Shown here piece after piece: positions 1 to 64,000 of a DNA stretch of 64,000 bases. The translations under genes were made by a program, and so were the position numbers. A model generated the notes under the pieces. That model searched no databases, was not told the DNA's origin, and worked only from the letters and a program-made list of their open reading frames with translations. The stretch spans positions 1 through 64,000 of the forward strand of contig CANRNL010000008.1 of NCBI GenBank assembly GCA_947631965.1. The letters are read 5' to 3'. Position 1 is the first letter of the stretch, and each line of letters starts with the position of its first letter. The stretch is from an uncultured Clostridia bacterium (GTDB lineage Bacteria; Bacillota; Clostridia; Monoglobales; Monoglobaceae).

Positions 1-28
1 TCCGCCCTGTCGCTCGTTTCCTCCTCTT

Positions 29-126
29 CCCAAAAAGCGCAAGTCGCTTTTTGGGAGCCTTTAGGCTCGCTTTGCTCGCCGTCGCCGCAAAAAAGGCTTT
101 AGCCTCTTCGGGAGCCTTTTGGGCTC
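29..126. repeat. Cluster of short palindromic hairpins
   Basis: Four consecutive inverted repeats are visible. They are an 11-bp stem with loop CAAGT at 29-55, GAGCCT-TT-AGGCTC at 55-68, AGGCT-TT-AGCCT at 94-105 and GAGCC-TTTTG-GGCTC at 112-126. The first sits in a CTCCTCTTCCC...GGGAGCC frame that recurs at about 4096-4131. No gene is visible from 1 to 653; the rest of the stretch is pyrimidine-rich and holds promoters on both strands. Confidence 0.6.
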
Positions 127-186
127 GCTTTGCTCATCGCCCACAAAATTGCAAGCTCCTTAAGTCCCCTCAAGGTGAGCCTGTCT

Positions 187-215
187 ATTGTATCACGCGG
201 GTTTACTTTTGTCAA
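187..215 (-). promoter_or_regulatory. Outward (leftward) promoter
   Basis: On the minus strand TTGACA (210-215) is followed after 17 bp by TACAAT (187-192). It points out of the left edge of the window, so the gene it drives is not visible. Confidence 0.5.
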
Positions 216-288
216 GTACTTTTTTCCTTTTTGTTGTCAATCTTTTTTGTCTTTTTCCTCAACCCCCGCGTTTTGCGACAGCTTTATT

Positions 289-317
289 ATATTACCACCT
301 TTCCTCCCTTTTGTCAA
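289..317 (-). promoter_or_regulatory. Second outward (leftward) promoter
   Basis: On the minus strand TTGACA (312-317), a 17-bp spacer and TAATAT (289-294). Together with the promoter about 100 bp further left it suggests tandem strong promoters for a gene or RNA operon beyond the window. Confidence 0.4.
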
Positions 318-576
318 TACTTTTTTTGAATTTTTTTCATTTTTACACCTTGCACAAACAGGGAGGTGTTTTTGTTTGATGCGATTGGTGATTTCGCCTT
401 TTAGCGCCGCAAATTTTAAATTCTTTCCTTATATAGTATTATATATATTATTTTTCGGACGACGGTTCCGTGCAAAAAAATTTGTGTTTCATCGGCGAGT
501 ATGAGAGAGTATGGGTGAGTATAACGACGAATTTTAAAGTTTGTATACAGATAAATTATTTTTTTGCAAAAAACAC

Positions 577-605
577 TTGACAAATTCGTCGGAGCGTAAT
601 ATAAT
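577..605 (+). promoter_or_regulatory. Promoter of rplM-rpsI
   Basis: TTGACA (577-582), a 17-bp spacer and TATAAT (600-605) form a consensus vegetative promoter about 50 bp before the rplM start. An AGGAGGT ribosome site lies at 637-643. Confidence 0.8.
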
Positions 606-653
606 AGACAACGCTCACGAGAAATTGATAAATTTTAGGAGGTAAGAGATATA

Positions 654-1088
654 ATGTCTACTTATATGGCGAAAAACGATTCGCTTGAGAAAACATGGTA
701 TATCATTGACGCTGCGGGCAAGCCTCTCGGCAGAGTTGCGGCAAAAGCGGCAAGCATTTTAAGAGGCAAGCATCGTCCGGAGTACACTCCGAACGTTGAC
801 TGCGGCGATTATGTGATAATCATAAACGCAAAGGACGCCGTTCTTACGGGAAACAAGCTCCTTGAAAAGAAGCACTATTCGCACACCGGATATATCGGTC
901 ATTTGAAGGAAGTTTCTTACAAAGACTTAATGGAAACCCGCCCCGAACTGGCTATGGAATATGCGGTAACGGGAATGTTGCCGCACAACACACTCGGCAG
1001 AAAAGCGGCTAAAAAGCTTAAGATTTATGCCGGTGCGGAGCATAACCACGAAGCACAGAAGCCTGTTGCCTGGACAGGCGAAATATAA
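654..1088 (+). CDS. rplM: 50S ribosomal protein L13
   Basis: This is L13, an early-assembling protein of the large ribosomal subunit. The 144-aa product has the usual length and the family landmarks: [15 protein letters not shown] near the N-terminus, [19 protein letters not shown], and the conserved [10 protein letters not shown] motif near residue 110. The ATG at 654 lies 10 bp after AGGAGGT; a second in-frame ATG four codons later is possible. It is the first gene of a two-gene operon with rpsI, 15 bp downstream, under the promoter at 577-605. Identification is secure. Confidence 0.97.
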
Positions 1089-1103
1089 GGGAGGGGATTA
1101 CAA

Positions 1104-1499
1104 ATGGCAAATTCGGTTCAGTATTACGGTACAGGAAGAAGAAAGAAGTCCGTTGCCAGAGTCAGACTCGTTCCCGGCAGCGGAATCGTTACAATAAACA
1201 ACAGAGGCATTGACGATTATTTCGGTCTTGAAACGCTCAAGACCATCCTCAATCAGCCTTTGGTTCTTACAAATACGATAGGCAAGTTTGACGTAATTGT
1301 AAATGTAAGCGGCGGCGGCTTCACCGGTCAGGCGGGAGCTATCCGTCACGGAATTGCAAGAGCGCTTCTTGAGGTTGACGAGGAGTTCAGACCCGCTCTT
1401 AAAGCGGCAGGCTACCTCACTCGTGACCCGAGAATGAAGGAGAGAAAGAAGTACGGTCTCAAAGCCGCACGTCGCGCACCGCAGTTCAGCAAGAGATAA
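1104..1499 (+). CDS. rpsI: 30S ribosomal protein S9
   Basis: This is S9 of the small subunit; its C-terminal tail reaches the P-site tRNA. The 131-aa protein shows the N-terminal [14 protein letters not shown] motif, [19 protein letters not shown] in the middle, and the basic tail [26 protein letters not shown] ribosome site precedes the ATG, and the gene is co-transcribed with rplM. The last five codons (TTC AGC AAG AGA TAA) mark the integration site of the mobile element that follows. A second copy of this end, synonymous in the Ser codon, lies at 13692-13706. Confidence 0.97.
1485..1499 (+). other. attL-type junction in the 3' end of rpsI
   Basis: TTCAGCAAGAGATAA here and TTCTCAAAGAGATAA at 13692-13706 both encode Phe-Ser-Lys-Arg-stop. 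They share the 10-mer AAGAGATAAA in direct orientation and flank an element with its integrase at one end. Integration of mobile elements into the rpsI 3' end is known in Firmicutes. The exact crossover point within the repeat is inferred. Confidence 0.7.
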
Positions 1500-1538
1500 A
1501 AATTCGGGTGTATCGCGCTCGGCAAAATTGCGTTTTTA

Positions 1539-1620
1539 CGCAGTTTTCGAAGTGTTGGATATTGAAAAAATGCAGTCAGTTCCGCATAGTATGCAGCACG
1601 TATGCAGCACGTATGCAACA
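1539..1620. repeat. Left-end integrase arm-site candidates
   Basis: CGCAGTTTTCGAAG (1539-1552) reappears inverted at 13650-13663. An 11-bp tandem repeat GTATGCAGCAC (1589-1599, 1600-1610, partial at 1611-1620) reappears in direct orientation at 13623-13642, with 18 of 20 matches. Repeats of both kinds just inside the two ends fit integrase and accessory-factor binding sites. Confidence 0.5.
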
Positions 1621-1634
1621 AAACCTATGATATT

Positions 1635-1675
1635 AAGAGATGTTTTCCGTTTTCTGCGGGGGCATCTCTTTTTAT
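1635..1675 (+). terminator. Terminator after rpsI, inside the element
   Basis: AAGAGATG (1635-1642) pairs with CATCTCTT (1663-1670) around a 20-nt loop, and T residues follow on the plus strand. It overlaps the end of the integrase gene. It can end rplM-rpsI transcription now that the native terminator has been displaced. Confidence 0.5.
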
Positions 1676-2721
1676 ATCTTGTTTATTGCCTCGATCAGTT
1701 TTCCGATATCCAAGTGAGTGTAGACCTTTTCGGTCAGCGTCATCGCGCCCGAATGACCGACGATCATTTTTATCGTAGTCTGATCGACACCCGATTCGGC
1801 AAGCATTGATATGCAGGTATGCCGGCAGCAATGGGGAGTTTGGCTCAAGCCGAGATTTTCCATTAGCGGACGGAAATAGCTGTCATAGTAATTGCGGTAT
1901 GTAAAATGTTTTCCGTCTTCGGTATGCAGCAGATATTCGCAGTTTGATTCATACCATGATTTGAAGAACGAAAGAACTTTGTCTGCAATCGGAACTTTGC
2001 GTATTCCGTTCTCGGTTTTGCTGAGAATAACATCAAAGTATTGCTCGGCCAAATGCACATTTTCTTTCTTTAAATCCAGAAGTTCCGACACGCGCACACC
2101 GCTGTATATCAACATAAGAACAATCTGATAATATTTGTCGTCCGACAAGTCCCAAATTCGTTCAATATCGAGTTTATTAAATTTTTCTCTTGACAGTCGG
2201 TTAGGATTTTTGTTTTTATACTTAACAATGTCTATATACTCGGAATAATCTTTTTGACACAGATCGTTTTTCATGGCGTAGTCATAAACTTGATTGAACA
2301 GGACTTTCAGTTTACGCAGGGTCGGATAGTTTTTTCCGCAGTTGTCAACAATGCTCTGAAGGTCCGCCAGCCGCAGGTCTTTGAATATGCGCTCATACAA
2401 AGGTCTGCACAGTTTGTAAGAAGCGTTGTAGCCGTTTATGTTGGATTTTGAAATGGTCGGAAATTTGGCGGCCGACCATTTTTCATAAACATCTTTAAAA
2501 GTTATGCTGCCTGCTCGAAGGTCAAACGGATTTTTGTTGTATTCAGCCAACAACTGTAAGCCTTCGGATTTGGTTTTGGCGTATCCGATGGTTATGAATT
2601 TTTGAATAGTCCTTTCGTTTTCGGGATCAATTTCAAATCCGATTGTTTTTCTGACAATAAACGGTCTGCGGCGCTTGCCGGAAAGTTTAGTCACACTGCC
2701 GTATCCGTTTGGAAGTTTCAT
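1672..2721 (-). CDS. int: Tyrosine recombinase (integrase) of the element
   Basis: This site-specific tyrosine integrase should catalyse integration and excision at the rpsI end. The 349-aa protein has an N-terminal arm-binding region, a core-binding SAM-like domain around residues 70-165, and a catalytic domain. The catalytic residues are R210 (YSGVRVSELL), H297-x-x-R300 (HCCRHT), H323 (VGHSG) and the nucleophile Y334 (KVYTH). The ATG at 2721 follows a strong AAAGGAGGCG site. The gene lies at the edge of the element, as is typical, and downstream of the XRE regulator on the same strand. Confidence 0.93.
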   Translation of the reverse strand: MKLPNGYGSVTKLSGKRRRPFIVRKTIGFEIDPENERTIQKFITIGYAKTKSEGLQLLAEYNKNPFDLRAGSITFKDVYEKWSAAKFPTISKSNINGYNASYKLCRPLYERIFKDLRLADLQSIVDNCGKNYPTLRKLKVLFNQVYDYAMKNDLCQKDYSEYIDIVKYKNKNPNRLSREKFNKLDIERIWDLSDDKYYQIVLMLIYSGVRVSELLDLKKENVHLAEQYFDVILSKTENGIRKVPIADKVLSFFKSWYESNCEYLLHTEDGKHFTYRNYYDSYFRPLMENLGLSQTPHCCRHTCISMLAESGVDQTTIKMIVGHSGAMTLTEKVYTHLDIGKLIEAINKI

Positions 2722-2787
2722 TTGTTTCGCCTCCTTTCATATCAGATTTATGATAAAGAGCTTTTGCTCATTATCGGCATTTTTTTA

Positions 2788-3309
2788 TTATTCCTTATCA
2801 TTCAGCGGACATTGAGCGTAATATGCGGTAGTTCTGTCCTGCCACTGCTCATACGCCGGGTATGTCAGCATTTGCTGTTCAAGATTTTCTCTCGCGTTTG
2901 CAAATTCTTCAAGCAGCAAACACAGCTGGGAGTTCATATCCGCGTTTTTGTCCTGTCCGTCAAATATAACGGAACAGCTCCACTTACCGTCAGTTTTCGG
3001 CTTTTTAACGTCGATATCAAACTTCACACCTGCTTTGCGTTCCAGTTTGAACAGAAACGTGCAGAAGTCGGCAATGCTGTCAAGATTAACTCCGTCCTGC
3101 TCATACCCTATTAAATAGTTGGCGGTGGTTTCCAGCTTGTCGGCGATCTCGTTGATCACCGAGATAGACACTTCGATCTCGCCGCTTTCATATTTTTGCA
3201 CGGTACGCAGAGATTTGCCTAAAAGATTTGCCAGATCCGTCTGATTGAGCTTTCTCATTTTGCGCATATTCCGTATGCGCAGTCCGATTTCTTTTGGGGA
3301 ATTTTTCAT
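2788..3309 (-). CDS. XRE-family (Cro/CI) transcriptional regulator
   Basis: The N-terminal helix-turn-helix is clear: GLRIRNMRKMRKLNQTDLAN then LGKSLRTVQKYESGEIEVS, typical of Cro/CI repressors. The C-terminal part of about 100 residues is unassigned. The ATG at 3309 follows AAGAGGTG; an in-frame GTG at 3318 overlaps that site and is less likely. It is divergent from the accessory and mobilization genes, and the intergenic region holds a symmetric operator candidate. It is probably the element's maintenance switch controlling int, excision and mobilization. This role is inferred from position. Confidence 0.85.
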   Translation of the reverse strand: MKNSPKEIGLRIRNMRKMRKLNQTDLANLLGKSLRTVQKYESGEIEVSISVINEIADKLETTANYLIGYEQDGVNLDSIADFCTFLFKLERKAGVKFDIDVKKPKTDGKWSCSVIFDGQDKNADMNSQLCLLLEEFANARENLEQQMLTYPAYEQWQDRTTAYYAQCPLNDKE

Positions 3310-3329
3310 GTCTGTCACCTCTTGAAAAT

Positions 3330-3358
3330 ATTATAACACAAACAATTGCGCATTGCAA
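3330..3358 (-). promoter_or_regulatory. Promoter of the XRE gene
   Basis: On the minus strand TTGCAA (3353-3358), a 17-bp spacer and TATAAT (3330-3335), close to the XRE start. Confidence 0.6.
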
Positions 3359-3402
3359 GTACGTAATTAAAAATATTTTAACATATTTATGATTAAAAGT
3401 GC

Positions 3403-3462
3403 TTGACAAATTGTGAAAACCGTGTATAATGGAATTATGAATTGATAATACACAATCAATTC
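3403..3462 (+). promoter_or_regulatory. Promoter plus symmetric operator for the mobilization genes
   Basis: TTGACA (3403-3408), 16 bp, TATAAT (3425-3430). Just downstream GAATTGAT (3439-3446) and ATCAATTC (3455-3462) form a perfect 8-bp inverted repeat with an 8-bp spacer. This is a good candidate operator for the divergent XRE protein. Confidence 0.65.
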
Positions 3463-3509
3463 GATTTTACTGATAGAACGAAAAAATAATTCGTAAAGGC
3501 GGTGATTTA

Positions 3510-3743
3510 TTGGAGCAAAAGATTTATGTGGAAATGCCAAAGTTTACCGGACGAAATGTGCCTGTTATAGAAATCGCAAAAGCGATCGGAAAAGACGCAC
3601 AGTATATCCGTATCGGCTTGCAGCAGGGGATACTAAACTTTGGCTATGCTATGAAAATGGGCGGTTCAAGAGAATACAGCTATTACTGCCCGGACAGAAA
3701 AGTTTGGGAAGAAACAGGATATTTTAAAGAATCCGAAAAGTAA
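3510..3743 (+). CDS. Small conserved element protein, possible excisionase-like
   Basis: A 77-aa protein starting at TTG (3510), 5 nt after a GGCGGTGA site. I do not recognise a named family. The middle (PVIEIAKAIGKDAQYIRIGL) reads like a helix-turn-helix, and the rest carries several aromatics (SYYCPDRKVW). Its place as the first gene divergent from the XRE repressor is where excision or regulatory factors usually sit in such elements. An excisionase-like role is inference only. Confidence 0.6.
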   Translation: MEQKIYVEMPKFTGRNVPVIEIAKAIGKDAQYIRIGLQQGILNFGYAMKMGGSREYSYYCPDRKVWEETGYFKESEK

Positions 3744-3754
3744 GGGGTATGTGA

Positions 3755-3958
3755 ATGGATCATGATGCTCTTGAGAAAAAGCTGACACAGGTGAAACACA
3801 GGCTTGAAGAGGCAGAGAAGCGAGATCGTGTGAAGCTGAGAAAATTGCGGACACGCAGGCTAATTCAAGAAGGCGCGATACTGGAAAAGGTCTTCCCAGG
3901 AATTGTGTCTATGGAGCTTGATGAACTGGAAAAGTATCTTTATGATATTTTGAGATAG
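3755..3958 (+). CDS. DUF3847-like small coiled-coil protein
   Basis: A 67-aa charged protein with an N-terminal heptad-like helix (LEKKLTQVKHRLEEAEKRDR) followed by KLRKLRTRRLIQEGAILEKV. This pattern of basic helix, RTHRLI-like motif and G-A-x-L/I-E matches my memory of DUF3847, a family often found just upstream of MobA/MobL relaxase genes in clostridial elements. An accessory mobilization role is likely but unproven. The start follows AAGGGGTATGTG. Confidence 0.65.
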   Translation: MDHDALEKKLTQVKHRLEEAEKRDRVKLRKLRTRRLIQEGAILEKVFPGIVSMELDELEKYLYDILR

Positions 3959-3970
3959 AACTGAAACTTT

Positions 3971-4370
3971 TTAAGCGTTCCGAGTATTCGGAGCGCTTAA
4001 ATATTCCCGAAGGGCGCACTTACTCACCACGTCGCAATTCGAGTCTTTGGCTCGCTTTTCCGCAAGCGGAAAAGACTTCGCCCGAGACGCGATTGCTCCT
4101 CTTTCCCACAAAGGCAAGCCTTTGCGGGAGCCCTGAGGCGTGGTGGTACTGCCGCCGTGCGGCGGCAGCCGTGCGCTCCTGCGGAGGGCGCGGATAATTC
4201 GCTTTGCGGATTATCCGTTCAGCCGAACGCGCTATTATGAAATAATAGCCGAGCGTTGCTTTCGCAGCGCATGACGGAATAATTCCGTCATGTTCGACTG
4301 ATTGCAAAAACTAATTACTTTAGTTTTTGCATATGGGCGCAGGCTGCCCATGTTCTTTTGGTAAAAGAAC
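3971..4370. repeat. Tandem array of about 13 distinct hairpins before the relaxase gene
   Basis: Consecutive inverted repeats fill this stretch: 3971-4000 (13-bp stem), 4055-4074, 4105-4128, 4149-4168, 4173-4191, 4192-4216 (11 bp), 4216-4229, 4231-4249, 4253-4270, 4270-4292 (10 bp), 4304-4330 (11 bp), 4333-4351 and 4352-4370. Loops are mostly 2-5 nt. CACCACG (4025-4031) also pairs with CGTGGTG (4139-4145), which would enclose several of them. There is no convincing coding frame. The position between the DUF3847-like gene and the relaxase makes it a candidate oriT region. Confidence 0.75.
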
Positions 4371-4408
4371 CAAAACTGCCCGTCGTCGAGCAGAAAGGAG
4401 TAATATTT

Positions 4409-6109
4409 ATAGCAATATATCACTTTGAAGCAAAAATAATAAGCCGAGGCAGCGGCCGCTCTGCTGCGGCTGCCGCGGCCTATGCGTCCTGTTCGCGGAT
4501 ATATAACGACTATGACGGTGTTCAACACGACTATACCCGTAAGCAGGGCTGTGTTTACAGTGAAGTATTCCTGCCTCCAAACGCACCGGAAGAATGGAAA
4601 GACCGCTCTGAATTGTGGAACGCAGTTGAAGCCGCCGAAAAATCCAAAGACAGCAGACTGGCTCGTGAGCTTATTGTTGCTTTGCCTATCGAGGTCGGTA
4701 TTGACGAATGGAAAGCAATACTTAAAGATTTTGTCCAAGAGCGGTGCGTAAGCAAGGGAATGTGCGCCGACGTGAATATCCATAACACCGACGGACACAA
4801 TCCTCATGCTCATATTTTGCTTACAGTAAGACCGCTTAACCAAAAAGGGAAATGGCAGGCTAAGACGCAAAAAGAATATTTATGCAAGCGCGGCGATGAG
4901 GAACGCGGATTTACCTCAGCCGAGTTTAAGACGGCGCAAGCCGACGGCTGGGAGAAGCAGTATCAATACAAGGTCGGCAAGAAGAAAATATATATGACGT
5001 CCTCCGAGGCTGAAGCGCAGAATTTAGAGCGAGTTTCCAAAAATCCGAAAAGCACACGCTTTGGCAGACAAAACCCGATATGCGCCGAGTGGAACAGTGA
5101 GGGGCAGATTCTAAAATGGCGCAAAGCATGGGAGAATGCGGTCAATAAATCTTTGGAGCAGAAAAATATTGACGCTCGTATCGACTGTCAGAGTTTTAAG
5201 GATAGAGACATTGACGAACAGCCGACAATTCACGAAGGAGTAACTGCCCGCATTATCGAGCAGCGCGGCGGTGTTTCGGAAAGATGTGAGATAAATCGGC
5301 AGATCAGGGCGGACAACAAACTTCTGCGCGAATTAAGAGCTCATGTTAAAAAGCTGACTGACGTACTAAAGAATACTGTACCGTCAATTGCGGCGCTGCT
5401 TGAAAACATACGCACGAGTTTGGTTATATTTAGGTATCGAATGAAGTTTAACTCTGTTCGGATCAAAGATATAGAACAGGATAAGAAGAAAATAGCACCG
5501 ATACTCAAAAGATATGACAAAATCAAATCCGAGATTAAACAAAAGAACTCTGAGCGCAAAAAGCTGCAAACCGAGAAAAAGTCCCTTGGCTCTGTACGGT
5601 TTGTAAAGCAAAATCAGCTTGAGCGCCGTATAGCCAAAGTCACTGAGGAAATCGAGGAGCTGGAAAGCGAGCGTAAATATTTACTTTCCGAATTTTATTG
5701 CCAAAATGAAACAGAAGTATCGGAACTGGAGAGACAAATCTCGGATAATGCGGCAATTCTTGAAAAACTAAACAGCATAAATTCGGATTTATCCGAGCGA
5801 TACAATACAGAAAAAGCACGTTATTTTGAAATCCAAAGCGACATACCGCAGGATGATAAAGTCGAAGTAAATTACGAGCGCCGAAACATCAGAGACAACG
5901 CTATGACCGAAGCCGTACATCGGCTAAAGAAAATTTACGGCAAGAAATATAATTATACCTTATTAAAACAATCCGAAACCGAAGTAAACCGCGAACTGAA
6001 TGTTTTGCAGCCGGACAAGTCAATTCGACAGAAACTGACCAAAGCCGAGCAAATTACTCAAAACAAGTCTGCGATCATTCCGAAGAAAACCAAAACCGTG
6101 GAACATTAG
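4409..6109 (+). CDS. mobL: MobA/MobL-family relaxase, start codon altered
   Basis: This relaxase would nick oriT and pilot the strand during mobilization. The N-terminal domain shows IYHFEAKIISRGSGRSAAAA, then the metal-binding HUH-type motif NIHNTDGHNPHAHILLTVRP. A long charged coiled-coil C-terminal half follows (565 aa from this point). Relatives begin M-A-I-Y-H. Here AAAGGAG (4394-4400) is followed 8 nt later by ATA GCA ATA TAT CAC, so the expected ATG reads ATA at 4409. The only upstream alternative, TTG at 4358, lies in a hairpin without a ribosome site. The frame is otherwise intact to 6109. Expression may therefore be weak or lost. Confidence 0.85.
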   Translation: MAIYHFEAKIISRGSGRSAAAAAAYASCSRIYNDYDGVQHDYTRKQGCVYSEVFLPPNAPEEWKDRSELWNAVEAAEKSKDSRLARELIVALPIEVGIDEWKAILKDFVQERCVSKGMCADVNIHNTDGHNPHAHILLTVRPLNQKGKWQAKTQKEYLCKRGDEERGFTSAEFKTAQADGWEKQYQYKVGKKKIYMTSSEAEAQNLERVSKNPKSTRFGRQNPICAEWNSEGQILKWRKAWENAVNKSLEQKNIDARIDCQSFKDRDIDEQPTIHEGVTARIIEQRGGVSERCEINRQIRADNKLLRELRAHVKKLTDVLKNTVPSIAALLENIRTSLVIFRYRMKFNSVRIKDIEQDKKKIAPILKRYDKIKSEIKQKNSERKKLQTEKKSLGSVRFVKQNQLERRIAKVTEEIEELESERKYLLSEFYCQNETEVSELERQISDNAAILEKLNSINSDLSERYNTEKARYFEIQSDIPQDDKVEVNYERRNIRDNAMTEAVHRLKKIYGKKYNYTLLKQSETEVNRELNVLQPDKSIRQKLTKAEQITQNKSAIIPKKTKTVEH

Positions 6110-6828
6110 ACCTTGATTTTCGGCCCATCGAGACATATTATATACCCGACCCCGAAACAAGCGCCGAAACCCACGCAAATCCGTACCTCGCAAAGCCCTA
6201 AATGTCCACTCTGTCACGCAGTAGAATAGCCGTTCCGAAGGTTTTAATACAATATCATTACCTTATATAATTTGCCGAATAAAACCCACATAAAAACGTA
6301 GGTTTTACACCCCTACTGCGTGACATATCTCTCACTTTTTGCTGTCAAGCACAGCTTTGCAGAGATTATACAATAATCTGTAGTCTTTTTTTGTCGATAA
6401 CCTCGGTTTAAAGACAATGTTTTCAAAAATATAAAAGCTTATTTCAAAACGATTATATCAGAAATTGAATTATCAAAGGAGTTGTACCCAAATACTTCCA
6501 ATTTGGAAAGAGGGTTAAATATTCGGGAACTGTGATTTCAAAGCATATTAACGATAACAAACAGTTAAAATCACGGGCAAGGTTATTTGAATGTGGAAAA
6601 TATCCGACTGAGGCTATAGCGTAGAAATTGTGGTAAAATAAAGGAGCATTTGGTGATTAATATGGTGAAGGAAATTTTGAAAATGTTTGAAAAAAAGAAA
6701 AGAGGAATGTTGGATATTTCAAAATAGTCATGTAAAATTATAGCAACTGTTAACGTGAATACAATGAATCTTTGTAGATGATATTTGAAGAAATGTACCA
6801 ACATGTCCAATAAGTTCCGTCAAGCACC
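6110..6828. other. Non-coding or decayed stretch after the relaxase
   Basis: No intact gene is visible. Features are a 13-bp inverted repeat pair at 6212-6325, short open fragments on the plus strand (for example about 6490-6624, ending RLFECGKYPTEAIA), and a 22-codon frame at 6661-6726. Base composition becomes markedly AT-rich from about 6360. It looks like a junction between the mobilization backbone and the cargo. Confidence 0.5.
6212..6325. repeat. 114-bp unit with 13-bp terminal inverted repeats
   Basis: TGTCACGCAGTAG (6212-6224) and CTACTGCGTGACA (6313-6325) are perfect inverted repeats. Between them TAAAACC and GGTTTTA form a nested weaker inverted repeat. It resembles a miniature inverted-repeat element or a protein-binding pair. 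No target duplication is obvious at the flanks. Confidence 0.5.
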
Positions 6829-6857
6829 TTGACATTCTTGAATATGCATGATATGAT
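6829..6857 (+). promoter_or_regulatory. Promoter of the restriction-modification cargo
   Basis: TTGACA (6829-6834), 17 bp, TATGAT (6852-6857), followed by AGGAGG (6872-6877) 8 nt before the first cargo ATG at 6886. Genes from here to 13045 run in one direction with short gaps or overlaps, so this may drive the whole cargo. Confidence 0.7.
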
Positions 6858-6885
6858 TATAATGTCATAATAGGAGGTCTTGAAT

Positions 6886-7065
6886 ATGTTTGATAATATA
6901 TTAACGGTCGCCCAAGCAGCCGAATATTTGAAGGTGTGTGAAAAGACGGTAAGAAGGCTTATAGCAAAGCAAGAGCTTGCAGCTTCAAAAGTCGGCAAAT
7001 CGTGGCGAATACAAAAAATTGACATAGATAAATATTTGAGTGAAACTCGCAATAAGCAGATATGA
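6886..7065 (+). CDS. Small helix-turn-helix protein (excisionase/MerR-like)
   Basis: The 59-aa protein is almost entirely one helix-turn-helix domain of the HTH_17 type: ILTVAQAAEYLKVCEKTVRR, then a wing GKSWRIQKIDIDKYL. Such proteins are excisionase-like or act as small regulators; this one may be a controller protein for the modification genes. Its stop overlaps the next start (ATGA at 7062-7065), which implies translational coupling with the methyltransferase. The ATG at 6886 is preferred over an in-frame TTG at 6880 because of AGGAGG spacing. Confidence 0.85.
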   Translation: MFDNILTVAQAAEYLKVCEKTVRRLIAKQELAASKVGKSWRIQKIDIDKYLSETRNKQI

Positions 7066-7817
7066 ATACGAGAATCTTTTATAAAGATGAAAATTCGGTT
7101 ATATTGCAAGGCGATATGTTATTTGATGAAAGGATATCAGAAAATCATATTGATTTGATTGTAACATCTCCGCCGTACAACGTTGGTAAAAACTATGGTA
7201 AGGCAAATGACAATTTGGAATTTGGTGATTATATACGTTTTACCTATAACTGGTTAAAAAAATGCTATGGTTGGGCTAAACCCGACGGACGTTTATGTAT
7301 GAACATTCCGATTGACACAGGTAAGGGCGTTCAAAGAAGTTTGGGCGCGGATATTACTTGCATAGCAAAAGATGTTGGCTGGAATTATCGTACAACAATA
7401 GTCTGGAACGAGGGTAATATCTCCAAAAATAGTGCGAGAGGCAGTTTTATGAGTGCAAGCTCACCACATGTAATAGCTCCCGCAGAATTGATTGTTGTTA
7501 TGTATAAAAAACAGTGGAAAAAAGCAAAAAGCGGAAAATCGGATATAACAAAAGAAGAATTTCTCGAATGGACAAACGGGCTATGGACTTTTTCGGGTGA
7601 AAGTAAAAAGAAAATCGGCCACCCTGCACCGTTTCCCGTAGAACTCCCGAAAAGGTGTATTAAGTTGTTTGGTTATATCGGTGATATAGTGTTGGATCCG
7701 TTCATGGGTAGTGGCACAACATTGGTAGCGGCAAAAATGTTAAATCGAAAATCAATAGGGATAGAAATATCCGATGAATTTTGTGAATTGGCATTTAGGA
7801 GAATTTTAAAATATTGA
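7062..7817 (+). CDS. Type II DNA methyltransferase, beta-class, TSPPY motif
   Basis: The 251-aa amino-methyltransferase has its catalytic motif TSPPYN at residues 35-40 and its AdoMet-binding motif DPFMGSGTT at 212-220. Catalytic before cofactor-binding is the beta-class order. TSPPY favours N4-cytosine methylation, though N6-adenine cannot be excluded. The target site is not readable from the sequence. It overlaps the upstream HTH gene by 4 bp and is followed 11 bp later by the Vsr-like gene, so the three form one expression unit. Confidence 0.9.
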   Translation: MNTRIFYKDENSVILQGDMLFDERISENHIDLIVTSPPYNVGKNYGKANDNLEFGDYIRFTYNWLKKCYGWAKPDGRLCMNIPIDTGKGVQRSLGADITCIAKDVGWNYRTTIVWNEGNISKNSARGSFMSASSPHVIAPAELIVVMYKKQWKKAKSGKSDITKEEFLEWTNGLWTFSGESKKKIGHPAPFPVELPKRCIKLFGYIGDIVLDPFMGSGTTLVAAKMLNRKSIGIEISDEFCELAFRRILKY

Positions 7818-7828
7818 GATGATATGTT

Positions 7829-8242
7829 ATGAAAAAAACGAAAGAGCAAATAAGTTTTAACATGAAACAGGTTAGAAATAAAGACTCTAAAATTGAACTT
7901 GCCTTAAGAAAAGAGTTATGGAGCAGAGGATTAAGATATCAAAAGAATGTAACGAATATATTCGGAAAACCCGACTTGGTGTTTAAGGGTCAAAAGGTAG
8001 CTGTATTTTGCGACAGTGAGTTTTGGCACGGATATAATTGGAACGAAAGAAAAAATGATTTTAAATCCAGACAAGATTTTTGGATACCGAAAATTGAACG
8101 TAACATGGAACGCGATAAAGAAGTTACCGCCGAATTGCAAAAGCAAGGCTGGACGGTGTTAAGATTTTGGGGTAAAGAGATAAAGAAAAACGTCAAAGAG
8201 TGTGCCGATATTATTGAGAAGACAGTGAGGACCGATAAATGA
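7829..8242 (+). CDS. vsr: Very short patch repair (Vsr-like) endonuclease
   Basis: Vsr enzymes nick at T:G mismatches created by deamination of 5-methylcytosine. The 137-aa protein follows the family order: QVRNKDSKIELALRKELWSR, then GKPDLVF with the likely catalytic Asp49, FCDSEFWHG with His67, and W-x-P-K-I-E-R-N-x-x-R-D-K-E followed by GWTVLRFW. A Vsr here fits protection of C5-methylated sites made by the HpaII-type enzyme two genes downstream. The gene overlaps the next start by 4 bp. Confidence 0.9.
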   Translation: MKKTKEQISFNMKQVRNKDSKIELALRKELWSRGLRYQKNVTNIFGKPDLVFKGQKVAVFCDSEFWHGYNWNERKNDFKSRQDFWIPKIERNMERDKEVTAELQKQGWTVLRFWGKEIKKNVKECADIIEKTVRTDK

Positions 8243-8742
8243 ATTGGATGTACTTCCCCAAGAATAAAAAAATACCGCCAAATCTCAAGCAGGTTGTTGA
8301 CATTTTTCGTGAATCGGAGGATTTAATATCATCCGATATGCATCAATTAAAAAGTGACGATGTATTAAACGTGATTAAACCGGAGATGGAAAAGATTGGT
8401 TATGCCGTTGAAAAAAGTAAGGCAAAAACAGATAAGGTGAGAATTCCGGTCATGTATGGTGAAAATGGTATTCCGGAATTATCCTTTGAGGCGGATGCGT
8501 ACAACGAAACAGAAAAAATTGTTGTAGAAGTCGAAGCCGGAAGAGCTGTTACCAACTACCAATTTTTAAAAGATTTTTACGAAGCATGTTGTATGGTGGA
8601 TGCCGATTATCTTTGTATTGCTGTTAGAAAAACATACAGAAAAAGTCCGGATTATAAAAAAGTATGTCAATTTTTTACCGGTATGTATATAAGTAATAGA
8701 TTTGATATTCCCCTCAAAGGAATTTTGATAATCGGCTATTAA
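8239..8742 (+). CDS. Putative PD-(D/E)XK restriction endonuclease subunit
   Basis: A 167-aa protein with the pattern FEADAY (Asp86) then KIVVEVEAGRA (Glu97, Glu99), compatible with a PD-(D/E)XK-type nuclease core. It ends LPLKGILIIGY. I recall similar proteins beside methyltransferases but cannot name the family. It overlaps vsr by 4 bp (ATGA) and precedes the HpaII fusion, so it is probably a restriction partner of the TSPPY methyltransferase. This assignment is inferred mainly from context. Confidence 0.65.
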   Translation: MNWMYFPKNKKIPPNLKQVVDIFRESEDLISSDMHQLKSDDVLNVIKPEMEKIGYAVEKSKAKTDKVRIPVMYGENGIPELSFEADAYNETEKIVVEVEAGRAVTNYQFLKDFYEACCMVDADYLCIAVRKTYRKSPDYKKVCQFFTGMYISNRFDIPLKGILIIGY

Positions 8743-8757
8743 GGAAGGAAAAATATT

Positions 8758-10953
8758 ATGGTTTACAAAATAATTGATTTATGTGCCGGCATAGGAGGAA
8801 TACGACGTGGATTTGAGTTGGCAAAAGGGTTTAAGAATGTCTTGTCGGCAGAAATAGATAAATATGCTTGTATGACATACGAGCATTTATACGGTGAAAA
8901 TCCGGAGAATGATATTACATCGGAAGAATTTAAGAAAAAGGTTGAGAATACGGAATATGATATTCTTTTGGCGGGATTCCCGTGTCAGGCGTTCAGTCGC
9001 GCGGGAAAACAGTTGGGTTTTCACGATAAAACGAGAGGTACATTGTTTTTTGATATTGCCGATATAATTAAAAGAACAAGACCGAAAGCGTTTATGCTTG
9101 AAAATGTTGATAATTTAATTACTCATAACAAAGGAGAAACATTTGATACTATAATAAGAACACTTACAGTAGAGTTGAATTACAAGGTTATCGGAGTAAC
9201 CGGAAATGACGGCGAAATTGAATATAATGCGAGGACTTTTGTGAGAAACTCACGGAATTTTGGCGTTCCACAAAACAGACCTCGCGTTTATATTGTGGGA
9301 TTTGACAGAGAATTTTGGGGAGATGAGGTAGATAATTTGCCGAATATACTCCCGGAAAAACGTAAAAATAAGATTTATAAAGACTTAAATGATTTACTTG
9401 AAATGAATGCCAAACCGGAGTTTTTCTTAGCTTCGGGATATGTTAAAACACTGGAGAGACACAAGGCACGGCACGAGTCTAAAGGTAATGGCTTTGGATA
9501 TAAGATAGTAAATTTGCCTGAGATTGAAAATCCGGTATCAAACGCTTTGCTGGCAACGGGAGGTTCGGGAAAAGAAAGAAATCTTGTCATTGATATGCGT
9601 GACGGAATAGCAGGTATACAATTGCCATCAAGAAAAACGCCGCTTAATGATAAAGGTATAAGAACAATGACACCGCGCGAATGGGGAAAGCTGCAAGGAT
9701 TTATAAATTATGGGTTTATAGATAAAGAAGGTAATGACACCTTCTCATTTCCCCCCAGAGTTGGCAAAGCACAGCAGTACAAACAGTTCGGAAATGCTGT
9801 AACTATTCCGGCGGTGGAGGAAATGGCAAAGTTTATTAAAAAATGCTTAAAGCAGTTGGAGGAAAACAAAAAAATGACAGGTAACAAAGGTGAATGGAGC
9901 GAGTTATATACATTATTTAAGTTGGCGGCTGACGGTAGACTATATGCCGCCGATGCTGATACAAACAAGATAGAAAGCATTTACTATGATATTTTAAAAA
10001 TTATCAGAAGTCAAAAAGATGATACTTGGCAGTATATAAGAAACGGAAATATTAAGATTATAGCCGAAAGTACGGGTGCGAAAATTGCTGAAATTCCGAT
10101 TTCGGAGTTTAAGAATAACGCGGAGATACTTTTATCTTCAATAAAGGCGGTTAACAGTAAAAAAGGTTCTTTTGAAGTGCCGGCTATCGAAAGTTTCGTC
10201 AGCAAAATAAAATGCAATACTACAAAAGCAAAGTCTTCCGATAAATCTGACATTACACTTATGGTACATGATGTAAAAACAGGAAGTGATCCAACATTGG
10301 GTTTCAGTATAAAATCACAACTTGGAAGTCCGTCAACATTGTTTAATGCTTCCGGGGCAACAAATTTTGTGTATGAATTAAGTGGTCATATTTTAACCGA
10401 GAGCGAAAAAGATACGTTCCATAATTTTAAACTGTTTAAGGATAAGTTTGGCTATCTTGATTCTTTGGGAGTTAATGTATCTTTTGTAGAACCCGATAAT
10501 GATGTTTTTAACTCAAATATGATGTTGGTCGATACCAAAATGCCATTTATAATCGGAGAAATGCTTGAGAGCTTTTATAGAGGAAAAGCTAACCGAGTTG
10601 TTGATTTGACCGCTTTATGTGCGACACGCAATGTTTGTAATGTAAGCAGTCACAACAAAGATATTTTCTATGCATACAAGATAAAAGAGCTTATGACAAA
10701 TATAGCCCTTGGTATGATGCCTGCATCGCCATGGAATGGCAATTACGAAGCGACCGGTGGATATATAATAGTTAAAGAGGACGGAGATGTTTTATGTTAT
10801 CATATTTATAACAGGAATGAGTTTAGAGAATATTTGTTCAATAATACAAAGTTTGACACGCCGAGCAAAACAAAGCATCATTTTGGCGTGATTGAAGAAT
10901 CAGAAGGTAAACAGATTTTGAAATTGAATTTACAGATAAGATTTATAAAATAA
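8758..10953 (+). CDS. HpaII-type C5-methyltransferase fused to HpaII-type endonuclease
   Basis: This is a single-chain restriction-modification enzyme. Residues 1-365 are a complete C5-cytosine methyltransferase: IDLCAGIGGIRRGF (motif I), GFPCQAFS with catalytic Cys76, ENVDNL (115-120), QNRPRVYIVGF, a target-recognition region of about 190-300, and KQFGNAVTIP. From residue 373 (MTGNKGEWSELYTLFKLAAD) to 731 the sequence matches the HpaII endonuclease family, with SDITLMVHD (Asp498) and GFSIKSQLGS (Lys519). The expected target is CCGG. An internal GGAGG (9858-9862) precedes the ATG at 9874, exactly at the domain boundary, so a free endonuclease may also be made. Neither domain looks broken. Confidence 0.88.
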   Translation: MVYKIIDLCAGIGGIRRGFELAKGFKNVLSAEIDKYACMTYEHLYGENPENDITSEEFKKKVENTEYDILLAGFPCQAFSRAGKQLGFHDKTRGTLFFDIADIIKRTRPKAFMLENVDNLITHNKGETFDTIIRTLTVELNYKVIGVTGNDGEIEYNARTFVRNSRNFGVPQNRPRVYIVGFDREFWGDEVDNLPNILPEKRKNKIYKDLNDLLEMNAKPEFFLASGYVKTLERHKARHESKGNGFGYKIVNLPEIENPVSNALLATGGSGKERNLVIDMRDGIAGIQLPSRKTPLNDKGIRTMTPREWGKLQGFINYGFIDKEGNDTFSFPPRVGKAQQYKQFGNAVTIPAVEEMAKFIKKCLKQLEENKKMTGNKGEWSELYTLFKLAADGRLYAADADTNKIESIYYDILKIIRSQKDDTWQYIRNGNIKIIAESTGAKIAEIPISEFKNNAEILLSSIKAVNSKKGSFEVPAIESFVSKIKCNTTKAKSSDKSDITLMVHDVKTGSDPTLGFSIKSQLGSPSTLFNASGATNFVYELSGHILTESEKDTFHNFKLFKDKFGYLDSLGVNVSFVEPDNDVFNSNMMLVDTKMPFIIGEMLESFYRGKANRVVDLTALCATRNVCNVSSHNKDIFYAYKIKELMTNIALGMMPASPWNGNYEATGGYIIVKEDGDVLCYHIYNRNEFREYLFNNTKFDTPSKTKHHFGVIEESEGKQILKLNLQIRFIK

Positions 10954-10967
10954 TAGAGGAGATTTTT

Positions 10968-11558
10968 ATGCTAAAAGATATAGGAGTTATTAAAAAAAGA
11001 AGTAAAACATCAGATATTTTTGATGAATATTGCTGGAGATTTTATAGCATAGAATGTACGCCATCGGAGTATATAAGATTTTGCCAAGATGCATATACAA
11101 ACAACTTTACGCAAAGAAATAATTCTTTGAACGGAAAAATGTTTGAATTGATGATTGCTTCACTATGTGTGAAAGAAAATATCAAACCGATTTTCCTGCA
11201 AGCATCAGTAGCCTTTGTGCCTAATGTAGAATATGATGCCATATTATATTCGCAGGAACAATCTCCGATAAGTTTAAGCATGAAAACCAGTTTGCGCGAA
11301 AGATACAAACAAGCTGATTTAGAAGCTATAGCATTAAAATATGTACATAGGAAAGCGGAAAGCTATCTTTTGTCTTTAGACGAAAATGAAGTAAGGGATG
11401 TAAAAAATAAAATATTAAGCGGTAGCGTGTTGGGAATAAACAATGTTTTATGTGCCACATCCGGAGAGTTTGATGAATTTGTATATCGGTTGAGAGAACA
11501 AACTTTTATAAAACCTGAGAAAATTGAAGTAATAACAGCGAAAAATGTAGTTGAATAA
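10968..11558 (+). CDS. Predicted PD-(D/E)XK nuclease, orphan
   Basis: I do not recognise a named family. The 196-aa protein has Glu60 (NGKMFELM), Asp90 (VEYDAIL) and S-x-K with Lys106 (ISLSMKTSLRERYKQADLEA). That spacing fits a PD-(D/E)XK nuclease core and resembles type II endonucleases with a K-T-S-x-R-E-R motif. It has its own AGGAG site and lies 14 bp after the HpaII fusion. It may cut the site of the TSPPY methyltransferase or be an independent defence nuclease. Function is inferred from motifs only. Confidence 0.6.
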   Translation: MLKDIGVIKKRSKTSDIFDEYCWRFYSIECTPSEYIRFCQDAYTNNFTQRNNSLNGKMFELMIASLCVKENIKPIFLQASVAFVPNVEYDAILYSQEQSPISLSMKTSLRERYKQADLEAIALKYVHRKAESYLLSLDENEVRDVKNKILSGSVLGINNVLCATSGEFDEFVYRLREQTFIKPEKIEVITAKNVVE

Positions 11559-11577
11559 TAAACGGAGGAGGTAAATT

Positions 11578-12576
11578 ATGGCTAAAAATAAAGTCGCTAA
11601 GGTTTCCAGAAAAATATACTTTTATAAGGTTGTTTCTTATCTTAATGGTGAAGAAATATCTTTAAAAAAAATATTTGATATTTACATAAAACAGCTTGGC
11701 AATAATTATAGCAATTTAGAACAAAGAAATTTGGCAATTCCTCACTATGATAAATATCATTTTCTTGAAGTAGAAAAACATAGCACAGATTCAAATATAT
11801 ATAAAGGTAAGTTTTATAGTTTGCGATTATCGGATTTTCCGTATCTGTTTAATATGCAAGATGGAAGTAGGCAAGAAATTTCGTCCCAAGATTCAGACAC
11901 TTTAATGGAACAAACTCATTTTTATTGTTTTACAAATAAAAGATTGATTGTGAGTGAATATAACTTTTTTGGAGCCAGAATTGAACAACTTGCAACATAT
12001 TTGAAAAAAGTAATGGTTTCGTTACGTCCGAGTGAAACATTGGAAATATCGATAAATCCGATAGTAATACCTGAATATTTTAAGAAAATTTTAAATTGTA
12101 CTTCAATATCAAAGTTCCAATTTAAGGTTGGAGCACCCGGATTGAAATTATTAAAAGACCGCAAAATAATTGATTTTACAGATATAGCAAAAGATAATAT
12201 TGTGCCACAAAGTGAATTTTATGTGGATATAGAGATTTCTGGGGGCAATCGAAAACCACTGAAAATTCAAAATACAAAAAATATTTTAAAAAGAATAGTC
12301 GATGCTATCAGAAAGGCAAATGATATTGACAGATCAAATCCGGATGGCAATAACAATATATTTCGAAAAGCAAAAGTGCGTGCATATAATCCGGATGAGG
12401 GAAAAATTTTGCCTTACGATCTACTTGATGAGAAATTGGTGCATAATTGCTATGTTGAAAAAGTATCTAATAAGACTAAGTATGTAAATTCTGAGATTAT
12501 GTTTGATAAAATTATGGAAGCGTATCGTTTAAAAAAAGATGATGCATTAGCATATATGGAGCAAATAGATGATTAA
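11578..12576 (+). CDS. Unassigned soluble protein of a two-gene module
   Basis: A 332-aa protein of no firm family. The N-terminal half reads KIYFYKVVSYLNGEEI..., then GKFYSLRLSDFPYLF and EQTHFYCFTNKRLIVSEYN; the C-terminal half is charged and predicted soluble. There is a faint resemblance to proteins annotated as DUF6731, which I hold with low confidence. It has a strong GGAGGAGG site and overlaps the next gene, a membrane protein, by 8 bp. Soluble plus small membrane protein next to restriction genes suggests a phage-defence module, but no enzymatic motif is evident. Confidence 0.6.
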   Translation: MAKNKVAKVSRKIYFYKVVSYLNGEEISLKKIFDIYIKQLGNNYSNLEQRNLAIPHYDKYHFLEVEKHSTDSNIYKGKFYSLRLSDFPYLFNMQDGSRQEISSQDSDTLMEQTHFYCFTNKRLIVSEYNFFGARIEQLATYLKKVMVSLRPSETLEISINPIVIPEYFKKILNCTSISKFQFKVGAPGLKLLKDRKIIDFTDIAKDNIVPQSEFYVDIEISGGNRKPLKIQNTKNILKRIVDAIRKANDIDRSNPDGNNNIFRKAKVRAYNPDEGKILPYDLLDEKLVHNCYVEKVSNKTKYVNSEIMFDKIMEAYRLKKDDALAYMEQIDD

Positions 12577-13045
12577 AAAGATTTATAATAAACTATATGG
12601 GACGCATTGGCTATTTATGCATTTGATTGTTATAGCTATTTTTAATATACTTATAATATTGCTATTTAGTTATCTTGGCACTATAGACAATGTTTTTAAA
12701 TTAATAAATTATGACATAATAAATTTGTCCGGTATAATAGCGGGATTTGAGTTTGCGGGATTAAGTATTTTTATATCTTTGGAAGGTAATAAAAAGATAC
12801 AGATTTTAAAAGATATCGATTGTGACCGAGTTATATATCAAATCATTATATATTCTGTGCTATTTCTTGTTGTATCAATTATTCTTATGGTTATAGATAT
12901 AAATATATTTAATTTAATAGATTCAACAAATATACTATACACTATATTAAAACGATTTGTAGACGTTGTATCAATTATAGCGTTGGAGTTAGGATATATG
13001 TTATTTATATCAAGTATAAAACTCTTATCTTGGATATTAAAATGA
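12569..13045 (+). CDS. Four-helix membrane protein of the two-gene module
   Basis: The 158-aa protein has four hydrophobic segments, at about residues 16-38, 47-70, 88-110 and 130-156. Short loops lie between them (for example SLEGNKKIQILKDIDCD), and there is no signal peptide. It starts inside the end of the 332-aa gene (8-bp overlap), so the two are translationally coupled and probably act together. Small four-helix partners occur in several membrane-acting anti-phage systems, such as KwaA of Kiwa. Gene order and sequence do not let me assign it to any of them. Confidence 0.65.
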   Translation: MIKKIYNKLYGTHWLFMHLIVIAIFNILIILLFSYLGTIDNVFKLINYDIINLSGIIAGFEFAGLSIFISLEGNKKIQILKDIDCDRVIYQIIIYSVLFLVVSIILMVIDINIFNLIDSTNILYTILKRFVDVVSIIALELGYMLFISSIKLLSWILK

Positions 13046-13084
13046 TTTTAGAACAGTTTGATTAAAAATCATAAAAGATACTAA

Positions 13085-13381
13085 TCAAAGCTAAAAGATT
13101 TTAAAAGACTATATCCAATTATTTTAAAGAAATGGGTTATATATAAATGGGCAGAAGACGGATTTATGTTAAAAAAGATAGCTTCAAACAACAACGATTT
13201 TGATGCAATTATATCTATAATTGAAAATACCAAAGGATGGGTGCTAAGAGCAGTCATTGCAGAGCTTATTATGTATTTGAAAGTTGAAACGCATTTGTCA
13301 CAGTTATCTACACAATCATCTTTTGGCGATAAATTTATTGTTGAGTTTCTGATTATATATCTTAGGCAGCACTTGGAATAA
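13085..13381 (+). pseudogene. Possible gene fragment, no start
   Basis: An open frame of about 98 codons ends at TAA 13379-13381. It has no start codon before an internal ATG at 13166. The translated text (WVIYKWAEDGFMLKKIASNN, then ENTKGWVLRAVIAEL) looks protein-like, but I recognise no family. A second frame continues over the junction to about 13591. This may be a decayed remnant at the right edge of the cargo. Confidence 0.3.
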
Positions 13382-13622
13382 AAGGTTTTGGCGAGCGCGG
13401 ATTGTACAGAATATATTAGTTTTTGAAACTTACAAGGATGATGAATTTGTGTCAGCGTTGGTGACACAAATCAAACGGACAAATCACCTGTTTATAATGT
13501 CAAAATGGACGCCTGCTTTCTCGGCAAAATATATTTTCAAAAAGGATTTTGCATGGATTTTTGGCAAAAATAACGCTCTCGCGGCGGGGTGAGATGTTCT
13601 CGGCGCGGGAGCGGGTCGGTCG

Positions 13623-13663
13623 GTATGCAGCAGGTATGTAACGGTTTTGCTTCGAAAACTGCG
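13623..13663. repeat. Right-end integrase arm-site candidates
   Basis: GTATGCAGCAGGTATGTAAC (13623-13642) matches 1600-1619 at 18 of 20 positions in direct orientation. CTTCGAAAACTGCG (13650-13663) is the exact reverse complement of 1539-1552. Both lie just inside the right end of the element. Confidence 0.5.
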
Positions 13664-13691
13664 CAGGTTCGCGGATTTGGGAGCGGCGGTG

Positions 13692-13706
13692 TTCTCAAAG
13701 AGATAA
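13692..13706 (+). other. attR-type junction: displaced native rpsI 3' end
   Basis: TTC TCA AAG AGA TAA encodes F-S-K-R-stop, like the end of rpsI but with a different Ser codon. It is followed 19 bp later by a strong terminator. This is the expected remnant of the original rpsI end after an element brought its own replacement 3' end. Confidence 0.7.
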
Positions 13707-13725
13707 ATTTTTACACAGAATTACG

Positions 13726-13760
13726 AAAAACCCCGTAGCCTTGCGGCTTTCGGGGTTTTT
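13726..13760 (+). terminator. Displaced native terminator of rplM-rpsI
   Basis: AAAAACCCCG (13726-13735) pairs with CGGGGTTTTT (13751-13760), with an inner AGCC/GGCT stem and a T5 tail. No plus-strand gene directly precedes it apart from the rpsI-end remnant. Confidence 0.8.
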
Positions 13761-13842
13761 GTGTAGGGCGATGTTGCTGTGCGTTTGATGGAGGTTAATT
13801 TAAAATAAATCAATTTATGAGAAAGAAAACCTTGAAAAACAG

Positions 13843-13871
13843 TTGACACACCCTATTGAATAGGGTATAAT
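13843..13871 (+). promoter_or_regulatory. Toxin-antitoxin promoter with embedded palindrome
   Basis: TTGACA (13843-13848), 17 bp, TATAAT (13866-13871). The spacer carries a perfect 17-bp palindrome, ACCCTATT-G-AATAGGGT (13850-13866), whose end overlaps the -10 box. This fits autorepression by the helix-turn-helix antitoxin encoded in the operon. Confidence 0.8.
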
Positions 13872-13895
13872 GATGTTGAAATAAGGTGATACTAT

Positions 13896-14228
13896 TTGAA
13901 AAGGAAATTTGTTATGATGCCTGTTTTTGATAAACAGTGGCGGAATATGGGACTTGACGACAACGATTTACAAAGTTTGCAGGTCGAATTGTTAAACAAC
14001 CCTCAAATAGGAAACGTTATCAAAGGTACGGGGAAACTGCGGAAAATGCGTTTTGCCCTGCCAAACAAAGGCAAAAGCGGCTCAAGCCGCGTGCTCTATG
14101 TCGATTTTGTTTTGGCGGAAACTATTTATTTAATTTTCGCATATCCTAAAAATGAAAAAGATGATTTAACCGATGAGGAACGAAACAACATTAAAAAGAT
14201 GATTGATAAACTGGAACAAAGTTTGTAA
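13896..14228 (+). CDS. RelE/HigB-type toxin
   Basis: The 110-aa basic protein has the RelE/ParE-fold pattern of HigB-type mRNA interferases: an N-terminal strand-helix, KLRKMRFALPNKGKSGSSRV, then VDFVLAETIYLIFAYPKNEKDDLTDEERN. It starts at TTG 13896 after AAGGTGAT. The toxin gene comes first and the antitoxin follows 15 bp later, the order typical of HigBA. It lies just outside the right end of the rpsI element, so it is chromosomal or belongs to another insertion. Confidence 0.85.
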   Translation: MKRKFVMMPVFDKQWRNMGLDDNDLQSLQVELLNNPQIGNVIKGTGKLRKMRFALPNKGKSGSSRVLYVDFVLAETIYLIFAYPKNEKDDLTDEERNNIKKMIDKLEQSL

Positions 14229-14243
14229 CGGGAGGTGCTTTCT

Positions 14244-14555
14244 GTGAAAGTTTATGACGGAATTATGCAGGGATTGGAAGAAGCCGTTGCATATAATAAG
14301 GGAAAAATCAAAGCTAGAACAACTACAATGTCCATCGAACCCGTCCCCGATTTTGAGGCAAAAGAAATCAAAAGCATACGAAACGAGCTCGGAATGACGC
14401 AGGTTTTGTTTGCCGGATTTATGGGCGTTTCCCCAAAAACGGTTGAGGCGTGGGAAGCGGGAAGAAATATGCCGGACGGTCCGGCAAGGCGAATACTTGC
14501 GATGTTGAAAGTCGATCCGTCGCTTCCGCAAAGATTAAGCATTATTACAAAATAA
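14244..14555 (+). CDS. HigA-type helix-turn-helix antitoxin
   Basis: The 103-aa protein has a C-terminal XRE-like helix-turn-helix: IKSIRNELGMTQVLFAGFMG followed by VSPKTVEAWEAGRNMPDGPA. It should neutralise the upstream toxin and repress the operon through the palindrome in its promoter. The GTG at 14244 follows GGGAGGTG at good spacing; an earlier in-frame GTG at 14235 lies within that site. Identification as an antitoxin rests on domain plus gene order. Confidence 0.85.
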   Translation: MKVYDGIMQGLEEAVAYNKGKIKARTTTMSIEPVPDFEAKEIKSIRNELGMTQVLFAGFMGVSPKTVEAWEAGRNMPDGPARRILAMLKVDPSLPQRLSIITK

Positions 14556-14571
14556 ACGTATATACCTGTTT

Positions 14572-14666
14572 CAAGAGCAACACACCCGTGTTGCTCTTTT
14601 GTTGATTTTTTGCGGCGGATATGGTATGATCTTTCCATAATCAAACAAATTGACAAATCGGATTTT
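14572..14666 (+). repeat. Terminator-promoter unit, copy 1
   Basis: AAGAGCAACAC...GTGTTGCTCTTTT is a terminator for the toxin-antitoxin operon. It is followed by TTGATT (14602-14607), 17 bp and TATGAT (14625-14630), a promoter for the YoaK-like gene. The whole unit matches 15555-15650 over about 95 bp at roughly 80 percent identity by eye. Confidence 0.65.
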
Positions 14667-14752
14667 TGCCATAAGCTTCACGCAACAAACCTTGCGGCGA
14701 AAAAACCGGCAACCCGAAACTCAATAATGTTAAATAAGGAATGAATTTAGAC

Positions 14753-15487
14753 ATGGAAGATAAGAAAACGGGAAATAATTCGTATTATCTTATGTGTGAG
14801 AGAAAAGAAATTTATCATATTTTAATGGTTGTAGCCGGATTCTTCGGAGCATACACCTTTTTGCTCCGAGGTAATGTATTCTGCAATGCCCAGACAGGGA
14901 ATGTAGTGCTGATGGGTATGGCTTTGGGCGCGGGAAAATGGAGAGATGCGTTGTATTATCTGATACCGATTTTTGCCTATATGCTCGGCGCCTTTGTATC
15001 TGAGCTTCTTCCCAATCCGGTTAAACATCATCTTCCTGTCCGTTGGGACACCCTGCTGATTGCGATAGAGATGCTGGCAGTGCTGGCTCTGGGATTTGTT
15101 CCCTTGTCAGCACCCGTTCAAATTGCTCAGGTTACAATTAATTTTGTTGCTTCCATGCAGTACAATACCTTTCGTCAGGCAGAGGGCGTACCGATGGCAA
15201 CAACATTTGCCACGAATCATATCAGGCAGATTGGAATAGGTTTGGCAAAAGAGATTGCGCATTTTCGTCTGCAGGATAAAACGCATCGAAAGAAATTACG
15301 AGAACACCTTGCTATGCTGATGTTTTTCCTCGCGGGAGCCGTAATAGGAACGCTTCTGTGTAATTCGGCAGATGAAAAGGCTATTTGGGCGACCCTGCTT
15401 CCGCTTGGCATTTTGCTTGGCGTATTTCTCTATGCGGATTTTGTCGGAGAAAAGGCTTTGAAGGAAAGGAAACCGGCAGGGCATTGA
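14753..15487 (+). CDS. YoaK/DUF1275-family membrane protein
   Basis: A polytopic membrane protein of 244 aa with about six hydrophobic segments and the DUF1275 (YoaK) landmark GFFGAYTFLLRGNVFCNAQTGN followed by VVLMGMALG. Later it shows FRQAEGVPMATTFATNHIRQ. The family function is not established; a transporter role has been suggested. ATG 14753 is preferred because AAGGA lies 12 bp upstream; the in-frame ATG at 14741 is too close to it. It sits between two copies of the terminator-promoter unit as a single-gene transcript. Confidence 0.85.
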   Translation: MEDKKTGNNSYYLMCERKEIYHILMVVAGFFGAYTFLLRGNVFCNAQTGNVVLMGMALGAGKWRDALYYLIPIFAYMLGAFVSELLPNPVKHHLPVRWDTLLIAIEMLAVLALGFVPLSAPVQIAQVTINFVASMQYNTFRQAEGVPMATTFATNHIRQIGIGLAKEIAHFRLQDKTHRKKLREHLAMLMFFLAGAVIGTLLCNSADEKAIWATLLPLGILLGVFLYADFVGEKALKERKPAGH

Positions 15488-15554
15488 GTCAAACGTATAA
15501 ATTAGGAAAGCCGCGCATCCCCGTTTGTCACATGGTTAAGCCTTAATAACACCG

Positions 15555-15650
15555 CCAAGAGCAACCCTTCGGCTACTCTTTTATTGATTTTCTGCGGCGA
15601 ATATGATATGATTATTTCCATAATTAAGCAGAGCGATAAATCGGATTTGT
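15555..15650 (+). repeat. Terminator-promoter unit, copy 2
   Basis: AAGAGCAACCC...GGCTACTCTTTT is a weaker hairpin than in copy 1, followed by TTGATT (15584-15589), 17 bp and TATGAT (15607-15612). Upstream, CCCGTTTGTCA-x-x-x-GGTTAA at about 15518 has a counterpart at about 16090 after the next gene. Confidence 0.6.
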
Positions 15651-15663
15651 ACAGGAGGATTGT

Positions 15664-16086
15664 ATGATAAAAAGAAAACAAGTTGTATTAACATCGTTTG
15701 CGGTGTTGATAATTGTTGTCGCAGTAATTTTTGGGGTATGGTATTCTATCCCAAAATCCTTTTTGAATGGATTAGATGTGTCCGAAGTAGCATCTATCTC
15801 TGCATTTGATGGTAATACAGGCAAAGGCTTTATTATTGAGGATTTTAGAGAAATAAAACAAATAATAGAAAACATCCAGGAAAGTGAGATGAAACGAGAT
15901 AATATCTCCATAGGTTATAGTGGATATGGTTTCAGAATGCGCTTTATGGGTAAAAACGAAAAGGTAATTGACAGTTTTATTATCAACAGTCCATATACTA
16001 TTCGTGACGACCCATTCTTTTATCAGTGTGATGGAAGTTTGTGCTTTGACTATCTAAAAGAACTTGAAGATATATACGCAAGATAA
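15664..16086 (+). CDS. Small membrane-anchored protein, unknown
   Basis: A 140-aa protein with a basic start and one N-terminal hydrophobic helix (residues 9-27, LTSFAVLIIVVAVIFGVWYS), probably an uncleaved anchor. An extracellular domain of about 110 residues follows (EVASISAFDGNTGKGFIIED, YSGYGFRMRF, DPFFYQCDGSLCFDYLKELE). No cysteine lipobox is seen. I do not recognise the family. It has a GGAGGATTGT start site and its own promoter in the preceding repeat unit. Confidence 0.65.
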   Translation: MIKRKQVVLTSFAVLIIVVAVIFGVWYSIPKSFLNGLDVSEVASISAFDGNTGKGFIIEDFREIKQIIENIQESEMKRDNISIGYSGYGFRMRFMGKNEKVIDSFIINSPYTIRDDPFFYQCDGSLCFDYLKELEDIYAR

Positions 16087-16126
16087 CTTCCCGTTTGTCA
16101 AACAGTTAAAAACTAAACACCAAAAT

Positions 16127-16157
16127 CAAGAGCAATCGAAAAACGGTTGCTCTTTTT
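16127..16157 (+). terminator. Terminator after the anchored protein
   Basis: AGAGCAA and TTGCTCT pair around CGAAAAACGG, followed by a T5 run. It is the same hairpin type as in the two upstream units. Confidence 0.65.
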
Positions 16158-16177
16158 CGTTGCCTAAAAAATCAACA

Positions 16178-16209
16178 AAAGGAGCCGCGCAAAAGTGCAC
16201 GGCTCCTTT
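16178..16209 (-). terminator. Terminator of the GH3 gene
   Basis: AAAGGAGCCG (16178-16187) pairs with CGGCTCCTTT (16200-16209). It lies just past the stop of the minus-strand GH3 gene. Confidence 0.6.
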
Positions 16210-16241
16210 AAACTTTCAATTCCCTGTTTGATTTTTATTTT

Positions 16242-19200
16242 CTATTTTATTTTATTTATACTTCCAAGGTTGTACACCTTTGTATAGCCGAGGCGCTCCG
16301 CGACTTTCATCGCCTTTGCGGAACGCAGACCCGACGCACAGTAAACGATTATCGTATCGTCCTTCGACTGCTCCGAAAGCCAGCCCTCGAACTCGTCAAA
16401 CGGCACGTTCAGCGAGCCTTCATAGTTCACCGCCGCAAACTCCGCCGCGCTTCGCAAGTCAACCAGCTTGGCACCCTCCGCCGCAAGTGCGAGAGCAGCC
16501 TCCGCCTCGATGTCGTCCTGCCTTACATCGGACAAATCCACGGTCTGCTCCGACCCGCCGCCCGTCAAAACGAGCTTGCCGTCGTCGGACGATATGCTCT
16601 CTATATCAAAATCGCATACCTTTTTGAGCGTCGCGCACTTGGAGCAAGGCGGCATTGTTATGAGCCAGCCGTCCTTACAGCCGAGGTACATCTGGTCGTC
16701 CACCGCGCAAATATCGGTCACCGAAGGCTTGCTCGGCGCGCCCTCGTCGCTCTCCGCGAAATATTCGGGAGTCATATCCGACCAGACCGTGCCTGCCGCG
16801 CTTGTAAATATGCTCGTGCTTCCGTCGCCCAAATCGCACACGAGCGCGGCAATCATATCGTTCCAATTCGTCAGCTTTTTAAACGTCACGTTTTTGTCGT
16901 ATTCCGAATTAAAGCTGATAGTCTTTGTCTCGCCGCCGAACTTGTCAACCGCTGTTATTTCGTCGCCCGAAACGCTCACCTGCGCCAAATCGTTCTCGGC
17001 AAAAAGCGTCTCCGCGGAGCTTGCCGACGACGTGCCTCCGCCATTGGTGTAGGTAAACTGCATATAGTCAATGTTGCCGCAATACTTTCCGTCGGTGTTC
17101 AGTTTAACGAACAGTCCGAGACTTCCGCTCTTGCTGAAGCGTATCGGATGGTCGTAATAAGTGTTCCAATTCTTATCCGCAATAAGCGTAACCTTGCCGA
17201 TGCTGTTTTCCGAGGTCAGCAGCTTGCCTATATCTGTCGCGGTCGCCGTATCGACATCAACCGACGAAACATCTACCGCGAAAAATTCCGCCGTCGCCGT
17301 ACCCGCATCGTTTCTTATCGCCGCGTGCAGGCTTATTTCAGCCAAATTATTCATATCGCGTGGTCCGAAATAGAATATGTCGCCGTCTCTTGTGTTTTCC
17401 ACAATATTGCCGGTCGTCGTCGCCTCTTTCGCCCACTTCTTTGCACAGCTCTCAAACTCTACTTTATACTGCGTCATAATGTCCGCAGGGTCAAACGGTT
17501 CAAATGTCTGTGCCGGAGGAGGTGTTGGCTCCTCGGTCTTTTCGGGAGGAGGAGTTGGCTCGGTTCCCGACTTGCCCGCCTCAAACAGCACGGCATACAA
17601 ATTCTTGTTGGAGCCTCCGCCGTAAACATATACGGGTATTCCGCCCTTTACGTTCATCTGAACGCCGCATATGGTGTTGTCGCCGTACTTGGATACCGTT
17701 TTGCCGTCCTGCTCTATATTCATATATCTGTCATCGCCCGCTTTAAACACGGCTGTAACCACGCCGTCGGCGTCGGGCGTGAACCAAACTCTGCGCGCTC
17801 CGGGCTCGCCTTTGCCGCCTTTCAGGCTTCGGGTAAAGTTGTATGTTCTGCCGCCGTAGCTGAATGTGCCGCCCTTGTCGGACTGCCAGCCGCCGTCGCC
17901 GTCCATTCCGAGACCGCTGGAGAGCTTCGCTCCCTCGGCGGTGTTAAAGAACGAATCGAATACCGAGTCGCTGAAGTTGTAAACCAAAAGCTCTTTGGGT
18001 TCGGCTATCTCATATGTCAGCTCTATCGGGGCTGTAAGGGGGTTCATAATGTCGAGTCCGTTCCATGTGAGGATTTTTATCTTGTCGCCTGCCGCAAATC
18101 CGCCGAAGTCGTACCTGCCCGCCGACGCAAATTCCTTTGCCTCGCCCTTTGTAATCTTGTCGTCGCCGTCATAAGCCGCCGCCAAAACCGCGCTCTTATC
18201 GTATGCGACCGATACGCCGACCTTGCCGCCGGGCGCAACCACCGTGTAAACATCGTCGGTGTTGTACTTCAGCTTCATATAGTCGAGGTTTGATTTGTTG
18301 GTCTGAACAAAAATCGTGCCGCAGCCGTTTTCATCAAGGGACAGTCGCGCAAGCTCCTGCTCGTTTACCTGCGCGGTCACCTCTGCCCAGTTCGTCCACG
18401 CGCCTGTTATGGGCGCGCTCGTAGTTGCAACTATCCAGTCGCTGTTGCCCATAAGAGATACTTTTATGGGAGCGGACGTGTCCTTTTGAGATACGCGGAA
18501 GGTGATTTCGGTCAGTCTGTCGAGCTTCACGCCGTCGAAACGCAGCCAGTAAGCGTTTGTGTTGCCCGCGTTTTTGCCGCCGCCCGACGCACCCTCTTTA
18601 ACGTCGTCGAGCTTCGCGCCGCCGCTTGCGTCCGCGCTCTCGCCCTCTATCTGGAGATTTGCGTAAATCGTCGCCGAGCCGCTCTTTCCGTTTGCGTAAT
18701 CGTTTGCGGTGACTTTAAATATGCCGTTTTCGTAGAGCTTCAGCACACCGCTGTTTATATCTATCTCCGCGTCTCGTCGTGCCGCCGAGCCGTCAAGCTG
18801 TTCCACAGACCATACGATGTTTGAGTCAACCTTTGCGCCGCCGCTCAAAGCCTCAAGCTCAACGGTACACGGATTGTCAACCGTAAAGGTGCCGCTTATC
18901 GAGGTCGTGTCCGCCTTGTACTCTCCTATGCCTTCCGCAGAATAATCTATCACGCCGCCAACAAGCACGTTCGGATTTACCGAAGCGATGGTGTATGCCT
19001 CAGTCAGCGAGATTTTGGGTACCGCCTTGATTTCTTCGACCGCTTTCGCAACGTCTACCGAAAGAGTACCCTCTATTGCCGCGTTCTCTATCTTCTCGTG
19101 CATTTCGCTATATATGCTGTTTATGAGCGCCCAATCCTCTGCGGTGTACGCCTCTTCAACACAGCCCTTATATGCCGCTTCGAGCATACCGAGATACTCG

Positions 19201-22200
19201 GCCTTCTTGCTGTCGCTCATTCTCGCGGTGGTTTGCATTACAACGGGGAAAGAAGTTTTTACCTCTTCGCCGCCCTTGGAAGCGATGACGGTTATTGTAG
19301 CCGTTCCCTCTTTCGTACCTGCGGTTACAATGCCGTTTTCGTCTACGCTTGCAACGCTGTTGTCGGAGCTTTGATAGCTCATTGTAATGCCGTTTGCCGC
19401 AAAGTCGCTCACGATTTGACCGTCCTTCAGTACAACGGTCGCGCCCGCGTCGACAGAGTTGCCCGCAACGGCGGGATTTTGACCCGACGAGTCCGTCGCA
19501 AGATACACCTTAATTCCCGACGGAATAACGGTAACTCTTTTCAGCGCGTCGCTAAGCGTGCCGCTGACGTTAAACGTGCAGGTCTTGTCGGCGTTCGAGC
19601 TGCCGCCGACTGCCGCGGTGTAACTACCCTGTATTACATAATTCTTCTGAGTTGCCTCGTCAAAGAAGTATACGTCCGCTACGTTCAGTTCAAACGTAAC
19701 AGTCTTTTCCTCTCCCGCGTTAAGTTCCACTCTCTCAAAGCCCTTAAGCTGTTTAAGCGGCAGAGTTTTGCCGTCCGCGCCGGGTACGCTGACGTAGAGC
19801 TGTGCTACCTCGGTGCCCGCCTTATCGCCGGTGTTGCGAACCTTTGCGGTTACCGTCACGGTGTCGTTCGCGTCCGCGCTCTGCTTATCTACTGTCACAT
19901 CCGAATATTCAAACGTCGTGTAGCTCTTGCCGTAGCCGAAAGGATAAACCGGTGTTCCGCTGTAATACTGATAGGTTCTGCCGGGATAGTCGGCTCCGGG
20001 ATTGTTTATATCCGACGCCAGCTCATAGTTTGTGAAGTTATATTCTATACCGTCGATTTTCTGCTTTGCCGAGCCTATCGGCATTTTGTCAAGGTCTGCC
20101 TTGGTGTACCACGTGGTCGAGAGTTTACCGGACGGATTTACTTCGCCCGTCAGCACCTTTCCAAGCGCCTCGCCCTGCGTCTGACCGTTGTAAGACGTCC
20201 ACAGCAAAGCCGCGCACTTGTCTTTGAATCCCTCCACGTTGATTTGACCGACGGTCTGCAAAACAACAATGGTCTTGTCACCGTACACGTCGCAAATCTG
20301 CTGAACGTGCGACTCGCTCTTGGGCAAATCTATCGATGCTCTGTCGTTCGACTCGCTCGAATCGTCGGTGGTCGTGCCGCCGTAAGCGATTATAACGTCT
20401 GCCGCGTCAAGAGCTGACTTGTAGTTGTCAACCGAGAAGTCAGCGCTCGCGCTAACGGTTATACACATATCGCGCGTTTCGGTGTAGCCGCCCGTCGCGC
20501 CGTTATATACGCCGGTGTTGGTCTTGTAATCGTCCGCGCCGCTTGTGTTCGCTATCGGAACGTTCGCCGCGTTCTGAGACGCGCTGCCGTAGCCTATCGC
20601 AACACTTACGTTGGGCATACCGGGGAGAGACGACGCCTCTATTCTTATGTCGGTAACGTCTTTGAAATCCACGTTCGGTATGATTGCCGTACCCGCCTTG
20701 GTTATATTCTTAAGCTCGCCGTCCGCCTTATCCATATTAAGAGCGGTTGTCACGGTCGACAAATCCAGCGTTGTGTTCTTGCCGGTGCTCTTTACAAGGG
20801 TTATGCTCTTAATGTTAAACAGCGGTGTGGTGTCGCTTATGTTTCCTATTAAACTAACCGTCGCATTCGGGTTTATCTTCTTTATCTCGCTCGTTATACC
20901 GTCGATGGGGCTTACGAGTTTGGAGGTCATATACTCCATTTCGGCAGAGTAGTCGCCGAGAATGACCTGATCCGCGCGGTTGCCCACAACCGCGATATTC
21001 GACGCGCTCGCCGTAAGCGGGAGAGCGTTGTTTTTATTCTCAAGCAGTACCCACGTCTCCTCTGCGGCTTCCTCCGCCTTGGCAACGTGCGCGTCCGACT
21101 CTATGAGCTTCGGGTCGATTTTCTGATATGCAACATCGGTATCAAACTCGCCCGTTTTCATTCTCTGCAAAAACAGCTCGTAAACCATAACGTCCAAAAA
21201 TTCTTCGCTTATCAAGCCTTCTTTGACCGCCGCGAGTACCTGCTCCGTACCGTTGCCGCCGCTGTTACAGTCAAGGCTCGAACCCGCTCCGATGATCTTT
21301 GAAACCGTCATTGTTGCGGTTATATCGTCCAAATTTTCGTTGGGATAAAGCTTCTTGCGAAGCGGCGCTCTGCCGTATACGTTGTCCCACGCGCCGCAGT
21401 CGCCCACAACGAAGCCCTCAAAGCCGTAAGCGCGGCGGAGCAGGTCGCTCAAAAGATACGAGTTCGCGCTCGACGCGATATAGTCTATCTTCTGTCCGTC
21501 TCTCGCCTCCAGGATTTCGCCGTTTCGGTATATGGTCGTGCCGTTGTACGAGCTCATAACCGCGCCCGGATTATACGCCTCGATAATATCTCCGAAAGCT
21601 CTCGAATAATACTCGCGCATCGTGCGCTCGTTCATAATCGAGGTTCCGGTCTGACGTTCGCCCTCGCAGTTGTTCGCGGCGTAGTGCTTCAGCGTGGAAA
21701 TGGTCTTTTTGTACTTTTCGTCGGTACCCTCCATTCCCTTTACCGCCGCGCCCGCTATCTGCGCGGTCAGGTACGGGTCTTCGCCGTAGCTCTCCTCGTT
21801 TCTGCCCCAGCGCGGGTCACGCGCCATATTTATGGTGGGGTTCCAATAGTTCAAATCGTATTTGTTGTTCTTGCCTCTCGCCTCGGTCGAGGTTATGTCC
21901 ATTATCTCGTACATCAAATCCCTGTCCCAGGTGTTCGACATAGCAAGGCTGGACGGGAAGCTGGTCGCGCCGTGCTGACGCGCAACGCCGTGGATACCCT
22001 CGCGCCAGTAGTAGTACGAGTGTACTCCCAAACGGCTGATGCCGGGCGCGCTCTTTGCCGCCGTCTGCGCCGCCTTCTCTTCGAGCGTCATACGCGCCAC
22101 AAGGTCTGCCGCACGCTCCTCAAACGAGAGCGTCGTATCCTGATACGGATATGTCGCCGTGGTGCCTACCTCCGCGCTTTCTTCCTCCGCGAAAACCGTT

Positions 22201-22271
22201 CCCGCGGGTACCGTTACCGATACGAGCGTCAACGCGGCTGTCAGAAAAGCGGTGAGCTTTTTCAGTTTCAT
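16242..22271 (-). CDS. Secreted multidomain GH3 glycosidase with C-terminal rhodanese domain
   Basis: A 2009-aa exo-acting beta-glycosidase of family GH3, probably xylosidase- or glucosidase-like. Order: signal peptide (1-29); GH3 N-terminal domain (about 45-390) with RDPRWGRNEESYGEDP, KHYAANN and nucleophile Asp291 in GFVVGDCGAW; GH3 C-terminal domain (about 405-790) interrupted by a CBM-like insert near 480-605; fibronectin-like region (785-890); Big_2-like domain (910-1013); FIVAR-like helices (about 1020-1085); two CBM6-like modules (about 1195-1340 and 1600-1760) separated by Pro/Thr linkers (for example EEPTPPPAQTFEP). The last 105 residues are a rhodanese domain with VYCASGLRSAKA, Cys1978. 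No sorting motif or dockerin is seen. It is divergent from an AraC regulator. Confidence 0.9.
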   Translation of the reverse strand: MKLKKLTAFLTAALTLVSVTVPAGTVFAEEESAEVGTTATYPYQDTTLSFEERAADLVARMTLEEKAAQTAAKSAPGISRLGVHSYYYWREGIHGVARQHGATSFPSSLAMSNTWDRDLMYEIMDITSTEARGKNNKYDLNYWNPTINMARDPRWGRNEESYGEDPYLTAQIAGAAVKGMEGTDEKYKKTISTLKHYAANNCEGERQTGTSIMNERTMREYYSRAFGDIIEAYNPGAVMSSYNGTTIYRNGEILEARDGQKIDYIASSANSYLLSDLLRRAYGFEGFVVGDCGAWDNVYGRAPLRKKLYPNENLDDITATMTVSKIIGAGSSLDCNSGGNGTEQVLAAVKEGLISEEFLDVMVYELFLQRMKTGEFDTDVAYQKIDPKLIESDAHVAKAEEAAEETWVLLENKNNALPLTASASNIAVVGNRADQVILGDYSAEMEYMTSKLVSPIDGITSEIKKINPNATVSLIGNISDTTPLFNIKSITLVKSTGKNTTLDLSTVTTALNMDKADGELKNITKAGTAIIPNVDFKDVTDIRIEASSLPGMPNVSVAIGYGSASQNAANVPIANTSGADDYKTNTGVYNGATGGYTETRDMCITVSASADFSVDNYKSALDAADVIIAYGGTTTDDSSESNDRASIDLPKSESHVQQICDVYGDKTIVVLQTVGQINVEGFKDKCAALLWTSYNGQTQGEALGKVLTGEVNPSGKLSTTWYTKADLDKMPIGSAKQKIDGIEYNFTNYELASDINNPGADYPGRTYQYYSGTPVYPFGYGKSYTTFEYSDVTVDKQSADANDTVTVTAKVRNTGDKAGTEVAQLYVSVPGADGKTLPLKQLKGFERVELNAGEEKTVTFELNVADVYFFDEATQKNYVIQGSYTAAVGGSSNADKTCTFNVSGTLSDALKRVTVIPSGIKVYLATDSSGQNPAVAGNSVDAGATVVLKDGQIVSDFAANGITMSYQSSDNSVASVDENGIVTAGTKEGTATITVIASKGGEEVKTSFPVVMQTTARMSDSKKAEYLGMLEAAYKGCVEEAYTAEDWALINSIYSEMHEKIENAAIEGTLSVDVAKAVEEIKAVPKISLTEAYTIASVNPNVLVGGVIDYSAEGIGEYKADTTSISGTFTVDNPCTVELEALSGGAKVDSNIVWSVEQLDGSAARRDAEIDINSGVLKLYENGIFKVTANDYANGKSGSATIYANLQIEGESADASGGAKLDDVKEGASGGGKNAGNTNAYWLRFDGVKLDRLTEITFRVSQKDTSAPIKVSLMGNSDWIVATTSAPITGAWTNWAEVTAQVNEQELARLSLDENGCGTIFVQTNKSNLDYMKLKYNTDDVYTVVAPGGKVGVSVAYDKSAVLAAAYDGDDKITKGEAKEFASAGRYDFGGFAAGDKIKILTWNGLDIMNPLTAPIELTYEIAEPKELLVYNFSDSVFDSFFNTAEGAKLSSGLGMDGDGGWQSDKGGTFSYGGRTYNFTRSLKGGKGEPGARRVWFTPDADGVVTAVFKAGDDRYMNIEQDGKTVSKYGDNTICGVQMNVKGGIPVYVYGGGSNKNLYAVLFEAGKSGTEPTPPPEKTEEPTPPPAQTFEPFDPADIMTQYKVEFESCAKKWAKEATTTGNIVENTRDGDIFYFGPRDMNNLAEISLHAAIRNDAGTATAEFFAVDVSSVDVDTATATDIGKLLTSENSIGKVTLIADKNWNTYYDHPIRFSKSGSLGLFVKLNTDGKYCGNIDYMQFTYTNGGGTSSASSAETLFAENDLAQVSVSGDEITAVDKFGGETKTISFNSEYDKNVTFKKLTNWNDMIAALVCDLGDGSTSIFTSAAGTVWSDMTPEYFAESDEGAPSKPSVTDICAVDDQMYLGCKDGWLITMPPCSKCATLKKVCDFDIESISSDDGKLVLTGGGSEQTVDLSDVRQDDIEAEAALALAAEGAKLVDLRSAAEFAAVNYEGSLNVPFDEFEGWLSEQSKDDTIIVYCASGLRSAKAMKVAERLGYTKVYNLGSINKIK

Positions 22272-22313
22272 TAAAATTCCCCCTTGAAAAATTTTGTCCG
22301 AAAAATCGTCTAC

Positions 22314-22345
22314 TTGAATTATACCTCATAATGTGCTATAATTAA
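22314..22345. promoter_or_regulatory. Overlapping divergent promoters of GH3 and AraC genes
   Basis: Plus strand: TTGAAT (22314-22319), 17 bp, TATAAT (22337-22342), toward the AraC gene. Minus strand: TTAATT (22340-22345), 16 bp, TATAAT (22318-22323), toward the GH3 gene. Each -10 box overlaps the -35 box of the other, so the two promoters should exclude each other. Confidence 0.6.
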
Positions 22346-22398
22346 AGTCACAATGTATAGAAAACAAGACAAAAAATGCACAAAGAGGTGAAAGCGGT

Positions 22399-23232
22399 AT
22401 GCTGCCCGTATACGAAATAAGAAATTCCGAGCTTACGGTAAAGCGAAACTCATATGAGCTTGTCTTTCCCGAGCATATGCACGAATATATTGAAATAGTG
22501 TATACATACAAGGGCGTTCAGCATCTTAAAATCGAGGGCAGCGAGTACACGCTCAAAAAGGGCTGCCTGTCAATAATATTTCCCGACACTCTGCACTCCT
22601 TTTTCAGCATGGAAAAATCCGGCAAATCGGACAAAAAAGAACATTCCGCGCCCGACTGCGAGGTGCTGGTTTTGATGTGCAGTCCGAAGCTGTTCGGAAA
22701 TCTCTTTCCCGACCTTAAAAACCTCTCGACAGAATACCCGCTCATACCCGCCGAGTACATAAACGGCGGCTTTAAAGCCGCGCTCGACTGCATAGACCCA
22801 AGCGACAGCTTTGAAGTCAGGTTTTCGTGGGCGTGCGTGATTTTGTCGTACGTTATCGAGGCGCTTGATTTAAAGCGGCGCGACGCACAGCCGGTAAACG
22901 ACATAACATATAAAATAATGAAATATGTTGAGGAAAACTTTACCGAGCCGATAACGCGAAAATCTCTCGCCGAAAAGTTCAGCGTGAGCGAGGGCTATAT
23001 TTCAAAGATATTTACCCGAAAATTTAAAATGAATTTCAGGAATTACCTCGGACTTATGCGCGCCGAGTACGCGGCGAATCTTATTCGCACGACGGACGAG
23101 AGCTTTATCACGGTGAGTAACCTCGCGGGTTTTGAAAGTCCGCGCACCTTTAACCGAATGTTCAAGGCGGCTTACGGCACCACCCCGCGCGAGTATAAAA
23201 ATAATATAAACAAGCTGATAAAGGAAGAATAG
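22399..23232 (+). CDS. AraC-family transcriptional regulator
   Basis: A 277-aa regulator with an N-terminal cupin-like sensing domain (FPEHMHEYIEIVYTYKG, then LKKGCLSIIFPDTLHSF). The C-terminal pair of AraC helix-turn-helices includes SLAEKFSVSEGYISKIFTRK, then VSNLAGFESPRTFNRMFKAA and the signature GTTPREYK. This architecture usually senses a sugar and controls a neighbouring carbohydrate gene. The divergent GH3 gene, 127 bp away, is the obvious target. Start ATG follows AGAGGTGAAAGCGGT. Confidence 0.9.
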   Translation: MLPVYEIRNSELTVKRNSYELVFPEHMHEYIEIVYTYKGVQHLKIEGSEYTLKKGCLSIIFPDTLHSFFSMEKSGKSDKKEHSAPDCEVLVLMCSPKLFGNLFPDLKNLSTEYPLIPAEYINGGFKAALDCIDPSDSFEVRFSWACVILSYVIEALDLKRRDAQPVNDITYKIMKYVEENFTEPITRKSLAEKFSVSEGYISKIFTRKFKMNFRNYLGLMRAEYAANLIRTTDESFITVSNLAGFESPRTFNRMFKAAYGTTPREYKNNINKLIKEE

Positions 23233-23255
23233 CTCTGCCTTTTCGCTAATCCATT

Positions 23256-23425
23256 TTGCGGATGCACTCACACAAAAACTCAATCAGAAGCAGTAAAGTA
23301 AGGCAACCGCTTTACCGCCCTTGGGTTTTAGCCGCGCATTTTAGACAACAGTCTTATGCGCGGCGGGTTGTCAGGGCAGAGCCCTGACCGTTCTTTTCGT
23401 TCTTTTCTTACGTAAGAAAAGAACA
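23256..23425. repeat. 170-bp dispersed hairpin repeat, copy 1
   Basis: This stretch is about 93 percent identical by eye to 40531-40700. It contains GTAAAG/CTTTAC (23293-23315), CCGCGCAT/ATGCGCGG (23332-23363), GTCAGGGC-AGA-GCCCTGAC (23370-23388) and a perfect 26-bp palindrome (23399-23424). It fills most of the 262-bp gap between the AraC and GT4-CsaB genes. Confidence 0.8.
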
Positions 23426-23494
23426 TTTAAAAAATCATTTGACTATAAATTATATTTGTAATATTATAAAAGAAAAGCGTTTGGGAGATAAAAT

Positions 23495-25690
23495 ATGAAA
23501 ATTCTGATGACCACAATGAAGCTGGACATAGGCGGCGCCGAAACTCATATCGTGGAGCTTTCAAAGGAGCTTAAAAGGCGCGGACACGACATCTGCGTCG
23601 TGTCAAACGGCGGAAGCTATGTCCGCGAGCTTGAAGAAAGCGGAATAACCCACTGCAAGGTGCCGCTCCAGAGCAAAAGTCCTTCAAATATGATACGCGC
23701 GTACCGTATGCTGAAAAAAATTATACTTGAAAACAGCTTTGACATAGTTCACGCCCACGCGCGAATACCCGCCTTTTTGTGCGGTATGGTCAGGCGGCGC
23801 GTAAAATTTCCGTTTGTTACAACCGCGCACTGGGTTTTCAACGTGAAATTTCCCTTAAATATCCTCACCGACTGGGGCGACCGTTCGCTGGCGGTCAGCG
23901 AGGACATAAAGCAGTATTTGATTGACAACTACGGCTTAAAGCCCGACAAGATAGGAATTACGAACAACGGAATAGACGGCGCGAAGTTCTCTCCCGACAC
24001 CGACTGGAGCGAGACGGCGGCGGAGCTTGGTCTGGAGCGCGGCAAGACACGCATAGTATACATCAGCCGTATGGACGCAGACCGAAGTCTGGCGGCGCAC
24101 AAGCTTATCGCAATATCCGACGAGCTTGACAAAAAAATCAAGGATATGGAAATTCTCATAGTGGGCGGCGGCGACGATTTTGAAAACGTCAAATCCGAAG
24201 CCGACGCGAAAAACGCGCAAATCGGACGCGAGGCGATAAAGCTGACGGGCAGCCGCACCGACATCAACCGCCTTATCGCTTCGGGCAAGATTTTTGTCGG
24301 CGTGAGCCGCGCGGCGCTTGAGGCTATGTCCTCCGAAAAGCCGTGTATAATCGCGGGCAACGAGGGCTACATCGGCATTTTCGCGCCCGACAAGCTTGAC
24401 GTTTCAATCTCCACCAACTTCTGTTGCCGCGACTGCGGAGACACAACCGAGGAAAAATTAAAGAGAGATATTCTCAGCCTGCTTGAAAATCCCGACGAGG
24501 AAAAGCTGGCGGAGCTGGGGCGCTACTCCCGCGAAACCGTCGAGAAATACTACTCGGTGGGAGCTATGGCAAACGACGCAGAAAAGATGTATAAGAGCGA
24601 AATCTCGGAGTATCTCGCCGAACGCCCGCTCGACGTTGCAATATCGGGCTACTACGGCTATGAAAACAGCGGTGACGACGCGGTGTTAAAAGCTATCATA
24701 AACGGTCTGCGCGCAAAAAAGCCCGACATAAACATCACGGTATTATCAAAAAAGCCGTCCGAGACAAAAAGAATTTACAATGCGGACGCAGTGTACCGAT
24801 ACAATATACTTAAAATATCGCAGCTTATGAAACGGACAAAGCTGCTCATAAGCGGCGGCGGAAGTCTTATTCAGGACGTTACAAGCACGCGCTCTCTCGA
24901 TTATTACCTCAACATCATACATCTTGCCAAGCGCGGCGGAGCGAGGACAATGCTGTACGCCAACGGAATAGGACCGATTGAAAGCCGCGCAAATCACCGC
25001 AAGATAAGGCGGGTATTAAACGGCGTTTCGCTGATTACCCTGCGCGAACGCTCCTCACTCGACGAGCTTGACGCGCTTGGCGTGACCTCGCCGGTCATAA
25101 AACTGACCGCCGACCCCGCGTTTGCCTTAAAAGCCTCGGCTGCTCATTTAAAAATAAAAGAGGATTACTTTGTCATTTCCATAAGGCGCTGGAAGCTGCT
25201 TGACAGCAAATTTGAACGCAAAATCGCCGAGTTTGCCGACTATGTGAGCGCGAAATACTCTCTCAAAGCGGTATTTGTGCCTATGCAGCCGACCTTTGAT
25301 ACCGAAATTTCAAAGCGCGCCGTCTCCCTTATGAAGCATAAAGGCGTTCTTGCGGACAAGCTCACAAACGCCGAGCAGATTATCGAGATAATAAGCGGCG
25401 CAAAATTCATCGCGGGTATGCGTCTGCACACCCTGATATACGCGGCAAGCTGCTCGGTGCCATCAATAGGTCTTATCTACGACCCGAAAATCCCGTCGGT
25501 TATGAGCTATATGGGGCAGAATATGACCGTGAGCGTCCGCACGCTCGATACCGACAAGCTGAAGCGTTTTGCGGATAAAATTATGAGCGAGCGAAGCTCC
25601 CTGTGCGCTTCGCTTACCGAAAGCAGCGAAAAGCTCCGCCTTCTGGCGCAGGAAAACACGGATATGGCTATCGGCTTGATTGAGGGCTGA
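23495..25690 (+). CDS. Fusion of GT4 glycosyltransferase and CsaB-type pyruvyl transferase
   Basis: The first half (about 1-375) is a GT-B glycosyltransferase of family 4: N-terminal TMKLDIGGAETHIVELSKEL, FDIVHAHARIPA, KIGITNNGID, and an acceptor/donor loop region near SRAALEAMSSEKPCII. The second half (about 378-731) is a polysaccharide pyruvyl transferase of the CsaB type: GYYGYENSGDDAVLKAI, LLISGGGSLIQD, YANGIGPI and GMRLHTLIYAA. CsaB pyruvylates secondary cell wall polysaccharide, which anchors S-layer proteins with SLH domains. The fusion suggests one protein assembles and pyruvylates a wall glycan. It is 29 bp upstream of the DUF815 gene. Confidence 0.9.
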   Translation: MKILMTTMKLDIGGAETHIVELSKELKRRGHDICVVSNGGSYVRELEESGITHCKVPLQSKSPSNMIRAYRMLKKIILENSFDIVHAHARIPAFLCGMVRRRVKFPFVTTAHWVFNVKFPLNILTDWGDRSLAVSEDIKQYLIDNYGLKPDKIGITNNGIDGAKFSPDTDWSETAAELGLERGKTRIVYISRMDADRSLAAHKLIAISDELDKKIKDMEILIVGGGDDFENVKSEADAKNAQIGREAIKLTGSRTDINRLIASGKIFVGVSRAALEAMSSEKPCIIAGNEGYIGIFAPDKLDVSISTNFCCRDCGDTTEEKLKRDILSLLENPDEEKLAELGRYSRETVEKYYSVGAMANDAEKMYKSEISEYLAERPLDVAISGYYGYENSGDDAVLKAIINGLRAKKPDINITVLSKKPSETKRIYNADAVYRYNILKISQLMKRTKLLISGGGSLIQDVTSTRSLDYYLNIIHLAKRGGARTMLYANGIGPIESRANHRKIRRVLNGVSLITLRERSSLDELDALGVTSPVIKLTADPAFALKASAAHLKIKEDYFVISIRRWKLLDSKFERKIAEFADYVSAKYSLKAVFVPMQPTFDTEISKRAVSLMKHKGVLADKLTNAEQIIEIISGAKFIAGMRLHTLIYAASCSVPSIGLIYDPKIPSVMSYMGQNMTVSVRTLDTDKLKRFADKIMSERSSLCASLTESSEKLRLLAQENTDMAIGLIEG

Positions 25691-25719
25691 GCTTTTGAGA
25701 TGACCAAGGAGGAATTTTT

Positions 25720-26910
25720 ATGAATCTGTACTGTTTAAATAAATTCGGCAATGATGAAATTATCGCCTCGCTTCGCGCGTTTGCCAAAGAAGAAAGCCTG
25801 CCCGACTACTATACCGCGGCGCGGGGTCTTTTAAAATTTTCGGCTGAGCGCGCATACTCCGCAAACACCGTCGCGGAGTATGCCGTGCGCCTTATCGTTG
25901 AGGACGAAACGCTGATTTCATACGACGGCGGCAGCCCGTTCTTCAAAAGCGATATTGAAAAGATATACAAGCTTATTTTCTCCGTTGACTGGGACGCGCT
26001 GTGCAAAAAATGCGGCGTGCTTCCGATTTCTCATATAAGTCCGAAAACGCGCCCCGAAGAGAGCGCGGGCGGCTACGTTGCGTCGATAATGCAGGCTGCG
26101 GCTTCAACGAGCGCGGAGGCTCTTTTCTCCCGCATATGCGAACACTGCAAAAAATACGGCGCGGGCAGTCTTTCCGCTTATTCAGCGCTAAAATGGGAGG
26201 ACGGAAAGCTCATCGGCGTCACGGGCGCGGACAAGATAACCTTTGACGACCTGACGGGTCTTGACGAGCAGAAGAAAATCCTTATCGAAAACACGCGCGC
26301 GTTTATGCTCGGCAAGCCGTCAAACAACGTTCTGCTCGTCGGTTCGAGCGGCACCGGAAAATCGTCCTGCGTCAAGGCTTGTATGAATATGTTCGGCGAC
26401 GACGGTCTGCGCCTTGTCGAAATAGCGAAAACCGACTTGCCCTCGCTCCCGAAGGCGATGAACATTCTCAAAAACAAGACGATGAAATATATAATATTTA
26501 TCGACGACCTCTCGTTTGAGCACGACGACATAAGCTACAAACAGCTAAAGGTCGCGCTGGACGGACAGATAGAAAAGCGCGCCGACAACATTTTGATTTA
26601 CGCGACCTCAAACAGGCGCAACCTCGTCCGTGAAACGTCTGCGGACAGGAGCGGCGCGTATGAGGACATTCACCAAAACGACACGGTGAACGAAAAGGTT
26701 TCGCTCTCCCGCCGCTTCGGAATAAACCTGTACTTTATGTCGCCGAACCAGACCGAATACATTAAAATCGTTGAAAATCTGCTCAAAGCGGAGGGTATCG
26801 AAGCGACCGACGAAATTCTCGCACGCGCGAGGTCGTGGGCGATAAATTACAACGGCAGAAGCGGACGCACCGCAAGGCAGTTTGTGGACGACCTGCTCGG
26901 ACATATGTAA
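25720..26910 (+). CDS. DUF815-family AAA+ ATPase
   Basis: The 396-aa protein carries an ATPase domain of the DUF815 type from about residue 165: FDDLTGLDEQKKILIENTRA, Walker A LVGSSGTGKSS, Walker B YIIFIDDLSFE, and ATSNRRNLVRE with an arginine-rich sensor region. The N-terminal 160 residues are unassigned. Members are predicted DnaA-like or ClpA-like ATPases without established function. AAGGAGGAATTTTT precedes the ATG, and the gene follows the wall-glycan fusion on the same strand. Confidence 0.88.
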   Translation: MNLYCLNKFGNDEIIASLRAFAKEESLPDYYTAARGLLKFSAERAYSANTVAEYAVRLIVEDETLISYDGGSPFFKSDIEKIYKLIFSVDWDALCKKCGVLPISHISPKTRPEESAGGYVASIMQAAASTSAEALFSRICEHCKKYGAGSLSAYSALKWEDGKLIGVTGADKITFDDLTGLDEQKKILIENTRAFMLGKPSNNVLLVGSSGTGKSSCVKACMNMFGDDGLRLVEIAKTDLPSLPKAMNILKNKTMKYIIFIDDLSFEHDDISYKQLKVALDGQIEKRADNILIYATSNRRNLVRETSADRSGAYEDIHQNDTVNEKVSLSRRFGINLYFMSPNQTEYIKIVENLLKAEGIEATDEILARARSWAINYNGRSGRTARQFVDDLLGHM

Positions 26911-26916
26911 AAAGCA

Positions 26917-26965
26917 AAAAATAAGCCAATAAAAAATTATAGGCTTATTTTATATAGGCTTATTT
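26917..26965. terminator. Bidirectional terminator between convergent genes
   Basis: AAAAATAAGCC pairs with GGCTTATTTT, which occurs twice in the 3' arm (about 26941-26950 and 26956-26966). A/T runs on both sides serve the plus-strand DUF815 gene and the minus-strand gene starting at 27437. Confidence 0.65.
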
Positions 26966-26966
26966 T

Positions 26967-27437
26967 TTATTGGGCAATCCGAAAGAGCGACAGTACCACG
27001 CTCGTGTCGCCCGCGAGAGAAGCGCACGGACAGTCGGTTATAAGCGTCATAACGTCGCCCGCGCCGAGAGTAAAAACTCCGCTGTACGAGAAATTGTTCG
27101 CTCCGCACGAGGATGCCAAGATAGTACCGTCCAGTATCTCGCCGTTTCTGCAAAGAGCCACCGACGCGCTCGCGCCAAGGTTAAGGCGCACCGAAAACGA
27201 AACGCTGTAAACCCCTTCTCCGCCGACCTTCACAGAGTTGTTTTCCAGCGTCATACTCCGTGCGCCGCCGACCGCCGCGCAAAGAGGCAAAACACCGTCC
27301 GCATCCGCCGTTTTTGCGGACGTGTTGTACGCGGTTATGTACGCGGTACTTCCCGAATAAGTCCGCACGCTGGATGAACCGTCCTCCGATATAAAAGGCA
27401 CTCCGCTCAATTTCACTCTGTAGCTGTTTTCCGCCAT
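26967..27437 (-). CDS. Small beta-rich protein, BclA/TNF-like fold suspected
   Basis: A 156-aa protein with no signal peptide. Alternating hydrophobic strands and Gly/Ser turns run throughout (NNSVKVGGEGVYSVSFSVRL, GASASVALCRNGEILDGTIL, AGDVMTLITD). This pattern resembles the C-terminal jelly-roll of spore-surface BclA-like and C1q/TNF-like domains. The collagen-like repeats of BclA are absent. TGGGAGGTAATGGCTT places the ribosome site before the ATG. A spore or surface role is inferred from the fold guess only. Confidence 0.6.
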   Translation of the reverse strand: MAENSYRVKLSGVPFISEDGSSSVRTYSGSTAYITAYNTSAKTADADGVLPLCAAVGGARSMTLENNSVKVGGEGVYSVSFSVRLNLGASASVALCRNGEILDGTILASSCGANNFSYSGVFTLGAGDVMTLITDCPCASLAGDTSVVLSLFRIAQ

Positions 27438-27528
27438 AAGCCATTACCTCCCAAACACTCCGTTTTAAATACAGTTTATGCGGGAGGCAAAAATTCGTTA
27501 ACGCCCTGCGAAAATTTTTTAAAAAAAC

Positions 27529-27555
27529 ACGCCGAAAGCATAATGCTTTCGGCGT
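27529..27555 (-). terminator. Terminator of the glycogen operon
   Basis: ACGCCGAAAGCAT (27529-27541) and ATGCTTTCGGCGT (27543-27555) form a near-continuous palindrome. On the minus strand it is followed by GTTTTTTT, just past the glgA stop. Confidence 0.8.
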
Positions 27556-27588
27556 TTCTATGTATTGCTTTTAAAATTTACCCGATTT

Positions 27589-29025
27589 TTACCCGATCAA
27601 ACGGTCATAAAGCTCCACATATTTATTCGCGGAGGACTTCCACGAAAAGTCGGTGTGCATTGCGCGCTTCATAAGGTCGCGCCAAACCTTTTCGTCGGGA
27701 TAAATATTCAAAGCGCGTCTGAGCGTGAACATCATATCGTGCGCGCTGTACGGAGCGAACGAGAAGCCGTTGCCGGTGTTTTCAAACTCGTTGTAAGGCT
27801 GTACCGTATCGCGCAGACCGCCTGTCTCGCGTACCAGCGGAATAGCGCCGTATCTCATCGCAATCATCTGACCCAAGCCGCACGGCTCAAACATAGACGG
27901 CATCAGGAATATGTCGCACGCCGCATAAACCTTGTGCGCAAGCTCGTTGCTGAAGGTTATGTTAGCGGAAAGCTTCTGCGGGTTGCACCACGCGTTATGC
28001 CTGAACAGGTTTTCGTACTTTTCAACACCCGTGCCGACAACAACAAACTGAATGTCCATACTCATAAGCTCGCCCATCGCCGCTTCGATAAGGTCAAGTC
28101 CCTTTTGGTCAACAAGACGGGAAATAAGACCAATCATAGCCTTGTCCGGGTCAACCTCAAGTCCGAGCTGCTCCTGAAGGGCGGTCTTGTTCGCCTTTTT
28201 GCTTGCGAAGCACGAACGCACGTCATAATTCTTAAAGATATACTTATCGGTCTTGGGATTATATACATCCTCGTCAATTCCGTTGATGATTCCGAAAAGC
28301 GACTGGTCGCGGGCGCGAAGCAAACCGTCAAGCTGTTCGCCGCCCTCTATCGTCTTTATCTCCTCGGCATACGTCGGGCTGACCGTGGTAACATAGTCCG
28401 AATAGGTTATTCCGCCTTTGAGCAGGTTCGCGCAGCCGTGGAATTCCAGCTTATCCGGCGTGAAGAACGAACCGTTGAGCGAGAAGAAGTCGGCAACAAG
28501 ATTGGGTGCGTAAATACCCTGATATTTGAGGTTGTGTATGGTGAAAACGGTACCGATATTCTGATAGAACTCATCATTGCAGTAATACGCTTTCAGAACC
28601 ACAGGAATCATACCCGCCTGCCAGTCGTGACAGTGGATAATGTCGGGCTTGAAGTCAAGCGTTTTCAGAATTTCGAGAGCCGCCTTGTCAAAGAACGCAA
28701 ACCTCTCAAGGTCGTTCCACTTATATATAAAGGTGTCGCCGAAATAATATTCGTTATCAATAAAGTAGTAGGTCACGCCCTCGCGCTGAAGCTCGAAAAC
28801 TCCGCAGTATTTGCGTCTCCAGCCGAGCGGAACGTATATGAAAAATTTAAACTCCATCGCCTCGCGGTATTCGTTCGGAATACAGCCGTAGCGCGGCATA
28901 ACAACTCTTACGTCATTATCTCCGAGCTTTGCCAAAGCTTGCGGAAGCGCGCCGACAACGTCGCCCAGACCGCCGGTTTTCGCAAACGGGGAAACCTCCG
29001 ATGAAACCATTAGAATTTTACGCAT
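27589..29025 (-). CDS. glgA: Glycogen synthase (GT5)
   Basis: Transfers glucose from ADP-glucose to the non-reducing end of glycogen. The 478-aa protein has the GT5 landmarks: N-terminal KTGGLGDVVGALPQAL (the K-x-G-G-L nucleotide-binding loop), DIIHCHDWQAGMIP, the C-terminal LVDQKGLDLIE, and PSMFEPCGLGQMIAMRYGAI followed by RETGGL. Length is normal for bacterial GlgA. It is the last gene of glgB-glgC-glgD-glgA, 57 bp after glgD, and ends at a strong terminator. Confidence 0.97.
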   Translation of the reverse strand: MRKILMVSSEVSPFAKTGGLGDVVGALPQALAKLGDNDVRVVMPRYGCIPNEYREAMEFKFFIYVPLGWRRKYCGVFELQREGVTYYFIDNEYYFGDTFIYKWNDLERFAFFDKAALEILKTLDFKPDIIHCHDWQAGMIPVVLKAYYCNDEFYQNIGTVFTIHNLKYQGIYAPNLVADFFSLNGSFFTPDKLEFHGCANLLKGGITYSDYVTTVSPTYAEEIKTIEGGEQLDGLLRARDQSLFGIINGIDEDVYNPKTDKYIFKNYDVRSCFASKKANKTALQEQLGLEVDPDKAMIGLISRLVDQKGLDLIEAAMGELMSMDIQFVVVGTGVEKYENLFRHNAWCNPQKLSANITFSNELAHKVYAACDIFLMPSMFEPCGLGQMIAMRYGAIPLVRETGGLRDTVQPYNEFENTGNGFSFAPYSAHDMMFTLRRALNIYPDEKVWRDLMKRAMHTDFSWKSSANKYVELYDRLIG

Positions 29026-29082
29026 AGCAAAATCAGTCCTTTCAAGTTAAATAATTAAATTGTTCTCGACTTTTGCTCTATA

Positions 29083-30228
29083 TCAAACCACAGTTCTCTT
29101 GCCTATAACAACGGGGTAGGTTTCCTGTCCGACCAGCTTCTTTCCGCTGCGGAGGATAACTTCTTTATCGAAAATCGCGTTTTCGACCATACAGTTATCC
29201 ATAATATCCGACTGCTGCATAATAATGCTGTTCTCTATGCTCGCGCCGCTTCCGACGTTTACGCCTCGGAAGATGATGCTGTTTTTAACAACACCGTCGA
29301 TTTTGCAGCCGTCCGCAATAAACGAAGCCGAAACGTCCGCGCCCTTGCCGTACTTGGTGGGCGTCATATCCTTGGGCTTGGTGTAAATCTTGTTGTCGCC
29401 GTCCGTCGCAAAAAGCTCGTCGCGCACTTCTTTATTGAGCAAATCAAGATTAAACTTGAAAAACGTCTGGATAGAGTCGATTGTCTGATTATATCCGTCA
29501 AACGTATATGCAAAGACACGTCCGTTCTTCACACGGCGGAGGAGCAAATCCTTTGAAATTATATGCTCGCCGTGAGATACGCAATCCTCAACCAAATCGA
29601 TGAGAAGCTCGCGCTTTATGATGAATGTGTGCATATACGACAGGTTGTTGCTCTGCTTCGACGGATAAATCTGAATATCCGATATAAGTCCGCTCTTTTC
29701 GTTCGCATTGACAAGAATACTGCGCTTCAGCTCACTCTCTTCGAGCTTGTCAACCTTGAAGCATACCATGGTTATGTCCGCGTCGTTGTCGATATGAGCT
29801 TTAAATACCTTGCGGTAGTCAATGTTGCATATCGTGTTGCAGTTGCTCACGATAACGTACTCCTGACGGCTTCTTTTGAGATAATCCATAGCGCCGTAAA
29901 TTGTGTCGATACCGCCGAGAACCGTGTCGCTTGCGGTCGCGCTCTCTATATACGGCGGGAGCAGGAACAGCCCTTCATTCTTTCTGTCGAGGTCCCAGGA
30001 GCGGCCTGTGCCGATGTGGTCCATAAGCGACTGATAGTTCGACTGAGTGGTAATTCCTATGTTGATAATTCCCGAATTTACCATATTCGAGAGTATAAAA
30101 TCAATAATTCTATATCTTCCGCCAACCGGAACCGCGGCAAGAGAGCGGTTGTTCATAAGAACGCCCAAATCCACTTCCGGATTGTCGGCAAATACGAGTC
30201 CCAATACTTTATTTTGCATTGTCTTCAC
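29083..30228 (-). CDS. glgD: GlgD, ADP-glucose pyrophosphorylase-like subunit
   Basis: A GlgC paralogue found in Firmicutes, regarded as the regulatory or non-catalytic partner of GlgC in a hetero-oligomer. The 381-aa protein has the nucleotidyltransferase fold, but the start MKTMQNKVLGLVFADNPEVD lacks the GGQGSRL loop of GlgC. It keeps GGRYRIIDFILSNMVNSGI and the C-terminal hexapeptide beta-helix (GANVDVS-type repeats near ADGCKIDGVVKNSIIFRGV). It lies 67 bp after glgC. Confidence 0.95.
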   Translation of the reverse strand: MKTMQNKVLGLVFADNPEVDLGVLMNNRSLAAVPVGGRYRIIDFILSNMVNSGIINIGITTQSNYQSLMDHIGTGRSWDLDRKNEGLFLLPPYIESATASDTVLGGIDTIYGAMDYLKRSRQEYVIVSNCNTICNIDYRKVFKAHIDNDADITMVCFKVDKLEESELKRSILVNANEKSGLISDIQIYPSKQSNNLSYMHTFIIKRELLIDLVEDCVSHGEHIISKDLLLRRVKNGRVFAYTFDGYNQTIDSIQTFFKFNLDLLNKEVRDELFATDGDNKIYTKPKDMTPTKYGKGADVSASFIADGCKIDGVVKNSIIFRGVNVGSGASIENSIIMQQSDIMDNCMVENAIFDKEVILRSGKKLVGQETYPVVIGKRTVV

Positions 30229-30295
30229 CCCACATTTATTTTAAGTGTTTACTCAATTATATAATTTTAAACCGTAGTTTAAATAAATTACCGAA

Positions 30296-31534
30296 TTACT
30301 TTTTATCTTCGGTCTTGTTCTTAACGTTGCGTGTTACCATAGACTGAGGCGCTATTTTTATTCCCTCGTCTATGGTGATTCCGACGCCTATAACGCTTAT
30401 GCCGTCCGAGCAGATTTTAAGGTTCGTGTAGCTGTCCAGAGCGTCGTCCGCGTCGGTGCCGATTTTAACGTTGTCTTTAAGAACGCTGTCGTTTCCGACA
30501 ATCGCCTTTCGCACAACGCTTCCCGCGCCGATATGCGAGTTCGGGAACAAAATCGAATCCTTGACGATTGCGCCCTCTTCCACCGTAACGCCCTCGAAGA
30601 TTATAGAGCGCTCAACGCTTCCTTTTATCTCGCAGCCCTCTGTTATAAAGCAATTCTTAACTCTTGCGGTGTCCGCGATATAATGAGGCGGAAGCGCGGG
30701 ATTCTTGCTGTAAACGCGCCACTCGTCGCCTATCTCAAACGCGGGTGTTTCATCCAGCAGCTCCATATTTGCTTCCCAAAGGCTCTGAATCGTTCCTACG
30801 TCTTTCCAGTAGCCCGAAAAACGATAAGCAAGCAGCTTCTTTCCGTCGCCGAGCATAGCGGGAATGATATTCTTACCGAAATCGTTGTCGGAGCTGGGGT
30901 CATTCTCGTCCGCAATAAGATACTTTTTAAGCACCGACCAGGTAAATACATAAACGCCCATCGAAGCAAGGTTGCTCTTAGGCTCTTTCGGCTTCTCGGC
31001 AAACTCGGTTATTTGCATATTCTCATCGGTGTTCATAATTCCGAAGCGGGAAGCCTCGTCCCACGGAACCTCTATAACCGCGATGGTTGCGTCCGCCTTT
31101 GCCTTTTTGTGAGCCGAAACCATTTTGGAATAATCCATCTTGTAAATGTGGTCGCCCGAAAGAATTACCACATATTCGGGATTATACTGGTCTATAAATC
31201 CCTTGTTCTGATAGATTGCGTTCGCGGTACCCTTGTACCACTCCCCCTTCTCCGCCGTCTGATAGGGCGGGAGAACGTAAACGCCGCCGTCCTTGCGGTT
31301 TAAATCCCACGAGCTGCCGCTGCCTATGTAGGTGTTAAGCTCCAACGGCTGATACTGCGTCAGAACTCCGACGGTATCAATTCCCGAATGGGAGCAGTTG
31401 CTGAGCGGAAAGTCAATAATACGATACTTGCCGCCAAACGGAACCGCGGGCTTAGCTACGTTTTTGGTGAGGATTCCAAGCCGGCTGCCCTGTCCGCCGG
31501 CAAGAATCATTGCCACACATTCCTTTGATTTCAT
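30296..31534 (-). CDS. glgC: Glucose-1-phosphate adenylyltransferase
   Basis: Makes ADP-glucose from ATP and glucose-1-phosphate, the committed step of glycogen synthesis. The 412-aa protein has [20 protein letters not shown] at the N-terminus, [25 protein letters not shown] and [18 protein letters not shown] in the C-terminal left-handed beta-helix. It follows glgB by 59 bp and pairs with the adjacent GlgD. Confidence 0.97.
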
Positions 31535-31593
31535 ATATTACTTTTCCTCCTTAAGTAAACCTGTTTGGTTTCTTGGTTTGATAGTTTTCTGTG

Positions 31594-33543
31594 TTATTCC
31601 GCCTTTTCCGCGGCTTTGGTCTTGGGGGCGTGCGCAAGCTCCCCTTTCTTTAGATATATGCTTGTAAGCGCCGGAACAGTAATTTTAATTGAATACTCAA
31701 ATTCTCCGAAGCTCTCTTTCTTCGCCATATACTTACCGCTTCCCGCTCCGTCGCCGCCGAACTTTTCATCATTGGTATTGAGTACAACGCTGTAAACTCC
31801 GTCGGACGGAACGCCTATCGTGTAGGTGTTGTAACCGACCGGCGTGAAGTTTGCGACGCAGATGACGCTGTCCTTGCCTTCCTTGCTGTAACGCACAAAC
31901 GAAATTATGCTATGCTCGTCGTCGTTCGCGTTTATCCACTTAAAGCCGTCCCAGTTCTGCTCGTTCTCGTAGAGCGCGGGCTGTGACTTGTAGAACTCGT
32001 TGAGCGACTTGCAGTAAAAGTTGAATTTACGGTGCATATCATAGTCCAAAAGCTGCCAGTCAAGACCCTCGTAATATCTCCACTCGATAAACTGAGCTAT
32101 ATCGTCGCCCATAAACAAAAGCTTTTTGCCCGGATGAGCAAACATATACGCGTAAAACAGGCGAAGTCCAGCAAATTTTTCCTCATATGTGCCGTACATC
32201 TTCTCGATAAGCGACTTTTTGCCGTGTACGACCTCGTCGTGCGAAAGCGCGAGAATGTAGTTCTCCGAAAACGCATACATAAACGAGAAGGTTACGAGAT
32301 TGTGGTTAAATCGTCTGAAATACGGGTCCATAGACATATATTTCAAAATATCGTTCATCCAGCCCATATTCCATTTGAAGTTGAAGCCGAGGCCCCCCTC
32401 GTGTACGGGGTGGGTAACTCCGCCCCACGCGGTGGACTCCTCCGCAATCATAAGCGTGTTCGGGAAACGTCTGAACACCTCCGAATTGAGCTTGCGGAAG
32501 AACTCTATCGCTTCGATATTTTCCTTACCGCCGTATTTATTCGGGAGCCACTCGCCGTCGCGCCTGTTATAGTCAAGGTAGAGCATACTCGAAACCGCGT
32601 CTACGCGCAGCCCGTCGAGGTGGTACTCCGAAAGCCAGAAGATTGCGTTCGATATAAGGAACGAGAAAATCTCGCTCTTTTCCCAGTTGAATATCAGCGT
32701 ACCCCACTCGTAATGCTCGCCGCGCCGTGAGTCGGGATGCTCGTAGAGACAGGTGCCGTCAAATTTCGCAAGTCCGAACGCGTCCTTGGGGAAGTGCGCC
32801 GGAACCCAGTCCATAATTACGCCGATTCCCGCCTCGTGGCACTTCTCAACAAAATATTTGAAGTCGGTCGGCGAACCGTAGCGGCTGTTGACCGAATAAT
32901 AACCGGTTACCTGATAGCCCCACGAGCCGTCAAACGGGTATTCGCATATTGGCATAATCTCAATGTGGGTGTAGCCCATATCAACAAGGTACGACACCAG
33001 CTCGTCAGCCATCTCGCGGTAGTTGTAAAAGCTGCCGTCATCATGGGTTTTCCACGAACCGAGGTGCGCCTCATAAATACTTATCGGCTTGCTGTACGGC
33101 TCTGTCTCGGAGCGGGCTTTGAGCCACTTCTCGTCGTGCCATTCATAGCTCAAATCGGTTGTCACCGAAGCGTCCGCGGGGCGTACCTCCGAATAAAACG
33201 CAAACGGGTCAGCCTTTAAAATTATATCGCCGCTCTGCGTCTCAATGCTGAATTTATAATTTTCGCCCGGCTTTGCGCCCTCGATAAAGCGCTCCCATAT
33301 ACCGAAGTCGGTATGCAAAAACATATAGCCGTCCTCGCGCCGCCATCCGTTCGCATCACATACGACCGATACCGATTTGGCGTTGGGCGCCCAAACCGCG
33401 AACAGATAGCCGTCCTCCCCGTTTTCGCCTTTGCAAGGGTGAGCGCCGAGCATTTTATAGCTCTCGTAATTTTCACCCTGCGTAAATATATACATCGGGA
33501 AATCGCTTATCATACCGCCGTTTTTATTGTTATCATTTGCCAT
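31594..33543 (-). CDS. glgB: 1,4-alpha-glucan branching enzyme (GH13)
   Basis: Introduces alpha-1,6 branches into glycogen. The 649-aa protein has an N-terminal CBM48-like domain (GEDGYLFAVWAPNAKSVSVV), then a GH13 barrel: GVIMDWVPAHFP, GLRVDAVSSMLYLDYNR with the nucleophile Asp, LMIAEESTAWGGVT with the acid Glu, and LALSHDEVVHGKKS. A C-terminal all-beta domain follows, with an Ala/Lys-rich tail. It is the first gene of the operon, divergent from glgP across a 392-bp AT-rich region. Confidence 0.97.
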   Translation of the reverse strand: MANDNNKNGGMISDFPMYIFTQGENYESYKMLGAHPCKGENGEDGYLFAVWAPNAKSVSVVCDANGWRREDGYMFLHTDFGIWERFIEGAKPGENYKFSIETQSGDIILKADPFAFYSEVRPADASVTTDLSYEWHDEKWLKARSETEPYSKPISIYEAHLGSWKTHDDGSFYNYREMADELVSYLVDMGYTHIEIMPICEYPFDGSWGYQVTGYYSVNSRYGSPTDFKYFVEKCHEAGIGVIMDWVPAHFPKDAFGLAKFDGTCLYEHPDSRRGEHYEWGTLIFNWEKSEIFSFLISNAIFWLSEYHLDGLRVDAVSSMLYLDYNRRDGEWLPNKYGGKENIEAIEFFRKLNSEVFRRFPNTLMIAEESTAWGGVTHPVHEGGLGFNFKWNMGWMNDILKYMSMDPYFRRFNHNLVTFSFMYAFSENYILALSHDEVVHGKKSLIEKMYGTYEEKFAGLRLFYAYMFAHPGKKLLFMGDDIAQFIEWRYYEGLDWQLLDYDMHRKFNFYCKSLNEFYKSQPALYENEQNWDGFKWINANDDEHSIISFVRYSKEGKDSVICVANFTPVGYNTYTIGVPSDGVYSVVLNTNDEKFGGDGAGSGKYMAKKESFGEFEYSIKITVPALTSIYLKKGELAHAPKTKAAEKAE

Positions 33544-33935
33544 TGGATTTACCCTCCCGTAAATTAAATTAGCGAAAAATTTTTTGTTTTTGTTTCTTTT
33601 TCATATATATTCTAAATAACAGTTTAACACAAATTTGTTTATTTGTCCATATTTTGCACAAAAATTTTTTGAAATTTTAAAATTTTTTTGTCAAATTGCA
33701 ATATTTTATACGTTTTTTTAAGATAAAAACCGCAATTTTTAAAGATGTTGGGGCAAACGTCGGGCAAAATGTTTGTTTTTTGCTTGCAAACTTGAATTTT
33801 TAGTGGTATAATCGGCATTGTGTTTGTTAAAAATGTATGCGTTAAAAATCAAATTATTATTTTAATAATAATTGATTTTTAATAATAATTGATTTTTAAT
33901 AATATAAAGAGAATAAAAAAGGAGGAATATAGATA
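33544..33935. promoter_or_regulatory. Divergent glgB/glgP control region
   Basis: TTGCAA (33784-33789), 17 bp, TATAAT (33807-33812) form a promoter toward glgP. A 17-bp direct repeat of the type TAATAATAATTGATTTT and a matching inverted copy occupy about 33846-33902 in the glgP leader and can form a long A/T hairpin. No convincing minus-strand promoter for glgB was pinned down. No gene is seen. Confidence 0.55.
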
Positions 33936-36416
33936 ATGGCAACAGGAAAAACCGCCGCGAGTGCGGCTATGTCAAAAAAAGAGTTTGACAAGAAGAAAGA
34001 AGAAATCAAAAGTGAAATTTCGGGCAAGCTTCGCCGATATTTCGCAAAAACAATTGAGACGGCAACCCCTCAGCAGATTTACAGGGCTTGCGCTATAACG
34101 GTTAAAGACCAGATTATGGAGAAGTGGGCAGTATCGCGCGAGAAGCAGGAAAAGACTAAGCAGAAGGAGCTTTACTATTTCTCGTTCGAGTTCCTTATGG
34201 GACGCGCGCTCGGCAACAACCTTATGAACATTATGCAGACCGACGTATACCGCGAAGCTCTTACTGAGTGCGGTCTTGACCTCAATACAATAGAAGATAT
34301 AGAAAACGACGCAGGTCTCGGAAACGGCGGTCTTGGCAGACTTGCAGCCTGCTTCCTCGATTCGCTTTCGACTCTCGGACTGCCGGCTTACGGCTGCGGA
34401 ATACGTTATGAGTACGGCTTGTTCAGGCAGAAAATCGTGGACGGCTTCCAGATAGAGATGCCCGATCCGTGGCTTGAGGACGGCGGCAACGTTTGGGAGG
34501 TCGAGCGCTCGGAGGACCAGGTCGAGGTTCACTTCAACGGCAGAATCGAAGAATACTTCGAGGACGGCAGAATGAAGTTCAGACACGTTGATTACAACAC
34601 CGTAATCGGCGAACCCTTTGATATGCCGATAACGGGTTACGGTTCGGACCAGGTGAACACGCTTCGTCTTTGGAAGGCGCGCTCGCCCAAGGTTATGGAT
34701 ATGCGCAGCTTCAATCAGGGCGACTACGCAAAGGCTGTAGAGGATCGCGCGCTTGCCGAGGTTATCTCAAAGATACTCTATCCCGAGGACAACCACTACG
34801 AAGGCAAGATGCTCAGACTTAAACAGCAGTATTTCTTCGTTTCGGCAAGTATCCAGTGGATACTCCAGAGAATGAAGCGCCGCGGTATCCCGCTGAACAA
34901 GATGCCCGACTATGTTCAAATCCACATCAACGACACCCATCCGACCATCGCAATTCCCGAACTTATGCGCCTCTTGATGGATGATAACGGCTTTGGCTGG
35001 GATGAGGCGTGGGACATCGTTACGCGCACCTTTGCGTACACAAACCACACCATTATGGCGGAGGCGCTCGAAAGATGGCCTATCAATATGGTGGAGACTC
35101 TGCTTCCGAGAATAAATCAGATTGTATGGGAGATAGACCGCCGTCAGAAAGAGGCCCTTCAGGCGCGCTTCGGCGGCGACTGGGGCAAAATCGACTATAT
35201 GTCAATCATATCGAACAGTATGATTTCGATGGCGAATATGTGCCTGACCGCCTGCCACAGCGTTAACGGCGTTGCGGCTCTGCACACCGAAATACTCAAA
35301 ACCGAGACGTTCAAGGACTATTACAGTATGTATCCGAAAAAGTTTAAGAACGTGACAAACGGCGTAACTCAGCGCCGTTGGCTGAAGCTCGCGAATCCCG
35401 CTCTTGCAGACCTAATTTCGGAGTCGATAGGCGACGGCTGGATAGTTAAGCCTGAAGAATTTGAGAAGCTGCTGCCGTTTGCAAACGACAAAGCATTCTG
35501 CGAAAAGTTTGCAAAAATCAAGCACGACAACAAGCTGCTGCTCACAAAGTATATAAAGGAGCATAACGGAATAGACGTAGACCCCGACTCTATGTTCGAC
35601 GTTCAGATAAAGAGACTGCACGAGTATAAGCGTCAGCTCCTCAAGGTATTTCATATTATATATAGGTATAAAATGCTCAAGGAGGACTTTTCGAACGCGG
35701 ATAAGTCCAAGCAGACCTTTATCTTCGGCGCGAAAGCCGCTCCGGGCTATCATATGGCGAAGCAGATTATCAAGCTGATAAACAGCGTCGCGGATGTTGT
35801 AAACAACGACCCTGTCGCAAGCCAGTACATCAAGGTAGTATTTATAGAAAACTACAACGTAAGCATTGCGCAGAAAATCGTTGCGGCGGCCGAGCTTTCG
35901 GAGCAGATTTCGACCGCGAGCAAAGAGGCTTCGGGTACAGGAAATATGAAGCTGATGATGAACGGCTCTCTCACGATTGGCACCATGGACGGCGCGAACG
36001 TGGAGATTGCGGAGCAGGTCGGCAAAGACAACATCTTTATCTTCGGTCTTACCGCACCCGAGGTACTCAGCATATATCAGCACGGCAAGTCGGGAAGCTC
36101 GACCATATATACTCAGAATATGGTAATCAAGTCGGTTGTGGACACTCTTATCGACGGCACGTTCTCGCAAGACCAGCCTAATCTGTTCCAGGATATATAC
36201 CACTCTCTCATATTCGGCTCTAACGGATTTGAGGACCCGTATCTGGTACTCCGCGACTTTGAGTCGTATGTAAACGCTTGCCAGGAGGTATGCAACCAGT
36301 ACGAGAAGCCGAACGTATGGTGGAAAAAGGCTGTTATCAACGTTGCAAAGTCGGGAGTATTTTCAAGCGACCGAACCATCAGTGACTACAACAGGACCAT
36401 ATGGCACCTGAAATAA
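33936..36416 (+). CDS. glgP: Glycogen/starch phosphorylase (GT35)
   Basis: Releases glucose-1-phosphate from alpha-1,4 glucan ends using pyridoxal phosphate. The 826-aa protein shows SFEFLMGRALGNNLMN, NDAGLGNGGLGRLAACFLDS, QIHINDTHPTIAIPELMRLL, VTNGVTQRRWL and the PLP region EASGTGNMKLMMNGSLTIGT. Full family length. It is divergent from the synthesis operon, so breakdown and synthesis are controlled from one intergenic region. Confidence 0.97.
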   Translation: MATGKTAASAAMSKKEFDKKKEEIKSEISGKLRRYFAKTIETATPQQIYRACAITVKDQIMEKWAVSREKQEKTKQKELYYFSFEFLMGRALGNNLMNIMQTDVYREALTECGLDLNTIEDIENDAGLGNGGLGRLAACFLDSLSTLGLPAYGCGIRYEYGLFRQKIVDGFQIEMPDPWLEDGGNVWEVERSEDQVEVHFNGRIEEYFEDGRMKFRHVDYNTVIGEPFDMPITGYGSDQVNTLRLWKARSPKVMDMRSFNQGDYAKAVEDRALAEVISKILYPEDNHYEGKMLRLKQQYFFVSASIQWILQRMKRRGIPLNKMPDYVQIHINDTHPTIAIPELMRLLMDDNGFGWDEAWDIVTRTFAYTNHTIMAEALERWPINMVETLLPRINQIVWEIDRRQKEALQARFGGDWGKIDYMSIISNSMISMANMCLTACHSVNGVAALHTEILKTETFKDYYSMYPKKFKNVTNGVTQRRWLKLANPALADLISESIGDGWIVKPEEFEKLLPFANDKAFCEKFAKIKHDNKLLLTKYIKEHNGIDVDPDSMFDVQIKRLHEYKRQLLKVFHIIYRYKMLKEDFSNADKSKQTFIFGAKAAPGYHMAKQIIKLINSVADVVNNDPVASQYIKVVFIENYNVSIAQKIVAAAELSEQISTASKEASGTGNMKLMMNGSLTIGTMDGANVEIAEQVGKDNIFIFGLTAPEVLSIYQHGKSGSSTIYTQNMVIKSVVDTLIDGTFSQDQPNLFQDIYHSLIFGSNGFEDPYLVLRDFESYVNACQEVCNQYEKPNVWWKKAVINVAKSGVFSSDRTISDYNRTIWHLK

Positions 36417-36471
36417 TTTCAGACGATTGAAAAGCTTGGTCTATCGCAAGCAGAAGAATTAAAAATTAAAT

Positions 36472-36490
36472 CCCGCGCATCTTGCGCGGG
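36472..36490. repeat. CCCGCGC hairpin left of the AlwI locus
   Basis: CCCGCGC-ATCTT-GCGCGGG, 7-bp stem. A close relative, CCGCGCATCCTGCGCGG, lies on the far side of the AlwI locus at about 39561-39577. Confidence 0.5.
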
Positions 36491-36556
36491 TGTTAGATAA
36501 AACATTAATATACCTATTGAATGATATAATAATATATTTAATTTGAAAAAATATTA

Positions 36557-36600
36557 AAACGGCTAAAATTCTTGTAAATTCAAGGACTTTAGCCGTTTTT
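36557..36600 (+). terminator. Terminator of glgP
   Basis: AAAACGGCTAAA (36557-36568) pairs with TTTAGCCGTTTTT (36588-36600) over an inner TTCTTG/CAAGGA stem, with a T5 tail. Confidence 0.8.
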
Positions 36601-36663
36601 CCATACTATTTTGTTGCTTAATTCTGCAGGATGATACCGAAAGATACTATAATTTACTTGATA

Positions 36664-38352
36664 TTATGTGGTCAACCATTGTGTAACACAATTCTGAATT
36701 TTATCATTCCAGTCGTTTTCATTAACGGCAATTTCCTCTTGCCGCATAACTTCATCAAGGAATTGTTGAATATTTTGCGGAGTTGGTTGTGTGTAGTAAT
36801 TATAAGAATTATCTACCAGCCGCATAAACTGATCTAATTCAAGCGGAATAATCTTTGTTTTGCCACCATAATATGATATTTCTGTTTTGTTCAACACAAA
36901 GAAGTGCGCTAAACTCGCCTTATTGATGGTTGGAGCTATAAACAAACAATATGTTTCCTTACCGGTTCGTCTCTTCATTTGTCCAAAATGACGCGCTACA
37001 GGCTCACCCTCACTTTCATATTGTCGTTGACCATTCTGCATAGTTACTTCAACCGATAACACAAAATCATCATATTCACATTCAATATCCGGCATATTTC
37101 CAGCCGCTGTTGAAAGCGGTTGACCGGCATCATCAAATTTGAAATTACCCTTTATGCTACCACCGTCAAGCATTGTCATAGCCCTCCATGTGTTATATTC
37201 CAACATTAATGGCGCATCATAATAGCCATCAGAGATAATCTCATTGTAGGTATCTATAATTTCCGAATACAGTGCATATGATTTGATTGCTGTTATCTGC
37301 GCTTTGATAACGGCTTCTTTATGTTCTGCAGCAATAGCATCACGTATATCTTTCAATTCCTCTATGCTCTTTCCAGAAAGCTGTCGCTGTGTATAATTAC
37401 TTATACGCATCAGATGATCCGTGACATTTTTTATATCATCACCATATAACACAGGTATTGTTGCATTAAAAAGATATTGTTTATACTTGTTTATATCATC
37501 AACAAAAACTGGTTTTCGATCTGTTTCTTTAAGAATAAAATCAACTTCTTTCAGCCTATCAGTATAAAAAGAAATAGAACGGTTTCGGTGAGAAATGGAA
37601 ACAAGTCCTGTATAACGCAAATAACGAAAGCAAGCATCCGTATAATCTCGTGTATTGCTTTTCTTTGTATCAAGAAATTTTTTTAGACTTCTATCTGTTG
37701 TTTCACGTGTTTTGGTTTTTCCTGCGCCAACATCATCAGAATATATTTTTAATAGTACGTCAGTCCATTTTTCATTAACAAACTTTTTATAATTCCCCTT
37801 ATAAGCCTCTTTTTCTGCCCTGAAATCAAGAATTGCACTTTTGATAGTATCATACTGTCTGTAATCCGTCAGCATTAATGCAAAAATTTTCAATTCATCA
37901 AAAGACAGGCTTTCTAAATCTCGAATAAGCCGCATGATTTCCAAATACGGCTTTATAAAAAAGGTTCCTGCAATATTACTTCTTTCAACATGATAAGGGG
38001 ATGGAAGTTGAAACTTCAACAGTTGACGCAAAAAAATTTCCTGTGGACGTTTTCCATAAATTAGAGCTTTTCCTGCATCTGTCAATTCAATTTGCGGGGA
38101 TAAGTCAACAAATCCTAACGCTTTTGGTGCACGGTTTATCCTATCTCTTGCGCTAAAATCTTTATTATTTGGCGAACCATTACCCTCAAAAAAATCAGAT
38201 TTTCCTAAAAGGTCTATAAACTCAATCTGTGATTGCCTATTCCACTTCCGTCCAGCAAAATACTCATCCAACAGCCGAATTTCAGGTATCATTTTAGATG
38301 GGGTACGAGGCGATGTGGTAAAAAACAAGGATTTATTTTTCAAATATGCCAT
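36664..38352 (-). CDS. AlwI-family type II restriction endonuclease
   Basis: Family members recognise GGATC-type sites and cut at a distance (type IIS, BspD6I/AlwI group). The 562-aa protein begins KSLFFTTSPRTPSKMIPEIR, has KWNRQSQIEFIDLL and GFVDLSPQIELTDAGKALI, and carries the predicted nuclease core ECEYDDFVLSVEVTMQNGQ near residue 430. It is 17 bp downstream of the adenine methylase, a complete restriction-modification pair. Lower GC than the flanking glycogen genes suggests acquisition. Confidence 0.88.
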   Translation of the reverse strand: MAYLKNKSLFFTTSPRTPSKMIPEIRLLDEYFAGRKWNRQSQIEFIDLLGKSDFFEGNGSPNNKDFSARDRINRAPKALGFVDLSPQIELTDAGKALIYGKRPQEIFLRQLLKFQLPSPYHVERSNIAGTFFIKPYLEIMRLIRDLESLSFDELKIFALMLTDYRQYDTIKSAILDFRAEKEAYKGNYKKFVNEKWTDVLLKIYSDDVGAGKTKTRETTDRSLKKFLDTKKSNTRDYTDACFRYLRYTGLVSISHRNRSISFYTDRLKEVDFILKETDRKPVFVDDINKYKQYLFNATIPVLYGDDIKNVTDHLMRISNYTQRQLSGKSIEELKDIRDAIAAEHKEAVIKAQITAIKSYALYSEIIDTYNEIISDGYYDAPLMLEYNTWRAMTMLDGGSIKGNFKFDDAGQPLSTAAGNMPDIECEYDDFVLSVEVTMQNGQRQYESEGEPVARHFGQMKRRTGKETYCLFIAPTINKASLAHFFVLNKTEISYYGGKTKIIPLELDQFMRLVDNSYNYYTQPTPQNIQQFLDEVMRQEEIAVNENDWNDKIQNCVTQWLTT

Positions 38353-38369
38353 AAGCTTTTCATCCTTAC

Positions 38370-39224
38370 TTAATAATTTTTCACAACAATGTGCATTTTG
38401 TCGTTATTAAAACGATTTTTAATGTTGACAGCATAGTTTTTATAGTATTTATCAAAAACATAATCTCCGTATAATTCCATAGTTAATGGTGTTTTTCCTA
38501 TAACCATAAGTGCACGGCAAGGTAGGTTTCTGAAATCTTCCGCTAAACGTCTATGTTCGGTTTCGTTAAAACCGTTCATCATATCTATATTTCCATAATC
38601 ATTAAAAACACAGTCATATGGTGGATCAAGAAATATAAAATCGTCCTTATCCGCCATATCAAATATCATCTTGTAGTCAAGACTGTAAAGCTCTGCTCCT
38701 TTTAATAAATTGCTGTGTTGTTCTGTAACTAACTGCGTATTCAAATTAGGATAACGTCCAAACGGGACATTATATTCCCCATTGTTATTATATCGAATCA
38801 TACCTGAATATGCAGTTTTGTTAATAAAGAAATATACTACACCCTCCAAATAGCTGTCATCAGGATGGTTGAAAAGTTTTCTCATTTTATAATACAGTTC
38901 CTCGTTGCCATTTGGTACACGTTCATCAGGACTTTCCGCTTTTAATTTTTTATATGCAGTTTGATTTTTTTCATACATGCGTTGTATTTCATTAAGCTGC
39001 ATCCGCATTTCAGGATAGTTATCACGTAATTGACGATAAAACGTCATAAGACGTTCATTTATATCATTAATAATTGCATTATCAGGTTCAAGATAAAAAA
39101 AGACCGCACCGCCACCAAAAAAGGGTTCAATATAGCGGTTAAAATTGTCAGGAATATACTGCAAAAAGCGTGGTATTTCGCGCGATTTCCCACCACGATA
39201 TTTCAAAACAGGATTCATCGCCAT
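38370..39224 (-). CDS. DNA adenine methyltransferase (D12 class, Dam-like)
   Basis: N6-adenine methyltransferase of the D12 class, modifying partner of the AlwI-like nuclease. The protein has MNPVLKYRGGKSREIPRFL (cofactor loop), IEPFFGGGAVFFYLEPDNAI (the F-x-G-G-G motif) and FLDPPYDCVF (catalytic DPPY). The preferred ATG at 39224 (284 aa) follows AGGAAGCGAGG; ten more in-frame codons lead to an upstream ATG at 39254. GGATC contains GATC, so Dam-type recognition would protect the site. Confidence 0.9.
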   Translation of the reverse strand: MAMNPVLKYRGGKSREIPRFLQYIPDNFNRYIEPFFGGGAVFFYLEPDNAIINDINERLMTFYRQLRDNYPEMRMQLNEIQRMYEKNQTAYKKLKAESPDERVPNGNEELYYKMRKLFNHPDDSYLEGVVYFFINKTAYSGMIRYNNNGEYNVPFGRYPNLNTQLVTEQHSNLLKGAELYSLDYKMIFDMADKDDFIFLDPPYDCVFNDYGNIDMMNGFNETEHRRLAEDFRNLPCRALMVIGKTPLTMELYGDYVFDKYYKNYAVNIKNRFNNDKMHIVVKNY

Positions 39225-39262
39225 AACCTCGCTTCCTAATATATAATAACTCATAATAAAAG

Positions 39263-39291
39263 ATTATAGCATATCCCACAGGAAAAATCAA
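39263..39291 (-). promoter_or_regulatory. Promoter of the AlwI-type locus
   Basis: Minus strand TTGATT (39286-39291), 17 bp, TATAAT (39263-39268). It drives the methylase first and then the nuclease. The upstream stretch 39292-39490 holds no gene. Confidence 0.6.
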
Positions 39292-39491
39292 TGATTTTCA
39301 GGGAATTTTTATGTTTGCCTTACCACCTGATATAATGAGCGTCAAATTCTTTTTGTATTCTTTGAACGCATCGGTAGAGGTATAGCATCAAATATTCCAA
39401 ATAAGTTAATATTGTTTTTATAGCGCTAAAAAAAATGAGAGCAAAACTTTTTAGCAATCATCGTACTTTAGTACTCATTTTCACGTAAAGT

Positions 39492-39531
39492 AAAAAGGCT
39501 AAAATGTGAACAATACCATTTTAGCCTTTTT
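39492..39531. terminator. Bidirectional terminator near ZIP and AlwI loci
   Basis: A perfect 15-bp stem: AAAAAGGCTAAAATG (39492-39506) with CATTTTAGCCTTTTT (39517-39531), T/A runs on both sides. It should end ZIP transcription on the minus strand and shares the GGCTAAA core with the glgP terminator. Confidence 0.7.
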
Positions 39532-39585
39532 GAGTACAATTTTATATACGGTTGTATCTTCCGCGCATCCTGCGCGGGATTTTTT

Positions 39586-40374
39586 TCAGCCTAAGGCGAC
39601 GTCCAAAATCATCATAATGATAAATCCCGCCGCAACGCCTATCGTGCCTATGTCGGTACGGTTTCCGGTCTGCGCTTCGGGAATGAGGTCCTCAACCACC
39701 ACATAAATCATTGCTCCCGCCGCAAAGGACAAAAGATACGGAAGCACCGAAACTACGGCGTTTGTCAGAAATATGGTTATCACCGCGGCAATTGGTTCCA
39801 CAACGCCCGACATAAATCCGCATACAAAGGATTTGAGCTTTGTCATCCCGCGGCTCCGAAGCGGCATTGAAATGATTGCGCCCTCTGGAAAGTTCTGTAT
39901 CGCAATTCCGAGCGCGAGAACGGTTGCGCCCGCCATAGTTATTCCCGCGTTTCCCATTATCGCTCCCGCGAACACCACGCCGACCGCCATCCCTTCGGGA
40001 ATGTTATGGAGCGTGACCGCAAAAACCATCATTGTGGTCTTTTTGAGCTTTGCCCGCATACCTTCGGGAGCGGACTGTTCGGGATGAAGGTGCGGTATGA
40101 GCTTATCGAGCAGCATCAAAAACAAAATGCCGAGTATAAAACCGAACGACGGCGAAACCCACCCGCTCTTGCCCTGCTCCACCGCCATTTCTATGGCGGG
40201 GATGAGCAGCGACCATACCGATGCGGCTATCATTACGCCCGATGCAAACCCAAGAAGCATTTTTTCAACCGACGTACTTATTGTCTTTTTCAGAAAAAAC
40301 ACCAAAGCCGCGCCGAGTGAAGTTCCGAGCAGCGGCAGTAATATCCCCGCCGCCGCGTATGTGCTTAAATTCAT
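39586..40374 (-). CDS. ZIP-family divalent metal transporter
   Basis: Imports zinc or related divalent metals. The 262-aa protein has about eight membrane helices, a cytosolic His-containing loop (DKLIPHLHPEQSAPEG), and the ZIP signature TLHNIPEGMAVGVVFAG with a second IQNFPEGAIISMPLRS. The start ATG at 40374 follows AAAGGGGAAAC, so the in-frame extension upstream is not used. A single-gene transcript is likely. Confidence 0.93.
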   Translation of the reverse strand: MNLSTYAAAGILLPLLGTSLGAALVFFLKKTISTSVEKMLLGFASGVMIAASVWSLLIPAIEMAVEQGKSGWVSPSFGFILGILFLMLLDKLIPHLHPEQSAPEGMRAKLKKTTMMVFAVTLHNIPEGMAVGVVFAGAIMGNAGITMAGATVLALGIAIQNFPEGAIISMPLRSRGMTKLKSFVCGFMSGVVEPIAAVITIFLTNAVVSVLPYLLSFAAGAMIYVVVEDLIPEAQTGNRTDIGTIGVAAGFIIMMILDVALG

Positions 40375-40530
40375 TTTTTGTTTCCCCTTTCGCTTAAAGC
40401 GAGTTACAGCGTTTGTTTTCGCAAACTGTGCAGTATCCTGCAATTACATACTATGCGGCAATGCGGGGAAAGTGAATGAGTTTAAAGGTTGTCGCAGGTT
40501 CTCCAAAAAAGGCGCGTTGTGTGCGCCCGC

Positions 40531-40700
40531 TTGCGGATGTACTCAAGCAAAAACTCAATCAGAAGCAGTAAAGCAAGGTAACCGCTTTACCGTCATTGGG
40601 TTTTAACCGCGCATTTTAGACAACAGTCTTATGCGCGGCGGGTTGTCAGGGCAGAGCCCTGACCGTTCTTTTCGTACTTTTCTTACGCAAGAAAAGTACA
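40531..40700. repeat. 170-bp dispersed hairpin repeat, copy 2
   Basis: Counterpart of 23256-23425, in the same orientation. All stems are kept. The terminal palindrome (40674-40699) reads GTACTTTTC...GAAAAGTAC where copy 1 reads GTTCTTTTC...GAAAAGAAC, a compensatory pair of changes. Confidence 0.8.
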
Positions 40701-40706
40701 TATGCC

Positions 40707-40812
40707 CGCCCGTGTGTAACACGGGCGTTACGGGCGAACACGGTTCGCCCCTACATTGGAAAAACACAGCCGCTAAATGTGTAGTACGGTGCGTCGGGAC
40801 GCCGCACCGTAC
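40707..40812. repeat. Three further hairpins before gyrA
   Basis: CGCCCGTGT-GTA-ACACGGGCG (40707-40727), GGGCGAAC-ACG-GTTCGCCC (40732-40750) and GTACGGTGCG...CGCACCGTAC (40784-40812). They adjoin the dispersed repeat, making a hairpin-dense block from 40531 to 40812. The rest of the gap to gyrA is AT-rich and shows nothing else. Confidence 0.65.
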
Positions 40813-40990
40813 ATCAAAAAATAACTTCGCCCACGCGGAGCGCGGAAATATTTTAAAAAATAACTGTAAAATTTTAATATTTTAGAGGGTTTTTGAAATT
40901 TATGGAGAATAATATAAATATGTAATTTTAAATTTAGCAGGCAAAATGAGCGTATTTTTGCCAATTCGCAGAAAAGGGGTTTACATAAAA

Positions 40991-43447
40991 ATGAGTGAAG
41001 AATTGTTTGACGTATCAAAACTCAAAATAAATCCTGTTGAGATAAATCAGGAGATGAGGAAGTCGTACATCGACTATGCTATGTCGGTTATCGTAGGCCG
41101 TGCGCTGCCCGACGTGCGCGACGGTCTTAAGCCGGTTCACAGGCGAATCCTATATACAATGCACGAGGCGGGACTTACTCCGGACAAGCCGTACAAAAAG
41201 TGTGCGACGACCGTCGGCGACGTTCTCGGTAAGTATCACCCGCACGGCGACGCTTCGGTTTACGATGCGCTTGTGCGAATGGCGCAGGACTTCTCTCTGA
41301 GGTATCCCATGGTTGACGGACACGGCAACTTCGGTTCGATAGACGGCGACCCGCCCGCGGCGTACAGATACACCGAGGCGAGAATGGCAAAACTCTCGCT
41401 CCATATGCTGACCGATATAGAAAAGGACACGGTCGAGTTTATGCCCAACTTTGACGAGAGCCGAAAAGAGCCCGTCGTGCTGCCGTCGAGATTTCCGCAT
41501 CTTTTGGTCAACGGCTCAAACGGTATCGCGGTAGGTATGGCGACCAACATACCGCCTCACAACCTCACCGAGGTCATAGACGGAATTATCGCGCTTATCG
41601 ACAATCCCGATATGAGCATTGACGAGATTATGGAATACATCAAAGGCCCCGATTTTCCGACCGGCGCCAAAATTATGGGTATGAGCGGCATACGCGCGGC
41701 TTACCATACCGGACGCGGCAAAATAAAAATGCGCGCCCGTGCCGAAATAGAGGACTGGAAGGACAACCGCCAGAGGATAGTCATCACCGAAATACCGTAT
41801 ATGGTAAACAAGGCAAGGCTTATTGAAAAAATAGCCGAGCTTGTCCACGAAAAGAGAGTTGAGGGAATTTCGGACATACGCGACGAGTCTGACCGTGAAG
41901 GTCTGCGCATTGTGGTTGAATTAAAGCGAGACGTAAACGGCACCATAGTTTTAAATCAGCTCTATAAATACACTCAGCTTGAGGACTCGTTCAGCGCAAT
42001 TATGATAGCGCTTGTTGACGGCGAGCCGAAAACGCTCAATCTGAAAGAAATTTTGGTTAACTACATCAAGTTCCAGGAGGACGTTGTTACCCGCAGGACC
42101 GTGTTTGACAAGAAAAAGGCGGAGGCGCGCGCCCATATACTCGAAGGACTTATTAAAGCGACCGACAATATTGACGAGGTAATAAACATAATACGTTCGT
42201 CAAACACCATCGCGGCCGCAAAAGAACGCTTGATTGAGAGGTTTGAATTTACCGACGTTCAGGCGCAGGCGATAGTTACAATGCAGCTCGGCAGACTTGC
42301 CGGTATGGAGCGCGAAAAAATCCAAAACGAGTTTAACGATTTGACAAAGCTGATTGCGCGCCTTAACGAAATTTTGTCGGACGAGAAAAACGTGCTTCGG
42401 GTGGTAAAAGAAGAAATAACCGAAATCCGCGACAAGTTCGGCGACGCGAGACGCACCTCTCTCGAACCCGCGGAGGACGATATTGACATCGAGGACCTTA
42501 TCGAGGAGGAGGAAAACGTCATCACCCTCACCCACGTCGGATATATAAAGCGTCTTTCGAGCGACACCTATCACAGTCAAAGGCGCGGCGGCAAGGGTAT
42601 AATGGGCTTGCAGACCAAAGAGGAGGACTTTGTAAGCTCGATGCTTACCGCCTCGACCCACGCACATATACTGTTCTTTACCGACAGGGGCAGAATATTT
42701 GCGATAAAAGCATACAGAATACCCGAAACCGGCAGACAGGCAAAGGGTACGCCGGTAGTCAACCTGATTCCGCTCGAACCCGGCGAAAAGGTTCAGACCA
42801 TGCTTCCCGTCCGCGAGTATAAGAAGGGCTGCTATCTGACGTTTGCGACGCGCGGCGGTATTATCAAAAAGACCGACCTTATGGAATATGAGCATATCCC
42901 CAAAGGCGGCAAGATAGCAATTAAGCTGGACGAGGGCGACGAGCTTATCCGCGTTGAGCTGACCGACGGTAAGAACGACGTATTTCTCGGCACCCACGGC
43001 GGAAAGATGATAAGATTCAACGAAACGGATGTGCGCGTCACAGGCAGAGCGTCGCGCGGAGTGCGCGGAATAATGCTGGAGGACGGCGACTATGTTGTGG
43101 GTATGGCTCTTTACCGCGAGAACGCGAAGCTGCTCGTTGTGTCCGAAGGCGGCTACGGCAAAAAGACCGAGCTTTCGGAGTATAAAGTTCAGTCGCGAGG
43201 CGGCAAGGGCGTAACCACCTACAAGATAAGCGACGACACCCGTCTTGTCGCGGGATTTGACGTTGTGGGCGACGACAAGGACGTTATGCTCATAACCTCG
43301 GAGGGCGTTATCATAAGAATAGACACCCGCGATATATCGACGTTCGGCAGAGCCACCAAGGGCGTGCGTCTTATGCGCCTGCCCGAAAATGTGGACATCT
43401 CGTCCGTCGCGCTCGCGGAGCGTTCGGACGAAGAGAACGCGGAGTAA
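40991..43447 (+). CDS. gyrA: DNA gyrase subunit A
   Basis: Catalytic breakage-reunion subunit of gyrase. The 818-aa protein (from ATG 40991 after AAAAGGGG) has [20 protein letters not shown], the quinolone region [20 protein letters not shown], the active Tyr127 in [13 protein letters not shown], and the C-terminal gyrase box QRRGGKG that separates gyrase from topoisomerase IV. The residue after HPHGD is Ala88 where E. coli has Ser83. gyrB is not adjacent in this window; a hairpin-rich block lies upstream instead. Confidence 0.96.
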
Positions 43448-43496
43448 TTAAACTTGCTCCGCGGCGCGGTTTACGAACGTCTTAATTTAAAAATTC

Positions 43497-43532
43497 AAAT
43501 TCACGGAAAATCGTTTGATTTTCCGTGAATTT
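43497..43532 (+). terminator. Terminator of gyrA
   Basis: A perfect 16-bp stem (43497-43512 with 43517-43532) around GTTT, followed by ATTTTAC. Confidence 0.85.
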
Positions 43533-43586
43533 ATTTTACTAACAAAATTGAAAACGGGCATACTAAAGGCAAAGGAGGTCATTTGT

Positions 43587-44621
43587 ATGAAAATTGCGTT
43601 TTTTGATACGAAGGAATACGACCAAAAGTCTTTTGAATCATATGCGGGGGATTATCTTGAGTTTCAATTTTACGACACTAAGCTGTGCGAAGCCACGGCA
43701 AAGCTGGCATACGGCGCGGACGCGGTGTGCGTGTTTGTCAACGATGACGTAAACGCCGCTGTCATCGACAAGCTGTATTCGTTCGGCGTGCAGCTTATCG
43801 CCCTGCGCTGCGCGGGATATAACAACGTAGACCTCGCCGCCGCATCCGAAAAAATCCGCGTGGTAAGGGTTCCCGCGTACTCGCCGCACGCGGTCGCGGA
43901 GCATACCATGGCGCTGCTTCTCTGCTCGGTAAGACGTATTCACAAGGCGTACAACCGCACAAAGGATTTTAACTTCAGTCTGAACGGACTGACCGGCTTT
44001 GACCTCCACGGCAAGACTATGGGAGTAATCGGCACGGGCAAAATCGGCAAGGCTTTGATTGAAATATGCAAGGGCTTCGGAATGAATGTACTCGCGTACG
44101 ACAAATATCCGTCCGAGATTTACGGCGTGCGTTATACCGAGCTTGACGAGCTGCTGTGCGAAAGCGACATCATATCGCTCCACTGCCCTCTCACACCCGA
44201 AACACAGCACATAATAAACAAAAACAGCATTGATAAAATGAAAAACGGCGCAGTGCTTATCAACACGTCGCGCGGCGCGCTTATCGACTCGGAGGACTTG
44301 CTCGAAGGCATTAAGGAGCGAAAAATCGGAGCGGCGTGTCTTGACGTGTACGAGGAGGAGTCCGACCTGTTTTTCGAGGACTTTTCGGGGCATATCGTAA
44401 ACGACGACACTCTCGCCCGTCTTATCACAATGCCGAATGTTATAGTCACCTCTCATCAGGCTTTTTTGACCGAAGAGGCTTTGTCGGGCATAGCCGAAAC
44501 CACGGTTAATAATATTCTCGATTACTTTGAAGGGCGCGAACTTACAAATGAGGTTTGTTTGCGCTGCGGCAACGCCGAAAACCGCACCGAAGAACCCGAC
44601 CCGATAGGCGCGGGCGTATAA
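43587..44621 (+). CDS. ldhA: D-2-hydroxyacid dehydrogenase (D-lactate dehydrogenase type)
   Basis: NAD-dependent reduction of a 2-keto acid, most likely pyruvate to D-lactate. The 344-aa protein begins KIAFFDTKEYDQKSFE, as in fermentative LdhA. It has the NAD loop GVIGTGKIGKALIEICKGFG, LINTSRGALIDSEDLLEGI with the substrate-binding Arg, a DVYEEESDLFFED segment with the catalytic Glu, and TSHQAFLTEEAL with the catalytic His. The ATG at 43587 follows AAAGGAGGTC; upstream in-frame codons are not needed. The C-terminal tail carries extra Cys and acidic residues. Confidence 0.92.
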   Translation: MKIAFFDTKEYDQKSFESYAGDYLEFQFYDTKLCEATAKLAYGADAVCVFVNDDVNAAVIDKLYSFGVQLIALRCAGYNNVDLAAASEKIRVVRVPAYSPHAVAEHTMALLLCSVRRIHKAYNRTKDFNFSLNGLTGFDLHGKTMGVIGTGKIGKALIEICKGFGMNVLAYDKYPSEIYGVRYTELDELLCESDIISLHCPLTPETQHIINKNSIDKMKNGAVLINTSRGALIDSEDLLEGIKERKIGAACLDVYEEESDLFFEDFSGHIVNDDTLARLITMPNVIVTSHQAFLTEEALSGIAETTVNNILDYFEGRELTNEVCLRCGNAENRTEEPDPIGAGV

Positions 44622-44624
44622 AAA

Positions 44625-44652
44625 ATTCCCGTCCGCACAAGCTGACGGGAAT
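44625..44652. terminator. Shared terminator between ldhA and thrS
   Basis: ATTCCCGTC (44625-44633) pairs with GACGGGAAT (44644-44652) in the 47-bp gap between two convergent genes, flanked by an A5 run and ATTT. Confidence 0.7.
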
Positions 44653-44668
44653 ATTTGCGTATTTACTT

Positions 44669-46432
44669 TTATACTCTTTCCTGAATTTCCTTTGTGATTT
44701 TTTTGATAAAATCGTCAAGCGGCATCGTTTCGGTCTGCGCGGTGTCGCGGTTCCTGACCGAAACCGTACCGTTTTCCATCTCCTGCTGACCTATGACCAC
44801 CATATATGGTACACGGTGAACCACCTGCGCCTCTCTTATCATATAACCGATTTTTTCGTTTCTGTCGTCAAGCTCACAGCGTACCTTTGCGGCTCTCAGC
44901 GCCTCATAAACCTTTTTACCGTAATCGGCAAACTTCTCCGAAACCAGAAGCACCTTCGCCTGCGTCGGCGCGAGCCATACCGGAAACTTGCCCGCGAAAT
45001 GCTCTGTCAGAATACCGATAAATCTCTCGATTGAACCGAAGCATACGCGATGAATCATAATCGGACGCTGTTTTTCGCCGTTTTCGTCAACGTACTCAAG
45101 TCCAAAGTTGAGCGGCATCTGGAAGTCAAGCTGAATTGTGCCGCACTGCCACTCTCTGTCCAGAGAATCTCTGAGGTGGAAGTCTATCTTTGGACCGTAG
45201 AACGCACCGTCGCCCTCGTTTATGGTGTAGGGCAGACCAAGCTTTTCAAGCGCGCCCTTTAAGCCCTCGGTCGCCGCTTCCCAATCCTCATCGCTTCCCA
45301 TACTGTCCTCCGGACGGGTGGAAAGCTCGACAAAATACTTAAATCCGAACTTTGTGTAAACCTCGTTTATAAGGTCTACAACGCCGATAATCTCATCCGT
45401 AATCTGGTCGCGGCGCATAAATATATGCGCGTCGTCCTGAGTAAAGCATCTCACGCGGAACAGACCGTGGAGCGCACCGCGAAGCTCGTGTCGGTGGACT
45501 ATTCCAAGCTCTCCCACGCGCATCGGAAGCTCGCGGTAGCTGTGCGGCTTTGAAGCGTATACCATAACGCCGCCGGGGCAGTTCATCGGCTTGACGCAAT
45601 ATACGTCGTCATCAATGGTCGTGGAATACATATTGTCTTTATAGTGGTCCCAGTGTCCGCTGGTTTCCCACAGGTGTCGGTTCATTATCAGAGGGGTGGA
45701 AATCTCAACGTAGTTCTGACGCGTGTGAATTTCGCGCCAGTAATCTATAAGCGCGTTTTTGAGCGCCATACCCTTGGGCAGGAAAAACGGGAATCCGGGA
45801 GCCTCGTCGCTCATCATAAAAAGACCCATTTCCTTGCCTATTCTGCGGTGATCGCGCTTTTCCGCCTCCTCCAAAAGCACGAGATACTCGTCAAGCTCCT
45901 GCTGCGTCTTAAACGCAGTACCGTTTATTCGGGTAAGCATGGTGTTGTTCTTGTCGTTCTTCCAGTACGCACCCGACTGACCCATAATCTTGAACGCCTT
46001 TAAAGCCTTTGTATAGCAAAGGTGAGGTCCGACGCACATATCCACATACTCGCCCTGAGTGTAAAAGCTTATCTCCGCATCCTCGTCCAAATCGCCGATA
46101 TGCTCAACCTTGTACTTTTCGCCTCTGCTCTCCATCAGCGCAATAGCTTCCTCGCGCGGCAAAATGGACGGTCTTATCGGGATATTCTCCTTGACGATTT
46201 TGCGCATTTCCTTTTCGATATTCTGCAAATCCTCGTCAGAGAGCTTCTCGCCCTTTAAATCAACGTCATAGTAAAAACCCTTTTCGGTTGCGGGGCCGTA
46301 GGCAAAGTCCGCCTGCGGGAACAGACGCTTTATCGCCTGCGCCATAACGTGCGCCGCGGTATGACGTATTATGTGCAATTCCTCTTCGGGCGCACACTCC
46401 CCGACCTGTCCGTTTTTATAAATCACTTTCAT
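44669..46432 (-). CDS. thrS: Threonyl-tRNA synthetase
   Basis: Class II synthetase charging tRNA-Thr. The 587-aa protein starts directly with the editing-associated domain (HIIRHTAAHVMAQAIKRLFP, then YVDMCVGPHL). It continues with the catalytic core: KPMNCPGGVMVYASKPHSYR (zinc and motif region), RVGELGIVHRHELRGALHGL (motif 2) and MIHRVCFGSIERFIGILTEH (motif 3), then the anticodon domain. The N-terminal TGS domain is absent, as in several clostridial ThrS. No T-box leader fits upstream: only a short AT-rich gap before the ger terminator. Confidence 0.96.
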   Translation of the reverse strand: MKVIYKNGQVGECAPEEELHIIRHTAAHVMAQAIKRLFPQADFAYGPATEKGFYYDVDLKGEKLSDEDLQNIEKEMRKIVKENIPIRPSILPREEAIALMESRGEKYKVEHIGDLDEDAEISFYTQGEYVDMCVGPHLCYTKALKAFKIMGQSGAYWKNDKNNTMLTRINGTAFKTQQELDEYLVLLEEAEKRDHRRIGKEMGLFMMSDEAPGFPFFLPKGMALKNALIDYWREIHTRQNYVEISTPLIMNRHLWETSGHWDHYKDNMYSTTIDDDVYCVKPMNCPGGVMVYASKPHSYRELPMRVGELGIVHRHELRGALHGLFRVRCFTQDDAHIFMRRDQITDEIIGVVDLINEVYTKFGFKYFVELSTRPEDSMGSDEDWEAATEGLKGALEKLGLPYTINEGDGAFYGPKIDFHLRDSLDREWQCGTIQLDFQMPLNFGLEYVDENGEKQRPIMIHRVCFGSIERFIGILTEHFAGKFPVWLAPTQAKVLLVSEKFADYGKKVYEALRAAKVRCELDDRNEKIGYMIREAQVVHRVPYMVVIGQQEMENGTVSVRNRDTAQTETMPLDDFIKKITKEIQERV

Positions 46433-46555
46433 AAAACAAAACCCCTAATATAAATGATATTTCATTTTATCACACTTTTTTAAAAAATACAAGCTATTTT
46501 TATCTGTACCGCAAAATGCCGCGCCGTCTGCGCCATACTTTTTTGCTTTAAAACA

Positions 46556-46584
46556 AACGGGAGCGAACGCGGTTCACTCCCGTT
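46556..46584 (-). terminator. Terminator of the ger operon
   Basis: AACGGGAG and CTCCCGTT with an inner GAAC/GTTC stem; on the minus strand it is followed by TGTTTT. It lies 47 bp past the gerC stop. Confidence 0.65.
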
Positions 46585-46630
46585 ATACGAAAATCGAAGT
46601 TTGCAAAGACGATTTTCAGCCGCACGCAGG

Positions 46631-47758
46631 CTATTTCGTGCTTATTTTTACCTTAACGTCAAACTCCGCCCTTTTATATACTTCGCTCCAGTTTGTCCGT
46701 TCCCAGTCAAAGTCGGTAAGGCATTTTCGGCGGCAGATATTCCCGAAGCCGAAAATGTCCGCGTTATACTCCCTTGCCGACCGGTACAGCAAATTTTCCA
46801 GCTCGGCACAAAGCGCGCTTTGCGCCCGCTCCGCGTTATTGCTGTCTGCGGTAAGCGATACGTTTACCGATATTCGGGGTATTCCGTCCCTTACCGAGAC
46901 GCTCTTTGAAACGTACGGATTTTGAGTAATCCGAAACGCCGCACCGTCTATCGAAAGCGGCAGATTTTTCGCCTTTTTGTCCAGAATTTTAAAAAGCGCG
47001 GCATAATAGCCCGAAAGCTCTCCGACAAGAACACCGTCTTTCATCACCGCCATACCTATTACCTCGGTTTTCTCACCGCCGCGGCGCGGCTGCTCTCCCG
47101 CCGTAAAATCCACGCTCTCGGCGGCTCCCGAAAAATCCTCGTTCTCCGCCGTACCCGCAAGGGGAACAACGCAGTCAAGCCACGGATTTTCAAGCGTCTC
47201 GCCGACGGTTTTAAGCGTGGTCAGCGGCGCAAACTTGAGCGCCTCGTCTCGAAACAGGTTTTCGTAATACTTTGCCGCGCTTATCGACAATATGGGGTCA
47301 ACCTCTTCCAAAAATTTTTCGGCGTTGTCCGACGCAATCAAAACATAGGCGTTCTCGCGTATCTCCCCGTCCGCCAAAAAATCCCGCACAAGGTTTGAAA
47401 CGCCCGCCTTCGCGGTATCGTACGAAAATATTATTACCTTGGTTTGGGAGAGGTTTACGTTTTTGCCTATGAAGCTGCCGAGCAGACCTTTTGCCGTATC
47501 AAAATTTTCGGCGCGCAACGTCACGGTGCCCGCGGACGACCCCTCTCCTCCGCCGCCGTCCGAATAGATACTGAGCGGGTTTGAAAACTGAAACGTAAAC
47601 ACATATCCGCTCTCCGCCGTATCCGCGCCTATCGCTATAACGTAGCTGTCGCTGTCAATCTCCTGAGCGTCGTAACAGCCGGCAAAAACCGCGCAGGCAA
47701 ACAGCACAGCGCATACAAGACACAGCGGTTTGACCGTGTTTTTTACAGACCTTTTAAT
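46631..47758 (-). CDS. gerC: Spore germination lipoprotein, Ger(x)C family
   Basis: Lipoprotein subunit of a nutrient germinant receptor in the spore inner membrane. The protein has an N-terminal signal ending in the lipobox VFAGC, then YVIAIGADTAESGYVFTFQF, and the C-terminal domain with DIFGFGN. The complete signal peptide (KRSVKNTVKPLCLVCAVLFA) needs a start further up than the GTG at 47707. The only candidate is ATT at 47758-47756, which overlaps the gerB stop and has AAGGGGGTG eight bases before it. An ATT start is rare, so this is inferred. Confidence 0.85.
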   Translation of the reverse strand: MKRSVKNTVKPLCLVCAVLFACAVFAGCYDAQEIDSDSYVIAIGADTAESGYVFTFQFSNPLSIYSDGGGGEGSSAGTVTLRAENFDTAKGLLGSFIGKNVNLSQTKVIIFSYDTAKAGVSNLVRDFLADGEIRENAYVLIASDNAEKFLEEVDPILSISAAKYYENLFRDEALKFAPLTTLKTVGETLENPWLDCVVPLAGTAENEDFSGAAESVDFTAGEQPRRGGEKTEVIGMAVMKDGVLVGELSGYYAALFKILDKKAKNLPLSIDGAAFRITQNPYVSKSVSVRDGIPRISVNVSLTADSNNAERAQSALCAELENLLYRSAREYNADIFGFGNICRRKCLTDFDWERTNWSEVYKRAEFDVKVKISTK

Positions 47759-48653
47759 GGCCGCTCACCCCCTTCGTCCTCAAATTCCGCACAACGCGCA
47801 CCGCGTAATGTATCGCGGCGGCGCAGTAGAGTATGCCCGACATCGCCCAAAACGCGAGAAAGAGCGCGGAGGGATGCTGAAAGAACCGTCCGTACGAAAT
47901 GGATTTTGTCAGCTTGTAAATCGGTATTACCGATATAAGCTCGCTTCTGTTAAGCGTGATAAGCTGAAAGCAAAGAGGTACGGCTATATTGAAAATTACC
48001 GCAACGACCGCCGCCGTCATAACTATACCGCGCGGCGAGCGGCAGTCAGTGAAGTCCTCGACCGCAGGCAGTATCAAAACAGCATCGGCGTAAGCCGAAA
48101 GCGCGGAGAGTATGCCGAGAGTGAATTTGCCGCCGCCGCTTCCGAGCAGGGGAAATAAATTCGAAACGTCCGCCTGAGGGAGAGAGGACAGGCACAGCAC
48201 CGCGATTGCCGCCGCCGAAATGGGAAATATTATCGCGTGCGCCGAGGCTATCGAACGTTTTTTCCCGAACCCGCCGAACAGAGCGGCTATTGCAGGAAAC
48301 ACGAAGATATACCATATCGGCGTATTCGGGTACGCCAGACTTTTTATAAGATAAGAAAAGTCATACAGCGTGCATACCGCCGAAACAAACAGAAACAGAG
48401 CCGCCGCACCAAAAATCAGACTATGCGCCGCCCCGCCCGACGTTTTTGCCGTCAAAACCGCGCCGTGTCTGCCGTAAACGGTCATCAGAGCGTAGAGTAT
48501 TATCAGCGCAATAACTCCCGCAATCACCGTACAGAGCGTACCGCCGCTGCCCGTATGCTCGAAGGCACAGCCCGCCGAATACGTCAGCGAGCGGTGCAGC
48601 AGAGCGTTGGAGAGTATGCACACGCTCTCCCATTTGCCGAATTTATCCTTCAT
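47754..48653 (-). CDS. gerB: Spore germination permease, GerB (endospore germination) family
   Basis: Integral membrane subunit of the germinant receptor, APC-type fold, thought to bind the germinant. The 299-aa protein has about eight to nine hydrophobic segments (for example VIAGVIALIILYALMTVY, FVSAVCTLYDFSYLIKS). The motif region near AYADAVLILPAVEDFTDCRS is where GerB proteins are conserved. It is shorter than the usual 360 aa or so. It abuts gerA upstream and overlaps gerC downstream, giving the A-B-C order. Confidence 0.85.
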   Translation of the reverse strand: MKDKFGKWESVCILSNALLHRSLTYSAGCAFEHTGSGGTLCTVIAGVIALIILYALMTVYGRHGAVLTAKTSGGAAHSLIFGAAALFLFVSAVCTLYDFSYLIKSLAYPNTPIWYIFVFPAIAALFGGFGKKRSIASAHAIIFPISAAAIAVLCLSSLPQADVSNLFPLLGSGGGKFTLGILSALSAYADAVLILPAVEDFTDCRSPRGIVMTAAVVAVIFNIAVPLCFQLITLNRSELISVIPIYKLTKSISYGRFFQHPSALFLAFWAMSGILYCAAAIHYAVRVVRNLRTKGVSGH

Positions 48654-50144
48654 CTACTTTCGCTCCTCCCACTTTTTAGACATATGAGGCTGCTTTCGCT
48701 CGTGTTTCGTCTTTAATATTTCGGGGCGTTTCTCCTTTTTCCACATAGGTCTTATAAACAGATTGCCGCCAAATCCCGAAATCGGAGCGAGATACGAGGT
48801 GCCGAAGCTCTCCCGTCCGCCGAGATAGAATATGTTAATCAAAAGCAGGCTCACAATGCCGACAAAGCCGCACAGCGCGGCGGCTATCGTATAGGCAAAC
48901 CGCATAACGCTTATCGAGCGCGAAAGAGCGATGGACGGAACCGAAAACGCGCCCAGTCCCGCAATAGACACAATGATAATCAAAATAGGGCTGACTATAT
49001 TCGCCTCAACCGCCGCCTGTCCCAAAATCAAGCCGCCGATTATGCCTATCGTTGACCCCACGGGGCTGGGTATTCTGATTGACGCTTCTTTTATAAGCTC
49101 GAACGCCAGCTCCATCAAAATCAGCTCCACAAATACCGGAAAGGGCACACCCTCGCGCGTCGCCTCAATGGACAGCAGCAAATCGGACGGAATTATATCG
49201 TGGTGGTAAAGCGCGACGGCTATAAAAAACGCGGGCAGAAACAGCGCCAGAAACGCTCCGAAAAGACGCACCAGCCGCATAAAATTTGCGGCGGGAAAGC
49301 GAACGTAATTATCCTCGGACGCTTCGATAAAATCGAGCGCGACCGACGGAAGTATCATAACAAACGGACTTCCCTGAACTATAACCACGCACCGCCCGTC
49401 CGCGAGCGCGCTTGCCGCCTTGTCGGGTCGTTCGGTTTTAAGAATTTGCGGCGCGGGATAAAACGAGTTGTCCTCTATAAGCTGTTCCGCCTCGGACACC
49501 GAAATCAAATATTCAAGCTCTATGCTTTTAAGGCGGTAGCGCACGTCGCTCACCAAGGCGTTGTTCGCAATATCGGATATATACATAAGAGCGCAGGGGG
49601 TTTTGCTCTTTGTGCCGATTGAAATTTTCTCGGCAATCAAATTCGGGTCCTTTACTATCTTTCGTATCAGCGCGATGTTGGACATTATGGTTTCGATAAA
49701 CGCCTCCTGCGGACCCGAAAGCGACGCTTCGGTTGAAGGCTCGCTCACGCCGCGTTTATCCCAGCCCTTTGTGTCCGCCACAAACGCGCACTCGCATCCG
49801 TCCACAAAAACCGCACATTCGCCGAACTCGATGCCGTCTATCACCTTGTCCCACTCATATACCTTTGAAAGCTGTCCCGCCGCGATTATGCGTCTGTAGA
49901 CGCTCTCCTCGCGGCTCTCCGAACCGGCGCTTTCAATTCCGAGCATCATAGGGTAAAGGATGTTGATGTTTATAAGGCTCTGCTGCGACATTCCGTCATA
50001 ATATACCAAAAACGCGTCCGCGTAACCGTCCGAAAAACGCACCTGAAATTCGCGCAGTACCGCGTCAAAATTTTCGGGTATGCTCAAAACCTGAATCATA
50101 CGATTTTTGTTTTCGGTTAAATTTTTGCTTATCGTTTTAATCAC
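48654..50144 (-). CDS. gerA: Spore germination protein, GerA/SpoVAF family
   Basis: A-subunit of the germinant receptor. The 496-aa protein has an N-terminal soluble region (EFQVRFSDGYADAFLVYYDG), the family stretch IRIPSPVGSTIGIIGGLILG, and several C-terminal membrane helices (about 285-305, 325-345, 380-440). A basic tail ending KKWEERK follows. The annotated GTG is only one base from AAAAGGAG; an ATT two codons in frame later is an alternative, so the exact start is uncertain. First gene of the operon. Confidence 0.92.
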   Translation of the reverse strand: MIKTISKNLTENKNRMIQVLSIPENFDAVLREFQVRFSDGYADAFLVYYDGMSQQSLININILYPMMLGIESAGSESREESVYRRIIAAGQLSKVYEWDKVIDGIEFGECAVFVDGCECAFVADTKGWDKRGVSEPSTEASLSGPQEAFIETIMSNIALIRKIVKDPNLIAEKISIGTKSKTPCALMYISDIANNALVSDVRYRLKSIELEYLISVSEAEQLIEDNSFYPAPQILKTERPDKAASALADGRCVVIVQGSPFVMILPSVALDFIEASEDNYVRFPAANFMRLVRLFGAFLALFLPAFFIAVALYHHDIIPSDLLLSIEATREGVPFPVFVELILMELAFELIKEASIRIPSPVGSTIGIIGGLILGQAAVEANIVSPILIIIVSIAGLGAFSVPSIALSRSISVMRFAYTIAAALCGFVGIVSLLLINIFYLGGRESFGTSYLAPISGFGGNLFIRPMWKKEKRPEILKTKHERKQPHMSKKWEERK

Positions 50145-50184
50145 ACTCCTTTTGGAATATCAAATTTTCGGAAAGCCCCGCCGC

Positions 50185-50213
50185 TTGCTATTTTTTTACG
50201 GCTATGGTAGAAT
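50185..50213 (+). promoter_or_regulatory. Promoter of yigZ
   Basis: TTGCTA (50185-50190), 17 bp, TAGAAT (50208-50213), then AAGGAG before the ATG at 50245. Confidence 0.55.
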
Positions 50214-50244
50214 ATGATTAATATTTCCTATAAGGAGTAATATT

Positions 50245-50868
50245 ATGCGTGAAGTATACACAACCGTCGGCGGCGAAGCGCAGGCGGAAATCGTCGAAAA
50301 ACGCTCCCGCTTTATCGGCGCGGTAATGCCCGTCGCAAGCGAGGAGGAGGCGCAGGCGCGTCTTGAGGAAATAAGAAAAAAGCACCGCGATGCGCGGCAC
50401 AACATTTTTGCGTATATAATCGAGGAAACCGGTCTGGAGCGGTGCAGCGACGACGGCGAGCCCGCAGGTACGGCGGGCGTTCCCGTGCTGAACATTTTAA
50501 AGCGGGAGGGTCTTTCAAACGTGCTGGTTGTGGTGACCCGCTATTTCGGTGGCATTCTGCTCGGCACGGGCGGGCTGGTTCACGCCTATTCAAAAGCCGC
50601 AAAGGAGGCTCTTTTGCGCACAAATTCCGTCACAATGCGGCTTTGCCGCGAGGTGCGCGTCAGGTGCGAGTACACTCTGCTCGGAAAAATCCAAAACGAG
50701 CTTTCGTACTTTGACCTTTTGCGCGGCGACGTTTCATATGCCGAGGACGCGGAAATATCGCTCTATATTCCCGACGCGGACGCGGAGCGGTTTGAAGCGC
50801 ATATAATAGACATAACAAATAACGCCGCCAAAGTCCAACTCGGCGGCAAATGCTACAAAATGTTCTAA
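50245..50868 (+). CDS. yigZ: YigZ/IMPACT-family protein
   Basis: A conserved protein of the UPF0029/IMPACT family, linked to translation or stress control but without an established reaction. The 207-aa protein has SRFIGAVMPVASEEEAQARL, AYIIEE...CSDDGEPAGTAGVPVL, and VVVTRYFGGILLGTGGLVHA followed by YSKAAKEAL, which are the family signatures. A small C-terminal ferredoxin-like domain follows. It is monocistronic, divergent from gerA. Confidence 0.93.
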   Translation: MREVYTTVGGEAQAEIVEKRSRFIGAVMPVASEEEAQARLEEIRKKHRDARHNIFAYIIEETGLERCSDDGEPAGTAGVPVLNILKREGLSNVLVVVTRYFGGILLGTGGLVHAYSKAAKEALLRTNSVTMRLCREVRVRCEYTLLGKIQNELSYFDLLRGDVSYAEDAEISLYIPDADAERFEAHIIDITNNAAKVQLGGKCYKMF

Positions 50869-50873
50869 AACAG

Positions 50874-50902
50874 TTGACAAATCGGGAATATGGTATTATA
50901 AT
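50874..50902 (+). promoter_or_regulatory. Consensus promoter of a small RNA
   Basis: TTGACA (50874-50879), 17 bp, TATAAT (50897-50902), only 6 bp after the yigZ stop. It drives no protein gene on this strand. Confidence 0.75.
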
Positions 50903-50908
50903 GAGTAT

Positions 50909-50992
50909 AGAGAAAAGGCAAGACCTTTGAAAAGCGGTTATGCCATATAGGGAGAAAAATAACCCCTATTACGAGCGAGGGGTTATTTTTTT
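50909..50992 (+). ncRNA. Attenuator-like small RNA, orphan
   Basis: A transcript of about 84 nt is predicted from the promoter at 50874-50902 to the terminator AAATAACCCC/GGGGTTATTT (50957-50966, 50979-50988) with a T7 tail. Upstream, AAAGG/CCTTT (50914-50928) forms a hairpin. GCGGTTAT (50934-50941) nearly copies the terminator 3' arm GGGGTTAT, so it can pair with ATAACC inside the 5' arm. ATAGGG (50947-50952) can pair with CCCTAT (50964-50969). Both alternatives would break the terminator. I recognise no known riboswitch class, and no plus-strand gene follows. Confidence 0.6.
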
Positions 50993-51008
50993 ATAGAGAT
51001 GATTATTT

Positions 51009-51050
51009 GTCGGTGCCACCCCGTGGAGAGAGCCACGGGGGTGGCACCGA
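51009..51050. terminator. Long hairpin between the small RNA and abrB
   Basis: GTCGGTGCCACCCCGTGG pairs with CCACGGGGGTGGCACCGAC around AGAGAG. It may end minus-strand abrB transcription or back up the small-RNA terminator; no clear T-run follows on either strand. Confidence 0.5.
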
Positions 51051-51085
51051 CATTAATTGAAAGAAATCTGAAATATTGCGATAAT

Positions 51086-51358
51086 TTAATCGGACAAATC
51101 GTCGCGAAGCTCGCTCAGCTTTTCAAAACAGCTTTCACATATGTGGAAGTTGTTTATTTTTATTTTGGAATTGTCGGAATTGCAAAAGCAACACCTGTCG
51201 CCCTTTTTGGTGATTATTATTTCGTGTCCGTTTGCCTCTATATTCAGGTATTCTCCGTCTTTAATATCAAAACGTTTTCGTATTTCAACGGGAATTACCA
51301 CTCGCCCCATGGATTGCACACATACCTCGCCTTTTATGCTTACGTCGTCATATCTCAC
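51086..51358 (-). CDS. AbrB/SpoVT-type regulator with C-terminal zinc ribbon
   Basis: A 90-aa DNA-binding protein. The N-terminal swapped-hairpin domain reads VCVQSMGRVVIPVEIRKRFD then GEYLNIEANGHEIIITKKGD, as in AbrB transition-state regulators. The C-terminal half has C-x-F-C (CCFC) and C-x-x-C (HICESC) spaced like a zinc ribbon. The GTG at 51358 follows AAGGAGG by eight bases; the longer frame upstream is only the repeat in the leader. A regulatory role in stationary phase or sporulation is likely by family. Confidence 0.85.
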   Translation of the reverse strand: MRYDDVSIKGEVCVQSMGRVVIPVEIRKRFDIKDGEYLNIEANGHEIIITKKGDRCCFCNSDNSKIKINNFHICESCFEKLSELRDDLSD

Positions 51359-51382
51359 TTCCCGCGCCTCCTTTTTTGCAAT

Positions 51383-51450
51383 AAAAAAATGCATAACAAC
51401 ATTTACGAAGTTATGCATCCCAAAAACGCACGACTTCCAAAATGCTACCA
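51383..51450 (-). repeat. Leader repeat copy 1: terminator-like hairpin before the AbrB gene
   Basis: On the minus strand ATGCATAAC (51410-51418) pairs with GTTATGCAT (51389-51397) and is followed by T7, an intrinsic-terminator form, 25 bp before the ribosome site. It matches 51660-51727 in direct orientation over about 65 bp. Confidence 0.65.
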
Positions 51451-51473
51451 CACATTCCTTAACATTCCAAATA

Positions 51474-51540
51474 TTTCGATTAGGATAAGTTTAGGGTTAA
51501 AGTCAGCGCTTAAGGCAAGGCTAACTTAAACTAATCGAAA
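51474..51540. repeat. Imperfect long inverted repeat in the AbrB gene leader
   Basis: TTTCGATTAG (51474-51483) pairs with CTAATCGAAA (51531-51540); the inner arms ATAAGTTTAG and CTAACTTAAA also pair. It lies between the two repeat copies and inside the predicted AbrB gene leader. Confidence 0.5.
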
Positions 51541-51584
51541 AAGTTTTCCATATTCGGTTTGTTAAAGAATTGTGGTATGATTAA

Positions 51585-51614
51585 AGATTATCATAATTAC
51601 GCGGTTTTGTAAAG
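51585..51614 (-). promoter_or_regulatory. Possible AbrB gene promoter
   Basis: Minus strand TTTACA (51609-51614), 18 bp, TAATCT (51585-51590). It would give a leader of about 220 nt that includes the long inverted repeat and the copy-1 hairpin. Confidence 0.35.
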
Positions 51615-51659
51615 TGCTTTTCGCAAGTTTCGACATACAGATTACGACATTTTTCAAAA

Positions 51660-51727
51660 CAAAAAATGCATAACAACATTACGAAGTTATGCATTCCAAA
51701 AACACACGGCTTTGAAAATGTCGCCAA
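51660..51727 (-). terminator. Leader repeat copy 2: terminator of the rseP operon
   Basis: On the minus strand ATGCATAAC (51686-51694) pairs with GTTATGCAT (51666-51674), followed by a T6 run. It stands downstream of rseP and is a near copy of 51383-51450. Confidence 0.65.
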
Positions 51728-51824
51728 ACATTTTTCAAAAGCAATCCAAATTCAGAGAAGCTATATTAAAGCCGGCGCTTTCAGCAAAGTCGATTGCCGA
51801 AAATTAAAATTACAAGCCGCGCTT

Positions 51825-52853
51825 TTAACCCGACACTATTCTGAATATATCGTTCCACGTTACGAATATCATCAGGAAAATCAGCAGCATCATTCCAATC
51901 ATATGGACGATTCCCTCTTTCTCGGGGCTGAGCTGTTTAATTCTGAAAAGCCGCAAAAGCGCGTTGACTATTATAAAGAATATTCGTCCGCCGTCCAGCG
52001 CGGGGAGTGGCAGCAAATTCATAATGCCGATATTTACGGCGATGAAAGCCGCCAGAAATATAAGCTGCGAGAAGCCGCTGCTCGCGGCGGTGTTCATAGC
52101 GGACACCACGCCGACGGGGCCCGACAAATCCTTAACTCCCGCCTGACCCGAAATCAGCATTTGAAGCGCGAGGAACACCATCTGCACCATCCACACCGTC
52201 TGGAAAAACGCCTCTTTGATTATCCAAAACACATTTTTGGTCTGCGCGGCATTATATCCTATGATATACCTGTTCTCGTGAAGCGTGGGCGCTATACCGA
52301 GCGTCAGCTTTTCGCCGCCGCGCCGCACAACGACCTCCGCCTCGCCTTCGCCGAGCGAGAGAGTTGCGGTATCGCGCTGAGTGTGTATTGCTTCGCCGTT
52401 TATACTCAAAATTCGGTCGCCCTCGTGCAAAACGCCGACCGCGTTCGTTCCCTCGACCACGTTTCCCACAATCGGAACATAAATACCGCCGTCCGATACT
52501 ACGCTCGAAACCGTCATGGCGAGGCATATAACAAAGCCGAGCAAAACGTTCATAGCCGCGCCCGCCGCAAGAATTATTAGCCTTGCATACGCGGGCTTTG
52601 AGCTAAACGAGCGCGGATTTTCGCTTTCGCCGTCCTCGCCCTCCATTTGGCAGAAGCCGCCCATAGGTATCGCACGCACCGAATAGAGCGTTTCGCCCTT
52701 TTGCCTTTTAAAAAGCGCGGGCCCCATTCCGATTGCAAACTCGTTCACCTTTACGCCGAACTTCTTCGCGGTAATAAAATGACCCAGCTCATGCACAAAA
52801 ATTATTACCGAAAATATTAAAATCGCAAATATAATCGTAACTATCATACTCAT
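51825..52853 (-). CDS. rseP: Site-2 intramembrane protease RseP/RasP (M50)
   Basis: Zinc metalloprotease that cleaves anti-sigma factors and remnant signal peptides inside the membrane. The 342-aa protein has FVHELGHFITAKKFGV (H-E-x-x-H) in the first helix, a PDZ domain (about 120-200, GDRILSINGEAIHTQRD), and NLLPLPALDGGRIFFIIVNA carrying the third zinc ligand. It is the last gene of the pyrH-frr-uppS-cdsA-dxr-rseP order common in Firmicutes, 11 bp after dxr. Confidence 0.95.
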   Translation of the reverse strand: MSMIVTIIFAILIFSVIIFVHELGHFITAKKFGVKVNEFAIGMGPALFKRQKGETLYSVRAIPMGGFCQMEGEDGESENPRSFSSKPAYARLIILAAGAAMNVLLGFVICLAMTVSSVVSDGGIYVPIVGNVVEGTNAVGVLHEGDRILSINGEAIHTQRDTATLSLGEGEAEVVVRRGGEKLTLGIAPTLHENRYIIGYNAAQTKNVFWIIKEAFFQTVWMVQMVFLALQMLISGQAGVKDLSGPVGVVSAMNTAASSGFSQLIFLAAFIAVNIGIMNLLPLPALDGGRIFFIIVNALLRLFRIKQLSPEKEGIVHMIGMMLLIFLMIFVTWNDIFRIVSG

Positions 52854-52864
52854 ACACTCTCCGT

Positions 52865-54004
52865 TCAGGCGAGACGCGCGCGAACCTCCGCGTTCACCTT
52901 TAAAATATCGTCAAGCGACGGATTTTCCGTATTACTGTATTTTCCCAAAGTATCGCGTACTATATCCTCAATTTGCAAAAAAGAAATTTCTCCGTTTAAA
53001 AATTTTGCGACCGCCGCTTCGTTTGCCGCGTTCATTACTGTAGGCATAATTCCTCCCGCGCGCCCCGCTTCGAGCGCGAGCGCAAGGCAGCCGAAAACAT
53101 TGTAATCGGGCTTTGCAAACGTGAGCGCGCCTATATCCGTAAGCGACAGCCGCGCATCGCGGGAGGGCTGTCTGTGCGGGTAGGTCAGCGCGTGGGAAAT
53201 CGGCATTTTCATAGACGGCCGCGCAAGCTGCGCCATAACGCTCCCGTCGCAAAATTCCACCATAGAGTGGATAACGCTCTCGCGGTGTACCAAAATTTCA
53301 ATATCGTCAATATCCACGCCGAAAAGGTGCTTCGCCTCGATAACCTCAAGCCCTTTATTCATCATAGTCGCGCTGTCAATCGTAATTTTCGCGCCCATTG
53401 ACCAGTTCGGATGCTTCAGCGCGTCCGCCGCGACAACCGATTTTAGCTCCTCGCGCGAACAGCCGAAAAACGGTCCTCCCGACGCGGTGAGCAATATTTT
53501 TCGCACGCTCTTTTTTTCCTCGCCGTCCAGACACTGAAATATCGCGCTATGCTCGCTGTCAACCGGCAAAAGCCGAACGCCGCGCTCAGAGACGCGTTTG
53601 ATTACGATGTCGCCTGCGGTCACAAGAGTCTCCTTGTTTGCAAGCGCAATGTCCTTGCCCTCGTCAATGGCGCAAAGCGTGGGAACAAGTCCCGCAAAGC
53701 CCACGATTGCCGCCAGAACCATATCCGCCGACGGCTCGGCGGCAGCTTCGCAAAGTCCGCCCTCGCCGCACAGTACGCGCGTTTCGGTGTCCGAAACGGC
53801 CATGCGCAGCTTTGCCGCGCTCGTCTCGTCAAACACAGCAGCAATTTTCGGTTTAAATTCGCGTATCTGATTTTCCAGCAGACCGATATTCGTGTTTCCG
53901 CTGATTGCCGTGACTTCAATATCGAAAATGCCATTTAAATCACGAACCACTTCAAGAGCCTGCCTGCCTATCGAGCCGGTCGAGCCCAAAATCGAAAGTC
54001 TCAT
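52865..54004 (-). CDS. dxr: 1-deoxy-D-xylulose 5-phosphate reductoisomerase
   Basis: Second enzyme of the MEP isoprenoid pathway, NADPH-dependent. The 379-aa protein has the N-terminal GSTGSIGRQALEVV, ALANKETLVTAGDIV, PVDSEHSAIFQCL (metal and substrate loop), ASGGPFF, HPNWSMGAKITIDSATMMNK and ANEAAVAKFL. ATG follows AAAGGAGAAATT. Supplies precursors for the undecaprenyl synthase encoded two genes upstream. Confidence 0.97.
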   Translation of the reverse strand: MRLSILGSTGSIGRQALEVVRDLNGIFDIEVTAISGNTNIGLLENQIREFKPKIAAVFDETSAAKLRMAVSDTETRVLCGEGGLCEAAAEPSADMVLAAIVGFAGLVPTLCAIDEGKDIALANKETLVTAGDIVIKRVSERGVRLLPVDSEHSAIFQCLDGEEKKSVRKILLTASGGPFFGCSREELKSVVAADALKHPNWSMGAKITIDSATMMNKGLEVIEAKHLFGVDIDDIEILVHRESVIHSMVEFCDGSVMAQLARPSMKMPISHALTYPHRQPSRDARLSLTDIGALTFAKPDYNVFGCLALALEAGRAGGIMPTVMNAANEAAVAKFLNGEISFLQIEDIVRDTLGKYSNTENPSLDDILKVNAEVRARLA

Positions 54005-54028
54005 AATTTCTCCTTTAATAAAACGATA

Positions 54029-54814
54029 TTATCTGAACGTTGTCAAAATAAGATATATGACCGGAGCGGCAACGATTATGCTGTCCAAACGGTCTAAAAC
54101 GCCGCCGTGTCCCGGCAGCACCTTTCCGTAGTCCTTAACGCCGTACTGTCTCTTTATAATAGACGCAAACAGGTCGCCGAACTCGCATACCACGGCGGTA
54201 ACGGCTCCCATCAGCGCAAAGCGCGGGATGCCGAAGTGTCCGAAATACGCGAAAACAGCCAGAGCCGCCACGCAGCCCAGCACGCCGCCGACCGCGCCCG
54301 CAACAGTCTTTTTGGGGCTGATTTCGGGGCACATTTTACGTTTGCCGAAAAGCCGTCCCGCTATATATGCGAAGGTGTCCGCCGAAAACGCCGCCAACGG
54401 CACGAGCCATACATAAACGCCGCCTCGGTCAAGCAACCGTATCGACACCATAAACGACAAAAGGTACGCGATATATATAACTCCGAACATAACAACAGAA
54501 ATATCGGGCAGCGTTATATCCTTATGCCTTCGGAACATCAAAAAGAACAGCGCCAGCACAATTAAAACACAGAGCGCCTGACAGAGCGAGTGGGGAAGCA
54601 TAAAGTTAAACGGCATAATCGCCGCCGAGATAAGCCCCACAACGCATATTTCCTTTTTATTGCTCCAAAGTCCGGCGGCGCGGTAAAGCTCAAAGACTCC
54701 CAGCGCCGAGACTACCGCCAAGCCCGCCGCGATAAAGTATTCATTTGAAAACCACAGCCAGACAATAACGAGCGGCAGCCCTATTACTGCGGTTAATATT
54801 CTTGATTTCAGCAT
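54029..54814 (-). CDS. cdsA: Phosphatidate cytidylyltransferase
   Basis: Makes CDP-diacylglycerol from phosphatidate and CTP for phospholipid synthesis. The 261-aa protein has about seven to eight membrane helices and the family signature near the C-terminus: FGDLFASIIKRQYGVKDYGK then LPGHGGVLDRLDSI. CGGAGGTGCTTAT precedes the ATG. Confidence 0.96.
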   Translation of the reverse strand: MLKSRILTAVIGLPLVIVWLWFSNEYFIAAGLAVVSALGVFELYRAAGLWSNKKEICVVGLISAAIMPFNFMLPHSLCQALCVLIVLALFFLMFRRHKDITLPDISVVMFGVIYIAYLLSFMVSIRLLDRGGVYVWLVPLAAFSADTFAYIAGRLFGKRKMCPEISPKKTVAGAVGGVLGCVAALAVFAYFGHFGIPRFALMGAVTAVVCEFGDLFASIIKRQYGVKDYGKVLPGHGGVLDRLDSIIVAAPVIYLILTTFR

Positions 54815-54860
54815 ATAAGCACCTCCGTGTGAAAGAGTGAAATAGTAAAAGAATCAAAAA

Positions 54861-55610
54861 TCAAACTCCGCCGAAGCGTCTGTTTCGCGCGGCAAAGTCC
54901 GCCACGGCGCGGTCCAAGTCGCGTTCGCTAAAATCAGGCCAGAGCGTGTCCGAGAACCACAGCTCGGCATACGCCGCCTCCCACAGCAAAAAATTGGACA
55001 GCCGATATTCTCCGCTCGGACGTATGATAAGGTCTACGCTCGGACAATCGCTTAAATACATATACTTTGCGAGATAGTCCTCGTCAATCCTTTCGGGGCT
55101 TATTCTGCCCTCCGCCGCATCCTTTGCCGCGCGGCTCGCCGCCTGAGCTATCTCGCGCCGTCCGCCGTAGTTGAGCGCTATATTGAAGATTATTCCGTCG
55201 TTTCCTTCTGTTATTTCTTCGGCGTGGCGTATCGCACCGAGAAATTTATCGTCGAACCGCGACAGGTCGCCGATAACGCGAAAGCGAATGTTGCGTCCGC
55301 CGAATTTCTTGTCCGCCTGAAGCAAATAGTTGTAGAGCATACTCATAATCGCGTCCACTTCCTCTTTTGGGCGCGACCAATTTTCGGTGGAAAACGCGTA
55401 AGCCGTTACCGCTTTTACTCCGATTTTGTCACAATATTCTATTATTCTTTCAAGCGTGTCGGCTCCTTTTTTGTGACCCGCGGTGCGCGGAAGTCCTCTC
55501 TTTTGCGCCCAACGCCCGTTGCCGTCCATAATTATGCCTATATGCGCGGGAACGGCGGCTTCTGCGGAGCCGTCCTTTTTCGCACCCGCTTTTTTTGCTT
55601 TAAACCACAT
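54861..55610 (-). CDS. uppS: Isoprenyl transferase, undecaprenyl diphosphate synthase
   Basis: cis-Prenyltransferase that makes the C55 lipid carrier for wall synthesis. The protein has HIGIIMDGNGRWAQKRGLPR (catalytic Asp and substrate loop), GVKAVTAYAFSTENW, and DLIIRPSGEYRLSNFLLW near the C-terminus. Start ATG 55610 (249 aa) fits AGGCGGTGA; an in-frame GTG at 55619 overlaps that site. It is followed by cdsA. Confidence 0.95.
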   Translation of the reverse strand: MWFKAKKAGAKKDGSAEAAVPAHIGIIMDGNGRWAQKRGLPRTAGHKKGADTLERIIEYCDKIGVKAVTAYAFSTENWSRPKEEVDAIMSMLYNYLLQADKKFGGRNIRFRVIGDLSRFDDKFLGAIRHAEEITEGNDGIIFNIALNYGGRREIAQAASRAAKDAAEGRISPERIDEDYLAKYMYLSDCPSVDLIIRPSGEYRLSNFLLWEAAYAELWFSDTLWPDFSERDLDRAVADFAARNRRFGGV

Positions 55611-55738
55611 ATATATCACCGCCTATGGCGATATTAAGAAAACGGACTGTACCGAGATGCCCGACACAGTCCCAAGTTCTCAATATAATTTTTTTAACAA
55701 TGCTCCGCCCGCAAGAGACGACGCCGTCTTTTGCCTGA

Positions 55739-56281
55739 TTATACTTCGAGTATCTCTTTCTCTTTTTCGTCGGTCAGCTTATCGATTTCCTTGACGAATC
55801 TGTCGGTCAGCTTTTGAATATCCTCTTCAAGCAAATCCAAGTCGTCCTCGGTTATCTCGTTATTCTTCTTTTGCGTCTTGAAGCGGCTTATTGCTTCGCG
55901 GCGAATGTTGCGGACAGCGACCTTTGCCGCCTCGCTCTTTTTTGAAACGTCCTTTACCAATTCGCGGCGGCGTTCCTCCGTCAGCGGCGGAAAGTTAAGC
56001 CTTATAACCTTGCCGTCGTTGTTCGGCGTTATGCCTATGTCCGACTTTAAAAGCGCTTTTTCAAGCGCGGAAAGAATCGTCGCATCCCACGGCTGAATAA
56101 CTATCGTCCTCGCTTCGGGAACCGATACCGAGCCTACCTGATTTATGGGTGTGGGTACGCCGTAGTAGTCAACCGTCACATGGTTTAGCACCGCGGGGTT
56201 TGCGCGTCCCGCGCGGACGGTCGCAAAGTCGGCTGTCAGCACGTCTATCGCCTTGTTCATTTTGTCTTCAGCGATTTTCAT
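55739..56281 (-). CDS. frr: Ribosome recycling factor
   Basis: Splits post-termination ribosomes together with EF-G. The 180-aa protein has the RRF layout: DVLTADFATVRAGRANPAVL, TPINQVGSVSVPEARTIVIQ, and RLNFPPLTEERRRELVKDVS near the hinge, with long helices on both ends. It is 27 bp after pyrH, the usual pairing. Confidence 0.97.
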   Translation of the reverse strand: MKIAEDKMNKAIDVLTADFATVRAGRANPAVLNHVTVDYYGVPTPINQVGSVSVPEARTIVIQPWDATILSALEKALLKSDIGITPNNDGKVIRLNFPPLTEERRRELVKDVSKKSEAAKVAVRNIRREAISRFKTQKKNNEITEDDLDLLEEDIQKLTDRFVKEIDKLTDEKEKEILEV

Positions 56282-56308
56282 AATATTTCATCTCCCTCAA
56301 AAAATTTT

Positions 56309-57013
56309 TTAACTTACCAATGTGCCTACCTTCTCGCCCAAGATGGCACGCTTTATATTCTGCGGGTCGTTGATTCCGAATACCAGTATCGGAATTTTGT
56401 TATCCATACAGAGCGAGGTCGCGGTGGAGTCCATAACTCCCAGCCCTTGATTCAAAACCTCTATATAACTCAGATTTTCGTACTTCTTCGCTTTGGGATT
56501 GATATGCGGGTCGCTGTTATAAACTCCGTCCACATTTTTGGCGAGCAAAATTATGTCCGCGTCAATCTCGGCAGCACGCAAAGCCGCAGTGGTATCGGTC
56601 GAAAAGAACGGATTTCCGGTGCCGCACGCGAAGATTACAACTCTGCCCTTTTCAAGATGTCTTACCGCTTTAAGTCTTATATAGGGTTCGGCTATCTGCC
56701 TCATCTCAATAGCGGTCTGAACTCTTGCCGTAACTCCGGCGTTTTCAAGTCCGTCCAAAAGCGCGAGAGAATTTATTACCGTGGCGAGCATACCCATATA
56801 GTCCGCTCGGCTTCGGTCCATACCCTCGCCCTCGCGTCCGCGCCAGAAGTTGCCGCCGCCGACTACTACCGCAATTTCAACACCCATATCCGAACACTCT
56901 TTTATGGTCTGCGAAATGGTGTTCACGGTTTTGGTGTCAAGTCCGAATCCGTTGCCGCCCGCCAACGCCTCGCCGCTTATCTTAATCATCACTCTTTTAT
57001 ACATGGGTTTCAT
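56309..57013 (-). CDS. pyrH: UMP kinase
   Basis: Phosphorylates UMP to UDP. The 234-aa protein has [45 protein letters not shown], and [20 protein letters not shown], all typical of bacterial PyrH. GAGGGCG precedes the ATG. It follows the Ser-rich membrane protein gene by 31 bp; rpsB and tsf, the usual upstream partners, are absent here. Confidence 0.97.
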
Positions 57014-57044
57014 AAACGCCCTCCGTTCCGCTTTTGCTTAAAAT

Positions 57045-57761
57045 TTAATCGACATTTATGGTCGGAATGTCACTGCCCGACGAACCCGACGAGCTTGAAC
57101 CGTTTGAGCTGCCCGAACCGCCTGAGCTGCTTGAACCGCTCGAACTGCCTGAACCGCTTGAACCGCTTGAACTGCTCGAACCGCTTGAACTGCCGGAACC
57201 GCTCGAACTGCTCGAACCGCTTGAGCTGCTCGAACCGCCTGAGCTTCCGCCCGACGAACCCGATAAGCCTGAACTTCCCGAACTTCCGGAGCTTCCGCTC
57301 GATGAGCTTGACGAGTTTGATTTATTCGAACTTCCGGAACTTCCGCTTGACGAGCTTGATTTACTCGAACTTCCCGAACTTCCGCTCGACGAATCCGACG
57401 AGCTTGATTTGCTCGAAGAATTTGAAGAGCTTGACGAAGCCTTTGTGCTTTTCGGAGAGGAAGCCGAAGAAGAGCTTGACGACGAGCCGTTCTTTTCAAG
57501 GTCTTTAACACGCTCTTTGAGCGTCTCGTTCTCCGTTTCAAGCGTTTGAATCGTTTCTTTCATTTCTTCGGTATCCGAAGAAAAATCTTTGTTTCCTATG
57601 AGCGTCCACGCGCCGATAAAGGACACGCAAAACACTGCCAGCGCACACAATATCACACCGAGTACCAAAGCTATTTTCTTTGCGACGGAACCCTTGTTTC
57701 CTTTTTTCTTTGATTTTACGGGTTTTGTGGACATCGAGGTCGAGCCGTTTGATGAACGCAT
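57045..57761 (-). CDS. Ser/Gly-rich single-pass membrane protein
   Basis: The 238-aa protein has a basic N-terminus (KPVKSKKKGNKGSVAKK), one membrane helix (about 29-52), and a short coiled coil (about 59-90, KETIQTLETENETLKERVKD). A tail of about 140 residues follows, made almost only of Ser and Gly with some Lys and Asn, ending DIPTINVD. Orientation should place the tail outside. The DNA of the tail is repetitive and open in all three minus-strand or opposite frames for long distances. AAAGGAG precedes the ATG. Function unknown; position in the pyrH operon is odd. Confidence 0.75.
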   Translation of the reverse strand: MRSSNGSTSMSTKPVKSKKKGNKGSVAKKIALVLGVILCALAVFCVSFIGAWTLIGNKDFSSDTEEMKETIQTLETENETLKERVKDLEKNGSSSSSSSASSPKSTKASSSSSNSSSKSSSSDSSSGSSGSSSKSSSSSGSSGSSNKSNSSSSSSGSSGSSGSSGLSGSSGGSSGGSSSSSGSSSSSGSGSSSGSSSSSGSSGSGSSSGSSSSGGSGSSNGSSSSGSSGSDIPTINVD

Positions 57762-57788
57762 ATATGAAACTCCTTTCGATAAGGCATA

Positions 57789-58274
57789 TTATCCTGTTAT
57801 AAGATTTCCGAGCGCGCCGAGATTCAATATACCGGTCAGCACAAGTATCATAATGATACCCGAAACCATTATTCCGGCAAAAATCGCGGGCAGAGCATAT
57901 TTAAAACGCATATCGAGCAAAGCGGCAATCATTGAGCCGGTCCACGCCCCCGTGGTGGGAAGCGGAATGGCGACAAAAAAGAATATGCCTATCGCGCTCG
58001 CCCGCATAAGCCCCTCGGCTTTTTTCTTCGCTCTTGTTTCGAGCCAATTTGCGGGGCGGCGAAACAGCTTCGTCTTTTTAAGCCGTTTCACAACCGGACG
58101 GAACAGCAAAAGAATGAACGGTACCACCAAAAAATTTCCGAAAACCGACAAGGCATAGCACCAAATCACGTTTAAAGTATCTTTATTTGCCGACCAATAT
58201 ATCATCGCGCCGCGTATTTCCGAAATAGGCAGCATTGAAAGCAGCAACAGCCATAATGAGTCGGAAATTGCCAT
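57789..58274 (-). CDS. COG2426-type small membrane protein
   Basis: A 161-aa membrane protein of the family annotated as putative small multidrug export protein (PF06695). It has LLLSMLPISEIRGAMIYWSA at the N-terminus, FGNFLVVPFILLLFRPVVKR, and FFFVAIPLPTTGAWTGSMIA. Export function in this family is not firmly shown. The ATG at 58274 follows TTGGAGG; an in-frame TTG sits five codons upstream. It is the first gene of the run that leads into pyrH. Confidence 0.85.
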   Translation of the reverse strand: MAISDSLWLLLLSMLPISEIRGAMIYWSANKDTLNVIWCYALSVFGNFLVVPFILLLFRPVVKRLKKTKLFRRPANWLETRAKKKAEGLMRASAIGIFFFVAIPLPTTGAWTGSMIAALLDMRFKYALPAIFAGIMVSGIIMILVLTGILNLGALGNLITG

Positions 58275-58363
58275 ACGAAAATCCTCCAAGTAATTTTAAT
58301 CTGCTGTATTAAGCAAAGTATACCATACGAACCGCCGTTTTTCAAGCTAAATTTTAAACTAAT

Positions 58364-59494
58364 TTACATACTTTTGATAATCTCGGCAAGTTCCGTTGCG
58401 GCGTGAGGCTTGCCCAGCAGTCTGATGTTGGTCTTGAGCGCCGCAAGCCGCTCCTCGCTCCCGAATATACGCAAAATCGCGTCGTCAATCGTATAGGTTT
58501 CACTAATCTTGACCGCCGCGCCGTTGTTTAAAAGAAACTCCACGTTGCGGTCCTCCTGCCCCGGAATCGGATTTGCCATAATGATTGGCAGTCCCTTTGC
58601 CAGAGCCTCGCTCACGGTAAGTCCGCCCGGTTTTGTAACGATACAGTCCGCTGCGTCCATAAGAACGTCCACGTTGTCGACAAAGCCGTAGTTTGCGGCA
58701 AGCTTATCAAAGTCTGTGTTTTCAATCTGCTTATACATCTTTTCGTTATTTCCGCACACCGAGATTATCTGAAAGTCAAGCGGCGTGGCGTCAAGCTGTT
58801 TTATTATGCTCAGCATATCGCCGTAGCCCATACTTCCGCTCATAACAAGCACCGTCTTTTTGCTCGGCAGCCCCAACTCCGCGCAGACTTCCTCGCTCGA
58901 ACGCTTTTCGGCAAACTTGGGGTCTATCGGTATTCCTATTGACTTAATGCGCTCGGCGGGCAGCCCCTTTCGCGTCATCTGATAATCCATAAGCTCGCTC
59001 GCGGTTATATAAATATCGAGGTCGCAGGTCTCCCAAAACGGATGCACTGTAAAATCGGTGATTATTCCTATCGTTTTTGCTTCTAAGTTTTGGGAATTTT
59101 TCAAATATGTGACGAGCATCGCCGCGAAAACGTGAGTACACACAATCACGTCGGGCGCGCTTTGTAAAATATATTTTTTCAATTTCTGCGAGAGAATGGC
59201 AGTGGTAATATGCGATATGGAAATCAGATTGGCTTCGGGGCTGTGGTCGTGCTTTTCCGCGTGACTGTATACTCTGCCGTATATTTTAGGCATATTTTTT
59301 GTGGACAGCAAATAACCCTTCTCCACCGAGTCGGACAAAAGAGGGTTGATAAACTCAAACGTGTTCAAAAATTCCGCGCTTATATCGCAGCGCTCCAAGC
59401 AATCGCATATTATTTTGGCGGTCTGATTGTGTCCCTGACCCGCCGAAACAGACATAACAAGCGCTTTCAAAGCCATCACCTTTTGTAAATTCAA
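58364..59494 (-). CDS. UgtP/MGDG-synthase-type diacylglycerol glycosyltransferase
   Basis: A GT28-like enzyme that would transfer glucose or galactose to diacylglycerol, making glycolipid anchors. The protein has the N-terminal VMSVSAGQGHNQTAKIICDC motif, TIGIITDFTVHPFWE, VLVMSGSMGYGDMLSIIKQL and VTKPGGLTVSEALAKGLPII. Start is uncertain: AAAGGTGATGGC favours TTG at 59470 over the upstream codons in frame. Monocistronic between two other minus-strand units. Confidence 0.88.
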   Translation of the reverse strand: MNLQKVMALKALVMSVSAGQGHNQTAKIICDCLERCDISAEFLNTFEFINPLLSDSVEKGYLLSTKNMPKIYGRVYSHAEKHDHSPEANLISISHITTAILSQKLKKYILQSAPDVIVCTHVFAAMLVTYLKNSQNLEAKTIGIITDFTVHPFWETCDLDIYITASELMDYQMTRKGLPAERIKSIGIPIDPKFAEKRSSEEVCAELGLPSKKTVLVMSGSMGYGDMLSIIKQLDATPLDFQIISVCGNNEKMYKQIENTDFDKLAANYGFVDNVDVLMDAADCIVTKPGGLTVSEALAKGLPIIMANPIPGQEDRNVEFLLNNGAAVKISETYTIDDAILRIFGSEERLAALKTNIRLLGKPHAATELAEIIKSM

Positions 59495-59558
59495 TATCGG
59501 AATATATCAATAATTATTTTAACATATAACCGCAGTTTTGTAAAGCAAAACAAGGCGG

Positions 59559-60392
59559 TCATTTCACGCCCAGCACAACTCTGCCGCGCCCCTCCAAATC
59601 GGGAATTATGCGAATGTCTTTAAATCCCTGCCGCCGCAGTATCTCTCCTACCGCTTCGCTTTGGTCAAACCCCGTCTCATACGCAAGAACTCCTCCGCTT
59701 TTCAAAACCGCGCACTTTGTTATGCGGCGGTAAAAATCAAGCCCGTCCGCACCGCCGCAAAGCGCCGAAAGCGGCTCAAACTCACGCACGTTTTTATCGA
59801 GAGAGAGTATTTCGCCGTTTCTTATATACGGCGGGTTTGAAACCACGCAGTCGGCGGCGGGCAGGCTCGGAAAGCCGAGCATAATGTCGTGCCCGATAAA
59901 ATCTATCCTGTCCGCAACGCCGTTTGCGGTGGCGTTTCCGGCGGCGACCGAGAGCGCGGCGGGAGATATGTCAAGCGCGGTTATCCGCGCGGACGGCAGA
60001 TATTTTGCAAGGCTCACCGCGATGCACCCGCTCCCCGTGCCGACGTCAATAAACGTGGGCGCGGCAAAATCTTTAAACATATCTATAAGCGTTTCGACAA
60101 GCAGCTCGGTTTCGGGGCGCGGAATAAGCACGTCGGGCGTTACCTTAAATTCAAGCGACATAAATTCCTCCGACCCGACGATATACTGAAGCGGCTCGCC
60201 GCGCGAAAAGCGCTCCAGACAGACGCGCAGCTCCTCCGCCGCCGCGTCGGGGAGCCTCTTTTCACCGATTATCAGTTCGGTGCGCGTCACGCCGAATTTG
60301 TGCATAATAATAAACTCGGATGCAGACCTGTCCGCACCGAGTTTATCCGCATATTCAAAACCGATTTTTTTAAGTTCGTCTACCGTAAGCAT
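59559..60392 (-). CDS. prmC: Release factor glutamine methyltransferase
   Basis: Methylates the GGQ glutamine of peptide-chain release factors. The 277-aa protein has an N-terminal helical domain (RFSRGEPLQYIVGSEEFMSL), then FIDVGTGSGCIAVSLAKYLP for AdoMet binding and the catalytic DCVVSNPPYIRNGEI. It starts 1 bp after the yqhQ stop, so the two are coupled. prfA is not downstream in this window. Confidence 0.95.
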   Translation of the reverse strand: MLTVDELKKIGFEYADKLGADRSASEFIIMHKFGVTRTELIIGEKRLPDAAAEELRVCLERFSRGEPLQYIVGSEEFMSLEFKVTPDVLIPRPETELLVETLIDMFKDFAAPTFIDVGTGSGCIAVSLAKYLPSARITALDISPAALSVAAGNATANGVADRIDFIGHDIMLGFPSLPAADCVVSNPPYIRNGEILSLDKNVREFEPLSALCGGADGLDFYRRITKCAVLKSGGVLAYETGFDQSEAVGEILRRQGFKDIRIIPDLEGRGRVVLGVK

Positions 60393-60393
60393 A

Positions 60394-61365
60394 TTACCAC
60401 TTGTCCTCGTCTTTGTTTTCGGGAATTACCGCCTTAAGCGACGTTACGGCAACCTCTATCTGGCTGTCGTCCGGTTCGCGGGTGGTGATATACTGAAGCC
60501 AAAGCCCCGGCTTTCGCACCACCTTGGTAAACGCGTTGTCGTGCCTGCCGACCAGCTTCAAAATCTCATACGAAACGCCCGCAACCACGGGGAGCAGAAG
60601 CAGTCTCATTCCCACACGAGCATACCACGCGACCTCCCAGCTCAAAAACGAAAACGCAATAATGCTTATCACGACCACGATAAGCAAAAAGCTGGTACCG
60701 CATCTCGGATGCAGTCGAGACTGTGCGCGCACGTTCTCGACCGTCAGTTCCTCGCCCTTTTCGTAGCAGTGTATCGACTTATGCTCCGCGCCGTGGTACA
60801 TAAACACTCGCTTTATGTCCTTTGTCATCGAAACCAGCAGCAGATAGGCGAGAAAAATCACTATTCTTATAACGCCCTCGCACAAATTCAGCACTACCGC
60901 GCTTTCAATTCCGAGCGCCTTTATCGCGCTTACAACCAGGTTCGGCAAAATCATAAACAATCCTACGCTGAGCGCCAGAGACAGCACCACCGCGATATAT
61001 ATTGTAATCTGAATCGCCTTTTCGTCGCCCAGATGTTCTTCAAGCCACTTGTCAATTTTTGAAGGCTCTTCGTCGGCGGGAATTTCCTCCCCGTCGTCAA
61101 AAAACTGCGCCGAAAACATAAGCGACTGCACTCCTACCACCATCGAACGGAAAAAGTTGACGCAGCCGCGAATTATCGGCAGACGCAGTATCTTTGACTT
61201 TACCGCCGCGCCGACCGGCTTTATATCCGTGACAATTTCGCCGTCGCTCTTGCGCACCGAAGTCGCAATAAGGTTCGGTCCCATCATCATTACGCCCTCC
61301 ATAACCGCCTGTCCGCCTATGGAGGTTCGGTGCAGCTTTTGCTTCTTTTCTTTGTTTTCACTCAT
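60394..61365 (-). CDS. yqhQ: DUF1385-family membrane protein, YqhQ-like
   Basis: Polytopic membrane protein of unknown function, widespread in Firmicutes and often next to prmC. The 323-aa protein begins SENKEKKQKLHRTSIGGQAV then MEGVMMMGPNLIATSVRKSD, has MYHGAEHKSIHCYEKGEELT (the family His-rich signature), and HPRCGTSFLL. ATG 61365 follows AAGGAG at 12 bp; the start overlaps the end of the protease gene upstream. Confidence 0.9.
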   Translation of the reverse strand: MSENKEKKQKLHRTSIGGQAVMEGVMMMGPNLIATSVRKSDGEIVTDIKPVGAAVKSKILRLPIIRGCVNFFRSMVVGVQSLMFSAQFFDDGEEIPADEEPSKIDKWLEEHLGDEKAIQITIYIAVVLSLALSVGLFMILPNLVVSAIKALGIESAVVLNLCEGVIRIVIFLAYLLLVSMTKDIKRVFMYHGAEHKSIHCYEKGEELTVENVRAQSRLHPRCGTSFLLIVVVISIIAFSFLSWEVAWYARVGMRLLLLPVVAGVSYEILKLVGRHDNAFTKVVRKPGLWLQYITTREPDDSQIEVAVTSLKAVIPENKDEDKW

Positions 61366-61381
61366 ATTTTGTTTCAGCTCC

Positions 61382-63670
61382 TTATTTTGCCATAGGCTCA
61401 AGAGCGTTTACGAGAGGCGTCATAGAGTTTAAATCCTTCCAGATAAATACACGGTTCGCCTCTATGCCCTCTATCGTAAGGGTCGCGCCGTCCTCTGTCT
61501 TTTCCGCGCTGTCCGCCGACACGGGCACAAACCCCAAAAGGTTTCCTTCCTCGTCATACTTTGCCGCTATTACCGTTCCGCTTTCGATATTCGCCATATC
61601 TATACGCGTGCTTCCGCCGCCGACATACGCATATGCGTCGGGCTGTTTGCCTCCTATCCACTCGGCGTTTACAACCACGTCGGAGTCGGGCATAACAAAG
61701 CTGTAATATCGGTATCCGCCTTGGTTGTTGGTGTGCTTTATATCTGTTTCAGGCGTGGTAGAGAGCTTATAGTTTCCGCCGGCTCTCAGCTTCACTCTCA
61801 CCGTAACGGTTTCTCCCTCTCTGACGGAAAGCTCCGATGCTGCGGCGTCGCCCCGAATAAGCTCCACGTTTCCGCTCTCGTCCGAGACCGAAACGGTATG
61901 TTCGGGATACGGATTGGCAGCCGTCATAACCTTTATGCAGGCATTGCAGCGAGCAAAGTCCTCACTCTCGCCGTCGCCGCTTATCATAGAACCCCAATGC
62001 TCGTATTCGGCAACTACTCTTTCGTCCTCGCCGACAAATGAGTTATAATAAAGCAAAAAGCTCTCGTTTTCGCCCGCCGTCGCGTGGCTGTTGTATTCTC
62101 TCTCGGTCAGCCTGACCTCGGCGGGAACGCCGACCGTTTCGCCGCCCGCCGCGTCGGAATAGCGCACCGCAACGTCAAACGACTCGGTTTCTATTTTAAC
62201 GGGCTGATCGAGCTTTATGACATAGTAGCCGGGAAGCTCAAATGTCTGCGACTTTATCGGCTCCGCCATCGGGTGGTCGGAGCGGTAAGCAAACCCTTCA
62301 TGTCCTTCCACATAATCTTTTATCGAAGCCGCATAGTCCTCGTCATACCAGGTTATAAAGGATTTTTCACTGTATTGGTCATACTGATTTACCGCTATGT
62401 CTATCTTGGTGTTCGGCTGATAGCAATATACGCCGACCTCGGTAATGTATTCGTCGTCCTCTGTTCGCTTGTCATAGCGGTTCGCCGCCCAGGTTCCGCT
62501 CGGCATATCAAATACCGCGGTCTGACCGAACGGGTCGTACTGATAGATAGCGTCAAAGCTCACGTCCGTTTCCACGTCCGTGAATATCGCCGAGTTCTCG
62601 CCTATGGTCGAATCGTAGTACGAAATATAGAAGTAGCCGTCCTCCAGAACATTCTCGCCCCAGCTGTTTCGCACTATCCACGCGCCGTCGGCGGGCGGCA
62701 TCGGGTCGAAGCTCTCTTTCGGGAAGCCGTCGCTCCAGCCGACGAGCGATACGGCGTGGTTTATTTCTTTAACATAACGGAAGTCTCCGTATTCGGGCTC
62801 GTTCATTGTGCTGTACGGGTAGAAGTACGCAGACGTTTCTTGGTTTAAATAATTGTTTTTGGGGTCGGCATAATAAGAGGTGAACACCGAGCCGTACTTC
62901 ATAATAGCCCTCTTTATCTGCTCGTCACGCGCCTTTTTGCCTATGTTGAAAAACGTGGTTCCGTCATCGGTGCGGAGAACTTCGTACTCATCATATGGAA
63001 TGGTGATCCCGTCGCCGATGTCTATGAGATTTTCGTATTCACCGTCTTCATCGACGATATCATTTGCAAGAATATATCGCTCGTCCTCATTATAGAGATA
63101 ACCTGCATATATGTCATAATAATGCGGACTGTGGATATATCTTTCGGTGTCGGGCAAATAGATTATACTGTTTATATAAGCCGCGAGATTCTCCGAAATG
63201 TCCTCGGTGTATACCCGCTCGGTATCGTCCTTTGAAAAGCTCTCCTCAAGCACGGGGCCGCTTCCGCGCGAGAAGTACATCGCGGCTGTTTCGCGGTTGC
63301 CGCCCGTGGTCTGGTCAAGACTCCACGGATTGTTTTCGTTGAAGTATATATTGTCCGCCATATGCGCTTCGGAGAAGTTGAAAAGCGAGCCGCCGTTTTT
63401 CAAAATCGAGATTTCCGCCGCCGCAATCGACGCATAAGCCCAGCAGTCGCCGTCTTGTCCCTGATTGCGCACAGCGGGCAGAGTAAGCTCCTGACGAGAA
63501 TCGTACTTTTCGGGCAGAGGCTCCTCCTCGTCAAACGTCATAACCGCGTTATCCGCCGTATATCGCATTATCGGCGCTGTGTCGCCGTCCGCCGCGCCCG
63601 CCGCTCCGACAGACGGGCAAAGGCTCGCCAGCATCGAAACGGACAATAAAATAAAAAATATTCTTTTCAT
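61382..63670 (-). CDS. Secreted papain-like cysteine protease (C1A)
   Basis: Extracellular peptidase. Signal peptide at residues 1-25, then a papain fold: PEKYDSRQELTLPAVRNQGQ with oxyanion Gln70, GDCWAYA with nucleophile Cys76, INHAVSLVGW with His305 and VRNSWGENVLEDGYFYISYY with Asn335. The remaining 400 residues hold beta-sandwich, lectin-like and bacterial-repeat-like regions (TVSVSDESGNVELIRGDAAA, SVREGETVTVRVKLRAGGNY), common in gut clostridial surface proteases. No sorting signal is seen. First gene of the yqhQ-prmC unit. Substrate unknown. Confidence 0.9.
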   Translation of the reverse strand: MKRIFFILLSVSMLASLCPSVGAAGAADGDTAPIMRYTADNAVMTFDEEEPLPEKYDSRQELTLPAVRNQGQDGDCWAYASIAAAEISILKNGGSLFNFSEAHMADNIYFNENNPWSLDQTTGGNRETAAMYFSRGSGPVLEESFSKDDTERVYTEDISENLAAYINSIIYLPDTERYIHSPHYYDIYAGYLYNEDERYILANDIVDEDGEYENLIDIGDGITIPYDEYEVLRTDDGTTFFNIGKKARDEQIKRAIMKYGSVFTSYYADPKNNYLNQETSAYFYPYSTMNEPEYGDFRYVKEINHAVSLVGWSDGFPKESFDPMPPADGAWIVRNSWGENVLEDGYFYISYYDSTIGENSAIFTDVETDVSFDAIYQYDPFGQTAVFDMPSGTWAANRYDKRTEDDEYITEVGVYCYQPNTKIDIAVNQYDQYSEKSFITWYDEDYAASIKDYVEGHEGFAYRSDHPMAEPIKSQTFELPGYYVIKLDQPVKIETESFDVAVRYSDAAGGETVGVPAEVRLTEREYNSHATAGENESFLLYYNSFVGEDERVVAEYEHWGSMISGDGESEDFARCNACIKVMTAANPYPEHTVSVSDESGNVELIRGDAAASELSVREGETVTVRVKLRAGGNYKLSTTPETDIKHTNNQGGYRYYSFVMPDSDVVVNAEWIGGKQPDAYAYVGGGSTRIDMANIESGTVIAAKYDEEGNLLGFVPVSADSAEKTEDGATLTIEGIEANRVFIWKDLNSMTPLVNALEPMAK

Positions 63671-63768
63671 AGCTGTTCTGATGTCCTTTCAATAAATATA
63701 TGATGCAAAAACATAATACCTATTATATTATGTCACAGAATATATATAATGTCAATAATTTTTTAGCT

Positions 63769-63797
63769 TTGACAAACCGCCGCGCATATGTTAAAAT
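63769..63797 (+). promoter_or_regulatory. Promoter of ruvX
   Basis: TTGACA (63769-63774), 17 bp, TAAAAT (63792-63797). Confidence 0.7.
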
Positions 63798-63869
63798 GGG
63801 CGCATAGACGTTTGCTTTGTCCGCATATGCACGGCAAAGCGCACAACAATATATAAAGGTAGGATTTTA

Positions 63870-64000
63870 TTGAAGATACTCGGAGTGGATTTCGGAGACA
63901 GCCGGACCGGCTTTGCCGTTTCGGACAGTTCGGGGTTTATCGCGGCGACTCTCGAAACCTTCAGCGAAAAGAATTTTAATAAGGTCGCAGACCGCGCCGT
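63870..64000 (+). CDS. ruvX: RuvX/YqgF pre-16S rRNA nuclease, cut by the window edge
   Basis: Only the first 43 codons are present. TTG 63870 follows AAAGGTAGGA, and the product begins KILGVDFGDSRTGFAVSDSS, the N-terminal RNase H-like signature of YqgF/RuvX with the catalytic Asp in VDFGDSR. The family processes the 5' end of 16S rRNA. The gene runs off the right edge and is partial for that reason only. Confidence 0.85.
   Translation, partial: MKILGVDFGDSRTGFAVSDSSGFIAATLETFSEKNFNKVADRA

Follow-up and report, generated by a model that had tools for sequence, protein, structure and literature searches.

The last two genes of a restriction operon carried by a mobilizable element, here called P332 and P158, probably form a two-gene RexAB-type phage-exclusion (abortive-infection) module, with P332 as a putative DNA-binding infection sensor and P158 as a putative membrane effector. 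They lie in the 64,000-nucleotide stretch of DNA analyzed here (the window), where a first-pass annotation had singled them out as an unassigned soluble-plus-membrane pair and a candidate new anti-phage module. Support for a RexAB-type module comes from the invariant pairing and order of the two genes, the co-variation of their products, the homology of the first product to lambda RexA, its four-helix partner, and the linkage to phages, mobile elements, and restriction genes.

Both reading frames are present with the 8-bp overlap originally described (Table 1), and hydropathy analysis agreed with the topology assigned to each product. P332 has zero membrane segments, as befits a soluble protein, while the four helices of P158 were located at residues 15-33, 53-71, 93-111, and 130-148. 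Basic residues at the N-terminus of P158 and in the loop joining helices 2 and 3 suggest, by the positive-inside rule, a cytoplasmic location for this loop and for both termini.

Table 1. Coordinates of the gene pair and of the surrounding operon and mobile element in the window
Feature	Position	Strand	Remarks
rpsI, ribosomal gene	1104-1499		Neighbor of the tyrosine integrase
Tyrosine integrase	1672-2721	-	Adjoins rpsI; left end of the element
HTH regulator	2788-3318	-	Left end of the element
MobQ-family relaxase of the mobile element	4358-6109	+	Family match
Sigma-70-like promoter, TTGACA-17-TATGAT	6829-6857	+	Consensus match only; ahead of the 6880-7065 gene and the operon
Short DNA-binding gene, excisionase type	6880-7065	+	Precedes the operon
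Genes upstream of P332 in the operon	7062-11558	+	Five genes, from the methylase to the 196-aa gene
N6/N4 DNA methylase, first operon gene	7062 (start)	+	Clear family match
Vsr mismatch endonuclease	7829-8242	+	Clear match; between the N6/N4 methylase and the HpaII fusion region
167-aa gene of the restriction operon	8239-8742	+	Endonuclease families below cut-off or no match
HpaII methylase-endonuclease fusion	8758 (start)	+	Certain
196-aa gene, weakly BsaWI-like	10968 (start)	+	Endonuclease families below cut-off or no match
P332, RexA-like soluble protein (predicted), DUF6731 family	11578-12576	+	ORF, 332 aa, ATG start
Codon R268 of P332, aligned with RexA R219 (DNA contact)	12379-12381	+	hhalign map, joint alignment
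P158, four-helix membrane protein	12569-13045	+	ORF, 158 aa, ATG start; RexB-like by position, size, and topology
P158 codons 59-86, end of helix 2 and central loop (GFEFAGLSIFISLEGNKKIQILKDIDCD)	12743-12826	+	Most conserved stretch

The pair ends a cargo of seven + strand genes that starts at 7062 and has gaps of -8 to +20 bp, which agrees with the one-direction arrangement noted before. The proposed mobile setting also held: a tyrosine integrase beside rpsI, a MobQ relaxase, and an excisionase-type DNA-binding gene support a mobilizable element integrated just downstream of rpsI (window 1104-6109). No attachment-site repeats of at least 12 bp were found between positions 1381-1700 and 12901-16300, so the right end of the element could not be fixed within the latter interval. 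The count of three restriction systems in the cargo proved generous. The HpaII fusion is certain and the N6/N4 methylase and Vsr genes are clear, but for the 167-aa and 196-aa genes, matches to endonuclease families fell short of the cut-off or were absent, and only one restriction system of the window operon is certain. Beyond the operon, a RelE-type toxin and HTH antitoxin-like gene pair lies on the + strand at 13896-14555, with a perfect TTGACA-17-TATAAT promoter ahead of it at 13843-13871.

Direct scans of P332 and P158 against Pfam, NCBIfam, PHROGs, and PADLOC returned nothing above any cut-off, and P332 itself had no DUF6731 match in the Pfam scan. Its orthologues L002 and L003 pass the 27-bit cut-off of DUF6731 (Pfam PF20505), with 30.0 and 30.4 bits, respectively, and since P332 aligns with both over its full length (60% identity to L002 and 53% to L003), sequence comparison places it in this family through them. 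The PADLOC candidate model PDC-M67A also gave a partial match to P332 (E 2e-4). Other searches contributed little: tblastn with P332 found no match in plasmids and only a Geoglobus virus in phages, neither P332 nor P158-type alignments detected anything in viral contigs, and a PDB sequence search using profiles of both proteins yielded no credible match.

Comparison with lambda RexA called for the wider family. P332 did not match PF15969 or the PADLOC RexA models at E <= 1 and is consequently filed only as a remote branch, not as a lambda-type RexA, although its relative L045 matched the PADLOC RexA model in part (E 0.0035). An alignment of the three-member P332 subfamily showed no similarity to RexA either; the case for P332 thus runs through more distant members, and profiles of 16 and 22 sequences were built. 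Lambda RexA alone matched the 16-member profile at E 7.7e-5, while hhalign of the 22-member profile against four RexA proteins gave Prob 95.9 and E 6.2e-9 over 258 columns, which is nearly full length. In null tests, 96 unrelated proteins of similar length scored at most 20.1 versus 64.9 for the four RexA proteins, and 60 shuffled RexA sequences scored at most 26.3 versus 44.8 for RexA alone. The lambda CI repressor gave nothing.

Structure prediction, which covered six rows, returned the same protein. The AlphaFold model of P332 is of low confidence (mean pLDDT 46.5), and its top Foldseek match in the PDB was RexA (8TWQ, E 1.8e-5, prob 1.00), ahead of CENP-N and RdgC. For the relative L047, whose model is better (pLDDT 72.9), RexA again came first (E 9.6e-8), followed by RdgC (6.4e-4) and the CENP-N family. 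Because the RexA fold is common to RdgC and the yeast kinetochore proteins IML3/CHL4, which are CENP-N relatives (PMC11077077), this list of matches is internally consistent. TM-scores were low (0.28-0.45, with an rmsd of 17 A), partly because the domains are oriented differently, and such values are to be expected for a protein with two domains that move against each other and for models of limited confidence. The RexA double substitution R219A/K221A abolishes DNA binding (PMC11077077); these residues align with R268 and Y270 of P332, which keeps only the first of the two basic residues, and at least one of the two positions is basic in all 22 members of the profile. Profile-profile comparison and predicted structure both identify DUF6731 as distantly homologous to lambda RexA, and P332 is predicted to carry the RexA-fold (RdgC-like, two-domain) component. 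No paper naming DUF6731 or PDC-M67 was found in the literature searched; subscription journals and preprints were outside its scope, so an earlier DUF6731-Rex link may exist; within these limits, the connection to RexA is new.

To follow the pair across genomes, DUF6731 was searched in the phylum, selected clades, phages, plasmids, and viral contigs, and the matches, together with the window and its two orthologues, make up 25 distinct loci. Each has, directly after the DUF6731 gene and on the same strand, a gene for a 147-200-aa protein with three to four predicted helices, an arrangement shared by 0 of 320 other neighboring gene pairs in the same loci. Where the first gene is intact (22 loci), the two genes are spaced by -17 to +46 bp. 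With order and spacing repeated in 25 loci, the P332/P158 pair cannot be put down to chance open reading frames. In the remaining three loci, the first gene is disrupted: a TnpB-like transposon gene interrupts it in L020 (6777-9050), where the membrane partner is intact, while it lies in two pieces in L021 and has an internal stop in L038. Moreover, the pairwise similarities of the soluble proteins correlate with those of the membrane proteins (r 0.81), and still do so when close relatives are left out (r 0.69), values that none of 2000 permutations reached in either case.

The nearest relatives follow the same pattern. L002, a Ruminococcus MAG contig, encodes 334-aa and 161-aa homologues (60% and 42% identical) with a 4-bp overlap, and a genome of the same genus (L003/L009) encodes a pair of 335 and 163 aa; among 51 genomes of the order, two carry P332 and the membrane protein together, and the others have neither. 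One further candidate, L043, was rejected as a DUF6731 member: its match is below cut-off, spans 64 residues of an LEA-like protein, and has no membrane partner. The checks that the first-pass annotation had proposed, on co-occurrence across genomes and on mobile or defense neighbors, both came out in its favor. The pair is invariable and sits on mobile elements, often beside restriction systems, and none of the contrary signs that it had named (a housekeeping match, rare co-occurrence, or a lack of defense and mobile neighbors) was found.

The 25 loci lie in Bacillota prophages, phages, a plasmid, restriction islands, and an archaeal virus. Five are in or beside restriction systems, namely, the window, L002, L009, a Niallia plasmid, and L042. 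The pair follows a cytosine methylase and an Eco47II endonuclease in L002, a cytosine methylase and an EcoO109I-type endonuclease in L003/L009, and hsdS-hsdR in L042, and it directly precedes hsdM-hsdS-hsdR on the Niallia plasmid. The Eco47II-type endonuclease of L002 (L002:329-1038) is apparently truncated, with 150 aa covering positions 1-130 of a 202-position profile; the pair next to it is intact. At least 12 loci belong to phages or prophages, where the pair mostly sits immediately ahead of the small terminase gene or behind the lysis genes. L045 has it beside a serine integrase, and an Acetoanaerobium phage has it between repressor and integrase, a placement similar to that of lambda rexAB beside cI. 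The only archaeal pair seen is gp18/gp19 of Geoglobus ahangari pleomorphic virus 1 (L011:5998-7462), in a pleolipovirus-type genome. A weak match to the DUF6731 family was also noted in Methanocaldococcus jannaschii. In L041 (3274-5353), the pair is followed on the same strand by a P-loop (GPNGYGKST) ATPase gene and a 282-aa gene that is DUF4435/TOPRIM-like by eye, possibly a further defense module. Gene names in the L042 and L041 neighborhoods and around the prophage loci come from reading translations.

The membrane proteins share the motif GF..T..SILLS at the end of helix 2. Codons 59-86 of P158 hold 15 of the 40 columns that are invariant among three P158 orthologues. The central loop of Sbash gp31 likewise holds invariant residues, and the substitutions R70A and D73A there abolish defense (PMC6426596); by analogy, the loop of P158 may be the equivalent of this region. 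Comparison of the P158 family with RexB by hhalign gave E 0.012 and a score of 20.5, with an alignment that is collinear at helix 2 and the following loop. Since unrelated membrane proteins scored up to 17.3, barely less, the alignment is only suggestive of homology to RexB. Weak matches of the P158-family profile to ion transporters (E 0.01) were taken as generic helix similarity, and this assignment was rejected.

In lambda, Sbash, CarolAnn, and Pseudomonas putida, the RexA-like protein serves as the sensor for a membrane-protein effector, and the outcome is depolarization or membrane damage and growth arrest (PMC12894663, PMC6426596). The homology of the first component and the identical layout make this sensor-to-membrane logic the best explanation for the window pair as well. 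In this scheme, P332, with its predicted RexA/RdgC fold, would reside in the cytoplasm, probably as a dimer, and is likely to recognize DNA or DNA-protein complexes that arise in the course of infection. It would then act on P158 through the conserved central cytoplasmic loop of the latter. P158 would in turn open or damage the membrane, and this damage would stop growth and abort the infection. DNA sensing, activation of the membrane protein, depolarization, and protection of the host and the resident element are all inferred by analogy with lambda, Sbash, CarolAnn, and P. putida RexAB. The position of the pair behind restriction genes suggests a second line of defense. A bolder and rather doubtful extension is that DUF6731 and its partner are the main, ancient branch of Rex, with members in Bacillota and an archaeal virus, and also serve as a backup to restriction-modification by sensing restricted or replicating phage DNA.

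The two proteins could also act with opposite polarity, the soluble RexA-like protein being antiviral and the membrane protein holding P332 at the membrane until infection releases it. Butters gp30/gp31 shows the same soluble-plus-four-helix layout with those roles (PMC7542560; discussed in PMC12894663), and the P332 and P158 sequences are compatible with either polarity. The strong conservation of the central loop fits both, but the membrane protein is the effector in four of the five described Rex systems (PMC12894663), and we regard the Butters polarity as unlikely. Less likely still is a non-defense regulator, in which the RexA-like protein would bias a lysogeny or maintenance switch and the membrane protein would anchor or titrate it. 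In lambda, RexA biases the CI/Cro switch without needing RexB (PMC11077077), and in one phage the pair is flanked by repressor and integrase. However, many copies are far from repressors, near terminase or lysis genes or in restriction operons, and since such sites have no lysogeny switch, a role in one is doubtful.

Superinfection exclusion at entry, with the membrane protein blocking DNA injection and the soluble protein helping, would agree with the accessory positions of the pairs in prophages and with the fact that Sie proteins are typically small, multi-helix membrane proteins. We nevertheless hold it to be very improbable: RexAB-like Sbash leaves adsorption, injection, and early transcription unimpeded (PMC6426596), and a partner with a predicted DNA-binding fold at every locus points to sensing after entry. 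A Kiwa-like system has hardly any standing: Kiwa combines a small four-helix membrane protein, KwaA, with soluble KwaB (DUF4868), and the sizes and topology are similar to those of the pair, but the gene order is reversed, no KwaA or KwaB model matched at E <= 1 (PADLOC, Pfam), and Kiwa is absent from the 50 best PDB matches listed, a set that may lack Kiwa structures, so the resemblance to Kiwa drawn in the first-pass annotation gives way to the structural match with lambda RexA and RdgC.

Lambda Rex has been known for seventy years, and its trigger and effector step are still unsettled. A link between DUF6731 and RexA would offer many diverged systems for comparative and genetic work, bring Bacillota, an archaeal virus, and restriction islands within the range of the RexAB type, and turn "hypothetical" DUF6731 proteins of phages into testable defense candidates. 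Five RexAB-like systems have been described by a 2026 count (PMC12894663). DUF6731 is a family of uncharacterized function. Lambda RexA/RexB (PF15969, PF15968; 8TWQ) has the same gene order, with a soluble protein of about 280-330 aa and then a four-helix protein of about 150 aa. P332 is about 50 aa longer than lambda RexA and too distant in sequence for RexA models, P158 is not recognizably homologous to RexB, and lambda rexAB lies behind cI, whereas the window pair lies in a restriction operon on a mobilizable element. RexABpp of the P. putida prophage P1 is likewise a two-gene operon for a RexA-like DNA-binding protein and a four-helix protein whose activation damages the membrane; it is prophage-borne in a proteobacterium and is likened here by description (PMC12894663). 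Sbash gp30/gp31 and CarolAnn gp44/gp43 (DUF4747 type), also likened by description, pair a cytoplasmic with a four-helix protein whose central cytoplasmic loop is conserved and essential, but they come from actinobacteriophages and have larger RexA-like proteins of 370-372 aa (PMC6426596). Butters gp30/gp31 is likewise a soluble and four-helix pair in a prophage, except that there the effector is the soluble protein, which its membrane partner dampens (PMC7542560). Taken together, these comparisons leave the soluble-plus-membrane pair standing as previously unassigned, but not the notion of an altogether new module, as PADLOC PDC-M67A already touches the family and P332 is a remote RexA homologue; for the latter reason, the DUF6731 pair is a new, diverged, and widespread branch of the known RexAB type and not a new kind of system.
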